A DNA stretch of 64,000 nt from Combretum micranthum (Eukaryota > Streptophyta > Magnoliopsida > Myrtales > Combretaceae): NCBI GenBank assembly GCA_024138025.1, contig JAMXBD010003383.1, positions 59,219 to 123,218 of the forward strand. The letters run 5' to 3'. Each line of letters begins with the position of its first letter. The first letter of the stretch is position 1. Of this stretch, positions 1 to 64,000 are shown piece by piece. A program made the translations under genes and the position numbers. The notes under the pieces were generated by a model. That model was not told where the DNA came from. It worked only from the letters and a program-made list of their open reading frames with translations, and made no database searches.

Positions 1-3000
1 TTTACACTTTATTATATCAATTCATGGCAGATTTTTGACCCTATTTATGGCTGCCATTGTCCTTCATTTACTCCATTTTGACCAATTTAATTATTTTCTA
101 CTCCTTCTTAAGAAAGTTACATTACACATTAATTATACAATTCAATTTTGAGTCAAATTTCAAACAACACTCTCTCTCCTCTCTCTCTAATTCACGTGGA
201 AGCTGTCCTCCCTCCCCAAAATCTGCCTTGTTTTATTTTTTTTCTTCATTCATTCATTTAATACACTTAATTTCTCTCTCTCCTTCATTTACTCATTCCT
301 TCCTTTTTCATTCTTTAGTCTTTCTCTCTCATTTTTCCTCTCTTTCTTCTTCATTTCCTCTTGTTCCTCCATGAAAAACAAGCTGCCCCCTTCTTCTTTC
401 ATGGCTTCCACACTTCATTTTTAAAGATTTCTAAGCCAATCTTCTTCCCAAAGCTCCATAGGTGATATAGGTAAAGTGTAATGGAAGTTTCATGCATCAA
501 ATGACCTTCCATAAGCTTAAAAGCTTAGGATGATGATGCCAAAAATGAAACACTCTCTTCTCCACTTTTATTATCTTGTATTATAGGTATTTTCTTGTTT
601 AAAGTTGTTATATTTTGTAGATCTAAATTTTTGTAGCTTTGATTTTCGTTTATGCCATAGATCTTGTTATTTAAGTTGTTATATTTGTTATTTCTTATGA
701 TTTATGCATAGATCCATCATCCACATGTGTTCATGCACTTATAACTAGTTTAGAAAACTAGATCTAGAGTTTTAAGTTCATAAAATGCATTAGACTTTGT
801 TTTATGTTCATGGATGGCTTGTAAAAGCATGATGATAGTAAGAAAGCTTTAGGAAACTCAAGATCTATTGTATTTTCAACAAAAATAATTTTTGAAAATT
901 CGGATGAAAATGGAGTCATATTTAGAAAAGTTGTTTTTCAACTTCAAAATGTGTATTTTTCATTTAAAATGAAGGGCTTAGGGTATAGATACCATAAATG
1001 AAAGATTTTGATAAGTAAAGTTTAGATCTATGATGTTTATAACTTATTACCATGCATTTGTTTTATGTTTATGTTCATGTTAAGTATAGATCCTAGTTTT
1101 GAACTCAAACAAAATTGTGAAATTCGTATTTTGGCAAGACCCCCATTTAAAAACCACTTTCCAAGTGTTAAAATGTAATTTTTACTTAAGAAAATGAAGG
1201 CTTAATATATGTATATCATCAAGACTTCTTTCTACAAGAATCAAAAGTGATTTTCAAAGTTATTTCAATAAAAATTATATTTTCGGATTTTGGCCAAGGC
1301 CTATTTTAAAAACATGTTTTCCAACTCAAAAATGAAGTTTTTATTCAAGAAATGAAAGGCTCATAATATATGATAGGTAAGGAATGGATTTTCATAAGCT
1401 TAGATAGATTTTATCAAAAGATATGACCACAAATAAATTTTCTAAATTCGGATCCCAACCAAGACCAATTTTGAAAACCCATTTATCAACTCCAAAACTC
1501 ATGTTTTATGCGAAAAATGAAGTATATAGGTAATAGATATCATTAAGCAATGATTTTTACAAGTTAAAATGAGTTTAGGCATGAGTAATGTGTAAAACAA
1601 GTAATGGAATTAAAATGGAAAATTTTGAGTTAGTGATCAAATTGTCAAATTCGTAATTTGAGATGATGCATATGTAATCACTTAGTATTTGAACTCAAAT
1701 TGCAAGTTTTATGTGTTAAATGAAGTCCTTAGACAATAGATATAGTAAAGCTTCAAATTTTGATGCATTAAACAAGTTTTCTCATAAGAAATATGCAAGA
1801 AATGAAATTTTCCAAAATTCGGATTTTTGAGTAAATCATATTGGAAAACATATTTACAAAGTGTAAAATAGAAATTTTTATGTAGAAATGAAGGTCATAA
1901 GTAATATATATAATGAAGACTCAATTTTAACAAAAATAATTATATTTTCTTAAGTAATAGATCCAAAACAAATGGAAATAATCAAAGCTAGGAAACTAGT
2001 ATTCGTAAAAGTGGTTATCCTTGAAGTCTTGTAATATAAGGAGTTATAAAATTTTCTTTTAGCAAGAATCATCAAGATCATGCATACATTAAGCTCGTCT
2101 CATGTCATTCATGTTAGGGAATCATTCATATTACATGTATAGCTAATCTATATAGTAGGAACATTACAAACATTTACAAAACTATTTTTCGGACTTGGAA
2201 ATTGTTGCTGCCCTAATCTGATCCGAACTTTTCAAAGCTTCAAAGTTTTCAAAACTTAAATATAATATTAGGAATAGATAGATCTTTCGAAGTAGATAGA
2301 AATCGATATATAATTTGCGAGATTCCGAGTTAAAATGACCAAGTTATGGCCGTTTTAAGTTAGAATTCCGCGTAGGACGCGAATTACGAATTTGATAGTT
2401 CGTATAAAATCGTTTGGATTAGTTTGAGTTGAAATACTTATTAGAGTATTTCTTCCTTTTTAGGTGATCCCGAATTCGACGATTCCCTACCACCGGATTA
2501 TTATTACTAGAAGACCGGTGATCCAATGACCGAGTGAGTTTTCTCCTTGTTTTGTTACCTTGATTGTGCTTGTAGTTAGTTGCATTAGAATTATAGGAAC
2601 AAGATAAAAACCGATATGAACGGGGATGGGATATATGATGAGGCTGTGATGAATGTATGCCAAAGAATACTAAAGCATATCGAAACCACGATTTGATTGG
2701 ATAACTGCACTGTTCATATTATTTCTGTTATGTGTATGATATTGGCTGGTCACTCTAAAGAACGTATAAATATTTTGACCTAAGCAAAAATTAAATTGGT
2801 CATGCATCGCATCGGACATATTGCATTTGGTAGCGTGCTACTCCTACGCAGGTCGATCGGTATGGTCCGAGGACTCGTTTGGATAATGAGACCCGGGATC
2901 AGAGCTCATTCATAGGAAACTAAGGCGCATCGGGGATGCATTCCATGTGTGAGCCTAGCCGAGGCGAGTGCTATGAGCCGAGGGCTTGGGGACTAGCAGC

Positions 3001-3636
3001 GGTCGTGTAGACTTCAATACCATCCCTAACCCAAGATACGGAGGGCGTAAATCCGTTCTGTGTGTGGGTTCCGGATACCCATGCATAATTGCTTGCTCAT
3101 GTGTTTGTTCATGCATAGCATATGGTTGATTATAACATTGCTTGTTATGGTACGGAATTGAGGGAATTCTCACTAAGCTAGTGTAGCTTATACCCCAATA
3201 GTGGTGTAAATGAACAGGTTATCTCAAGAATGCAAGGTGGGGACCGAATTGGTTGGAGCCGGGAATGACTTTGGGATTCCGGCAAGGAATAAGAATGATT
3301 GAAGTTATCAGCCAGTTTTATGATTTGCCTTGTAATAGTTTTATGAAGTGGAATCTTTTGATGAATGTAATTGAAGTGTAATGATTTGTATTTGAAGTAT
3401 AGTGATTCGTATATGAAGTATAGCGATTTGTATCTGAAGTATAGTAAATTGTATTTCCTTTACATTGTTACTCAAGCTATATCAACGTAAAATGTATTAC
3501 TCCGATGTGTCTCCTCCATGTGTTAGACGCCTTGTACATAGTATGGAAGCCTTAGCGTGACTGAGGTGGTCATTCTTAGGCTTTAATATTGTGTACGGCG
3601 GACTGCCACGTTTAGGATACCCTTCGGGGCGTGACA
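1..3636 (+). mobile_element. LTR A1, 5'-incomplete (Ty3/gypsy, subfamily A)
   Basis: The right end reads GGGGCGTGACA, the LTR terminus shared by most elements here, and the whole stretch aligns with the second copy that follows it and with the reverse LTR at 55998-59907. The left edge is cut by the window; by comparison with the reverse copy roughly 0.9-1.3 kb of LTR is missing. It holds a CACGTG box near 193, a pyrimidine-rich leader at 170-370, stem-loops at about 483-527, and a mini-exon-like block at 2464-2533. The serine/phenylalanine-rich frame at 57-374 is only a reading of the CT-rich leader. There is no coding domain. Confidence 0.85.
2464..2533 (+). other. predicted LTR mini-exon with start codon (A1)
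   Basis: A pyrimidine tract ending TTTTTAG precedes this 70-nt block and GTGAGT follows it. The only ATG is at 2526-2528, 8 nt before the donor, leaving phase 2. The same arrangement occurs in A2 (donor at 6952, acceptor changed to TAG|GAGA) and in the reverse LTR H (56391-56322). Splicing is inferred from signal conservation only. Confidence 0.45.
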
Positions 3637-6600
3637 CTAGCGCCCCTAACCCTAGAGGCCGAGGTGTAGTTTAAACATATAGAATAGCTCATAGTAATAT
3701 AAGTTTGTTTAAAGATATCAGATTGGTAAATTTTTGACCTATTTCGAACCCGTTCGGATACAGACTTCGAAAAGCGTGTCCTAAGGCTCGAGATATCAAA
3801 AATATACCAATAGTACCGTTAGACTCGTAATTTCATAAGATTTCTAAATATATCAGTATTATAATTTTTCGGGTTATAAAAGTTACAGTTATAACCTTTT
3901 TATCGTATTTCCATTATTACCGGTAATTGATTAGTCTTTTGCACTATTCATTTTTATTTCATTACAAAATTTTATTATTCTTATAAAGCCTTATGTTTTT
4001 AGATAAATATTTTATGTTATAGAAAATTTTGTTTTTATAAAATTTAGCTCGTTTCGGGTCTTTACGGGATCATATTCTGTTTAAGACCCGATCTAAAAAA
4101 TAAAATAAATTAATCTAATAATTGGAAAATATTTTTAAAAATATTTTATTTTCATAAAATAATTTTTAGAATTTTTCGGGTTATTAAATATTATTTATAG
4201 CCCATATTAGGTATTTGATCGTACCGGTAACATATTTTTTAAATACTAAAATAATTCAAATAATTATTTAATTTTAATTATGAAAAATCTGCTACAAATA
4301 TTTGGAATAAATTTTCTAATTTTATTTTATTTTAATTTATTTTATTAAGAAGTACTTTTACAACGCATACCTTCAAGTACACCTTACACATATCACTTCC
4401 TTTTCACTTCAATCTTTCTACACATTATCCCACAATTCATGGCAGATTTTTGACTCATTCATGGCTTCCATTGTCCTTAATTTACTCCTATTTTAACTAA
4501 AATTAATTATATTTCAATCCTTTTTCAAAAAGTTAAATTACACATTAATTATACAATTCAAATTTGATTCAAATTTCAACAAAATTCACTCTCTCTCCTC
4601 CTTGGCTTTCACGTGCAGCATGGGGCATTTTCAGCTGCCTTGTTTTATTTTTTTTTCTCTTCTTTCATTAATTAAAACACTCATTTTCTCTCACTCCTTC
4701 ATTTATTCACTTTCCCTCTTTCATTCTTTAACCTTTTCTCTCTCTATTTCCTCTCTTTTCTTCTTCTTCTTGTTCTTGTTTCTTCAAGAGCCAAGCTGCC
4801 CCCACATCTTCCATTAGCTTCCATCCATATTTCTTGAAGATTTCTAAGCAAATCTTCATCTCAAAGCCTCCATAGGTGATATAGGTAAAGTGTAATGAAG
4901 GTTTCATGCATCAAATGACCTTCCATAAGCTTAAAAGCTTAGGATGATGATGCCAATAATGAAACACTCCTTTTCTCTACTTTTATTATCTTGTATTTCA
5001 ATTATTTTCTTGTTTAAAGTTAATATATTTTGTAGATCTAAATTTTTGTAGCTTTGATTTTCGTTTATGCCATGGATCTTGTTATTTAAGTTGTTATATT
5101 TGTTATTTCTTATGATTTATGCATAGATTTATCATCCACATGTCCATCTTAGTGATTCATGCATTTAAAACTAGTTTAAAAGACTAGATCTAGTGTTTTG
5201 AGTTCATAAATGCATTAGATCTTTGTTTTATGTTCATGAGCAACTTGTGATAGCATGATGATGAGGAAAGTTGTAAAAACTCAAGATCTATTTTATTTTC
5301 AACAAAAATCAATCTTGCAAATTCGGATGAAAATGGAACCATATTTAGAAAAGTGGTTTTTCAACTTCAAATGTGTATTTTTCATTTAAAATGAAGGGCT
5401 TAGGGTATAGATAACATAAATGATAAATTTGATGAGCAAAGTTTAGATTATGAGTTTAAAGTTTGTTTTCATGGGTTTCATCTAGGTATATGTTCATATT
5501 ATGTGTAGATCTTAGATTTGAACTTGAACAAAAGTAAAATTCGTATTTTGGCAAGACCAATATTTAAAAACCACTTTCCAAGTGTCAAAATGTAATTTTT
5601 TCTTAAGAAAATGAAGGCTTAATATATGAATATCATCAAGACTTCTTTTTACAAGAATCTAATGTGATTTTCAAGGTTTATTTTCAAAATAAAAATTCCA
5701 TTTTCGGATTTTGGCCAAGGCCTATTTTAAAAACATGTTTTCCAACTCAAAAATGAAGTTTGTATTTAAGAAATGAAAGGCTCATAAGATATGATATGTA
5801 AGGAATGGATTTTCATGAGCTTAGATAGATTTTATCAAAAGATATAACCAAAAATGAATTTTGTAAATTCGGATCTCAACCAAGACCAATTTTTAAAACC
5901 CATTTATCAACTCCAAAACTCATGTTTTATGTGAAAAATGAAGGGTATAGGTAATAGATATCTTTGAGGAATAATTTTTACAAGTTAAAATGAGTTTAGG
6001 CATGAGTAATGTGTAAAACAAGTAATGGAATTAAAATGGAAAAATTTGGGTTAGTGATCAAATTGTCAAATTCGTAATTTAAGATGATGCATATGTAATC
6101 ACTTAGTATTTGAGCTCAAATTGCAAGTTTTATGTGTTAAATGAAGTCCTTAGGTAATTGATATAGTAAAGCCTTAAATTTGAATGCTTTAAGCAAGTTT
6201 TCCCAAAGGAATCACTCAAAAACCAATTTTTACCAAATTCGGATTTTTGAGTAAATCATATTGGAAAACATATTTACAAGTGTAAAATGGAAATTTTTAT
6301 GTAGAAATGAAGGTCATAAGTAATATATATATTGAAGACTCAATTTTAACAAAATAATTATATTTTCTTAAGTAATAAATCCAAAACAAATAGAAATAAT
6401 CAAAGTTAGAAAACTAGATTTTTCAAAAAGTAGTTATAGTTGAAGTCTTGCAAAATAAGGAGTTCCAAATTTCTTTTACCAAAAATCATCAAGATCATGC
6501 ATACATGAAACTATATTCATGCCATTCACGTTAGGAAATCACTCATATTGCATGTATAGCTAATTTATATGGTAGGAACATTACAAACATTTACAAAGCT

Positions 6601-7666
6601 ATTTTCGGAAATCGAAATTGTTGCTGCCCTAATCTGATCCGACCTTTTCGAAGCTTCAAAGTTTTCAGAACATGAAAATAATATTAGAAATAGATAGATC
6701 TTTCGAAGTAGATAGAAATCGATATATAATTTGCGAATTTCCAAGTTAAAACGACCAAGTTATAGCCGTTTTAAGTTGGAATTTCCGCTTAGGACGCGAA
6801 TTGCGAATTTGATAGTTTGAATGAGATAGTTTGGATTAGTTAAGTGATGAAATACTTATTAGAGTATTTCTTCCTTTTTAGGAGATCCCGAGATCGACGA
6901 TTCCCTGCCACTGAATTACTATTACTAGAAGACCAGTGATCCAATGGCTGAGTGAGTTTTCTCCTTGTTTTGTTACCTTGATTGTGCTTGTAGTTAGTTG
7001 CATTAGATTATAAGAACAAGATAAAAATCGATATGAATGGGGATGGGATATATGATAAGGCTGTGATGAATGTATGTCAAAGAATACTAAAGTATATCGA
7101 AACCACGATTTGATTGGATAACTGCACTGTTCATATTATTTATGTTATGTGTATGATATTGGCTGGTCACTCTAAAGAATGTATAAATATTTTGACCTAA
7201 GCAAAAAGTAAATTGATCATGCATCGCATCGGACATATTGCATTTGGTAGCATGCTACTCCTACGCAGGTCGATCGGTATGGTCCGAGGACTCGTTTGGA
7301 TAATGAGACCCGGGATCAGAGCTCATTCATAGGAAACTAAGGCGCATCGGGGATGCATTCCATGTGTGAGCTTAGCCGAGGCGAATGCTATGAACCGAGG
7401 GCTTGGGGACTAGTAGCAGTCGTGTAGACTTCAATACCATCCCTAACCCAAGATACGAAGGGAGTAAATCCGTTCTGTGTGTGGGTTCTGGATACTCATA
7501 CATAATTGCCTGCTCACGTGTTTGTTCATGCATAGTATATGATTGATTAATGCTTGCTTGTTATGGTACGGAACGAAGGGAATTCTCACTAAGCTAGTGT
7601 AGCTTATGCCCCAATAGTTGTTTAAATGAACATGTTATCTCAAGAATGCAAAGTGGGGACCGAATT

Positions 7667-10600
7667 TGTCACGCCCCAAAGGGTACCCTAAACGCGACAG
7701 TCCACCACACGCGATACTTAAACTTAAGTATGACCACCTTAGTCATCCCATGAGTTTACATATCGAGTGTAAGGTGTACTTTCACAACTATTAGGATCGC
7801 ACTTTGATTCGAGTAGTCTTAAGAAAGCATACATAGCATTAAGAATATAAATCACAACAAGATGAACAGTTAAACTTTACAAAAGCCAAGGGGGCATACC
7901 CCCGCAAAATAATAGGAGTCTACATCGTTTAGCTCCAATTACACAATATGAATTCACATTAAAGAGATTTTCCTAGAAGTCCACGCCTACACTAGGTCTC
8001 CGACTTCCTCAAAAGCTCTTTAATTCCATGTGATAAACCTGCACAAAAGTCCTCTCGGAACATCCAAAAATAGGAACACTGCAACAAAAACTGTTGGGGT
8101 ATAAGCTAATGCTTAGTGAGATTCATTTTCTTCAAGTAACATGCCCGACCAAGCTAAAATATCTATACAAGCAAGTTATAATTAAGCAACCATATGAATG
8201 CACAAGCATATGAGCAAACAAGCATATGACTTTCCGGTAGTCATAAGTGAATGAATTTACGCCCTCCATTCGGGGTTTGGGGTAGTTCATAAGTCATGCA
8301 ACTACAATTCCAATTTGGTCCATAAGACATGCAACCATTGTCCCAATCTTAAGTGGGGTGGTCCATAAGACATGCAACCACAATTTTTAATGTTGGTTCA
8401 TAAGTCATGCAACCATAGTTTCATTATTCGAATGGGGTGGTCCATAAGTCATGCGACCCTAGTCCCCTTTCATTAAAGACCCGCTGCCTCCTGAGTACAC
8501 CTTTGTCCCACCAAAGATATACTCGACAATGATATAAGACTCACTACGTGATATGCATGTACAGTTTATTCATATAATCATGACATTTTAGATAATTTAA
8601 AAGTGACCATACAATTTTCAGACATTCCAAATCTATAGTAGCTCACACAAGATTATTACAACAAAGCTTGCCTCGATATACTTATCGTTCATTCATGCAA
8701 GTTTAGATCACCATTCAAACACAATTTTATCTTTTCCTAAGTCTAATGCCACTACTACTACAAGCACATCCAAGAGCATAATTAATTGAGAAATGAACTC
8801 ACTTGTCCATGTAGTGAAAATCCACTAGTCGTAATAGTCCTCGGGAAGTGGTAACCCGTCCTCCAATTCACCTAAGTTCTATTAAACTTAACAATTTTTT
8901 TACTAAGTTCATCAATTTCCGTCTAGGTTGAATCCTTAACTTAAAAAGATCATATCTAACTCATTTTAACTCGGAATTTAGCTTATAATATACCGATTTA
9001 TACCTACTTCGAAAGAGCTATCTATTTCTAAAGTTAATTCAAACATTTAAGGTCATTTAAGGGTCGGAAACGTACTGTACAGTAGGGTTGCGAAAATTCC
9101 AGATTTGAGCCTTTGTGAAAAATTTGCTATATCTACTCTATTTAACTACTTAGACCAACTTATTTTAATCTAAACTTGCAAGGATCCTCAAAACAAAATT
9201 AAGAGATTACACACTTATCTAATACCAAACATAAAGTTCAAATGAAACTTCTAAGAATCCATTTTCATAAAACCGAAATTTACAAGTTGAAACTCATTGT
9301 TTTGTTTTGAGTAATTCCTTTACTAAAACTTACTTAGTTCAATGAAAATAATTTTCCTATATTATATATTAGCAAGCATTCCATTTTCAATATAAATACT
9401 TGTTTTGAGATCAAAAAGAAGGTTTTAAAATTGGTCTCCCATAATTACGAATTTCTCTTTGAAGTTTACAATGAATACAAGAACTAAATTTTGTCTTTTA
9501 CAAAACACTTGATTTAAGCTATACCTTTTAGGAAAACTCATTAAACTTATGAAAATTCATTCCTTAAGATATCTATACAAGAGCCCTTATATTTTTGTCT
9601 AAATCTTCATTTTAAAGTTAATGATGGGTTCCAAAAATAGGTCTTGGTCTTGATCCGAATTTTCATAAATTTATTTTGGACATATCTCTTGAGAAAATTC
9701 ATCAAAACTCATGAAAAACAACCCATTACATATTATATCCTAAGAACCCTTCATTTCTTGAATAAAATCCTCATTTTGAGTTGGAAAACATGTTTTTATT
9801 TTGGGTCTTTGTCTTGATCCGAAAATGAAATTTTTGTTTTTGAAAATCAACTTTGATTCTTGTAAGATGAAGCCTTGATGATATACATCCATCAAATCTT
9901 CATTTTCTTAACAAAAACTTCCATTTTAAGACTTGAAAGAGGGTTTTTAAAATAGGGCATTGACAAGTTACGAATTTTTCTTTTTCATTCCAACTTGAAT
10001 CTAAGATCTACTCAATATATAACCATGAAAGCATAAGAAAAACTTAGTAGTAGGCCTTAAACTTCTAGATCTACACATAAACATAATTAAAGCTTGATAA
10101 AACTCTAGATCTACAAGCTATCACAAAAACAAGAAGATAAACAAGCCTTCCATATAACAAAAATACTAAGAACAAAAGAGATCACCATCTAGAGGAGTGT
10201 TTCACTTCTTGGCATCATCATCCATAGCCTTTTAAGCTTGTGGAATGTCCTTTGATGCATGAAACATCCATGGTATCATCCTAGAACATCTTATAAGAGC
10301 AAAAAGGGAAAGATTACCTCAAATAATTGCAAGAAATATGTGGAAGCAAGAAAGAAAAATGGGGACAGCTTGTTTTCAAGAAGACAAGGCAAGGAAGAAG
10401 AGGAAAAAGAGGGAAAAAGAGAGAGGAAAAATATAGGGTTTACAAATATGAAAGAGGGAAGGAATGAGATGTTTACATAGAGTTTAAAGTGTGTTAAATA
10501 ATTTAAAAAAAAAAATAAAACAGCAGCTGTGCAAGGGAGGGGGCTGGCGTGATTTGTGAGTGTGGGGGAGTGTGTGTGGTTTGATTCCAATTTGTATTTT

Positions 10601-11310
10601 TGAAAGTGTAACAAGTTGCATCCATTTCTAACTTAAAATAGACTTTAAAATATCAAATAAATAATTAAAAATAATGAAAAGTGGCTAATTTTATGGGGAA
10701 TGGGCAGCTGCAATTTTGGGAAATGGAAGTGTAAGAAAAAGCAAAAGAAGACATAATAATGTGTAGTAATGATAATGTATGTGTACTTGAGATAAAGTGG
10801 CTTTTTGAATAAGAAATATATAAATAAATTAAGAAAAATATTTTTATTTAAGTGGCAGAATTTTTATGATTTAAATAAAATAATCAATTAAATTATTTTT
10901 AGAAATTTAACAATTTAGTTACCGGTAAGAGTAAAATAAGCTTATATGAGCTATAACTGATATTTTTAAAATCCGAAAAATTCTAAACTTGATATTTTTG
11001 AAATCCTAATAAAAATACGAGTCTAAAAATATTAAAGATATATTTTTAATTTTCCGAGCCCCGGGACACGCTTCCAAAGCAGTATCCAAACGGGTTCGAA
11101 ATAAGTCGAAAATGAACCGATCTGATATTTTTAATAAATCAAATATTATTACGGACTATTCTAAACACTTTAATTATTTTTCGACTCCTCGATTTACGAA
11201 CTCGGGTTTACAGGATCTAAACTGTAGGGTTTTACCCAAGATCCGTTGACCTAAGGTCTCCGGTAGACTTTCCGGCTTAAGGTTTAGGGCTTAGAAAACA
11301 GGGATTTACA
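7667..11310 (-). mobile_element. solo LTR B (Ty3/gypsy), 3644 bp
   Basis: Runs TGTCACGCCCC...GGGATTTACA on the plus strand, so the LTR reads on the minus strand. The 5-bp target duplication GAATT lies at 7662-7666 and 11311-11315, and the A2 sequence is continuous across it. No internal region is present: this is a solo LTR left by LTR-LTR recombination. It has its own subfamily features: five copies of a CATAAGNCATGCAACCA-type repeat at about 8285-8465, a mini-exon-like block 8871-8803 with ATG at 8810-8808 before GTGAGT, and a second block 8078-8039 after TTTTTGTTGCAG. The frame at 10291-10614 is its CT-rich leader. Confidence 0.9.
8285..8465 (+). repeat. minisatellite inside LTR B
   Basis: Five imperfect copies of a unit containing CATAAG(T/A)CATGCAACC, spaced about 35-45 bp apart. 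It sits in the slot where other LTR subfamilies of the window carry different short tandem repeats. Confidence 0.7.
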
Positions 11311-11679
11311 GAATTGGTTGGAGTCGGGAATGACTCCGAGATTTCGGCGAAGAATACGAATGTTTGAAGTTATCAGCTAGTTCCATGATTTGTCTTGTAA
11401 TAGTTTATGTAGGGAAGTCTGTGGATGAATAAAATTGAAGTTGAATGAATTGTATTTTGAAGTATAGTGATTTGTATCTGAAGTACAGTAAATTTGCATT
11501 TCCCTTACATTGTTACTCAGTTGTATCAACATAAAATGTATCATTCCGATGTGTCTCCTTTATGTGTTAGACGCCTTGTACAGAATATGGAAGCCTTCGC
11601 GTGACTGAGGTGGTCATTCTTAGGCTTTAATATTGTATACGGTGGACTGCCACGTTTAGGGTATCTTCGGGGCGTGACA

Positions 11680-12240
11680 GTTGAAGCGACGACTAGTATT
11701 CGCTACAATTCTAACCTTACCAAATCTAGAAAAGCCATATACCATCCATAGCGATGCGTCAAGGAATGGCTTAGGATGCGTACTTATGCAAGAAGGAAAG
11801 ATAATTGCGTACACTTCACAGCGGTTGAGGCCGCATGAACAGAATTACCCGACGTATGATCTTGAGTTAGCTACTGTTGTCTTTGCCCTCAAGCTTTGGA
11901 GGCACTACCTGTATGGACAGAGATGTGAGATATACACGGATCATAAGAGCCTCAGGCATTTATTTACCCAAAAGGAATTGAACATGAGGCAAAGAAGATG
12001 GTTGGAGTTGATCAAGGACTATGATCTTGGGATAAACTATTGCCTTGAAAGAGTAAATGCAGTAGCAGATGCTTTGAGTCGGAAGAACCATGGAGAAGTT
12101 GCAGCCATGCTCATAACCCAAAAAAAACTTATAAAGGAATTTGAGAGATTGAGCATGGAATTCATAGGACAAAGTGTAGAAGTAGAAATTTTCCATTTGG
12201 TGATGGAGCCAACTCTAATAGATAGGATCAAGGAATCTTA
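11680..12240 (+). pseudogene. P1 RNase H domain (5'-truncated pol)
   Basis: About 187 codons encode the gypsy RNase H, which degrades the RNA of the RNA-DNA hybrid during reverse transcription. Visible motifs are HSDAS near the start, DLELA, YTDHKSL and ADALSRK, supplying the acidic catalytic residues in the usual order. The frame opens at the junction with LTR A2 without a start codon, because it is the middle of a polyprotein, and it ends at TAA 12239-12241, where relatives have glutamine (CAA to TAA). The reading continues in the same frame into the integrase. The minus-strand frames here are shadows. Confidence 0.85.
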
Positions 12241-12241
12241 A

Positions 12242-12557
12242 CGATATCGCAAAGTTATACAAAAATTGAAACGGGAGGTACAAGGAGGAAAGTATGATGA
12301 TTTTGAGATAGATGAGGAGGATATAGTAAGAATGAAGGGAAGATTATGTGTGCCAGATGACGAGTAGATGAAAAAGGAAATTTTAAGCGAGGTACATAAC
12401 TCGGGATATACAATGCACCTCTGTAATACCAAAATATATGAAGATCTTAAGAGTCACTTTTGGTGGAATGGCATGAAAAGAGATGTGGCTGAATTGGTAA
12501 TGAAATGTCCTACATGCCAACAAATAAAGATTGAACACCAGAGGCTAGGAGGACTTT
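12242..12557 (+). pseudogene. P1 integrase N-terminal zinc-binding domain
   Basis: Continuation of pol after the nonsense codon, with a second stop (TAG) at about 12365. The H-H-C-C zinc-binding pattern is visible, ending in MKCPTCQQIK. The frame is cut at 12557 by insertion of LTR C. The five bases ACTTT (12553-12557) are repeated after C, where the same protein resumes. Confidence 0.85.
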
Positions 12558-13264
12558 TGTAAACCCCCAAATTTTCGAAATCAGTTTAGCATAAAACCCT
12601 AAACCGGAAGTCAAACGGAACTTTAAAGGTCAACAAAACCCTAGTTTACCGTAACCCATTTAAATATGGCATTGCCGTTTTCTTTGACTCTAGAAAACGA
12701 AGTTGGAATAATCGGCTAGAATAGTTCGTAATAACCATAGGTTTTATAAAAATATCAGTTTTGCGAATTTCGGGTATCCTTTGAACCCGATCGGACACGA
12801 TTCTCGAAAAGCGTGTCTGGGGGCTCGAATAATAAAAATATTCCGAATACACCGTTAGACTCGTAAAAATATAAGTTTTCCAAAAATATCAGTTTCGTAA
12901 TTTTTCGGTAAGTAAAAATAACAGATATAGCTATTAATGCGTATTTTCTTACTACCGGTACTTTATTAGTCATATCTATCTTACATTACACTATTCATTA
13001 CTATTCTACACTATTCTTTTATCTCTACTTTTTCTTACACCTATTCTTACCACTTTACATAACCTATAAACTTAACTTTTTACCTTTCCCATAACTTTAT
13101 TTCACATCTACCTTACACATTACATCTTTCATTCAACAAAAGTAAAAAAAGATAAATCACTCCCCCTCTAATCCCCTCATGGCCGGCCCCCTATGCCCCC
13201 ATTTCCCTCAATTTGTTTCAATTTTATTTTATTTTAATCACACAAAATTCACTCCACATTTTCC

Positions 13265-13272
13265 TATAAATA
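13265..13272 (+). promoter_or_regulatory. TATA box of LTR C
   Basis: TATAAATA preceded by TTTTCC and followed by a pyrimidine-rich stretch that contains no ATG up to 13445. The same motif in the same setting occurs in P1's 3' LTR, E, D, K and G. Confidence 0.6.
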
Positions 13273-13735
13273 CCCCCCTCCTCTTTCACTTCTTTCACAC
13301 ATTCACTACCCACAAATTCATACAAAAACTCTCTCAAATTTTTCTCTCAAAATACCATCCCAAAACTCTCTCAAAATAATTCCACAACACTTTTACCAAC
13401 AAACCAAAACCCATAACCACATAACCATACCCAAGTCTTCTTTAGGTAACACTTCATATTTCTTTCTTCTTCTTCATGTCATGTAACTTTACATGACCAT
13501 AGTGTGAGTTTCCAAAGACTACAAGTTATGGAAACTACATTATGTTCATGTATTGTTCTTGTTCATGCCAATCCATTTATGTTTATGTTGTTTTATTATT
13601 GGTAATATATTATTATCTATATATATATATACATATTCTTTAGAGCATATAAGCTCACTTGCAATTTATTTATTTCATGCAAAGCAATTTATTTATTTAT
13701 TCCATTGCAATTTATTTATTTATTCCTTGTTGAAT

Positions 13736-13838
13736 TAAGACTAGCGTCTAGTCTTAGACTTGTCCTCATCAAGTCAAAACAAGTTTTTTTTTTTCTTTCA
13801 TTTTATTTTATTTTGGGACTAGTTTATTTCTTAGTCCC
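13736..13838 (+). other. triple stem-loop cassette in LTR C
   Basis: Three consecutive inverted repeats: TAAGACTAG/CTAGTCTTA (13736-13756, 9-bp arms, 3-nt loop), GACTTG/CAAGTC (13757-13775), GGGACTA/TAGTCCC (13815-13838). Equivalent cassettes lie in the LTRs of P1, E (both), F, D and K. Possible role: RNA structure in the LTR transcript. Confidence 0.6.
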
Positions 13839-15063
13839 GGGAGCCTTGAAAAAGCTAACACTCTAATACTTGACTTTATTATTTATGCTTTATGTTATTT
13901 TGTTTACTATAATCATGTTCATTTAGATTGTTGTCCAAAAATATTAATTTCTAAAAATGATTAAACAAAAGAAGAATTTTGTCACTTAGAAATAAGTTTA
14001 TAAACTCATTCCTTTTCAAGTTACAAAAAGAACTCACTATAATTTTAGAAACTACTTTTACTTTAAAAAGCTACTTAAACCTTTATTATTACACTTTGTT
14101 TTCAAAAGAAAATATTTGCTGATACAAAAATGGTTCTTTTTATAAAAAGATAAACAAGATAAATGGCTAAGGAATTTTCAAGTAAAGACCTTTACAAATA
14201 GGCAAAGAAAATCTATGGTTTAAAAACAAAAATAAAGTTATTTCTTTTCAAGTTACAAGAAGAAATCACTGAAATTTTAGAAACTACTTTACTATAAAAA
14301 TGTTTCTTAAGTCACATATTGATCTAATTTTTTTTATCAAGAAAATAAATTTATATACATGGATGATTCCTATGAAAATATAGGGCATGAAAAAGGAATG
14401 AGAAATTTTCAAATAAAGATTTTTGTAAACAAATAGACAATAGAATTTGTGCAAGAAAACTAAATAGGAAGGATAGTGCATGTTCTAAAATAGTAGAAAA
14501 CTTAAAAATGGGAAATTTTATTTTCAAAAGTTACTTAGGAAAAGATAATAAAACCAACATAAAACGTTTTTAGAAAACAAAGAAAACAAGGTATTCATTT
14601 CAAAGAAATTTACAAAAACAATTTCTGAAAAGCTTCAAACCAACATTGTTTTACCCAAGAAAAATAATTGGACAACAAAACACTTGAGCATGCTTAAATA
14701 TGAGTTATATAGTTATAAAAAGAGAATTTTTCAACTATATAGATAACTAAGTATTTATCAAGCAAATTTTGATTTCTTAAACCAAAGTTATTTTGTGTGG
14801 AAAACTCGTAGTGAACTTTGTCGCCACTGTTTTGAGGCTTATATGACCTTTTTTGTTAAAAGTAATTTTGGAAATGGGTAGATCTTTTCAAGTAGGTAGA
14901 AATCGGTATATATATGTGCGATTCCGAGTTAAAATGATCAAGTTATGGCCATTTTAAGTTGGAACATTCCTTTATACGAACTTTGACATTCTTTTGACAT
15001 TGTTTTGTCAAATTTCAAAGAAATCATCAAGAAATACTTATTATGGGTATTTTCTTTGGCTAG

Positions 15064-15160
15064 GTGACCCCGAGGAAGGATTCCTTTACCCGAGAATTAT
15101 TACGATTAAGTGGAGTGTGTGAACGACTCATCCGCTTAGAGGAATAGTCGACATGGCATT
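15064..15160 (+). other. predicted LTR mini-exon with start codon (C)
   Basis: Follows TTTTCTTTGGCTAG. The only ATG (15153-15155, context GACATGG) is 8 nt from the right edge. The donor that reads GTGAGT in most LTRs is ATGAGT here and also in D, so these two copies have probably lost it. The rest of the block is conserved with F. Confidence 0.4.
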
Positions 15161-15838
15161 ATGAGTTTATTTCCATTAAATGTTATACTTGTTGTGCTTG
15201 TAAATTTGTTGCATTAGAGTTAGGAAAAGACAAACCGATATGTATGTAAAGTAATTCTTTGAAAGAATTTTTAAGAATATCGAAGCCGGAATTGTTTTAA
15301 ATGAGTGTTTTAGTATAATATTGAATTGTGTGAAATTCCTTGATCGCCTTAAATTTAAAAATAATCATGCTATGACTTTGTAAATAAATGAATTCATGCA
15401 TACCATGAAGTGAGTCACATTGCATTTTGGGTTATTATCCTTGGGTGAGAAGGATAGTAAGCTCATGTCGAAAGCAACACTTGGCTGGAGATCCGAAAGC
15501 GATTGCTTGGCGGCTTAATGGAAAATGCTTGGCGGAAGATCCGAAAGCAAGGTCAATCAAGTAGATTCGGAATGCTTAGTGATGAGTGCTCGCGAGCATG
15601 AAAACTTTTTAATTAAAACTACTTGAATTGAGGTTATGTATCACCAAACCCCGAATGGAGGGCACAAATCCATTCAACATATAGTTCCTAGAAAACTATA
15701 TGCTTGTTTGCCCACGTGTTTGTTGCATTCAATTTGTTTGATTAATCAACTTGTTTGAAATCTTGTTACAAGAAGTTATTTATGGAGATAGTTCTCACTA
15801 AGCCAATTAGCTTATACCCCGATAGATATCTTTTGCAG

Positions 15839-15880
15839 TTCCCTTACTTATGGTTAAGGCCGCGAGGACCCTGCGGGCAG
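15839..15880 (+). other. predicted 42-nt LTR exon 2 (C)
   Basis: Bounded by TATCTTTTGCAG on the left and GTAATT on the right, with a branch-site-like CTCACTAAGC about 40 nt upstream. The 42-nt length is shared with D, F, G, E (both LTRs) and K although the sequences differ. In this subfamily the frame entering in phase 2 meets TAA within the block. Confidence 0.4.
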
Positions 15881-16212
15881 GTAATTTTTTTTTGGATAAT
15901 AGAAATTTAGATAAAGTGTACTATTAGTAATGATGTATAATTACTCATGTAATAGATTAGTGATCAAAGGGATATGTCCCTAAGTTTGTAAAGCCATTAA
16001 TATGAATGAATAATTATTATGAATCCTCTTTTCTTAAATGTGTTATTCATATCTTCTTAAACTTCATAATTCCATATATGGTCCTCTAAAGTTGTGAAAG
16101 TACGCCTTACACTTAATATAAAAGCTTTTGGGAATGACTAAGGTTGTCATACTTAAGCTTTAATATTGAGTGTGGCGGACTGTCACGTTTAGGGTACCTA
16201 TTGGGGCGTGCA

Positions 16213-17168
16213 ACTTTTGAAACCATTGACCACACCAGAATGGAAATGGGATCAAATTACAATGGATTTCATATGTGGTTTACCCCGAACATCAGCTGGA
16301 TATGATGCCGTATGGGTAATAATGGATCGACTTACTAAGTCAGCACACTTCTTTCCCATCAACATGATCTACTCGATGGAGAAGTTAGCCCGACTATATG
16401 TAAAGGAGATTGTAAGACTACATGGAGTTCCAGCAGGAATTGTGTCTGATCGAGATCCCCGATTTGTGTCAAAATTCTAGATAAGTCTTCAGAAGTGTAT
16501 AGGAAACTAACTTACATTTCAGTACAGCTTATCATCTACAAACCGACGGACAGTCAGAATGAATTATTCAAACCTTGGAAGATATGTTGAGAGCATGTGT
16601 TATGGAATTCAAGGGAAGCTGGGAAGAACATTTACCTTTGGTAGAATTTGCTTACAACAAAGCTATCATTCAACAATTAAGATGCCACCGTATGAAGCTT
16701 TGTATGGAAGAAGGTGCAGATCACCTCTATTTTGGGATGATGTGGAGAAGTTGATAATTGGACCAGATCTTATCCAAGATGCCTCAAACAAAGTCAAGAT
16801 TATCCAACAAAAGATGAAAGAGGCCCAAGATAGGCAGAAAAGTTGGGTAGATAAAAAATGCCGAATCCTTGAGTTTAACGTCAGCAATCATGTATATCAA
16901 AAGATAAATCCGATAAAGAGTATTCATTGTGTACGAGCTCAAGGAAAGCTAAGCCTAAGATATATTAGATTGTTTGAGATTCTTGAACGAGTGGGAGATC
17001 TGGCTTATCGCTTGGCACTACCACCAAACCTATCGGGAGTACATAATGTCTTTCATGTTTCGGTCTTAAGAAAGCATGTAACCAACCCTGATCGAATTGT
17101 AGAGCTTGAACCGGTAAGACTAAAGGAGAACTTGACTTATGAAGAACACCCAGTTCAAATTCTAGATT
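16213..17168 (+). pseudogene. P1 integrase catalytic core and C-terminal part
   Basis: Resumes the integrase after LTR C. The core motifs TMDF and VSDRDPRF carry the first two acidic residues of the D,D(35)E triad. A TAG at 16478-16480 replaces a tryptophan codon, and frameshifts follow at 16480-16560, scrambling the region that should hold the glutamate. From 16559 the frame reads the rest of the integrase, including the [12 protein letters not shown] and VFHVSVLRKH motifs typical of gypsy integrase tails. Its job is insertion of the cDNA into the host chromosome; this copy cannot encode an intact enzyme. Confidence 0.88.
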
Positions 17169-17323
17169 AGAAGGTTCAAAAGCTAAGAAATAAGGAGATC
17201 TAATATGTCAAGGTATTATGGAGAAATCATTTGCAGGAGGAGACTACTTGGGAAGCCAAAGAGGAGATCCAAAAGAAATATCCGAATCTATTTGAAGAAT
17301 CAGGTACGAATTTCAAGTTTTGA
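17169..17323 (+). pseudogene. P1 chromodomain at the integrase C terminus
   Basis: After a TAG at 17168-17170 the same frame shows VLWRNH and ETTWEAKEEI, the core of the chromodomain that marks chromoviruses, and ends in FKF and TGA at 17321-17323. Chromodomains bind modified histone tails and steer integration to heterochromatin. Another stop interrupts the frame near 17201. Confidence 0.8.
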
Positions 17324-17327
17324 GGAT

Positions 17328-17352
17328 AAAACTTTCTTTAAGGAGGGTAGAT
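17328..17352 (+). other. P1 polypurine tract
   Basis: AAACTTTCTTTAAGGAGGG lies just before the 3' LTR. The same AAACTTTCTTTAAGG or AAACTTTCTTTAAAGG string precedes the 3' LTRs of E and H/L. This is the plus-strand primer site of reverse transcription. Confidence 0.7.
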
Positions 17353-18057
17353 CGTAAACCCCTAAAAATTTCGGTTAATTTTAAGTTTAATCTTAAAATT
17401 AAAAGTCAACCAGAACCCTAAAAGTCAACAAAAGTCTAGTACAAACTCTAGAATTTAGATCCGACATTCTCATATTCTTTAACCCTAGAAAACGAAGTTG
17501 AGTTAATTAGTGATAATAGTTCGTAATAACATGAGGAAACATAAAAATATCATATTTGCAAATTGGAGTGTCATTTGGACTCAATCGGGATCAGTTCTCG
17601 AATAGTGTGTTTCGAAGCCTAGAATAATAAAAATATTTTGCTAACACCATTAGGACCGATTTAATACAAGGATTTCAAAAATATCAGTTTTGTAATTTTT
17701 CGATAACTAAAAATAATAGATATCGCAATTATACACATATTTTCTTACTACCGATATTTTACTAGTCACATCTACTTTACATTGCACTATTCATTACTAT
17801 TCTACACTATTTTTTCATCTATTTTTTCTAATACCTACTCTTACAACATCATATCCTATTACTTTACTTTTTACCTTTCCCATAATTTTATATCATATCT
17901 ATCTTACATATTATTACTTTTAATACACAAAATTACAAAAAATCAAAACTCTCTTCCTCTTCACTCTACATGGCCGGCTCATTTCATCTCTCTCTCCCTT
18001 TTATTTTTTTCAATTTTTTCTTTAATTAAATTACTCAAAAATGACTCCCCATTTTCC

Positions 18058-18065
18058 TATAAATA
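18058..18065 (+). promoter_or_regulatory. TATA box of P1 3' LTR
   Basis: TATAAATA after TTTTCC and before a CT-rich, ATG-free leader, as in LTR C. Confidence 0.55.
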
Positions 18066-18519
18066 CCCCCCTCCTCTTTCACTTCATTCACACATCTTCT
18101 ACTCACAAATTTCACTATCAAATCTCCCTCTAATTCCCCTCTCAATTTCTATCCCAAAACTCTCTAAAATTCTCTCCATAAAACCTTCTTCTTCTACTAC
18201 AAACATTTTAGGTAAAAATTCTCTTTAAATTTCTCTTATCATAGCATGTAACTTTACATGACCATGGTGTGAGTTTCCTAAACTTAATGTTATGGAAGCT
18301 ACATCATGTTCATGCATTGTTCTTATTCATTAATATGTTTTCATATATTTTTATATTATTATTTTACTTTTGCTCATATTATTATTGATTTTATGTTAAT
18401 CTCTTATATATGTAACTAGATATAATTATGTACTTATATATAATATTTAGAGCATATAAGCTCATTGTTATTTATTTACTTCTATGTTATGCAATTTATT
18501 TATTTATTTTATGTTATCT

Positions 18520-18619
18520 TAAGACTAGTCTCTAGTCTTAGCCTTGTCTTCATCAAGTCAAAACAATATTTGCTTTCTTTTTTTCTTATTTCTTTTAGGA
18601 CTAGTTCATTCTTAGTCCT
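18520..18619 (+). other. stem-loop cassette with a compensatory pair (P1 3' LTR)
   Basis: Arms TAAGACTAG/CTAGTCTTA at 18520-18540 and AGGACTA/TAGTCCT at 18597-18619. In the other LTRs the last pair reads GGGACTA/TAGTCCC, so both ends of the stem changed together. The middle stem is weakened by one change. Confidence 0.55.
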
Positions 18620-19749
18620 GAAATATCTTGATGAAGCTAAGGTTCCCAATACTTGACATATTTCTTTACTTGCTTATTTCATTAATTATTATGTCTTTCT
18701 TATGTTTTCATAATTTTATAATTTCATATTCATGATCATGCATGAACATATTAATTTTGTCTCAACAAGATAAAGAAGGAAAAGTTTTATTAAAATAGAA
18801 CTTCTTCTCTAAAAATAAATATTGTTATGCAGGAAGTAATTTTTCATAAAACTTAGGAATTTATCTTAAATCTTTTCTAGAAATCTAAAGGAGTTCATTA
18901 TAAATTTTAAGAACATAGGAATTTTTTTTTTTCAATACATACATATATACATTTTACAAAGTCATAAAAAGGAAAGGAATTCTTGATTAAACAAAAGTTT
19001 TACTGAACTTCAATTTTCATCAAAACTTTGACTTTCAAATAGACTAGTTTGACAAAAACCAAGAAATTTCCTTTAGAAAGATCTTAAGAAATAAGATTAA
19101 TGAACAACTTAGGAAATCATTCTTTAAATATAGAATTTTACTACTTCCAAAAAGTATTAGAAACTAAGCTACAAGAAATTTAGAAAATGAAAATCATTCT
19201 TTTGAAATTAAAAAAAAAAAACTAAGGAAATGGAATTAAGGAAAATAAAATACTCATTCAAAATAATTTGAGAACGTTTCTAGCTAAGAAGAAATTTTCA
19301 AAAGTTTTACTTTTCCAAAGTTTTTAGAAGAATTTACTTTTACAAAAAATTCATGGTTGAATTTCAGGCATTTAACATGAGTAAATGAATATATATATAT
19401 ATATATATACAAAGGTCTTACAAACTATTATAATATCTATCTTTTTTATTCAAGTTTTTATAAAAAGAAGAAAGTAAGTTTTGTAAAAATTCGTAGTGAA
19501 TTTGATCACCACTATTTCGGAGCTTAAACAACTTAGTTCGATGAAAATAGTTTTAGAATTGGATAGATCTTTTCGAATAAATAGAAAAAGGTATATTATA
19601 TACGCAATTCCGAGTTAAAATGACCAAGTTATGACGATTTTAAGTTGGAAATTCCTTCTATACGAATTTTAACGATGTTATGACATAGTTTTTGAAAAGT
19701 ACTATAGAATCGATAAGAAATACTCATTAAGGGTATTCTTCTTGATTAG

Positions 19750-19844
19750 GTGATCCCGAGAAGGAGTATACATATTCGAAGGATTATTACGATTAGTGGA
19801 ATTCTCGATCGTCTCATCCATAAAAAAAGTGTCATCATGGCCAA
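19750..19844 (+). other. predicted LTR mini-exon with start codon (P1 3' LTR)
   Basis: 95 nt between TTCTTGATTAG and GTGAGT. The only ATG (19837-19839, context ATCATGG) is followed by 5 nt and then the donor, giving phase 2. Confidence 0.5.
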
Positions 19845-20517
19845 GTGAGTCTACTCCCCTTTATTTTTCATGCTTATGTTTGTGCTTGTAAATTTAGTTG
19901 CATTAGAATTAAGGAAAGATACAATGGAAGTTGTATGATAATATGATTAAAAGAATATTAAGTATATCGAAGCATGAAATGCTTGTAATAAATTGTATGT
20001 TTATGAGCATGATGAAGTGTTTGAAATTAGTTGATCACTTATAAGAAATTAAAATATAACTGCTATGCTTTAATTAAAAATTTTCACATACACTTCACAT
20101 GTTGAGTCACATTGCATTCGCTATTATACAATTGGTTGGATAAGTGTATGATAGTGGTGGTAAGCATAACTGATATATATGTATGTGGCGAGTAGGAGCC
20201 GGTAAACTACATAAATTGGTAACGAGTAGAGCTTATAATAACTATATGTTTTTGATGGCGTATAGGAGCCAGTAAGATATATAAAAATGTTTTTTTAAAG
20301 TAGTGGCTGTAATAGGCCGGAATACCAACCCGAATGCAGGGCGTAATTCATTCAACATATGATTCCTAGAAAGTCATATGTCTTGTTTGCTTACGTGTTT
20401 GTTGCATCCCATTTGCTTACTTAATAAACTTGATTGATATTTTGTTTCAAGTATGAAATTTTGGGATTTACTCACTAAGCCGTAAATTTACTCCCCTATA
20501 GAGATTTGTATTCTCAG

Positions 20518-20555
20518 AACACCTGTTTTTGTACCTAAGGTCTCCACATATCTGC
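20518..20555 (+). other. predicted LTR exon 2 (P1 3' LTR), 38 nt
   Basis: Follows TTTGTATTCTCAG and ends before GTAAGT, the strongest donor of its class here. It is shorter than the 42 nt seen in other copies. Read from the mini-exon ATG without the last splice, the frame stays open for about 32 codons. Confidence 0.4.
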
Positions 20556-20928
20556 GTAAGTTTTCTTTTGGAGCTTTTGAAGGAAATCGACTTAAAGAAT
20601 TAGATTAGAATTCCTTTGAAATCTTGATGTAGTATTAAATTATTGTATAGACTATTACTTATTTCGATCTTTGGGATTTGGCAGTTGTATGCCCCTAAGA
20701 ATCATGTAATAGACTTTGATTATGAATATTATGATCTATTTTATTTCTGGATCCTTGTATGTTCATTTTTACTCTCTTAAAACACACTTCCTAAAAGTGT
20801 CTCCTATTACCATGCTAGATGCCTTACATGTAGTACTAAGACTTTCGCGTGACTAAGGTGGTCATTCTTGAGTCTTGATATTATATGTGGTGGGCTACTA
20901 TGTTTAGGGTACCCTTCGGGGCGTGACA

Positions 20929-21068
20929 TTTTTTCTTTTTCAATTTATTTAATTTACACAATTTTCAATCAAAAAATTTTATAAATAGCCCATATCCCTC
21001 CAATTCTTTCACACACTCATTCACCTTACTAAAACTCTCCCAAAATCTCTCATCAAACACACTCTACC
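20929..21068 (+). mobile_element. LTR G, first fragment
   Basis: Promoter part of another LTR: TATAAATA at 20980-20987 and a CT-rich, ATG-free leader. It begins directly after P1's LTR end, inside the LTR (about 0.65 kb of start missing), so P1 appears to have inserted here. It continues at 24720 beyond solo LTR D. Confidence 0.75.
20980..20987 (+). promoter_or_regulatory. TATA box of LTR G
   Basis: TATAAATA followed by a CT/CA-rich leader without ATG through 24831, once D is removed. Confidence 0.5.
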
Positions 21069-24000
21069 TGTCACGCCCCAAAGGGTACTCTAAACGTGAC
21101 AGTCTATCACACTCAATATTAAAGTATGACAACTTTAGCCATTCCCAAAATCTTTTATATTAAGTGTAAGGCGTACTTTCACAACTTTTAGAGGACCATA
21201 TATGGAATTATAAAGTTTAAGAAGATATAAATAACACATTTAAGAAAAGAGGATTCATAATAATTATTCATTCATATTAATGGCTTTACAAACTTAGGGG
21301 CATTTCCCTTGATCACTAATCTATTACATGGATATCTGTACATTAATACTAATACTACCTTTTATCTAAATTTCTATTATTCAAAAGAGATTACCTGCCC
21401 GCAGGGTCCTCGTGGCCTTAACCATAAGTAGGGAAACTGCAAAAGATATCTATCGAGGTATAAGCTAATAGGCTTAGTGAGAACTATTTCCATAAATAAC
21501 TTCTTGTAACGAAATTTCAAACAAGTTGATTAAACAAACAAATGTAATGCAACAAGCACGTGGGCAAACAAGCATATAGTTTTCTGGGAACTATATGTTG
21601 AATGGATTTACGCCCTCATTCAGGGTTTGGTGATACATAACCTCAATTAAGTAGTTTTAGTTAAAAAAAAGTTTTCATGCTCGCGAGCACTCATCGCCAA
21701 GCATTCTGAATCTACTTGATTGACCTTGCTTTCGGATCTTCTACCAAGCATTTTCCACTAAGCCGCCAAGCAATGCTTTCGGATCTCCCGCAAGTGTTGC
21801 TTTCGACATGAGCTTACTATCCTTCTCACCCAAGGATAATAACCCAAAATGCAATGTGACTCACTTCGTGGTGTGCATGAATTCATTAATTTATAAAGTC
21901 ATAGCATAATTATTTTTAAATTTAAAGCGATCAAGGAATTTCACACAAATCAATATTATACTAAAACAATCATTTAAAACAATTCCGGCTTCGATATTCT
22001 TAAAATTCTTTCAAAGAATTATTTTACATACATATCGATTTATCTTTTCCTAAATCTAATGCAACTAATTTACAAGCACAACAAGTATACATTTAATGGA
22101 AATAAACTCATGATGCCATCTCGACTATTCCTCTAAGCGGATGAGTCGTTCACACACTCCACTTAATCGTAATAATCCTCGGGGTAAAGGAATCCTTCCT
22201 CGGAGTCACCTAGCCAAAGAAAATACCCATAATAAGTATTTCTTAATGATTTTCTTGAGATTTGACAAAACAATGTCAAAAGAACGTTAAAGTTCGTATA
22301 AAGGAATGTTCCAACTTAAAATGGCCATAACTTGGTCATTTTAACTTAGAATCACGCATATAATATACCGATTTCTACCTACTCGAAAAGATCTACCCAT
22401 TTCTAAAAAACAAAGTCATATAGGCTCCGAAACAGTGGCGACAAAGTTCACCACAAATTTTTCAACACAAAACAACTTTGGTTCAAGAAATCAAAATTTG
22501 CTTGATAAATACTTAGTTATCTATATAGTGGAAAATTCTCTTTTTATAACTATATAGCTCATATTTAAGCATGCTCAAGTGTTTTGTTGTCCAATTATTT
22601 TTCTTGGGTAAAATAATGTTGGAAAAATATAGTTTTCAAAAATTGTTTTTGTAGATTTCTTGAAATGAATACCTTGTTTCCTTTTGTTTTCTAGAAAGGC
22701 TTTACGTTGGTTTTATTATTTTTCCTAAGTAACTTTTTGAAAATAGATTTTCTATTTTCTAAGTTTCTACTATTTTAAAAAATACACTATTCTTCCTATT
22801 TATTTTTCTTGTACAAATTTCCTTTGTTTATTTGTTTACAAAATCTTCTTTTGAAAATTTCTCATTCTCATGTCTTATGTTTTTCATAAAAATCATCCAT
22901 GCATAGAAATTTATTTTCTTGAAAAAAAAAACAAGTAGATCAATATGTGACTTAAGAAACCTTTTTATAGTAAAATAGTTTCTAAAATTTTAGTGGTTTC
23001 TTCTTGTAACTTGAAAAGAAATAACTTTATTTTTGTTTTCAAACCATAGATTTTCTTTGCTATTTATTTGTAAAGGTCTTTTACTTGAAAATTCCTTGGA
23101 CATTCATCTTGCTCATCTTTTTATAAAAAGAACCATTTTTGTATCAACAAATATTTTCTTTTGAAAAACAAAGTGGAATAATAAAGGTTTAAGTAGCTTT
23201 TTAAAGTAAAAGTAGTTTCCAAAATTATAGTGAGTTATCTTTGTAACTTGAAAAGGAATGAGTTTATTTTTGTTATCTTATATATTTTATACTTTACATA
23301 AACTTATCTCTAAGTGACAAAATTCTTCTTTTGTTTAGTTATTTTTAGAAATTAAAATTTTTGGACAACAATCTAAATGAACATGATTATGAGAATAATA
23401 ATAAACAAAATATATGAAACGTAAATAATAAAGTCAAGTATTGGAGTTTAGCTTTTTCAAGGCTCCCGGGACTAAGAAGTAGACTAGTCCCAAAACAAAA
23501 TAAAATGTAAGAAAGAAAAACTTGTTTTGACTTGATGAGGACAAGTCTAAGACTAGGCTAGTCTTATTCCAAAAAGAAATAAATAAATAAATTGCAATGG
23601 AATAAATAAATAAATTGCATTGCATGAAATAAATAAATTGCAAGTGAGCTTATATGCTCTAAAGAATATGTATATATATATAGATAATAATATTTTAACA
23701 ATAACATAACCATAAATGGATTGGCATGAACAAGAACAATTCATGAACATAATGTAGTTTCCATAACTTGTAGTCTTTGGAAACTCACACTATGGTTATG
23801 TAAAGTTATATGACATGAAGAAGAAGAAATTAAAAGAAAGTAGTTACCTAAAGGAGACTTTGTTATGGTTATGTAGTTATGGTTTTTGTTGTTGGTGGAA
23901 GTTGTTGTGGAATTATTTTGAAGAGTTTTGAGAGGAGATTTTGGAAGAATTTTGGTATGAATTTGTGGGTAGTGAATGTGTGAAAGAAGTGAAAGAGGAG

Positions 24001-24719
24001 GGGGAGTATTTATAGGAAAATGTGGAGTGATTTTTGTGTGATTAAAATAAAAAAATTGAAGCAAAATTGGGGGGATTGTGAGAGGGGGGCACCGACCATG
24101 TACTATGGGAGGGGGAGGTGATTTATTTTTTTGACTTTTTGATAAATGAAAGATGTAATGTGTAAGGTAGATGTGAAATAAAGTTATGGGAAAGGTAAAA
24201 AGTTAAGTTTATAGGTTATGTAGAGTGTAAGAATAGGTGTAAGAAAAAGTAGAGATAAAAAAATTGTGTAGAATAGTAATGAATAGTGTAATGTAAAGTA
24301 GATATGACTAATAAAGTACCGGTAGTAAGAAAATACACGTATAAATGCAATATCTGTTATTTTTAGCTATCAAAAAATTACGAAATTGATATTTTTGAAA
24401 ACCTTATATTTTTACAAGTCTAACGGTGTATTCGGAATATTTTTACTATTCGGGCTTCCGGACACGTTTTTCGAAAACTGTATCCGATCGGGTTCGAAGG
24501 ACACCCGAATTTCGCAAAACTGAGATTTTTATAAAACCTATGGTCATTACGAACTATTCTAGCTAATTATCCCAACTTCGTTTTCTTGGGCTAAGGAAAA
24601 CGGCAATGCCGGATTTAATTGGATACGGTAAACTAGGGTTTTGTTGACCTTTAGGGTTCCATTTGATTTCCGGTTTAGGGTTTTATGCTAAATCGATTCC
24701 AAAAACTTGGGGGTTTACA
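21069..24719 (-). mobile_element. solo LTR D (Ty3/gypsy), 3651 bp
   Basis: Runs TGTCACGCCCC...GGGGGTTTACA on the plus strand, so it is reversed. The target duplication CTACC is at 21064-21068 and 24720-24724, and LTR G is continuous across it. No internal region. It is close in sequence to C and F along its whole length, including stem-loops (23468-23566), TATA (24007-24014), leader donor at 23848/23847 and a 42-nt block at 21436-21395 on the minus strand. The frames at 23434-24064 are readings of the AT-rich part and leader. Confidence 0.93.
24007..24014 (-). promoter_or_regulatory. TATA box of LTR D
   Basis: TATAAATA on the minus strand, followed by a leader with no ATG down to 23848. Confidence 0.55.
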
Positions 24720-27000
24720 CTACCAAAATCTCTCTTTTCTTTCTTTTACTACTCAATTTTCTACACAATTCCTACACACATAAACACTATTCAAGCTTTT
24801 CTTTTACTTCCACTTTCATACTTTCTTTTAGGTAAAAGTTCTTCCCTATTTCTTTTTACCATGTCATGTAACTTAACATGACCATGGTGTATGTTTCTTA
24901 AACATTCCAATGTTATAGAAGCAATACTATGTTCATGTTTTGTTCTTATTCATGAATAAATTTCATATTATGTTGTTTTGCTAATATGTTGTTATTATGA
25001 TCTTATTATTGTTATTATCATATTCCTAACCTAACTTCTTATATATGTTATTATCTATCTATATATTTTAGAGCCTAAATGCTCACTAACTCATTAACAA
25101 GCTTATTACTATATTTGCTCTTATTATTCCTTTCTTTCTTTTTTTCTTTTTTTTTTTGGGCCAAAGTCCTGAGTTGCCTTGACAAAGCGATGGCTCCCAA
25201 TACTTGACCGGGTTGCCTTGATGAAGCTAAGGCTCTCGATGCTTGATCGGTTACCTTGATGAAGCTAAGGTTCCCAATACTTGACTATAATATCTTGCGT
25301 GTTATTGTTATATTGCTTATTAATATGATCTTGCTTCTTATTTCATCATCTACATACTACATGTTCATGATATATGTATCTACATAATGATAATGTCTCA
25401 ACTATATATAAAGTAGAAATTTTCTTTAATGAAGGAACTTGAAACTAAATTTTCTATTATGTAACTTGTCATTAAATAATGGAGTTATCATCAACAACAT
25501 AGAAATGGAATTATACAACATTTTTTCAAATTGTCTCAAAGTTTTCTCAAATAACAAAGATAGTTTTACCAAGAAAATATAAGAAATAAACACCTTCTTT
25601 TCATAATGTAATAACATAAGTCTTAATAAAATAATTTCTTAGTATTTAAAGTTTTCACAAAAAGCTTGAGATTTAACGTTTTTTCAACTCCATCACAAAA
25701 CTAAAAAAACAAACTAGTTTTTAAAGTTAGATAAAATCAACCTATTAACTTATAAATCCACTTAGAAGAATATAATGATTTTCAAGTTTCTAAGGAAGGA
25801 GTCTATTTTCAAAGAAATAACAAGAATATAATTATGATGAGATCAACCACAAAGAATTTTATCAATAAAGATAATTTCTTTTCAAATAAAATTGGTAGGG
25901 AACTAAAAGACAAAGTTTAGAAACAAAAATTGATTTTAAGGAGTTAATAAACAGGAGTATAAGAGAAAAGGATTCATTTGCTAAAACCATTCTAAAGACA
26001 AATTTATAAATAGGTTATCAACAACTTGATAAACTTTTTCTTGGTAACTTTGTTCTTCTATCACTAGAAGTAAAAATTGCAAAAGACCAAAGTTAAGGAA
26101 AAAATTTATTTTTTTGGAAAAAGAAATGAGAAAAAAAAATAAGAATATACCCATTTATAATAACCTACGAAAATATAAAATTTCTTCAATAAACTTTGAA
26201 AAGAAATTTGTCAAGTTTAAGTTTCAATACTTCAAAATGAATTGTTTTATGAAATAAATCGTTGAGACACTACCATTATAATTTTTGCATATAAAGTGAG
26301 CTTATATATATACTCAAAGGATTTTTCAATCATATATATATATATATATATATATTGCTAAAGGATTTTTGAATAAAGTTGACTTGGAAAATTATTTTGC
26401 AAAATTTGGAAAATTCCATTTTGAATATGTACTGAGGTGTTTAGCAACCCAAATGACCTTATATGTAGGAAATAACCTTATAAATGAATAGATCTTTTCA
26501 AGTAGGTAGAAATCGATATATAATATGCGAAATTCCGAGTTAAAATGAGCAAGTTATGACCATTTTAAATTGAAATTTCACTCTCCGCGAATTTTGACAA
26601 TCTTAATTGAATAGAGTTGCAAGTTTAAGTAGATCTTTCAAGAAATACTCATTTCAGGTATTTCTTTTGTATAGGTGACGTGGAATCCGAGCTACCTTAC
26701 CTGGAGGACTATTTTGACTAAGCAACTTCTGCTAACACAGCCAAGGAGTTTAAATTCTCACAATTATACTTATGTATTTGCTTGTAGCTTAGTGACATTA
26801 GATTTAGGAAAAGATAAAATATGAATGCGCATGTTTTACTTATATCATTGAAGTTATGATAAGTATATTGAGGCGGGAACTGTTAACTAATCATTGTATG
26901 ATTTAGTTTAGTATTGATTGTCTACAAATTCTATGGTCACTTATTAAATGATTCATGCATGACACGTAGTGAGTCACATTACATTCATTACTATACCCTT
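24720..27000 (+). mobile_element. LTR G, second fragment
   Basis: Continuation of G's leader, with a donor-like TTTTAG|GTAAAA at 24831. At 25150-25285 a unit containing CTTGATGAAGCTAAGG is present about three times, in the place where other LTRs carry the stem-loop cassette. A TA repeat sits at 26331-26356. The conserved inverted-repeat block near 26540 and an acceptor-like TAG|GTGACG at 26674 follow. The start codon and GTGAGT donor are mutated in this copy. It breaks at 27000, where element E inserted (CCCTT duplicated). Confidence 0.8.
26331..26356 (+). repeat. TA dinucleotide repeat in LTR G
   Basis: About 13 uninterrupted AT units. A shorter one lies at about 19388-19408 in the corresponding part of the P1 LTR. 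Confidence 0.85.
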
Positions 27001-27692
27001 TGTAAACTCCTAAAGTTTTGAGATTAATTTAAGTTTAAAACCTAATTAGAAAGTCAACCGGAATCCCAAAGTCAGCAAAACCCTAGTCTTTTGCAACCGT
27101 TCAAGTATGGCATTCCCGCTTAAGCAACCCTAGGAAAGTTAGTAAGAGTTTAGTATGTAGAATAGTTCATAATAACCTAAGAAAGCTTAAAAATATCATA
27201 TTAGTCAAACCACGATTCGTTTTGTGCACAACCAGACACAGCTCTGAAAAGCATGTTCTGGGGCTCGCGTTAGTAAAAATATTCCGAATATATCGTAAGA
27301 CTCGTAAAAATATAAGATTTTCAAAAATGTCAAGTTCATAATTTTTTGGTAACTAAAAATATCAGATACCGTAATTATACGAGTATTTTCTTACTATCGA
27401 TACTTAAATTGACATGTCTACTTTACATTACACTATTTTCTACTATTCTACACTATTCATCTATCTCTACTTTTCTTACAACCTACTCTTACAAACTATA
27501 CCTCTATTTCTTACAATTTTTATTTCCAATACAACTTCACATCTTTCATATCTTACTTTTTATTAACAAAAATACAAAAACATAAATTTTCTCTCCCCTT
27601 TACTCCAAAATTGCGCCGGCCCCTCTTTTTTTCCTTTAATTGTTTTATTTTTTCATTTATTTAATTAACACAAAATTCCCCCCACATTTTCC

Positions 27693-27700
27693 TATAAATA
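27693..27700 (+). promoter_or_regulatory. TATA box of E 5' LTR
   Basis: TATAAATA in the shared TTTTCCTATAAATACCCC setting. The corresponding site in E's 3' LTR is TATCAATA. Confidence 0.6.
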
Positions 27701-28093
27701 CCCCCTCTTCCTTCCAATTCTTTCACAACTTCCATACACTAAAATTACTCTCCAAAAATCTCTCCACAAACTCTCTCAAGTTTCTCTAGTTTCTACTTCT
27801 TCTCTAGGTAATAGTTTTAGCTTTCTAAAGTGTTCATTTACTTAGTATGAGCTTAATGTGTGTTTTCTAAATCATGAAGGTTAAAGAAAGCAATAATAAG
27901 TTCATACTTTGTTTTTGTTCATGGATCTAATTTCTTTATGTTGCCTTTATATATATGTTACTAAATATATCTATGTAGCTATATATATATATATATATCC
28001 TTTAGAGAATATAAGCTCATTTGTTTTGCAATTTATTTACTTTCCTTGCAATTCATTTATTTCCTTGTAATTTATTTATTTTCATGTTATCTT

Positions 28094-28180
28094 TAAGACT
28101 AGTCTTTCTAGTCTTAGACTTGTCCTCATCAAGTCAAAACATTTTCTTTTTCTTTATGGGACTAGTCTATTCTTAGTCCC
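28094..28180 (+). other. triple stem-loop cassette (E 5' LTR)
   Basis: TAAGACTAG/CTAGTCTTA with a 5-nt loop (28094-28116), GACTTG/CAAGTC (28117-28135), GGGACTA/TAGTCCC (28158-28180). Arms match those of LTR C while the first loop differs in length and sequence. Confidence 0.6.
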
Positions 28181-28918
28181 GATATCTTGATGAAGCTAAG
28201 GTTCCAATACTTGATTTATTTCTTTACTAGCTTATTCTTTTAAGTTATTATGTTTCCTTATGTTTTCATAATTTTATGATTCATATTCATGCATGAACAT
28301 AATGATTTTTGTCTCAACAAAATAAATGAGGAAAGGTTTTCTTAAAACAAAGATTCTTTTCTAGAAATAAAAGTAGGAAGTAATTTTCTTAAACAAACTT
28401 TTCTAAGAAATCTAGAGGAGTTCTTAAACATACATAGAAGGAACTTTTTGAGTAAATAAAAGTTTTACTAAAACTTCACTTTTTCATCAAGTACTAGAAA
28501 TTCTTTTCATGAAAATGGAATGATCTCAAGAAATAAGGAAATTATTTCTATAAATATAGAATTGTTATTACTTTAAAAAAGTGTTAGAAACTAAGCTTAG
28601 AAAATAAAAATCATTCCTTAGAAACTTAAAAAGACTACGGAAATTAAATTTAGGAAAATAAAATACTTATTTGAAATAACTTAAGATATTTTCAAAACAA
28701 AATAAAAAGGAATTTCTCAAAAGTTCTCAGTTTCCAAAATCTTTAATAGACTTTACTTTTTTATGGTTTGAGACAACTTCATTAAATTCATACATTTTGA
28801 TATGAGTCAAAATATATGTATATACATTTCAAAGGTTTGATAAACTATTATAATATCTATCTCTTCAAAATGAGCTTTTGTTAAAAGAAGGAATTCAAGT
28901 TTGTGACAATTCGTGGTG

Positions 28919-31900
28919 TGTAAACCCCCAAATTTTTGGAATCGGTTTAACATAAAACCCTAAACCGGAAGTCAAACAGAACCCTAGAAGGTCAACAAAA
29001 CCCTAGTTTTCCGTAACCAATTAAATCCAGCATTGCCGTTTTCTTTGGCCCTGGAAAACGAAGTTGGAATAATTTGTTAGAATAGTTCGTAATAGCTATA
29101 GGTTATATAAAAACATCAGTTTTGCGGATTTCGGGTGTCCTTTGAACCCGATCGCACATAGTTCTCGAAAAATATGTCCGGGAGATCGGAATAGGAAAAA
29201 TATTCTGAATACACCGTTAGACTCGTAAAAATATAAGTTTTCCAAAAAATATCAGTTTCATAATTTTTCGGTAGCTAAAAATAACAGATATAGCTATTAT
29301 ATACGTATTTCTTACTACCGGTATTTTATTAGTCATATCTACTTTACATTACAATATTCATTACTACTCTACACTATTCTTTTATCTCTACTTTTTCTTA
29401 CACCTATTCTTACATACTCCATAACCTATAATCTTTACTTTTTACCTTTCCCATAACTTTATTTCACATCTACCTTACACATTACATCTTTTATTTAACA
29501 AAAATAAAAAAAATAAAATCTCCTCTCTCTCCCCATCAATGTGGCCGGCACCCTCTCCCCTCTCTTCCTCATCAATTTGTTTCAATTTTCTTTTATTTTA
29601 ATCACACAAAAATCCCTCCACAATTTCCTACAAATACCCCCCTCCTCTTTCACTTCTTTCACACATTTACTACCCACAAATTTCTTACCAAAACTCTCTC
29701 AATTTCTCCTCTCAAAACTCTCTCAAAATAATTCCACAACAACTTCTACCAACAAACCAAAACCCATAACCACATAACCATACCAAAGTCTTCTTTAGGT
29801 AACCACTCCATATTACTTTCTTCTTCTTCATGTCATGTAACTTTACATGACCATAGTATGAGTTTCCAAAGACTACAAGTTATGGAAGCTACATTATGTT
29901 CATATATTGTTCTTATTCATGCAAATCCATTTATGTTTATGTTGTTATTTTTGCTTTTATTATTGTTAATATATCTAAGTATTATTATCTATATATATAC
30001 ATATTCTTTAGAGCATATAAGCTCACTTGCAATTTATTTAGTCCATGCAAAGCAATTCAATTATTTATTTATTCCATTGTAATTTATTATTTATTCCTTG
30101 TTAAATTAAGACTAGTCTCTAGTCTTAGACTTGTCCTCATCAAGTCAAAACAAGTTTTCTTTCTTTCATTTTATTTTGGGACTAGTCTACTTCTTAGTCC
30201 AGGGAGCGTTGAAAAAATCTAAGACTCCAATACTTGACTCTATTACTTATGTTATTTTATTTGCTAGTATTATCTCATAGTTCATGTTTATTTAAATTGT
30301 TGTCCAAAGTTTCAAGTTCTAAACATAATTGACAAAAAGGAGATTTTTGACACTTAAAATAAGTTTATGTAAAGAAGAAAATCTATGGTTTAAAAGCAAA
30401 AATAAAGTTATCTCTTTTCAAGTTACAAGAAAAAACTATTAAGATTTTAGAAACTACTTTACTATAAAAAGTTCTTAAGTCACATATTATTCACTTTGTT
30501 TTATCAAGAAAATAAACTTTTAGGAATGGATGATTTCTATAAGCATGAGAAAAGAATGAGAAATTTTCAAGTAAAGATTTTGCAAACAAATAGACAAAGA
30601 AATTTGTACAAGAAAAATAAATAGTGTATTTTCTAAAAACTCCAAAATAGTATTAGAACAGGAAACTTAGAAAATAGAAAAATTTAATTTTACTTGGGAA
30701 AAATAATGAAACCAACATAAAGCATTTTTAGAAAACAAAGGAAACAATATATTCATTTCAAGAAATTTACAAAAACAATTTTTGAAAACTATATTTTTGT
30801 AAAAACTTTAAACCGACATTGTTTTATTCAAGAAAAATAATTGGACAACAAAACACTTGAGCATGCTTAAATATGAGTTATATAGATATAAAAAGAAAAA
30901 TTTTCAACTATATAGATAATTAAGTATTTATCAAACAAATTTTGATTTCTTGAACCAAGGTTGTTTTGTGTTAGAAAATTCGTGGTGAACTTTGTCGCCA
31001 CTGTTTCGGGCCCTAAATGATGTAGTTTAACAAAAATAGTTTTGGAAATGGGTAGACCTTCTTGACTAGTAGAAATCGGTATATTATATGCGCGATTCCG
31101 AGTTAAAATGACCAAGTTATGGCCATTTTAAGTTGGAACATTCCTTTATATGAACTTTAACGTTCTTTTGACATTGTTTTGTCAAATTTCAAGAAAATCA
31201 TCAAGGTATACTCATTGTGGGTATTTTCTTTGGCTACGTGACCCCGAGGATTATTACGACTAAGTGGAGTGTGTGAACGACTCATCCACCTAGAGGAATA
31301 GTCGACATGGCATCGTGAGTTTATTTCCATTAAATGCTATACTTGTTGTGCTTGTAAATTAGTTGCATTTTAATTAGGAAAAGATAAATCGATATGTATG
31401 AAAATAATTCTTTGAAAGAATTTTAAGAATATCAGAGCCGGAATTGTTTTAAATGTTTGTTTTAGTATAACATTTGATTTGTATGAAATCCCTTGATCGC
31501 CTTAAATTCAAAAATAATTATGCTATGACTTTATAAATAAATGAATTCATGCATACCACAAAGTGAGTCACATTGCATTTTGGGTTATTATCCTTGGGTG
31601 AGAAGGATAGTAAGCTCATGTTAAAAGCAACCCTTGGCGGGAGATTCGAAAGCGATTGCTTAGCGGCTTAAGGGAAATGCTTGGCAGAAGATCCGAAAGT
31701 AAGGTCAAATCAAGTAGATTCGGAATGCTTGGCAATGAGTGCTCGTAAGCTTAAAACTTTTTAATTAAAACTACTTGTTTTGAGGATAAGTATCACCAAA
31801 CCCCGAATGAGGGCGCAAATCCATTCAACATATAGTTCTCGGAAAACTATATGCTTGTTTGCCCACGTGTTTGTTGCATTACATTTGATTGTTTAAACAA

Positions 31901-32221
31901 CTTGTTTGAAATCTCGTTACAAGAAGTTATTTATGGAAATAATTCTCACTAAGCCTATTAGCTTATACCCCTATAGATATCTTTTGCAGTTTCCCTACTT
32001 ATGGTTAAGGCCACGAGGGCCCTGCGGGCAAGTAATTTCTTTTAGATAAAAGAATTCTAAGATGAAGTTTAGAATTGGAGATCATGTACAAATGTCTTGT
32101 AATAGATTAGTGATAAAAGGGAAATATCCCTAAGTTTGTAAAACCATTGCTATGAATAAATGTTTATTATGAATCCTCTTTTCTTAATATGTTTTTATAT
32201 CTCCTTAAGCTTCATAATTCC
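28919..32221 (+). mobile_element. LTR F, 3'-truncated, nested in E 5' LTR
   Basis: Starts TGTAAACCCCC and follows LTR C closely to AATTCC at 32216-32221, where the sequence switches to the host LTR E. About 0.1 kb of F's end and about 0.1 kb of E are missing compared with intact copies. AATTCC occurs at the breakpoint in both parents, so a deletion at 6-bp microhomology is likely. Its TATA site reads TACAAATA. Mini-exon donor GTGAGT (31315) is kept but the acceptor is TAC instead of TAG. The 42-nt block is 31990-32031. The frames at 29541-30222 are leader and AT-rich readings. Confidence 0.88.
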
Positions 32222-32361
32222 GAGTTAAAATGAGCAAGTTATAGCCATTTTAAGTTGGAATTTCCTCCAATCCGAATTTATCGCAATTTTAAGATAGATT
32301 TAGAGTTTTGAAGAATAGAAATTCTATGAAAGACTCATTGTAGGTATTTCATCTTGTTTAG

Positions 32362-32424
32362 GTAAAGGAGGAACCGAGATCACATTCCCGGAAGACTACT
32401 TCGATTAGGAGCTACTGACATGGA
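32362..32424 (+). other. predicted LTR mini-exon with start codon (E 5' LTR)
   Basis: 63 nt between CATCTTGTTTAG and GTGAGT. The single ATG (32420-32422, context GACATGG) is followed by two bases and then the donor, so it leaves phase 2 like the 8-nt versions in other LTRs. Joining it to 35002, directly or through the 42-nt block, is in frame with gag. Confidence 0.5.
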
Positions 32425-33049
32425 GTGAGTTAATCCTTTACTAATTTACATTTCTTTGTGTATGCTTATAGGTAGTAGCATTAGAAGATAAGGAAAAGAT
32501 AAAATTATTGTGTGATTTGAATTTATGATTGGTTGAATATAAGTTAAGATTATCGAAAGAGGAATTGATAATTAAATTGTGATTCTTGCATTGATATGAT
32601 GAATATTGTATTTTATCACCTTTAACTTGAACTCAACATTAACTGGTTAAATTTATATCGAAAATAATTCATGCATATCATATTTGAGTCGCATTTGTTT
32701 CACTACTATTCTTCGTGTGGGGAAACGAGGTAGTAGTGGTGGCTAGCAGGAGCCGAAAAGTCTACATAGGCCAGTAGGAGCCGAAAAGTCTACAGGGCGA
32801 GCAGGAGCCAGCAAATCTACAAGTATTGATGGTCGTATGGGCTTGTAACCTCCCATCCCTCGACATGGAGGGCGTAAAATCCATGCTATACATGATTTCC
32901 GGTTAATCTTGTGTATTTTATTTGCTCATGTGTTTGGTGCATTTTCATATGATTGTTTAAATACTTGTTTGATTTATGGAAATGTCTTGTAGATGGGAAT
33001 TATCTCACTAAGCTAGATTTGCTTATACCCTTATAACTTTTTGTTACAG

Positions 33050-33091
33050 TATAATTATCTTTGGTTGGCATCGAGGAGCCCCATATGCCAG
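33050..33091 (+). other. predicted 42-nt LTR exon 2 (E 5' LTR)
   Basis: Follows TTTTTGTTACAG with CTCACTAAGC about 45 nt upstream, and precedes GTATGAG. Unlike in subfamily C it is open in the phase delivered by the mini-exon. The same block in the 3' LTR is 42716-42757. Confidence 0.45.
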
Positions 33092-33465
33092 GTATGAGCC
33101 AAAGCCACTAGGAGTTTTAAACATAGACTTCTAAGAAAATCTCTATAGTAGGCTTATGTTATAGTTATGTTTACTTTGTTAATGGTTTAGTTGAATCAAG
33201 ACCATTTAAGACGGGGGAATGCCCCTAAGATGATGTAAGAGTTTGTTGTTTAAATGAAGATTTCATATTTATTTATATAAGTTCTTGCTTGCTTTTATTA
33301 TCTACTTAAATGTAATGCCCTTGTGAGTCTCCTACTATCTTGGAAGCATGCTTTGTATGTGAAATCGAAGCTCCTGCATGACTAAGGTTATCATTCATTA
33401 GCTTTAATATTATATGCGGCGGACTGCCAAGTTTAGGGTACCCTCCGGGACGTGATAGTTTAAGT

Positions 33466-33477
33466 TAGTATCAGAGT
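33466..33477 (+). other. E primer-binding site (degenerate)
   Basis: TAGTATCAGAGT, 8 nt after the LTR end. It differs at two positions from TGGTATCAGAGC, the usual plant gypsy site pairing with the 3' end of initiator methionine tRNA. Confidence 0.75.
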
Positions 33478-33597
33478 GCAAGTTTTAGATAAAAGATAGT
33501 AGAAATAGACTTTAAGATAGATAGTAAGAAGTTAGAACTTAAGCTTAAGATCTGATCCTCTTCTTGTTCTATTTGATAGCTAACCTTCCTCAAAGTA

Positions 33598-34626
33598 ATG
33601 GAAAAATCCCGAAATTTCCTTAAGAACCCAAATGAGACCTTTGTGAACTACCGCCTTAGGTTGAGAGTCTTGTGTGAAGAATTTGTATTAGTTGGAAGAC
33701 CTCGAACCGCCCGAGAAATGTTTAAGTTGTGGAGAAAAGGTTTGAAACATTCCTTATGGAGAAACTTGCCCGAAGAACTAAGATTCGACCGTAAGCAGAC
33801 GAAGGTGGAGTGATGTGGAGGTAATTTATGTGGTGGAAAGGATTATGGTTTTTATGTATGGAGAGACCGTATTGCAAGAGATGACCTTTATCTTAAAGGC
33901 GGAAGGAATCTGAACGGACCCAGACTTTCGAACCTGAACAAGTTAGGACCCCTCTACATCTATGCGCATGATGAGCTGGCAGACCACACGACTGGTTGAG
34001 AGCTGATGCGAAGGAACTTTTCTACTGGTATGCCGCATACAGACGTATTGTCCCCATGGCGTTGGAATGTAGTACCCGACCAAACTCCATCGAAATGCAG
34101 CTGGATGTAATCCCAGATGACGATTTCATCATGGAAGATGCCCAAAGGAATGAAGGAAATGGAGAGATAGAAGGTGACCCTGAAGAAGACCCCGACGAAG
34201 ACCCAAAACCTGAGGAAACTCCATCTGCATCTCTTTGGGAAGACAGTCCCCTAATTCCAAGTCCGGTACCTCCCCGGAGGTTAAGCTAGGATGTTCCCAT
34301 GGAGACAGTTGCAAGAAACAACCCTGTGATGATCTTTGACTCAGAGGAAGAAGGAAGGAGAGATAACCCGCAATGGAGGAATGCTTTTGAACCAAATGGA
34401 TTTTTGAGGAGCAGGTCTCAAACCCCTACCATAGCAGTGGCCCCTGAAGGAGGAAACCAAGAAGGATAGGAGGCAACAAACGACACCACCCAAGGAGAAA
34501 GGATTTCTATGCACGAAGAAATATGGCCATCTCAGGTAGAGATCACCTCGAGGTACAGAGGAAAGAGGATGACCGTAAGTCAGTATCTGCGACAGTTTGT
34601 CAAGAGGCAAAAAGGTTCCTCTAGCT
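33598..34626 (+). pseudogene. extra ORF upstream of gag in E, function unknown
   Basis: About 340 codons in sense orientation between the primer site and gag. The first 72 codons from ATG 33598 read without a stop, then a frameshift near 33810 moves the reading; it is disturbed again before 33990, after which one frame runs 33996-34626 with only two TAG codons (34287, 34467), each explicable as CAG to TAG. The N-terminal part (NETFVNYRLRLRVLCEEF, then MFKLWRKGL) resembles the C-terminal half of a capsid domain in layout. The middle is strongly acidic (runs of E, D and P near codons 45-75 of the second frame) and the tail is basic. I do not recognise the family. Ogre/Tat elements carry an ORF before gag, but chromoviruses normally do not. 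Confidence 0.6.
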
Positions 34627-35001
34627 AGAGCATGAACCTAGCACGATCACCTTGAGGAAGGGAAGATTGAGGAAGGAAGAAGTGAAGAAGATGAGTCTAG
34701 CAAAGCCTTTTTCCTAAGATAAGGATAGGCATATCCTTGCTTGAAATGAATGTTTTTGCTTTTAATGATTATGTTTTAAGTATTTCCTTTTCTAAACAAC
34801 TATCTTTTGCTGAGAATGGTCTTAACCTTCTCAAGACTATGTAAGGGTTACCACCCTCTTCTGTTTTAATGAAAAGTACCTTGTGTTGATAATGATTTTT
34901 GATTTGATTGCCTTAAATATTTCTTGTGCAAATTCCGATATTTCCTATCTTTTTCCCCTTTATAAAGTTTTATGAAGTCTAAAATAAGAATAAATTAACA
35001 G
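34627..35001 (+). other. non-coding spacer before E gag, ending in an acceptor-like site
   Basis: No coding potential seen. It holds a pyrimidine-rich run near 34945-34965 and ends TTAACAG, directly before the first codons of gag. No ATG opens the gag frame here. Confidence 0.5.
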
Positions 35002-36360
35002 ACGAGGTAGGAGAGGTAGGAGACGTGAATGTCATGCAACTAATAATGTCCCAGCTGAGCCAGAAAATCCATCAACAGGCCAACAAGCGGCACCACCAAA
35101 TCCCCTACAAAACCAACAAGGCAACGTTTGGGCTGCGATCAACTAACTAGTTGGTCTAGTCAATAACTTTATGCATCATGCACAGAACATGCCACCACCA
35201 GCTGCCAATGCACCAGAAGCAACATTTGAGGCACCAACACCACCAGAAGCTAAATCTCAGAGTGTTCCTTTACCATCACCACCACCACCTTGACCTTACC
35301 GAAGTTCCTTGCCTGACTTGATCAAAAGTAATCGATACTTTGATGGGAGTTTCGGAAAGCTAGATGAAGCGGAGGACTGGCTAGCACAGATAGAAAGATC
35401 GTTTGTTGCATATGAAGTGCTCCATCACCTTCGTTTAGATTATGGCACTTATATGTTAAGATTCAACGCCAGAGTCTGGTGGGAATCTAAAAGTAGAGAA
35501 TTGCTACCATCGGTGACTTGGGCAACCTTCAGAAGGGAGTTTTTGGAGAATTATTTTCCTGGAAGCTTGAGAGTACAATATAGTGGAGATTCCTTCACAT
35601 ATCTCAGAAAGGAAGGACAGTAGAACAATACAAGACTAAGTTTAGTTGTCTACTCTAGTATGCGCCGGAATCCTTTAGGCACAGTGAAGAGCTAAGAGGC
35701 AAGTCTTCTTAAGTGGCCTGGACGAGGACTTGAGGATGCGTCTGGAGGAGTTGGATCTAAGGACCCTCCGTGAATTGGTTGAAAGGGCCCGCATTATAGA
35801 AGGAGCCAAGAAGAGGAAAAGTAAAGCACCTGAGAAGAGAACCTTTGTTCGAAAAAAGGACTCAAGATAGTTACAGTCCCAGTTTTCAGAACAAGAAGTT
35901 TAAACCCTTCAACAATTATAGAGGAAGTGCTAGTGATAACAAGGAGGAATCAAAGGTCAAAGTGACATGCTGGAAATGTAAAGAGGAACATTATCCGAAG
36001 AGATGCCCTTTGCTTCAATACAAATGCTATTTTTGTGGAGACCCTAGCCACAAGATCAGTGACTGCCCAAAGAAGGCTTCTACCGTTTGTTTTGTATGCA
36101 AGCGAACTAGGCATTTCACCAATGAATGCCCACAAAGAAAGAATGCCCCAGCTAGACCGTTTGGTTCAATGGGAGGAGCTACATCGATGAAGAATGGAAG
36201 TGGAGGGAGCAACTCGAGCCGTTCTGGAGCAGCTGTGCATGGGATGAGAATTTACAACTTGGAAGGGCAGTGGGTATGTGAAGAGTCGGACTATGAAGGA
36301 GCTGAGTTAGCAGCCGTGGATGGAAATTGTGGCCCAGATTTTGTACTGGTGACAAGTTAG
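35002..36360 (+). pseudogene. E gag: capsid and three zinc knuckles
   Basis: Structural protein that packages the element RNA into cytoplasmic particles. It begins with an arginine/glycine-rich stretch in a frame lacking its own ATG, then a proline-rich region, the capsid (DEAEDWLAQIERSF, VTWATFRREFLENYF), and from about 35969 three CCHC knuckles: CWKCKEEHYPKRC (C-x2-C-x3-H-x4-C, one residue short), CYFCGDPSHKISDC and CFVCKRTRHFTNEC. Stops at 35144-35146 (CAA to TAA) and before 35309, and frameshifts at 35590-35845, make it non-functional. Three knuckles are more than the one usual for this clade. Confidence 0.88.
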
Positions 36361-36480
36361 AATCAGAAACTCCTTTACCTTTGATGCAAGTTATCAAGTA
36401 CCTGTATTAAATTCTTAATCTAGAAGTCGAAAGTTTTGTACCAGCAAATAGCTTAAGTATACCAATTTCAAGATTAGTAT

Positions 36481-36965
36481 AAAATTCGAGTGCAGGTAAC
36501 ATACGCATAGCTAGTCAAACCGCTTATGCTTTGTTTGATACCAGAGCTACACATTCCTTTATCATCGTTAGTCTGGCTAAACAAACTGGTTTACCCATAG
36601 ATACTATCGCTACAGGTTTTCGAGTTAAGACCCCCATCGGAAGCATAGTAACGACTAAGGAAATACTCAAAGATTGTCCCATGGAAATTCAAGGATGTTA
36701 CACTAAGTGTGACCTGACAATCTTGGAAATGAGCAAGTATAAAGTAATCTTAGGAATAAGTTGGTTAACATCTGTTAAGGCTCTAGTGGATTGTAGACAC
36801 AAAGAGGTGAAATTTAAGGATCAAGATGGGTGTGACATAGTATTCAAGGGAGAATCCACGGTGAAGTTGAACTCGTTTGAGTTAATGGATGATGAAGAGA
36901 TCAACTTAAGTAACATGGATGAAGAAAGGAAGAAGAGAAACCTAAGTTGGAATCCATACCTGTAG
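36481..36965 (+). pseudogene. E aspartic protease, active-site mutant
   Basis: Retroviral-type protease that would cut the polyprotein. The active-site motif, expected as D-(S/T)-G-A, reads DTRA at 36537-36548 followed by THSFI, so the conserved glycine is arginine. ILGISWL and the VDCRHKEVKF region match the family downstream. The frame ends at about 36965 and overlaps the start of the RT reading in another frame, indicating a small indel in what was one polyprotein. Confidence 0.85.
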
Positions 36966-37689
36966 TGAAGGAATTTCCAGATGTACTTCCTGACGGATTA
37001 CCTAGATTACCACCCAAGAGGGAAATCGATTTCGAAATCGACCTATTAGTAAACACGGAGCCAATATCAAAGGCACCCTACCGGATGGCACTAGTAGAGT
37101 TGAAAGAGCTGAAGACTCAGTTGAAAGACTTGTTAGACCAAGGTTTCATTCGACCAAGTATATCACCCTGGGGAGCACCAGTGCTGTTTGTGAAAAAGAA
37201 GGATGGTTCTATGCGTTTGTGCATCGATTATCGGGAGCTCAATAAAGTCACCATCAAGAATAAGTATCCCTTCCCAAGGATAGATGATCTTTTTGATCAG
37301 CTTCAAGGAGCTAGTATCTTTTCAAGAATCGATCTACGATCAGGATATCACCAGTTGCGGATTAAACCTGAGGATGTACCCAAGACGGCTTTCAGAACTC
37401 GCTACAAACATTACGAGTTTCTAATAATGCCTTTCAATTTAACCAACACACCAACAGCTTTCATGGATCTTATGAATCGAGTATACAAACTTTTGCTAGA
37501 TAATGTGTGATAGTCTTTATAGATGATATTTTGATCTACTCCAACACAAAGCAACATGAGGAACACTTAAGAATGGCATTACAAACCTTGCGAAAGCATA
37601 AGTTGTACGCCAAGCTGTCTAAGTGTGATTTCTGGTTGGATAGGATATCTTTCCTAAGACATGTCATATCTAAGGAGGGAATATCGTGA
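36947..37689 (+). pseudogene. E reverse transcriptase
   Basis: RNA-dependent DNA polymerase, in two frames split near 37500. Motifs in order: [84 protein letters not shown] and [12 protein letters not shown], then after the frameshift FIDDILIYS (the Y-x-D-D box with F-I-D-D) and [20 protein letters not shown]. The catalytic aspartates are present, but the break and a TGA at about 37687 inactivate it. The strongest family match in element E. Confidence 0.92.
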
Positions 37690-38299
37690 CCCTGAGAAGA
37701 TCAAGGTATGATGGATTGGAAACAACCTAAGACTGTTACTGAAGTGAGAAGTTTTCTCGGATTGGCTAGATATTATAGGAAATTTGTGAAGAATTTTTCT
37801 ACCATAGCCAAACCCCTAACGCAGTTGACTCAAAAGGATGAGAAGTCATCTAGACGGATAAAGAGAACAAGGTTCCAGGATTAAAGAAAAGGCTTGTTTT
37901 CGCCCAATTTTGGTTCTACCAGACCTCGAGAAACCTTATACGGTGCACAATGATGCCTCTAGAAATGGCCTTGGATGTGTGTTGATGCAAGATGAAAAGG
38001 TGATTGGTTATGCATCACGACAACTTAGGCCTCATGAATAGAATTACCCCACCCATGATCTGGAGTTAGCCGCCGTTGTGTTTGCATTTATGTTATGTAG
38101 ACATTACCTGTATGGGCAAAGGTGTGAAATCTACACCGACCATAAGAGTCTCAAGTATCTATTGACGCAAAAAGAGCTGAATATGCAGCAACGGAGATGG
38201 TTGGAGCTCATCAAAGATTATTATCTTGGAATAAACTACTGCTCTAGACGAGTAAACACAGTCGCAGATGCCCTGAGTAGGAAGAATTATGAGAAGTAG
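37690..38299 (+). pseudogene. E RNase H
   Basis: Several frames: [20 protein letters not shown] and the connection region near 37740-37800, then a disturbed stretch, and from 38078 the frame with [19 protein letters not shown] and ADALSRK. The order is the same as in the P1 copy. TAG near 38040 and other indels break it. Confidence 0.85.
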
Positions 38300-39869
38300 T
38301 TGCTTACTCACAGATAAGAAGGAGCTAATCAAGGAATTTGAAAAGATGAGTATAGAATTCATAAGGGCAAAATGTAGAAGCAGAAATCGCCAGCCTAGTC
38401 ATGGAACCCACCTTAGTGGAAAAATCAAAGAAGCCCAACAATATGACGAGGCAATTTAGAAGATTAAGGGAGAGGTACAAGAAGGAAAATACACCGATTT
38501 TATGATAGATGAAGATGAAGTGGTGAGAAAAACGAAGACTATGCTCCAGATGATGAGGATATGAGGAAAAATCATGAATGAATCAGATGATGAGGATATG
38601 AGGAAGGAAATCATGAATGAAGCACACCATTCAGGATATACCATGCATCCAGGAGGAACTAAAATGTACTAGGACCTGAAGAGCCACTATTGGTGGAACA
38701 GTATGAAGAGAGACGTGGCCGATTTTGTGATGAAATGTCCCACATGCCAACAAGTGAAGTAACACCAAAGACCTGGAGGACTTTTGAAACTGCTGCCGAT
38801 ACCTAAATGGAAATGGATCAAATCACAATGGATTTTGTGTTTGGATTACCAAAACACTACAAGATATGATGCTATTTGGGTCATAATGGACCAATTGACA
38901 AAGATAGCACATTTCCTTCCAATCAACACGACATACTCCATGGATAAGTTGGCAAGAATATACATAAGGGAAATAGTATGCTTGCATGGAGTGCCAGCTG
39001 GAATAGTCTCTAACCGAGATCCAAGGTTTGTGTCTAAATTTTGGACAGCTTACAAAGATGTATGGGAAACAAAGTACACTTCAGTACCGCATATCACCCC
39101 CAAACAGATGATCAGTCGGAGAGACGATACAAACTTTGGAAGATAGTTGTAAGCTTGTGTGATAGAGTTAAAGGGTAGTTGGGACGCACACCTACCTTTG
39201 GTAGAGTTTTCCTACAACAACAGCTACCACTCACAACCCAGATGCCACTTATTAAGCGTTGTATGGAAGACAATGTCAATCACCTTTATTTTGGGACGAT
39301 GTAGCGAAGTTGAGTATTGGACCCGACTGTACAAATGCGGCTGATAAGGTACAGGTCATTCAACACAAGATGAAAAAAGCACAGGATCTATGAAAAGTTG
39401 GGCAGATACGAAAAGGCGAATACTCGAATTTGAGGTTGGAGACCATGTGTATTTGAAGATAAACCCCAACAAAGTATTCACATGTTCGAACACAAGGAAA
39501 GTTGAGCCCACGATATATTGGACCTTTTGAGTACTTGAAAGAGTAGGAGAACTTGCCTATCGATGGCCCTATCTTCTAACCTATCAGGAATTCATAATGT
39601 ATTTCACGTATCGGTTTTATGGAAGCATGTTGCCATATCCTAAAGACTCACAGAGCTAAACCAGTCTAGTTAAAAGAAATCTCACATACAAGGAGCACCC
39701 GATTCAATCCTAGGTCATAAGGTGCAAAAGCTTCGGAACAAGGAGATCAAGTATGTAAAGGTTTTATGGAGAAATCACTCACATGGAGAAGCAACCTGGG
39801 AGGCCAAAGTGACATACGCCAGAAGTACCCAAAGTTGTTTGAGGAATCAGGTATGAACTTCAAGTTTTA
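38300..39869 (+). pseudogene. E integrase with chromodomain
   Basis: The N-terminal zinc domain is visible around 38620-38760 (CPTCQQVK), with a duplicated short piece near 38545-38610 containing ATGATGAGGATATGAGGAA twice. Core: [15 protein letters not shown], where the second catalytic aspartate of S-D-R-D is asparagine; a frameshift just upstream removes the normal reading of the first. The C-terminal part and the chromodomain (KVLWRNHSHGEATWEAK) run to FKF and TAA at about 39869. Clearly inactive. Confidence 0.88.
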
Positions 39870-39875
39870 AGGAAA

Positions 39876-39898
39876 AAACTTTCTTTAAAGGATAGGTT
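39876..39898 (+). other. E polypurine tract
   Basis: AACTTTCTTTAAAGGATAGG immediately before the 3' LTR, the counterpart of the P1 and H/L tracts. Confidence 0.7.
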
Positions 39899-42800
39899 TA
39901 TAAACTCCTAAGTTTTGAGATTAATTTAAGCTTAAAACCTAATTAGAAAGTCAACCGGAATCCTTAAGTCAACAAAACCCTAGTCCTTTGCAACCGTTCA
40001 AGTCTGGCATTCCCGTTTAAGCAACCCTAGGAAAGTTAGTAAGAGTTTAGTATGTAGAATAGTTCGTAATAACCTGAGAAAGCTTAAAAATATCAGATTA
40101 GTCAAACCGCGATTCGTTTTGAGCACAACTGGACACATTCTCAAAAAGCGTGTTCCGAGGCTCGGTTAGTTAAAAATATTCCGAATATACCATTAGACTC
40201 GTAAAAAATAATTTTTCAAAAATATCAATTTCATAATTTTTCGGTAACTAAAAAAATCATATATCATAATTATACGCGTATTTCTTACTACCGGTACTTA
40301 AATTGTCATGTCTACTTTATATACACTATTTTCTACTATTCTACACTATTCATCTATCTCTATTTTTTCTTACTCTTACAAACCATACCTCTATTTCTTA
40401 CAAATTTCATTTCCAATAAAACATCACATCTTTCATATCTTACTTTCATTAACAAAATACAAAAAAATAAATTTTTCTTCCCCTTTACCCCAAAATTGCA
40501 CCACCCCCCCCCCCCCCCCCCCCCCCCCCTCCCCTCTTCTTTTTCCTCTAAATTTTTTATTTTTCATGTATTTAATTAACACAAAATTTCTCCCACATTT
40601 TCCTATCAATACCTCATTTTCTTCCACTTCTTTCACAACTTCCATAAGCTAAAATTACTCTCCAAAATCTCTCCACAAACCTCTCAAGTTTCTCTAGTTT
40701 CTACTTCTTCTCTAGTAATAGTTTTAGCTTTCTGAAGTGTTCATTTACTTAGTATGAGCTTAGTGGTGTTTTCTAAACCATGAAGGTTAAAGAAAGCAAC
40801 AATAAATTTATACTTTGTTTTTGTTCATGGATCTGATTTCTTTATGTTGCTTTTATATATATGTTACTAAATATATAATGTAAGCTATATATAATATATA
40901 TATCTTTTAGAGCATATAAGCTCATTTGTTTTGCAATTTAATTTACTTTCCTTGCAATTTATTTATTCATGTTATCTTTAAGACTAGTCTTCTAGTCTTA
41001 GACTTATTCTCATCAAGTCAAAACATTTTCTTTTTCTTATGGGACTAGTCTATTCTTAGTCCCGAGATATCTTAATGAAGCTAAGGTTCCAATACTTGAT
41101 TTATTCTTTACTAGCTTATTCTTTTAAGTTATTATGTTTCCTTATGTTTTCATAACTTTATGATTCATATTTATGCATAACATAATGATTTTGTCTCAAC
41201 AAATAAATGAGGAAAGGTTTTCTTAAAATAAAGATTCTTTTCTAGAAATAAAAGTAGGAAGTAATTTTCTAAACAAACTTTCTAAGAAATCAGAGGAGTT
41301 CTTAAACATATATAGAAAGGAACTTTTTGAGTAAATAAAAGTTTTGCTAAAACTTCACTTTTTCATCAATACTAGAAATTCTTTTCATGAAAATGGAATG
41401 ATCTCAAGAAAAAGGAAATTATTTCTATAAATATAGAATTGTTATTACTTTAAAAAAGTGTTAGAAACTAAGCTTAGAAAATAAAAACATTCCTTAGAAA
41501 CTTAAAAAGACTACGGAAATTAAATTTAGGAAAATAAAATACTTATTTGAAATAACTTAAGATATTTTCAAAACAAAATAAAAAGGAATTTTCTCAAAAG
41601 TTCTCATTTCCAAAATCTTTAATAGACTTTACTTTTTTATGGTTTGAGACAACTTCATTAAATTCATACATTTGATATGAGTTAATAAATATATGTATAT
41701 ACATTTTAAAGGTTTTACAAACTATTATAATATCTATCTCTTCAAAATGAGCTTTTGTTAAAAGTAAGAATTCAAGTTTGCGACAATTCGTAGTGAAGAT
41801 GCCCACCACTTTTTTAGAACCCAAACAACTTACTTTGATGAAAATAGTTTTAAAAATAGATAGATCTTTTCGAATAGGTAGAAAAGGTATATAATATGCG
41901 AATTCCGAGTTAAAATGAGCAAGTTATGGCCATTTTAAATTGAATTTCTTTCAATCCGATTTTATTGCGATTTTAAGATAGATTTAGAGTTTTTCAAGAA
42001 TAGAAATTCTATGAAACTCATTGTGGGTATTTCATCTTGTTTAGTGAAGGAGGAACCGAGATCACATTCTCGAAAGACTACTTCAATTAGGAGCTACCGA
42101 CATGGAATGAGTTAAACCTTTACTAAGTCATTTCCTTGTGTGTGCTTGTAGATTGTAGCACTAGAAGATAAGGAAAAATAAAATTATTGTGTGGTTTGAA
42201 TTTATATTGGTTGAATATATTTAAGAATAACAAAAGAGGAATTGATAATAAATTGTGATTCTTGCATTGATATGATAATATTGTTTTTTGCTCACCTTTA
42301 ATTTGAACTCAACATTAACTGGTTAAATTATATCGAAAATAATTCATCCATATCATATTTATAAGTCGCATTTATTTCACTACATTCTTCATGTAGGGAA
42401 AAAGGAAGTAGTAGTGGCGGCTAGTAGGAGGCAGAAAGTCTACATGGGCCAGTAGGACCAAATCTACAGGGCGAGCAAAGCCAGTAAATCTGCAAGTATT
42501 AATGGTCGTATGGCCTGTAGCCTCCAACCCTCGACATAGAGGGCAAAAATCCATGCTACACATGATTTTCGATTAACTTGTGTATTTGTTTGCTCATGTG
42601 TTTGGTGCATTTTCATATGATTGTTTAAATACTTGTTTGATTTATGGAAATCTTGTAGATGGGAATTATCTCACTAAGCTAGATTTGCTTATACCCTTAT
42701 AGCTTTTTGTTACAGTATGATTATCTTTGGTTGGCACCGAGGAGCCCCATATGCCAGGTATGAGCCAAAGCCACTAGGAGTTTTTGGGAGAAGTTATATG

Positions 42801-43143
42801 TATTTAGTTTTGAGCATAGACTTCTAAGAAAAATCTCTATAGTAGGCTTATGTTATAGTTATGTTTACTTTGTTAATGGTTTAGTTGAATCAAGACCATT
42901 TAAGACGGGGAATGCCTTAAGATGATGTAAGAGTTTGTTATTTAAATGAATTTCATATTTATTTATATAAGTTCTTGCTTGCTTTTATTATCTACTTAAA
43001 TGTAATACTCCTGTGAGTCTCTTACTGTCTTGGAAGCACGCCTTGCATGTGATATCGAAGCTCCGGCGTGACTAAAGTTGTCATTCATTAACTTTAATAT
43101 TATATGCGGATTGCCACGTTTAGGGTACCTTCGGGGCGTGACG
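39899..43143 (+). mobile_element. E 3' LTR, 3245 bp
   Basis: Starts TATAAACTCC and ends GTGACG (A to G at the last base). It lacks F and so shows the uninterrupted LTR. Stem-loops lie at 40979-41060. The leader donor has lost one base (CTCTAGTAAT), and the mini-exon acceptor and donor are mutated. The 42-nt block at 42716-42757 is intact. A C homopolymer lies in its promoter-side part. Confidence 0.92.
40504..40529 (+). repeat. C26 homopolymer
   Basis: Uninterrupted C run (G on the minus strand) where the 5' LTR of the same element has GCCGGCCCC. It expanded after insertion, or is an assembly artefact. The frames across it are meaningless. Confidence 0.8.
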
Positions 43144-43950
43144 CCCTTTGTGGGACAAGGGCATAGTAAGGAGTTCGAGGACCCGAAATCATAATCTATG
43201 ACTTTGATTGTCTAAAATCAAATGGTAAGTGGGTACCTGAATCAACTACATTTTAGCGATTTGTAGGAATTTGTACAAAACAACAAAATATATTAGCTAC
43301 AAATATGGCTTCGTTGCTCGTAACACCTAAGCATCGAATGGAGGGGTAAATCCATTCAAACATTTGATTCTCGAAAAATCTTATGTGTTGTTTACTCACG
43401 TGATTGCTTGCATCTCATATGATTGATTAAATAACTTAAGTGATGATTGATTGATTGAGTACTTTGCTTGTGGATTTAATTCTCACTAAGCGAAGAATTT
43501 ACCTCCTTATAGATATCTCTTACAGTTTTCTCATTTATGGTTGAAGCCCTGGGGGTATTTCTCTTAGGTATTACCTTTTGGCTTAATGAGTGTTTAGAAG
43601 AAATTAAAGACTAGATGTAGAGTTAGACTTCTAAGTAAATCTCTTTGCAATTATTTTGATTAGGCTTCTCCAGACTATGATGAACTATATCTTTTTGCAG
43701 GAGAATGCCCCTTTGATGTTTGTAAGACCCTTATATGTTTCCTTATTTAAGATATTAAGTTATGATTTCCACCTTAAATTGCTATATGAATGTCTTCTTA
43801 AACACTTGTTACAAGGTTGGTCCTCTATGATTGTGAATGTATGCTTTACACCCGGTATCGAAGCTTATGGGATGACTGAGGTAGTCATACTTAAGCTTTA
43901 ATATTGAGTGTGGCGGACTGTCACGTTTTGGTACCTTTTGGGGCGTGACA
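43144..43950 (+). mobile_element. LTR G, third fragment (3' end)
   Basis: Resumes G after E's target duplicate and ends GGGGCGTGACA. It has the conserved TAAATCCATTCAA block, a CACGTGA box near 43397, CTCACTAAGC, and a 42-nt block 43526-43567 between CTCTTACAG and GTATTA. The frame at 43656-43901 is not a gene. The following GTACT is G's predicted target duplication inside element M. Confidence 0.82.
43526..43567 (+). other. predicted 42-nt LTR exon 2 (G)
   Basis: Bounded by TATCTCTTACAG and GTATTACC. Same length as in C, D, F, E and K although the sequence differs. Confidence 0.4.
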
Positions 43951-44482
43951 GTACTGATCTAGTTATTCTGTTCAAGATATTGAACATACTGCAAGGCTTC
44001 CCCTTCCATGGCAAATGTAGTAATTTGTAACCTTTGTTCTTCTAGTACTTTATGGAAATTGAAAATTTTTTGCGTTTGATATATCCATCCTAATGGATCT
44101 TGACCAGAAAATTTTGGAATTTCTAACTTAATTCCTTTCATCAAAGATTCTGCTATGGAAGATGATGAATGAGATACATATGAATTTTCTTGTTGAAACT
44201 CAATATTACGATCAGTCCGATTCCTCATAGTATCAGTTTTCTCCCCAAACTGTTGGATAGAAAATTGATAGTAACATTCAATTCTAGCAAATTTTGATGC
44301 ATCATTGAAGTAGATTCCATAGGTTCTTACATCTGTACTTGCATGGCTTTCATGGTATCTGCTAAAGAATACACTAAATTTTGCAATTTTGCAAATTCCT
44401 CTTGTAGAACATTTCTAATGATGCAATTGAATATTCGTAATATGCCAAATTCTTGATTTTGCAGGATGAACGGGAGCACCAA
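43951..44482 (-). pseudogene. M gag, N-terminal part
   Basis: Reads leftward from the M LTR. Two frames joined by a frameshift: an N-terminal helix-rich part (about 44327-44430) and the recognisable gag core KLEIPKFSGQDPLGWIYQ followed by MEGEALQYVQYLEQNN. A TAG directly after NN replaces the expected glutamine. The protein is cut at 43951, where LTR G inserted, so the rest of M should lie beyond everything nested to the left. The zinc-knuckle region is not in the window. Confidence 0.75.
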
Positions 44483-45004
44483 TGTTAGGCTTAGCCCACT
44501 TAATTTCCTAAAGCCCAACTCACTTATTCAGAACAATACCCAAACCCTTATATCTCTTTGTTACTTCGGCCTTTCAACTCTCAGGGAGAAGCCCTAATTC
44601 CCTCTTGTCTATTCTCTATTGCTATTTCACTCTCTCTCGGTGCAGCTATGCTTTCTAATGTTTGTTTACTTTGCAGGATCTATTTGCTTGAGAGACCTCT
44701 CTCGCTAGATCTAAGACTCTATGGATATTTGGATAGATTGACTACTGTGTTCGAGCCATAGTAAAGCTCAGTACAAACAATGTTTCACAAAAGGAAGGAA
44801 TAAGTTTCGCTTTTCCCTTACTTCTGTATTTATATTCAATTTTGTTTACAATCGCTTATCTATTATAACAGATCTTGTTTATTACAAGCACTAACTACTT
44901 ACATTTGTTTCACTAACTACCTGTATTACATCTTTGATTTAGTTACAACTATAGTCTATAAAAATCTGAGGACAACTTTTCATCCTCGTATTATGTGTTG
45001 TAAC
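44483..45004 (-). mobile_element. M 5' LTR, 522 bp (unrelated gypsy family)
   Basis: Ends TGTTA...TAACA, a 5-bp inverted terminal repeat. On the minus strand its 3' edge is followed by TTGGTGCTCCCGTTCATC, in the position of a primer site and unlike the initiator-Met site of the other elements. Gag follows, so this is the 5' LTR. It is about seven times shorter than the other LTRs and shares no sequence with them. The frame at 44558-44761 is incidental. Confidence 0.7.
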
Positions 45005-47613
45005 AATTTGCATGTTTCTCCTCCCACATTCTCTTGGCGACATCATATATTATCATCAATTCAGAACTTCTTTCAGGTCAATGCCACGCTTATCGTGCGT
45101 AATCGACCAGTTTGTAGTAAGCCCAATATAATATAAAATCATACTGGAACCCGACTCGACATATAAATCTTATACTTTACTCATTTTCTCACCATTAAAT
45201 AATTACTTCGACTTATTTTATCTATTTTCTTGTTCAATTTAATATGGATATGAAGAAATTTATGGGAGTCAATCTTATATAGATATTATTTTTAATATTT
45301 CTAGTTGTGTTGTAAGAATATCAATAATTATAATATAAAAAACAAAAAAAAATTATAAAAGACCGCAAAAGTTATTTAGCACATTGTTATAGGTTAGGTT
45401 CAGGTAAACCTGAAACCTTATAATGGTGGGTTGGCATGATAGCAAAAACTTTACGGAGTTTAGGGTTGGGTTTGATAAACCTTATTGGAAATTAGAGGAT
45501 TTGGTTTTATAAGGCACATACTAAACCCACCCTACTTGCATCCCTATATATAATTACTCATAAAAAATTTTAATTTTTGTTTCACTAGATTTTTATAGAA
45601 GTGTTTTCAAACCTCTTTAAAATTTAGAGTGGCTGAATCGATGAAATTATGTGCGGGAATATATAGTATGTGGCTAGTTCCCACTCCCACCATGGGACAC
45701 GGGATGCAAGCGGCACGGAAGAAGATATTTGGCAAATGGGAGGCACTTAAGGATGCTTTTCTTTCTGATATATCCAATCACACAACTGCACGAGACGTTT
45801 TTTTTTTGGCCTGGCATGAGACGGTATTAAACACGCCAACTTGCATTATTCTTCTCGTTCGAAATCATTGTGTGCCTATACTCTAGGTCTAAGATGTGAA
45901 ATAAATAGTCTCCTAACGGAGAGATTGTTTCCGTACTCTACCCCTACTAAACTTATGAGGATGACGGTTCGAATAATTGAAAGAAACGAATGACACATTT
46001 CGAATGGAAATTTTTTTGGTTAATTTATGTAATTTAGGTTTTTTTTATTAGATTTATAATGTGAATGAAACCGTAAAAAATATATATACTTTTTTAGCCC
46101 ATAAAAAATGATATATAAAACTCTCTCCATTATGGAATATAATTTATTTCCTATCCTCTTAATAATAAATACAAAAAATTGGCTTCTGAGAAACTCCATT
46201 TTTCATTATTAATGTTATGTTCTCACCACTGTCGATTTTTTTTTTTTTGAATTAGTAACACAATTAATTTAATAGAATAAGATTTTATATACTGTACAAA
46301 AAAATTAATTAGCGATTCTGGATTGTTTTACAGGTAGAGAAATGACTTATTGAAATATGTCATGCTTATACTTATCTCGACATAGTATTACAACAAAATT
46401 TTCACTTGGATACGAAGATTAAAATAATAACCACAAGGCGGAATGCAAAATATCATCCACTAAAGTGTCTTTTTTTTTTATTCAAGACATATTGTCCGTA
46501 GCAATTACTTAAGAACTGCAAATATTTGTTGTCTCCATTTTGTTGTTTTAGTCAATTATAATTAAACATATGACAGTTTCAATTAGCAATATTTATATAA
46601 AATTATGTAATTTGCTTATATATTTGGTGGAATGAAAAAGCCTCATTAATCGGAGAGAAATTTCTGCGAAAGCATTCACATTCGACAATTTAATTTATGC
46701 AGAGTGAGTCACGGGGAGATAGTCTTTCATTAATGTTCGGTCATATGGCCAAGTCCATATAGAAGATTAGTTGATCTTTTTCTTTCTTTTTAATCAGCGG
46801 TTTATAAATATATATATATATCTATATTATTAAAGTAAGTGCCCTTACTTTGTGTCTTTAAGCTTTTATATTTTATTTTATTTACATATATTTAAGTAAC
46901 TTCTTTTTCAAAATAAAAACTATTATCTTCTTAATTTTTACACTTATAACTCCCAATGCAATAACTACTCCTCCTTATCTTTTTTACTTTAAAAAATTTG
47001 CCTTTCAATTTAAAATAACAAAAGTAATAACATTATAATATTGTGTGCATTGAATCTAAAATCCACAATGATTTTTCTTACCGTTCAACATTAACATTTT
47101 ATGATAAAAAATTTAGGAATTTTCATAGGTATCATTGCGTGTGCAGCATCCATCAGGGTATGTATGTATGTATGTGGGTGTATATTTATCCAATGCTTCA
47201 TTGCCAAAAAGGTCATTGTCACCGTTATTTCTCTTGATGCATATAATAAAGCTTATTTTCCTCAAGCAATAGCAGTTTTCCCTACAATTGAAAAGTGATG
47301 TTAGTACAATGACTGCAAGTGGATGTTGTAGAACGAGCCATGTTCACAGCCACAACGAGTTCATATCTAAATTTCTACTCTCTAGTGGAATTCAACCAAA
47401 GTCAAGCATCTAAGCACCAAAATAAATCCATATCTCAGCAAACATTATAACAATGTTACTAAGTTTCTTAATAAAGCCCATTTCACATTATGCTTTCTTA
47501 ACGTGGAAAGCACTTCCAACGGTAGCATGATTTGAATTTAAATAAAACGAGGCATTTGAAATTAATTTAGTTTTCCTCAGAGGGGTTCCATGAGAGGTAA
47601 ACAATTTTCGCAC

Positions 47614-47620
47614 TATATAA
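47614..47620 (+). promoter_or_regulatory. possible TATA box, unassigned
   Basis: CACTATATAAGG followed after about 30 bases by a CT-rich stretch resembles a plant core promoter, but no coding sequence follows that I can support. Confidence 0.2.
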
Positions 47621-48059
47621 GGAAGAGACCACAATTGGTTCTTCTTCCCCGCCCTTCCCCTGCTCCCACTTATTATATATAAAGAAAGGTCGCGTTAGAT
47701 AAATCGTTATATAACACATTAATTCTGTTAGTCCATATCAGTCGGAATAAACAGATCCGAACCATTTTGGGTGGCTCAAATTGAGACAGTTCTAGTTTTC
47801 TAAAAAGAGGGTTGATGAATCCATTTAATTATAGATTGTGAAATCAAACAATTGATACACAAAGACAAATGTGCTATGCAAAAGAGAGTAGTTTTTATTA
47901 CCACAAAAAATATCTTTATCAAGCATAAGTTTTTGTATGGAAATGGTATAGACTTGAAAAATAAATAAATAAATAAAATCTGAGATAGTGTTGTTTTAAA
48001 ACATACTCCACTATAGCCATCAAATGTGCATGCCATAGATGCACCTTCGTAATTATAAA

Positions 48060-48182
48060 GAATGCGCATATCAATAGAGATAATTTGTCCTTTATACTAT
48101 TCTTTTCTAAGATACTACCCAAGAGTTTGTTAAGTGATTTGGTAAATATAAGTTGTGCCTTATTCATGAACTTGTATTTGGT
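48060..48182 (-). pseudogene. possible Ty1/copia pol C-terminal remnant
   Basis: The minus-strand reading NKAQLIFTKSLNKLL recalls the A-D-I-F-T-K-x-L motif at the end of copia RNase H, missing two residues. No other copia domain or LTR was found next to it, so this is weak. Confidence 0.2.
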
Positions 48183-49504
48183 GAAAAGGCATAACTTAAA
48201 GAGCGTTTGTGCAAAATTCTTGTGGTTCTGGTTGTATATAACTTCTTGGGAGCAACATTTTTTGTGAATAATAAAGTATGGTGTGAAGCTTTCAATTGAG
48301 GCATTTGGTGTCCTTGGAGAGTAAGGAGCGATTTAAACTCTATGTTAAAATCTAAGTCTATTTCCTTTCCCTACCTCTTTTATTTACCGCACTTTATGTT
48401 TTTTCTATTCTTATTATCTTGTTTAGTTTGTCTAATTACATTGTTTATACATTAATTTCAAAAAATAATTAAGATTATCCATAAACTCAATGCTACTCCC
48501 CCCCCTCCCCTCACCTTTTGAGTTGAGAAAATTCATCGATACTGTTACGCCCCGAAGGGTACCCTAAACGTGGCAGTCTGCCGTACACAATATTAAAGCC
48601 TAAGAATGACCACCTCAGTCACGCGAAGGCTTCCATACTATGTACAAGGCATCTAACACATAAAGGAGACACATTGGAGAGATACATTTTATATTGGTAC
48701 ACTTGAGTAACAATGTAAAAAATTCAATTTACTATACTCAACTACAAAATACTATACTTCATATACGAATCACTATACTTCAGAGTACAATTCATCAAAC
48801 TTCAATTACATTCATCCCAAGACTTCACTACATAAAACTATTACAAGGCAAATCACAAAGCTTAGCCAAAAACTTCAAGCATTCTTATATCTTGTCGGAA
48901 TCCCGTAGTTATTCTCAGCTTCAACCATCTTGATCCCCACTTAGCATTCTTGGGATAACCTGCTCATTTAAACAACTATTGGGGTATAAGCTACACTAGC
49001 TTAGTGAGAATTCCCTTAATTCCGTACCATAATAAACAAGTTATAATCAATCATATGCTGTAAAGACCCGACATGCTCAATTCTCAAATCAAGCACACCA
49101 AGTCCCCAACCACGTATAACTCTTACGAATTATACGTAAGGTTGTCTTAAAAGAAGGTGTTTATGTTGAACATTGCTATTTAATTTTAGATTGTGAAATC
49201 GTTTAGTTAGATTCTGGCAACAACTGGATTTAGTAGCGGAAAAAAATAAATTTTAATGAAAACGTTTCTACATAAAAGCATTTCAAACTTCCACCATTAA
49301 AAGTGGAAAAACTTTCACTTTGATAAATATTTACAAAATCTTATTTACAAAAACATACGCACTAACAAGCCCTTAAAAGAAAACAATTTATAAAAAATCC
49401 AGTCTTCATAAAGCAAAGCAAAGAAGAAACAAAATACAAATATATCTCGGTCCTATTACATTTCACTCATCTCCCAAATCTTTAGAATCACCCAAAACCC
49501 GGGA

Positions 49505-49640
49505 CAAACATCACATCAATCATCATCACCATCACCATCCTCATCAACATCAACATCAACAACAATAATAAGAACAACAACATTAATAAGAATTCATCAT
49601 CATCAACCTCATCAGCATCATCAACAACAACAAGCCCTGT
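49505..49640 (+). repeat. CAT/CAA trinucleotide repeat in J
   Basis: Long impure run of CATCAT, CAACAA and related triplets, with a leucine/methionine-rich spurious frame on the other strand. Confidence 0.8.
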
Positions 49641-50089
49641 AAAAAGAATAACAACAACAATAATGAGCCGGAGCTCAGTACATAGTAATACAATCACACA
49701 TGGAGTGGCACACGAGCTTAACTAAATGCAATGCATCAATCAACAAGTTATTATATTTTCATTAAAATAAACAAATCAACAATGGAGCACTCACACTCCG
49801 GAACAAGCCAATGGGAATTTGGGGGTCCTGAGTAACAGCAGCTGCTCAGGGGATTGATATAGATAGACCGGATATCTATATCTCTATATCTAACTGATAA
49901 AGAATATTAATAGCATCATCTAGGGTTCACACTCCTTTATACTCTCCACTTATCCCGGTCTATAATATCAATTAGTTCAACGGTCCCATACTCGTGAACT
50001 AAAACATATTATTTCCTCCCGAGCCTAAGTAAAGAATATACCGATACAGTTAACCCTATTAGCTACCCACTTAGCCAATAAAAGAAACC

Positions 50090-50190
50090 ACCATTGCATC
50101 ATGGTGAACCATTGCATCATGGATTTGAGTCATTGCATCATGACAAAGGATTGGGCTAAGTGCCTAACTACCGTGCCATTGCATCATGAC
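50090..50190 (+). repeat. CATTGCATCATG minisatellite in J
   Basis: Four copies at about 50092, 50110, 50131 and 50174, separated by 6-33 bp. Confidence 0.75.
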
Positions 50191-51420
50191 AAGGTTGTCG
50201 CTCCCCGGTTCCGGATTCAACGACGTAAAGCACAACCAACACTCATCAATTATTAAGCCTTCTTTAAGTTCTTAATCCATTTAGGATGCCTATCCTATCA
50301 ATCATCACGCAAGTTACTGCATACCTTGAATATGAAATCCAAACAGAGTCTCAGAAGGAATTCCAGAAGATAAATCAGATATCCACTTCTGTTAAGGAAA
50401 GAGTTCGTATAAGAAACTAAACTAAACTAATCATCCACTTCATCAAAATCATATAAGAACTTAAGCTATTTATCAATCCAACTCAAACTCATTTTATTAA
50501 GTCCTATTTGATCAGACACTAATGTGGAACCCACTATGGCTGCGAATATTGCCCCCCAAAATATGGACAGTTCTCCTTTGTCTGTAAAAGTATTTCTTTT
50601 CACTTTGATTATGGTTTCTTATCCACAAAGCATCAACAAAACATTTATATTCAAACACATATAAATCCAAAACAATTAGACATTCGAAACAACATATTCC
50701 TCATATTACTCAAAGATCATCCTATTTCATTCATCTAAGCTAATTAATAGCTATTAACCCATTTTAGCTTAACCTTAGCCAAATCGATTAGAATTAGTCA
50801 TTTAAGTCATTTACTAAGCCAAGGTGATCAAACTATATCAATCTAATTCATTTTAGCTTAGTAAAGTTCATTAAGCCAAGTTGGACTTAGATTAATTACT
50901 AATTCATTATATATCTAAGATCTAGTCACTTAATCCCAAGTTAGCTTAAACCTAGCCAAATTCATCAAAGTTAAACAATCTAATCCATTTTAGTTCATTC
51001 AAGTTCATTTAGTCAAGTTGAACCTAGGTTTGTTAACTAAGTTCATTTTATAACTAACTTCTAGATTTAATCTAATTATTTGTTAAACCTATAAATCTAC
51101 TTAACCCATGTTTAATTACATGAATTAATTCACTTAACACATCAAATATCACTCATCTATCTCATTTTAGTTCAAAAAGATCCATTTCTTAAGCAAAAAC
51201 ACATTTAACAAACAAAACAAGTTTTAACTTTGTTTTGGAAAGTGTTGCAGCTGGAAAGAATCAAAATTCAAGCATTGATACTTTTGAATTTGTAAAAACT
51301 CAAAACATAAAAATTATAGATCTCTTTTTAATCTTTCCAAGGCAACTTGAATCACCTCAATCGGAGGTCGTATGAAAAAGTTATGACTAATTACAAAACA
51401 GTGTCGCAACAGGGAAAACT

Positions 51421-51555
51421 ATCCGAGAGCGAAACGCCCTAGCAAACGGGGCCGTTTTGAAGACCGTTTGCACTCAGGGAAAAATGAAATTTTTGATCCG
51501 AGAGCGCAACACCCTTGCAAACGGGGCCGTTTGCGAGGCCGTTTGCTCTAAACAC
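51421..51555 (+). repeat. duplicated GC-rich unit in J
   Basis: Two copies, about 75 bp apart, of a unit beginning ATCCGAGAGCG and containing GCAAACGGGGCCGTTT, which is itself nearly an inverted repeat (AAACGG/CCGTTT). GC content is far above the surroundings. Confidence 0.75.
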
Positions 51556-53096
51556 CCGCATAAACTTCACATTCACCACATCAAACATCTCAAACTTTAT
51601 CAACCTCCATAACCACTATTCATCATCTTCTTCCTCCTTCAAACCCAACTTCCATCAACCATGAAACCAACAAATACATATATAAACAGCACTCTCAACC
51701 CAATTCAACATCAATTAATCAATTACAAATGTAAACAACAAAGATAACAAGAAAATAACAACTTATCTCTTTAGAACACTTGCACACTTGATCTTTCTTT
51801 GCATTTCTAACTTGTTTTCCTTCATTTACCTTCTCTTCTAGCTTTGATTACTCTTCTAGATAGCTTTGATGTTGAGATTTGTGGAAGAATTTGGAAGAAA
51901 AGAAGAGAAAAGAAGAAGAAAGGAAGAGGGAAAAGGAAGTCACGGTTGGGGAAAGGAAGAATAATAAAAAAAAAAAAAGAGAGAGAGAGCAGGTGAGGAA
52001 AATAAATAAAAAGGGAAGTTTAAAGCTTAAAATTAGGATATTTTAAAATAAAGGTATCGAATTTAGAACTTTCAGATCAATATCTTTAGTTCTAAAAATA
52101 TTTAGGAGATGATTTCAAAACCAATAGGTTAGAATTAAGAACTCAAAGTAACAACTTAATTTAGAAATTTATTTTGGATAAAAGATATTTAATTTGAGCT
52201 CGGGTTTAAGAACTGATATTTTAAGATAAGCAAATGAACTCAAATTTTATTGAGATTTAGGAATTAGTGTTTAGGCTAAGAATCAAGGGACTTAGAAATC
52301 CTCTAAACATTTTTAGAACATGTTTGAGATTTTAGGAATTTCAAATCTCAAAATCAACTTAATTATTAGCTAATTAAATTAAGCCAACTTGTCTAATTAA
52401 ATCCTACAATTCATTTGATTTATCTAAACTCAATTTCTAATCTTGGTTAATATTTGGGGTATTTCATATGCTATGCATGAATAAACACATGAGCAAACAA
52501 TTATGTATGGGTATCCGGAACCCACACACAGAACGGATTTACGCCCTCTGTATCTTGGGTTAGGAATGATATTGAGTCTACACGACCGCAACTAGTCCCC
52601 AAGCCCTCGGCTCTTAGCACTCGACTCTGCTAGGCTCATCCAAGGAATGCATCCATATGCGCCTTGGTACCCCTGAATGAACTCTGGGACCGAGCTTGTT
52701 ATCCAAACGAGTCATCACGGACCATACAGATCGTGTCACGCCCCGAAGGGTACCCTTAACGTGGCAGTCCGCCACATATAATATCAAGGCTTAAGAATGG
52801 CTACCTTAGTCATGCGAAAGCCTTAGTATTATATGTAAGGTGTCTAACACGGTAATAGGAGACGCTTTTAGGAAGCATAGTTCAAGCAAGTAAAGATAAA
52901 CATACAAGAATCCAGAAATAAAGTATATCATATCATAAATAACCAAAGGTCTGTTACATAATTCTTAGGGGCATACCCCCGCTAATACCAAGGATCAAGA
53001 TAACTTCATAACATCCAAAATACTACCTTAAAGATTTCAAAGGAATTCTAATCTTAGTCTTCGAGTAGATTTCCTCCAAAAGCTTCAACATAAAAC

Positions 53097-53138
53097 GTAT
53101 ATGGATACGGGATGACCTCGGGCACAAAATGTGTGTTC
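53097..53138 (-). other. predicted 42-nt LTR exon 2 (K)
   Basis: Follows TTTGTATTCCCAG on the minus strand and is followed by GTTTTA. The frame from the mini-exon ATG is open across it and on to a stop about 30 codons in, with residues recalling those of the P1 LTR. Confidence 0.4.
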
Positions 53139-55288
53139 CTGGGAATACAAATATCTATAGGGGTGTAAGCTTATGGGCTTAGTGAGTAAATCCCAAAATT
53201 CATACCCGTATAAAATTTATCAATCAAGTTTATTATTCAAACATATAAAATGCAACAACCACGTGAGCATACAAGACATATGACTTTCCGGGAATCATAT
53301 GTTGAATGAATTTACGCCCTTCATTCGGGGTTGGGGATTCAGGCCAATTACAGCCACAACTTTTAAAAGCACTTTTACAGATCTTACCGGCTCCTATACG
53401 CCATCAAAAACTTGTAGTTATTACAAGCTCCTACTAGCCACCAATTTTGTAGTTCTTATCGGCTCCTACTCGCCACTTACATGATATACTGGTTATGTCT
53501 ACCACCACTATTATACACTTGTCCCACCAATTGTATAGTAGCGAATGCAATGTGACTCAACATATGAATTGCATGAATAATTTCTTTAATTAAAGTCTAG
53601 TAGTTACATTTAACTTCTTTCAAGTGATCAATCAATTTCAAACATTTCAAGATATTAATTCACATACAACTTTATTACAAACAAATCGAGTTTCGATATA
53701 CTTAGTATTCTTTCAACGTATTATCATACACTTTCTTTTGATTTTTCTTAAATTCTAGTGCAACTAATTCTACAAGCACAATCAAAAGTATGAAAAAAAC
53801 GGGGAATAAACTCACTCGGCCATGATGACACCGTTCTTGAATCGGATGGGTCGTTCGGAAATTCCACTTAATCGTAGTAATCCTCGGGATACGGACAATC
53901 CTCCTCGTGATTATCTAATCAAGAAGAATACCCAAAATGAGTATTTCATGAAATTCTATCCTTGAAGATTCTAATCTTTTCTTAAAATCGTAGTAAAATC
54001 GTATAAGGGGAAATTCCAACTTAAAATGGCCATAACTTGCTCATTTTAACTCTGAATTTCGCGTATTATATATCGTTTTCTACCTACTCGAAAAGATCTA
54101 CGCATTTCTAAGCTTATTTTCATAAAACTAAGTCGTTTGGGTTCCAAAAAGATGGCGACCAGATTTTCCACGAATTTTGCAAACACTTGTTTTCTTCTTT
54201 GTAAACAAAGCCCTTTTGAAAAGATAAATATTTCAATTATTTTGTAAACTTTTGAAAGGTCTATATATTTGTAATGACTCATAACATATGTATGAAGTAA
54301 ATGAAGTTGTCTCAACTTATAAAAGTAACGTTTTAAAAGATTTTGAACTTGAGATTCTATTGAATATTTATTTTACTTTTGAAAGATCTTTTAGTTATTT
54401 AAGATGAATATTCCATTTCTAAATGAAATCTTTTGTAATTATTTTGATTTCTTAAAGTGTGGTCTTATTTTCTAAACTTGGATTTCAAAAGTAGCAAAAT
54501 GATATTTATTTCTTGTATGATTCCAAAAGAATCTCTACTTCTTGATAAAAGATAAGTTTTCATAAAATCTTTTGTTTATGTAAGAAAAACCATTCCCATA
54601 CATGGTCATGGGTTTTTAAGAAATTCATTTCTTTTAGAAAGAATCTTTAATTCAAGAAACACTTTCTCATTTATTTTTGTTGAGACAAAAACATTATGTT
54701 CATGCATGAATATGAATCATAACTATAGAAATATAAAGGAACATAATAACTTGAAAGCTTAAATAAGTAAATCAAGTATTGGGACCTTAGCTTCATCAAG
54801 GTACCCTGGGACTAAGAAAAGACTAGTTCTGAAAAAGAAAAGAATTGTTTTGACTTGATGAGGACAAGTCTAAGACTAGAATGACTAGTCTTAAAATCAA
54901 CTTGAAATTAAATAACTTGAAATGAAGTAAATAAATTGCATGAAAGATAAATAAATTGTAAGACAATGAGCTTATATGCTCTAAATAATTATATAGCTAT
55001 ATAGATATATTAGATAGTAAAGAACATAAAGGAACATAAAGGGATTGATATTATGAACAAAAACAAAGTATGAATCTAATGTTGCTTTCCTAACCTTTAT
55101 GGTTTTAGAAAACACACACTAAGCTCATACTAAGTAAATGAACATGAAGAATTCTTGAGAAATTTCTTACCTAAAGAAGCTAAACTAAGAGGACCTCTTG
55201 GAAGAACTCTTGAAAGAATTTTGGGAGAGATTTTAGTATAGTAACTTTAGAGAAGAAGAAGTGTGAAAGAAGTGAAGGTATGAGGGGG

Positions 55289-55296
55289 TATTTATA
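55289..55296 (-). promoter_or_regulatory. TATA box of LTR K
   Basis: TATAAATA on the minus strand in the shared TTTTCCTATAAATACCCC setting. Confidence 0.55.
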
Positions 55297-56321
55297 GGAA
55301 AATGTGGGAGATAATTTGTGTTAATTAAATAATTGAAAAAAAAATTAAATTGATGTATGGAGAGAGAGGGCCGGCGCCATTTTGGCATATTGGGGAGAGG
55401 AAAAATTAATTTTTTTTTGTCTTTTGATTAATTAAAAGTAAGAAATGAAAGATGTGAAGTTGTATTGGAAATGAAAAATGTAAGAAATAGGTGTATGGCT
55501 TGTAAGAATAGGTTGTAAGAAAAAGTAGAGATAGATGAATAGTGTAGAATAGTAGAAAATAGTGTAATGTAAAAGTAGACATGACAATTTAATACCGGTA
55601 GTAAGAAAATACGAGTATAAAAGTGATATCTGATATTTTTAGTTATCGAAAAATTACAAAATTGATATTTTTGGAAATCTTATATTATTACGAGTCTAAT
55701 GGTGTATTCGGAATATTTTTAGTATTCTAGCCCTCCGGACACGTTTTTTGAGAACTGTGTCCGTTCGGGTTCGAAGGACATCCGAAATTCGCGAAACTGA
55801 AACTTTTATAAAACCTATGGTTATTACGAACTATTATAACTAATTTTCCCAACTTCGTTTTCTAGGGCTTGAGAAAACGGCAATGCCGGAGTTAAACGGT
55901 TACGGTAAACTAGGGTTTTGTTTGTCTTAAGAATTCGTTTCACTTTCGATTAGGGTTTAGGTCTTTAATTTGGATCCAAAAATTTCGGGGATTTACAGAT
56001 CGACCTGCATAGGAGTAGCATGCTACCAAATGCAATATGTCCGATGCGATGCATGATCAATTTAATTTTTGCTTAGGTCAAAATATTTATACGTTCTTTA
56101 GAGTGACCAGCCAATATCATACACATAACAGAAATAATATGAGCAGTGCAATTATCGAATCAAATCGTGGTTTCGATATGTTTTAGTATTCTTTGGTATA
56201 CATTCATCACACCTCATCATATATCCCATCCCCATTCATATCGATTTTTATCTTGTTCCTATAATTCTAATGCAACTAACTACAAGCACAATCAAGGTAA
56301 CAAAACAAGAAGAAAACTCAC

Positions 56322-56391
56322 TTGGCCATTGGATCACCGGTCTTCTAGTAATAATAATTCGGTGGCAGGGAATCGTTGATTTCGGGATCTC
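56322..56391 (-). other. predicted LTR mini-exon with start codon (H)
   Basis: 70 nt on the minus strand between CTTCCTTTTTAG and GTGAGT. The only ATG (56329-56327) leaves phase 2. The 5' LTR of the same element, which would drive gag, carries its copy beyond the window. Confidence 0.5.
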
Positions 56392-59300
56392 CTAAAAAGG
56401 AAGAAATACTCTAATAAGTATTTTAACTCAAACTAATCCAAATGATTTTATATGAACTATCAAATTCGCAATTCTCGTCCTAAGTGGGAATTCCAACTTA
56501 AAACGGCCATAACTTGGTCATTTTAACTCGGAATCTCGCAAATTATATATTGATTTCTATCTACTTCGAAAGATCTATCTATTTCTAATATTATTTTTAA
56601 GTTTTGAAAACATTTAGGTCTCGGAACAGAGGGATCAGATCTAATCAGTGACGGTTTCCGATTCCAAAAAAATAGTTTTGTAAATGTTTGTAATGGTCCT
56701 ACTATATAAATTGACTATACATGCAACATGAATGATTTCCTAACATGAATGACATGAGATGAGCTCAATGTATGCATGATCTTAATGATTTTTGCTAAAA
56801 AGAAATTTTATAACTTTTTATTTTGCAAGACCATAATAACAACTTACTTATGAAAAATCTAGTTTTCTAACTTTTATCATTTCCATTTGTTTTGGATTTG
56901 TTACTTAAGAAAATATAATTATTCTTATTAAAATTGACTCTTCATTATATATATTACTTATGACCTTCATTTCTACATAAAAATTTCCATTTTACACTTT
57001 GTAAACATGTTTTCAAGTGGGGTTGATTCCAAAATCCGAATTTTACAAAAATTAGTTTTTGAGTGATTCCTTTAAGTAAAATCATTTGATACTTAGAAAA
57101 TTTAGGACTCAATCATACATAACCACTAAGGACTTCATTCTTACACAAAAATTTGTATTTTACACTTTGCAAATATGTTTTTGAACAAGCTTTCACAAAA
57201 ATTCGAATTTTGGAAAATTTCGTTTCTTGCATATTTCTTATGAGAAAACTTGTTTAATGCATCAAAATTTGAAGCTTTACTACATCTATTGTCTAAGGAC
57301 TTCATTTAACACATAAAACTTACAATTTGAGCTCAAATACTAAGTGATTACATATACATCATCTCAAATTACGAATTTGACAATTTGATCACTAACTCAA
57401 AATTTTCCATTTTAATTCCATTACTTGTTTTATACATTACTCATGCCTAAACTCATTTTAACTTGTAAAAATCATTCCTTAAATATACCTATTACCTATA
57501 CCCTTCATTTTTCACATAAAACATGAGTTTTGGAGTTGATAAATGGGTTTTAAAAATTGGTCTTGGTTTGGATCCGAATTTAAAAAATTTATTTTTGGTC
57601 ATATCTTTTAATAAAATCTATCTAAGCTTATGAAAGTCCATTCTTTACATATCCTATCCCAAGAGCCTTTCATTTCTTGAATAAAAATTCCATTTTTGAG
57701 TTGGAAAACATGTTTTTAAAATATGCCTTGGCCAAAATCCGAAAATAGAATTTTTATTTTGAAAATAACTTTTGAAAATCACATTAGATTCTTGTAAAAA
57801 GAAGCCTTGATGATATACATATAGTAAGCCTTCATTTTCTTAAATAAAAATTATATTTTGACATTTGGAAAGTGGTTTTTAAATATTGGTCTTACCAAAA
57901 TACGAATTTCACTACTTTTGTTCAAGTTCAAATCTAAGATCTACACATAATATGAACATATATCTAAATGAAACCCATGAAAATAAACTTTAAACTCATA
58001 GATCTAAACTTTGCTCATCAAAATCTTTCATTTATGTTATATATACCCTAAGCCCTTCATTTTAAATGAAAAATATACATTTTGAAGTTGAAAAACAACT
58101 TTTCTAAATATGATTCCATTTTCATCCGAATTTTCAAAAATGATTTTTGATGAAAATAAAATAGATCTTGAGTTTTCTAAAACATCCATACTATCATCAT
58201 GCCACTACAAGTCATCCATGAACATAAAACAAAGTCTAATGCATGTATGAACCTAAAGCAACTAGATCTAGTCTTCTAAACTAGTTTTGAATGCATAAAC
58301 ATATGTGAATGAGAAATATATGCATAAATCATAAGTAATAATAAGAATAATAACTTAAATAGCAAGATCTATGGCATAAACAAAAATCAAAGCTACAAAA
58401 AGATATATCTACAATATATATCAACTTTAAAAAAGAAAATAATTGTAATACAAGATAATAAAAGTGGAGAAAAGGAGTGTTGCATTTTTGGCATCATCAT
58501 CCTAAGCTTTTAAGCTTATGAAAGGTCATTTGATGCATGAAACCTTCATTATACTTTACCTATATCACCTATGGAGCTTTGGGAAGAAGATTTTCTTAGA
58601 AATCTTTAAGAATGAAGTGTGGAAGCCATGGAAGAAGAAGGGGGCAACTTATGTTCTTGAGGAAACAAGAACAAGAAGAAGAAGAAAAGAGAGGAAAAAG
58701 AGAGAGAAAAGGTTAAAGAATGAAAGAGGGAAAGTGAGTAAATGAAGGAGAGAGAGAAAATGAGTGTTTTAATTGAATAAAAGAAGAGAAAAATAAAACA
58801 AGGCAGCCAAAGGGAGGGGGGGCGCTGTTGCACGTGAACCATAGGGAGAGAGAGAGAAATTTTGTTGAAATTTGACTTGAATTTGAATTGTGTAATAAAT
58901 GTGTATGTGTAGCTTCTTTAAGAAGGAGTGGAATATAATTAAATTGGTCAAAATGGAGTAAATAAAGGACAATGGTAGCCATAAAGAAGGGGGAAAATCT
59001 ACCATGAAGTGTGGGTTAATGTGTAGAAAGATTAAAGTGAAAAAGAAGTGATATGTGTAAGATGTACTTGAAGGTATGGGTTGTAAAAGTACTTTCTTAA
59101 TAAAATAAAATAAAATTAGAAAATTTATTCCAAATATTTGTAGCAGATTTTTCATAATTAAAATTAAATAATTATTTGAATTATTTTAGTATTTTAACAA
59201 ATATGATATATTTGGAAATCTTATGAAATTAAGAGTCTAACGGTACTATTGGTATGTTTTTGATGTCTTGAGCCCCAGGACACGCTTTTCGAAGTCTGTA

Positions 59301-59907
59301 TCCGAACGGGTTCGAAATATATAAAAAATTTACCAATCTGATATTTTTAAGAAAACTTATATTATTATGAGCTATTCTACATATTTAAACTACATCTCGA
59401 CCTCTAGGGTTAGGAGCGCTAGATTGTCGGACTTAAACTATTGTATTCCACTTAGGGTTTTCGGGTGATTTTCCGGTTTAGATCCTTGCCAATTTGGAAA
59501 CTGATATTTTATGCTTATACAACATATTTAATTTTAGAATTTATTTTACATTTCATTTTTGTAAGTATTTAACATCTTTTAATGTTTTCGGAATTCTTGA
59601 ATTGGGTTTTATTTTCGAAAGTCAATCGTTATTTGCTTTTTAATAATTTGTTTTTGGGCTTTATATTACCCGTTTTTATAAGTCAGAGTTAAATATGGAA
59701 TTTTTCGTACGTAGTGGTTTTGAATTTGAAGACCACTGAGTTCTTATTTTATTTTTAAGGATTTTCATTTCCTCATGATTAAGAAATTTTTGGAATCATT
59801 CATGATTTAGGACTTGTCGAAATTCGGTTTTAATTTGGAGTGGTTTTTAGGTTTATTTTCGAAGTTCATCTTGGAATTATTTACTGAAATTTTCCGGGGC
59901 TTACATC

Positions 59908-60711
59908 CTCCCTACCTTAAAGAAAGTTTTGTCTGCAAAACTTGTTACGTGTATATCATTTGTCGAGAAAAGATTGCGGATTTTTGAATTATATCTCTAG
60001 CACCGGTTTATGCTTCGGTTTGTATCATTTCTAAATTTCGCATGATAGCTATTCTACGACATATAGCACATACAAATTTATAAGATTTGGCTTAGCAATT
60101 CCAACATTCACATACACGACTCTTTTGGAAAACGATACGGACTTGACTCGAAACCACAGACGACTCGACTTGACCGACACTAGATGACTCACCACAACAC
60201 GACATTTCATAACTCGATTACTTGACCAACGAAGGTTGTGGATTCACTTCTCCATTCTTATGTAGCTATATATACGATATTGTGCTTTATGATTCATATT
60301 TCCTTAAACAATATGGTCATCATCGTTTTAAAGTCTTATCATCGTGATCATCTTGATGGGATTGAAATCAAGAGACCTCATTGCTTTATTGTATAATTAT
60401 TGCGTGTGAAGATCTTATGGAGTTTGGTAATGGAGATTTGATTACTGAAGTTTTAACTTTTGTGTAGCGATCGTCATAGAATTTTGATCTTTCAAAGTTT
60501 TTTATTTACAAGAAGTTGTATGAGGGGTGTTGTAGGATTCATTAAATCGGTCAAGTTTTGTTTTAGTTTCCATCATTGGCTCATTCTAGCTTTTAATGGT
60601 CTCGGGCTTTCCTATTCTTAGTCTAGCCATTTAATCCGAAGGTATTTCTAACAACCTATCTCCTTGATTCTATTGATAGGAAAGAACATGCGGTATTCTA
60701 AGGGTATAGCG
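59908..60711 (-). other. H/L non-coding region and polypurine tract
   Basis: No coding domain on either strand. On the minus strand it ends AAACTTTCTTTAAGG then TAGGGAGGA against the LTR start at 59907, matching the tracts of P1 and E. It replaces the whole protease-to-integrase region expected here. Confidence 0.7.
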
Positions 60712-61973
60712 CTAACCTGATGTCGAGTTGCATATTTGATCCTTGCTTCCTCCCATGGCAAAGGACTCCAGCTCCTCATCACTAGCTTCTTCATACACTC
60801 CATATGTGTGAGGGTTGTGGACTAGATTTCCGGATGTAGATGTTCTTGAAGAACCTCGATTCCTTTTTCCTTTGTTGCTTTTATTCCTATTACATCTCCT
60901 CCTCTTCTTCCTTGGTTGATCCAGCGAAGCAATACGCAAGTTATCCTGTTCAGGGCATGTTTTAGCTAAATGTCCCGTTTTTGAGCAAAGAAAGCATGCG
61001 TTGTCGTCTTTTTGGGACACTTCTCAACTTTGTGACTGGGGTCCCCACAGAGGTAACACTTGGATTGAAGTCGTGGACACCGTATAGGGTAATGCTTCCC
61101 TTACATTTCCAACATTGTAGCTTATCCAATATGTCTTCTTCCTTGTTTGGGTCATCATCCAAGGGAAGTGTTCTGACATTTTGACTCGGGGTCATTGCAA
61201 CATAGAACTCCATTTCCTTATTACTTCTTTCTTGCCTCCTCCTTTGAGCATTTTCTATTATCCGTGCTCTTTCTAGCAATCCTTGATAACTCCTTGATAT
61301 CAAATTCCTCCAATCGAGTCCGAAGATCTTCTTTCAAACCATTCAGAAACACTTGTCTTTTGAGTTCCTCACTTTGTTTATATGATTCCGGAGCATATTG
61401 CAACAATCTACTGAACTCGGTTTCATATTGTTCCACACGATCTCCTTGTGAGATATTGAGGAAATCTGCACTGTACTGGACTCTTAAGCTCATGGGGAAA
61501 TATTTATCCAAAAACTCATATTTAAACATCTCCCATGTAACTGGAGGCGTCAACTCTCTTTCTTAGATTCCCACCATACTCGGGCATGTAAGCGAAGCAT
61601 ATAGGTCCATAATTGACTCTCAGACGGTGTGGTACTTCAAAAGCATTAAAGGACCTCTCAATGTGTGCCAACCAATCCTCTGCCTCATCTGGTTTTCCAA
61701 AAACTCGTCGAAATACTGGTTACACTTTATGAAGCATGGTAAGAGACTTTGGTGGTATTGAGGTGATGGGGCTCATCTTGCGTCGTTTCTTACATATCTT
61801 ATAGGTGTAGACGTTGAACTGACTTGAGTCTGTTGCATGTAGCTTCTTATCTGACTAGTAAGCCGTTCAATCTCTATTGAGGCATTTCCCCTTGGTTAGG
61901 TGGTTCAGGTATCGCTTGGTTCTCGGGTCCTAAAGGAGTCATGACGGGTTCTTGTTGTGGTTGGGTATATCTC
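60712..61973 (-). pseudogene. H/L gag copy 2: capsid plus three zinc knuckles
   Basis: The frame opens without ATG right after TTGTAG (61974), with a glutamine/proline-rich start, then the capsid (DEAEDWLAHIERSF; VTWEMFKYEFLDKYF; VEQYETEFSRLLQYAPES), and knuckles at about 61110-60950: CWKC disrupted by a one-base indel, CYLCGDPSHKVEKC and CFLCSKTGHLAKTC. A basic patch (RKKRRRCNRNKSNKGKRNR) and an acidic tail ending at 60712 follow. Stops near 61720 and 61560 and frameshifts near 61260 and 61080 break it. Closely related to E gag in order and motifs. Confidence 0.85.
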
Positions 61974-62301
61974 CTACAATTTTATTAAGCTCGGGTGAGA
62001 ATTCTAAATCTTTTATTACGTCTTAAGGCGTTAAAAGAGACTTAAAGAAACTTATCGGAAATACAGAAAATGGAAATGCGGAAATAAAAACATATAGAAT
62101 ATTGAAATTCTACTGAAATCAAACAATAATAAGAACTTCATAATATTCAAAACGAAATACATGAAATCAAGAGAAGATGTAAATCTTCATTACAAAAGTT
62201 CAAAGAAAGGATGTAAAACATACGTTAGAATTAATTCATGAACTAGATGATAAATCAAAAAGTTATTTACTCCTAACGCTCAACACGAGAGATCTATTAA
62301 T
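61974..62301 (-). other. AT-rich spacer between the two H/L gag copies
   Basis: No coding potential. On the minus strand it ends in the acceptor-like AATAAAATTGTAG in front of gag copy 2, as the spacer before E gag does. Confidence 0.5.
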
Positions 62302-62834
62302 ATTTCTAGGAGACTGACTTCTTCCAAGCAAGGACAGCTATCCACTTGTTAATTCTTTTGGGGGCATTTCCTGCCCAATGTCCCGGCTGTTTACAAATGA
62401 AGCACTTTAGGGTTTTCTTTCTTGGACAATCCATAATCTTATGTTCAGGATCCCCACAGAGGTAACACTTGTGCTTCAACTGTGGACACTTTCTTAGATG
62501 ATGACCTTCTTTGCACTTCCAACAAGTGATTTTACGCTTCTTAAAAGGTTCATTCTTAACTATTAGGCTAGTTGTCTTATACCTTCTGACTTTGGAGCTT
62601 GGACTAGCCATAACAGAAGGAGTCTCAATTCCTTGTAATGTCACTTGGGGTCCTTCCACCTGAACCGGCACATTCCTAATAAGCACTTGTTATAAGAGGA
62701 GCTTTTGTGTATCCACCAAATACCCCAGAAGGTCTATGACTTGTTGCATTGGGTCTTGTGGTGGTGGAGTGTCTCTCACTTGTTATTCATCGGGAAGGTT
62801 AGTCGACTGTTGCATGTTCTCCTCAGGTAGTCTC
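62302..62834 (-). pseudogene. H/L gag copy 1: zinc knuckles, capsid missing
   Basis: The frame starts directly after CGTCTTGTTTCTAG (acceptor-like, pyrimidine-rich) with no ATG of its own. A glutamine-rich N-terminal part (MQQVIDLLGYLVDTQKLLL) is followed by three knuckles at about 62525-62370: CWKCKEGHHLRKC (C-x2-C-x3-H-x4-C), CYLCGDPEHKIMDC and CFICKQPGHWAGNA, in which the last cysteine is alanine. The capsid domain expected between N-terminus and knuckles is absent. Two TAA codons interrupt the first half. It ends at TGA 62306-62308. Confidence 0.8.
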
Positions 62835-63328
62835 CTAGAAACAAGACGAAACGGTCACATTAGCCTAATTATACTACTCACAAATTGCTTATGGTTTAGA
62901 AAAAGAGTTATAACTTTTTATTTCTTTAAACTTGTTTATTTAAAAAAACGGTGAAAGCACGCAATTAATCCTAGCCACCTAGTGGTCTCATAGGTCGAAG
63001 GGGTAATCTAGCATCTCCATTATTGGCTTGAACTAAGAGTTGGTAAGGTCACTTACTCCTATATTTTTGCAGTTGCTAGAATGGATTTGATCGTCTCCTT
63101 AATTGTTTCCAATCTTTCTTCCTCATATGTCTGTTTCTATGTTCTCTAGAAGTCTCCAAGATAGAATTCAAATCATTAATAATCGAAAGTCATACCTCAA
63201 AGGTTATAGAGCTAGATCTAGTTCTTCCTCACTTAAAGGTCATCTAGCACTTGCCTGTCGATTCCTAAGATCGTATCTTAACATTCTATTCTCCTAAAGT
63301 CTTCCCACCTGATTCCTAAAACCTTGTC
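62835..63328 (-). other. H/L leader between primer site and gag copy 1
   Basis: No extended reading frame that resembles a protein and no counterpart of the extra ORF of element E. On the minus strand it ends in a pyrimidine-rich tract and TAG, the best acceptor-like site of the region. Confidence 0.5.
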
Positions 63329-63340
63329 GCTTTGATACCA
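63329..63340 (-). other. H/L primer-binding site
   Basis: TGGTATCAAAGC on the minus strand, 7 nt after the LTR end. It differs by one base from TGGTATCAGAGC, complementary to initiator methionine tRNA. Confidence 0.85.
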
Positions 63341-63347
63341 ACTAAAC

Positions 63348-64000
63348 TGTCACGCCCCGAAGGGTACTCTAAACGTGGCAGTCTACCGTACATAATATTA
63401 AAGCCTAAGAATGACCACCTCAGTCACGCGAAGGCTTTCATACTATGTACAAGGCGTCTAACACATAAAGGAGACATATTGGAGAGATACATTTTATATT
63501 GGTACACTTGAGTAGCAATGTAAAGGAAATTCAATTTACTGTACTCCAACTACAAAACACTATACTTCATATACGAATCACTATACTTCAGAATACAATT
63601 CATCAAACTTTAATTATATTCATCCCAAGACTTCACTACATAAAACTATTACAAGGCAAATCGCAAAGCTTAGCCAAAAACTTCAAGCATTCTTATATCT
63701 TGCCGGAATCCCAAAGTCATTCTCGGCTTCAACCACCTCGGTCCCCACTTAACATTCTTGGGATAACCTACTCATTTAAACAACTATTGGGGTATAAGCT
63801 ACATTAACTTAGTGAGAATTGCCTTAATTCCGTACCATAACAAACAAGTTATAATCAATCATATGCTATGCATGAACAAACACGTGAGCAAGCAATTATG
63901 CATGGGTATCCGGAACCCACACACAGAACGGATTTACGCCCTCCGTATCTTGGGTTAGGAATGGTATTGAGTCTACACGACCGCATCTAGTCCCTAAAGC
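63348..64000 (-). mobile_element. H/L 5' LTR, 3' end only
   Basis: Begins TGTCACGCCCCGAAGGG on the plus strand and matches 48543-49058 and 52467-52620 base for base with scattered transitions. It contains neither J nor K, showing that both entered the 3' LTR only. It continues past the window. The frame at 63499-63807 is the counterpart of the one at 48694-48933 and is not a gene. Confidence 0.9.

Follow-up and report, generated by a model that had tools for sequence, protein, structure and literature searches.

Predicted exons in the long terminal repeats of plant chromoviruses may supply the start codon of the genes that follow

Nested chromodomain elements and their candidate LTR exons

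The stretch of 64,000 nucleotides analysed here (the window) belongs to a plant genome of 1.86 Gb and consists of a nest of abundant chromodomain Ty3/gypsy elements (Table 1). Element E has the domain order gag, protease, reverse transcriptase (RT) and RNase H, with RVP_2, RVT_1 and RT_RNaseH above cut-off; the matches of E itself to Retrotrans_gag (17.9 bits) and zf-CCHC (16 bits) fall under it. Above cut-off are the Retrotrans_gag match of L gag (46.1 bits) and the zinc knuckles of H (33.9 bits). A zinc-knuckle gag followed by protease, RT and RNase H is the arrangement of chromoviruses, Tekay included, and the integrase with a C-terminal chromodomain that is expected of the same group was found in L061 (L061:3-644; PF00385 at 31.9 bits, cut-off 25.1; SH3_Tf2-1 at 97.1 bits). 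Judged by the pol stop ahead of the LTR and the Pfam Chromo hit, these are not members of CRM group A. An IMG/VR scan with RT, covering 31 stretches, returned no relative. The primer-binding site (PBS) of E presumably pairs with the initiator tRNA-Met.

Downstream of the TATA box in the E 5' LTR lies a candidate untranslated exon 1, its 5' end unmapped and placed at about TATA+30. This exon lacks ATG in all 15 of the 21 genomic E-type copies in which it could be measured, versus ATG densities of 21 per kb in intron 1 and 38 per kb in intron 2. We rejected an ATG-less leader as a general rule: the presumed exon 1 of A1, B and L068 contains ATGs, and that of A2 and n8810 has none. Five A-type LTRs and the n8810 LTR were examined for a TATA motif, and none was seen.

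The second candidate exon holds the ATG proposed as start codon. The initial annotation had described, in eight LTRs, a mini-exon whose ATG stands 5 or 8 nt before a GTGAGT donor in phase 2. The mini-exon is present in all 11 LTRs of the window, and distance and phase, taken from its last ATG, hold throughout (8 nt in nine, 5 nt in two), but the donor is GTGAGT in only eight, having become ATGAGT in K, P and the 3' LTR of E (E3). An AG acceptor is retained in ten, the loss being in the solo LTR at 28919; in K and E3 it is kept with the frame shifted by one base. Across E and 20 further E-type copies, acceptor and donor are both conserved in 21 of 21 and phase 2 in 20, the exception (L041) carrying a 1-bp deletion.

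The upstream part of exon 2 encodes a conserved PEDY[YF]D-stop, in a frame other than that of the ATG. By hand count, the distance from this stop to the donor is 23, 22, 48, 52 and 16 nt in A1, n8810, F, n53823 and E, respectively. These lengths span all three phases, yet the distance from ATG to donor stays at 5 or 8 nt.

Table 1. Features of the window; a slash marks a predicted splice site
Feature	Positions	Strand	Sites and remarks
Exon 2, LTR A1	2464..2533	+	
Exon 2, LTR A2	6882..6951	+	
Exon 2, LTR at 8064-11169	8803..8871	-	
Exon 2, LTR K	15064..15160	+	donor mutated, tail frame broken
F-element pol end	17297..17303	+	GAATCAG; candidate donor GTACGA at 17304, phase 1
Exon 2, LTR F	19750..19844	+	
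Exon 2, LTR P	22112..22209	-	donor mutated
TATA box, E 5' LTR	27693..27699	+	TATAAAT; aligned with TATA-like motifs of non-A-type LTRs
Exon 1 (predicted 5' UTR), E 5' LTR	27724..27807	+	donor CTCTAG/GTAAT
Solo LTR, K-type	28919..32215	+	inserted in E 5' LTR, inside E intron 1; self-blastn
Exon 2 region, solo LTR 28919-32215	31217..31314	+	acceptor lost, internal deletion
Exon 2, E 5' LTR	32362..32424	+	tail frame G..PEDYFD-TAG (stop 32406-32408); ATG 32420; donor GTGAGT at 32425
Exon 3 of E	33037..33091	+	55 nt; phase 2 in, phase 0 out
PBS of E	33465..33478	+	within predicted last intron
5'aORF of E	33580..34625	+	PBS-gag interval; decayed; starts after TTTGATAG, phase 0
E gag	35002..36357	+	decayed; acceptor AACAG/A, phase 2
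E pol end	39844..39850	+	after chromodomain region; GAATCAG; candidate donor GTATGA at 39851, phase 1
Exon 2, E 3' LTR	42045..42106	+	one base lost after acceptor; donor mutated to ATGAGT
Exon 2, LTR at 52734-55997	53816..53914	-	
Exon 2, LTR B	56322..56391	-	
L gag	60715..61973	-	decayed; acceptor TTGTAG/G, phase 2
H ORF	62309..62834	-	broken; short ORF with zinc knuckles, upstream of L gag, same element; acceptor TTTCTAG/G, phase 2
A-type LTR 3' end	63348..63997	-	lies ahead of H and L; PBS at 63341

Coding constraint from the LTR into the 5'aORF

The predicted frames are under coding constraint. In sets of selected diverged, ungapped copies rather than all copies, protein-similarity z scores reach 3.6-6.0 in the predicted frames, and none of 66 control frames taken from introns exceeds 2.15, the controls being drawn from E-type introns only, with none for the mixed-family sets. 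In a first calibration, with columns joined across gaps, 2 of 20 control windows reached p<=1/300; permutation counts taken by themselves therefore overstate the signal.

The strongest of these signals comes from a third candidate exon, also in the LTR. In the frame that the LTR ATG dictates, exon 3 is coding, with z of 4.05 for seven E-type copies and 5.98 for six E-type plus two K-type copies (other frames at most 1.18), and 0 of 2000 permutations reach the observed level, with the caveat that its acceptor was picked after the frame was known. Exactly 55 nt followed by GT are found in 11 of 20 fetched E-type copies and small indels in the other nine; L039 has a stop in the last codon. E itself is damaged, both at the exon 3 acceptor (CTTATAG in relatives, CTTATAA here) and at the exon 2 donor of E3. 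No additional exon between exons 2 and 3 was noticed by eye.

Exon 3 would join, in phase 0, an ORF between PBS and gag (the 5'aORF) that has no ATG of its own; the in-frame ATG of E at 33598 is a substitution absent from the other ten copies compared. From this phase-0 start the ORF scores z 4.5 (six copies). Its length of about 350 codons is a sum of pieces from E-type copies, since the frame is broken in every copy examined and only 5 of 21 pass a filter of 75 open codons from the acceptor. Searched against Pfam and NCBIfam, the pieces matched no family above cut-off, and the idea of a second capsid was dropped after hhalign found nothing (probability 0.3 on a 0-100 scale, E 0.21).

These data revise an earlier suggestion that a 42-nt block at 33050-33091 could be included on the way to gag without loss of frame. 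That cassette had the wrong boundary: it is the 3' part of the 55-nt exon leading to the 5'aORF, an exon out of frame with gag, and its K-type version runs into a stop in the ATG frame. The ORF upstream of gag, reached via exon 3, would be the best-supported target of the LTR ATG. LTR introns and a spliced start codon, as first proposed, find good support in the frame constraint seen in relatives; gag is a predicted target as well, though not the only one.

Alternatively, the LTR sites could be chance occurrences or functionless signals inherited by copies of a few ancestors. Many copies are indeed close relatives, and copy counts are not independent. Counter to this, the constraint is specific to frame in LTR families whose divergence leaves some of them only partly alignable, and no E-type intron control window exceeds the bound given above. 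We regard this explanation as very improbable.

Gag starts and the end of pol

On re-reading, the acceptors before E gag, H and L lie where the initial annotation had placed them, and all three share phase 2. H and L had been taken for two gag copies; they follow one another as ORFs in a single type of element. Their start at an acceptor holds, but both have an early internal in-frame ATG, at the 7th (H) and 11th (L) codon after the split codon. In E-type elements AACAG precedes gag in 21 of 21 copies, the sequence is coding right from the acceptor (z 3.64, six copies), and in the better copies the first Met comes only after about 55 codons. A protein search with the E gag start gave 895 candidates, 0 of them at E<=0.001.

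It may be, then, that the LTR ATG serves the 5'aORF only, with gag translated from unspliced RNA by way of a local ATG or an internal start. Arguing for this case, the frame evidence is strongest for exon 3 and the 5'aORF, H and L have their early Met codons, and in 15 of 21 E-type copies an ATG in frame with gag lies 21-36 codons ahead of it. However, these ATGs sit at six different distances (the position at -31 being common to ten near-identical young copies) and are missing from the other six copies, which makes an unspliced start less likely. Further against it are in-frame stops at most five codons upstream of the L acceptor in 10 of 13 fetched L-type stretches, the coding character of E-type gag from its acceptor onward and the common phase of the three acceptors. 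We therefore consider exclusive use by the 5'aORF unlikely, and infer that gag, too, may draw on the LTR ATG.

A second role for exon 2 is suggested by the PEDY[YF]D-stop frame, whose constraint extends over the LTR families examined (z 3.76-4.94 in sets of seven, six and ten copies). Its acceptor, in phase 1, fits a putative phase-1 donor, GAATCAG/GTA[CT]GA, just after the pol chromodomain. This motif occurs in E, in F and in six of eight fetched stretches; the remaining two lack the motif and also show no match to their 5' LTR. Because the phases fit, exon 2 of the 3' LTR probably supplies the tail and stop of pol. The frame could instead be the end of another protein, or a relic: unspliced pol likewise has a nearby stop, five codons past the putative donor and ahead of the LTR, and no reading across the chromodomain-tail junction was seen. 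Given the phase match and the constraint on the tail, we find this alternative rather doubtful, although clearly less so than exclusive use of the ATG by the 5'aORF.

A proposed expression scheme and known systems

We think it likely that these LTRs hold a short spliced gene head that gives a start codon to the 5'aORF or gag, with exon 2 probably also ending pol. In the 5' LTR, untranslated exon 1 would be joined to exon 2, which closes with the start ATG and 2 or 5 further nt, in phase 2. E-type transcripts would continue either to exon 3 and the 5'aORF or straight to the gag acceptor; A-type transcripts would continue from exon 2 to the H ORF or gag. At the 3' end, the donor past the pol chromodomain would probably lead to the 3' LTR copy of exon 2, whose other frame would add PEDY[YF]D-stop. 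The introns removed would include the PBS, which sits in the last intron, so spliced RNA would serve as mRNA and unspliced RNA as the genome. That one LTR exon is used twice, for the start codon in the 5' LTR (with alternative splicing to the 5'aORF, through a second LTR exon, or to gag-pol) and for the pol tail and stop in the 3' LTR, with splicing of the PBS separating the two RNAs, is the somewhat favoured form of the scheme. On this reading, coding sequence would open and close within one repeated exon.

If this is correct, protein synthesis in an LTR retroelement depends on exons in its LTRs, and a plant element has a simple way to part translated from reverse-transcribed RNA. It would also account for the expression of 5'aORFs and for gag and 5'aORF frames without start codons. 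Solo LTRs, in turn, would be ready-made promoter-plus-start-codon exons beside host genes.

The major splice donor of HTLV and BLV lies in R, and MMTV sag and HIV nef are genes in the LTR. Gag of these retroviruses is translated from unspliced RNA. They share splicing from R and LTR coding sequence with the elements described here; we do not claim common ancestry. Among plant LTR elements, Ogre, BARE1, EVADE and CRR also splice their transcripts, but the parts of the sources available place these introns inside gag-pol ORFs or in the gaps between them rather than in the LTR, and describe no start codon supplied by them. As for the yeast Tyl6 intron as a parallel, the available parts of the sources held nothing usable. 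Among the open-access matches listed, no title or abstract opening names an LTR-borne gag start exon.

Diaspora, an Athila-type element of soybean, likewise has, in the portion of its description available, a long LTR with predicted splice donors and, ahead of gag, a long leader (PMC1142308). In CRM group A the pol coding region terminates inside the 3' LTR (PMC3059260); the available part of that paper presents this as an extension of pol into the LTR and does not use the words "spliced", "splicing" or "intron", whereas here pol meets a stop before the LTR and the exon would be reachable only by splicing. A further likeness is to the Tekay chromoviruses of sunflower group 2 and their maize, sorghum and rice relatives, for which the accessible part of the source reports a 5'aORF on the 5' side of gag-pol (PMC11728184). 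They are the same element type, with a chromodomain and an extra ORF of similar size and place; the likeness is one of position and size: where such Tekay elements are expected to have about 400 aa in the interval from the 5' LTR to gag, the E-type ORF has roughly 350 codons. The main text of that paper does not use the words "intron", "spliced" or "splicing"; in the elements described here, by contrast, both the ORF and gag lack a conserved ATG of their own and would use the LTR exon.

Long-LTR elements and their relatives

The window consists of nested Ty3/gypsy elements whose LTRs are very long. It occupies G000:C3383:59219-123218 of an assembly measuring 1.86 Gb, and its GC content is 32.7%. 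Self-comparison, with the table read by eye, gave eleven LTR copies. Open pieces of the window matched RVP_2, RVT_1, RT_RNaseH and SH3_Tf2-1 above Pfam cut-offs. The gag of L (A-type element) exceeded its cut-off, that of element E matched only below it, and a chromodomain passed in one genomic relative. A capsid search of the genome returned 19,226 first-look candidates, 150 of which were scored, and from these we fetched the upstream stretches of 20 E-type copies. Where the starts of both LTRs were comparable (6 of 8 copies, ~820-970 nt), they were 91-98% identical, one pair differing by a single mismatch and 19 gaps; thus, some copies are recent. Single-base indels are frequent in the otherwise near-identical young copies (L039-L058) and reflect assembly errors or decay. 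One contig carries three E-type copies on one strand at ~9 kb spacing, a possible tandem array.

Coordinates of predicted and observed features
Feature	Sequence	Position	Strand
E gag acceptor (first gag base)	window	35002	
H acceptor (first base)	window	62834	
L gag acceptor (first base)	window	61973	
Exon 3 of E	window	33037-33091	
CTCACTAAG then GCTTATACCC	window	33000-33036	
TTCCGAGTTAAAATGACCAAGTTATGGCCATTTTAAGTTGGAA block	window, and homologous sites in the other LTRs	31095-31138; 32217-32260	
K-type solo LTR	window	28919-32215	
H, small three-knuckle ORF	window	62309-62834	
H, small three-knuckle ORF	L068	~873-1362	-
Three E-type copies	G000:C3341	~18345-36774	one strand

Predicted LTR exons and the start codon

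The initial annotation described an LTR mini-exon whose ATG lies 5 or 8 nt before a GTGAGT-type donor, leaving phase 2. All eleven window LTRs contain this short segment (predicted exon 2), in phase 2 and with one ATG each, 8 nt before [GA]TGAGT in nine and 5 nt in the two LTRs of E (E5 and E3). An AG acceptor is present in 10 of the 11, and the donor GT is intact in eight. Across 21 E-type copies (20 fetched plus E), the exon-2 acceptor, the GTGAGTT donor and the AACAG before gag are always kept, as is phase 2 in all but L041, which has a 1-bp deletion.

Predicted E-type exon 1, the LTR 5' UTR, starts downstream of a TATA box, with TTTAG^GTAA (^, predicted splice site) at its 3' end. Counted from TATA+30, it is ATG-free in 15/15 measurable copies; introns 1 and 2 carry ~21 and ~38 ATG per kb. 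A TATA motif was looked for in A-type LTRs and not found, and A1, B and L068 (A-type), unlike E-type copies, have ATGs inside the presumed leader. A K-type solo LTR is inserted in intron 1 of the E 5' LTR. Intron 1 also holds, shortly upstream of exon 2, a ~40-nt block (TTCCGAGTTAAAATGACCAAGTTATGGCCATTTTAAGTTGGAA) with an inverted repeat, well conserved in 10/11 LTRs and weaker in n8810.

The 42-nt block that the initial annotation described as keeping the frame when included was wrongly bounded: it is the 3' end of a predicted 55-nt exon (exon 3) beginning after CTTATAG. That motif precedes exon 3 in 20/21 E-type copies, E having AA in place of AG. In the LTR-ATG frame, exon 3 reads [FY]LLQ..YLWL.PR.P..Q in E and K families alike, with the same residues and different codons. 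It is exactly 55 nt, followed by GT, in 11 of the 20 fetched copies; the other nine have small internal indels, and in L039 the exon ends with a stop codon. Aligned LTR families share CTCACTAAG and then GCTTATACCC upstream of exon 3, possibly its branch site and acceptor.

Between PBS and gag, E-type elements carry an extra ORF (5'aORF) that starts in phase 0 after TTGATAG with LT[FI]PEVKEK, the first leucine being spelled by four different codons. Of 11 copies inspected, E alone carries an ATG at this start, through a substitution; a 75-open-codon filter was passed by only 5/21 copies. Since exon 3 ends in phase 0 and the ORF starts in phase 0, the LTR ATG, exon 3 and 5'aORF are compatible in one frame. 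Judging from sequence patterns, LTR-borne exons very likely supply the 5'aORF start codon by splicing. Such ORFs are already known in Tekay elements, and the available part of that report does not state how they are translated (PMC11728184).

Starts of gag and H

The acceptors first assigned to gag of E and L and to H (a small zinc-knuckle ORF upstream of L gag) stand, each requiring two upstream bases. E-type gag is coding from the acceptor onward (z 3.64, six copies), and the better copies reach their first Met around codon 55. An in-frame ATG stands 21-36 codons upstream in 15 of 21 E-type copies and is absent from the other six. These ATGs sit at six codon distances, -31 being common to ten near-identical copies. 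In L-type gag, in-frame stops lie within five codons upstream in 10/13 fetched stretches. Of the other three, L067 apart, L077 reaches a stop 17 codons upstream with no ATG on the way, and L078 is chimeric at this point. Both H and L contain Met codons soon after their acceptors, which makes a local start possible for these two ORFs. In L068, a single element has one A-type LTR followed by H and then L gag, each with a phase-2 acceptor, and H is intact there. With three CCHC zinc knuckles and no capsid, H is an additional small ORF ahead of gag in A-type elements, in L068 as in the window. It is likely that LTR-borne exons also supply the gag start codon.

Frame constraint, a possible pol tail and known systems

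Upstream of its ATG, exon 2 in another frame reads G(D/E)..PEDY(Y/F)D-stop (A type, DYYY/NYYY-stop), with acceptor-to-stop length kept. The frame is unbroken in 8/11 window LTRs (broken in K, solo and E3) and in 9/11 genomic copies checked (L052 lacks the stop, L056 is broken). Column permutation supports it, with z of 3.76-4.94 across the three sets tested and no other frame above 1.35. Its acceptor is phase 1, and a phase-1 putative donor, GAATCAG^GTA(T/C)GA, directly follows the chromodomain in six of eight fetched stretches, plus E and F; the other two show neither this motif nor an LTR match. Splicing from this donor to exon 2 of the 3' LTR would give pol a tail ending inside exon 2; unspliced pol stops five codons past the donor. 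On balance, we favour such a tail.

Predicted frames overall score z 3.64-5.98, in sets of chosen diverged, ungapped copies. For gap-free 45-nt windows from E-type introns 1 and 2, the same statistic peaks at 2.15 over 66 frames, with a mean of -0.14 and an sd of 0.93; these controls apply to the E-type sets rather than to the mixed-family ones. In a rougher calibration, which closed up alignment columns over gaps, 2/20 windows reached p<=1/300, so bare permutation counts overstate. Support rests chiefly on frame-specific constraint between diverged LTR families, counts from related copies being non-independent.

Among the open-access matches listed, mostly titles and abstract starts, neither start-codon LTR exons nor double use of an LTR exon, once at each end of the element, was named. 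For Diaspora, donors were predicted in the LTR, and the accessible text states that introns upstream of gag were then unreported (PMC1142308). Ogre, BARE1, EVADE and CRR differ in that their splicing, in the portions available, falls inside or between gag-pol ORFs. In CRM group A, in a partial text that does not mention splicing, pol extends into the 3' LTR (PMC3059260).
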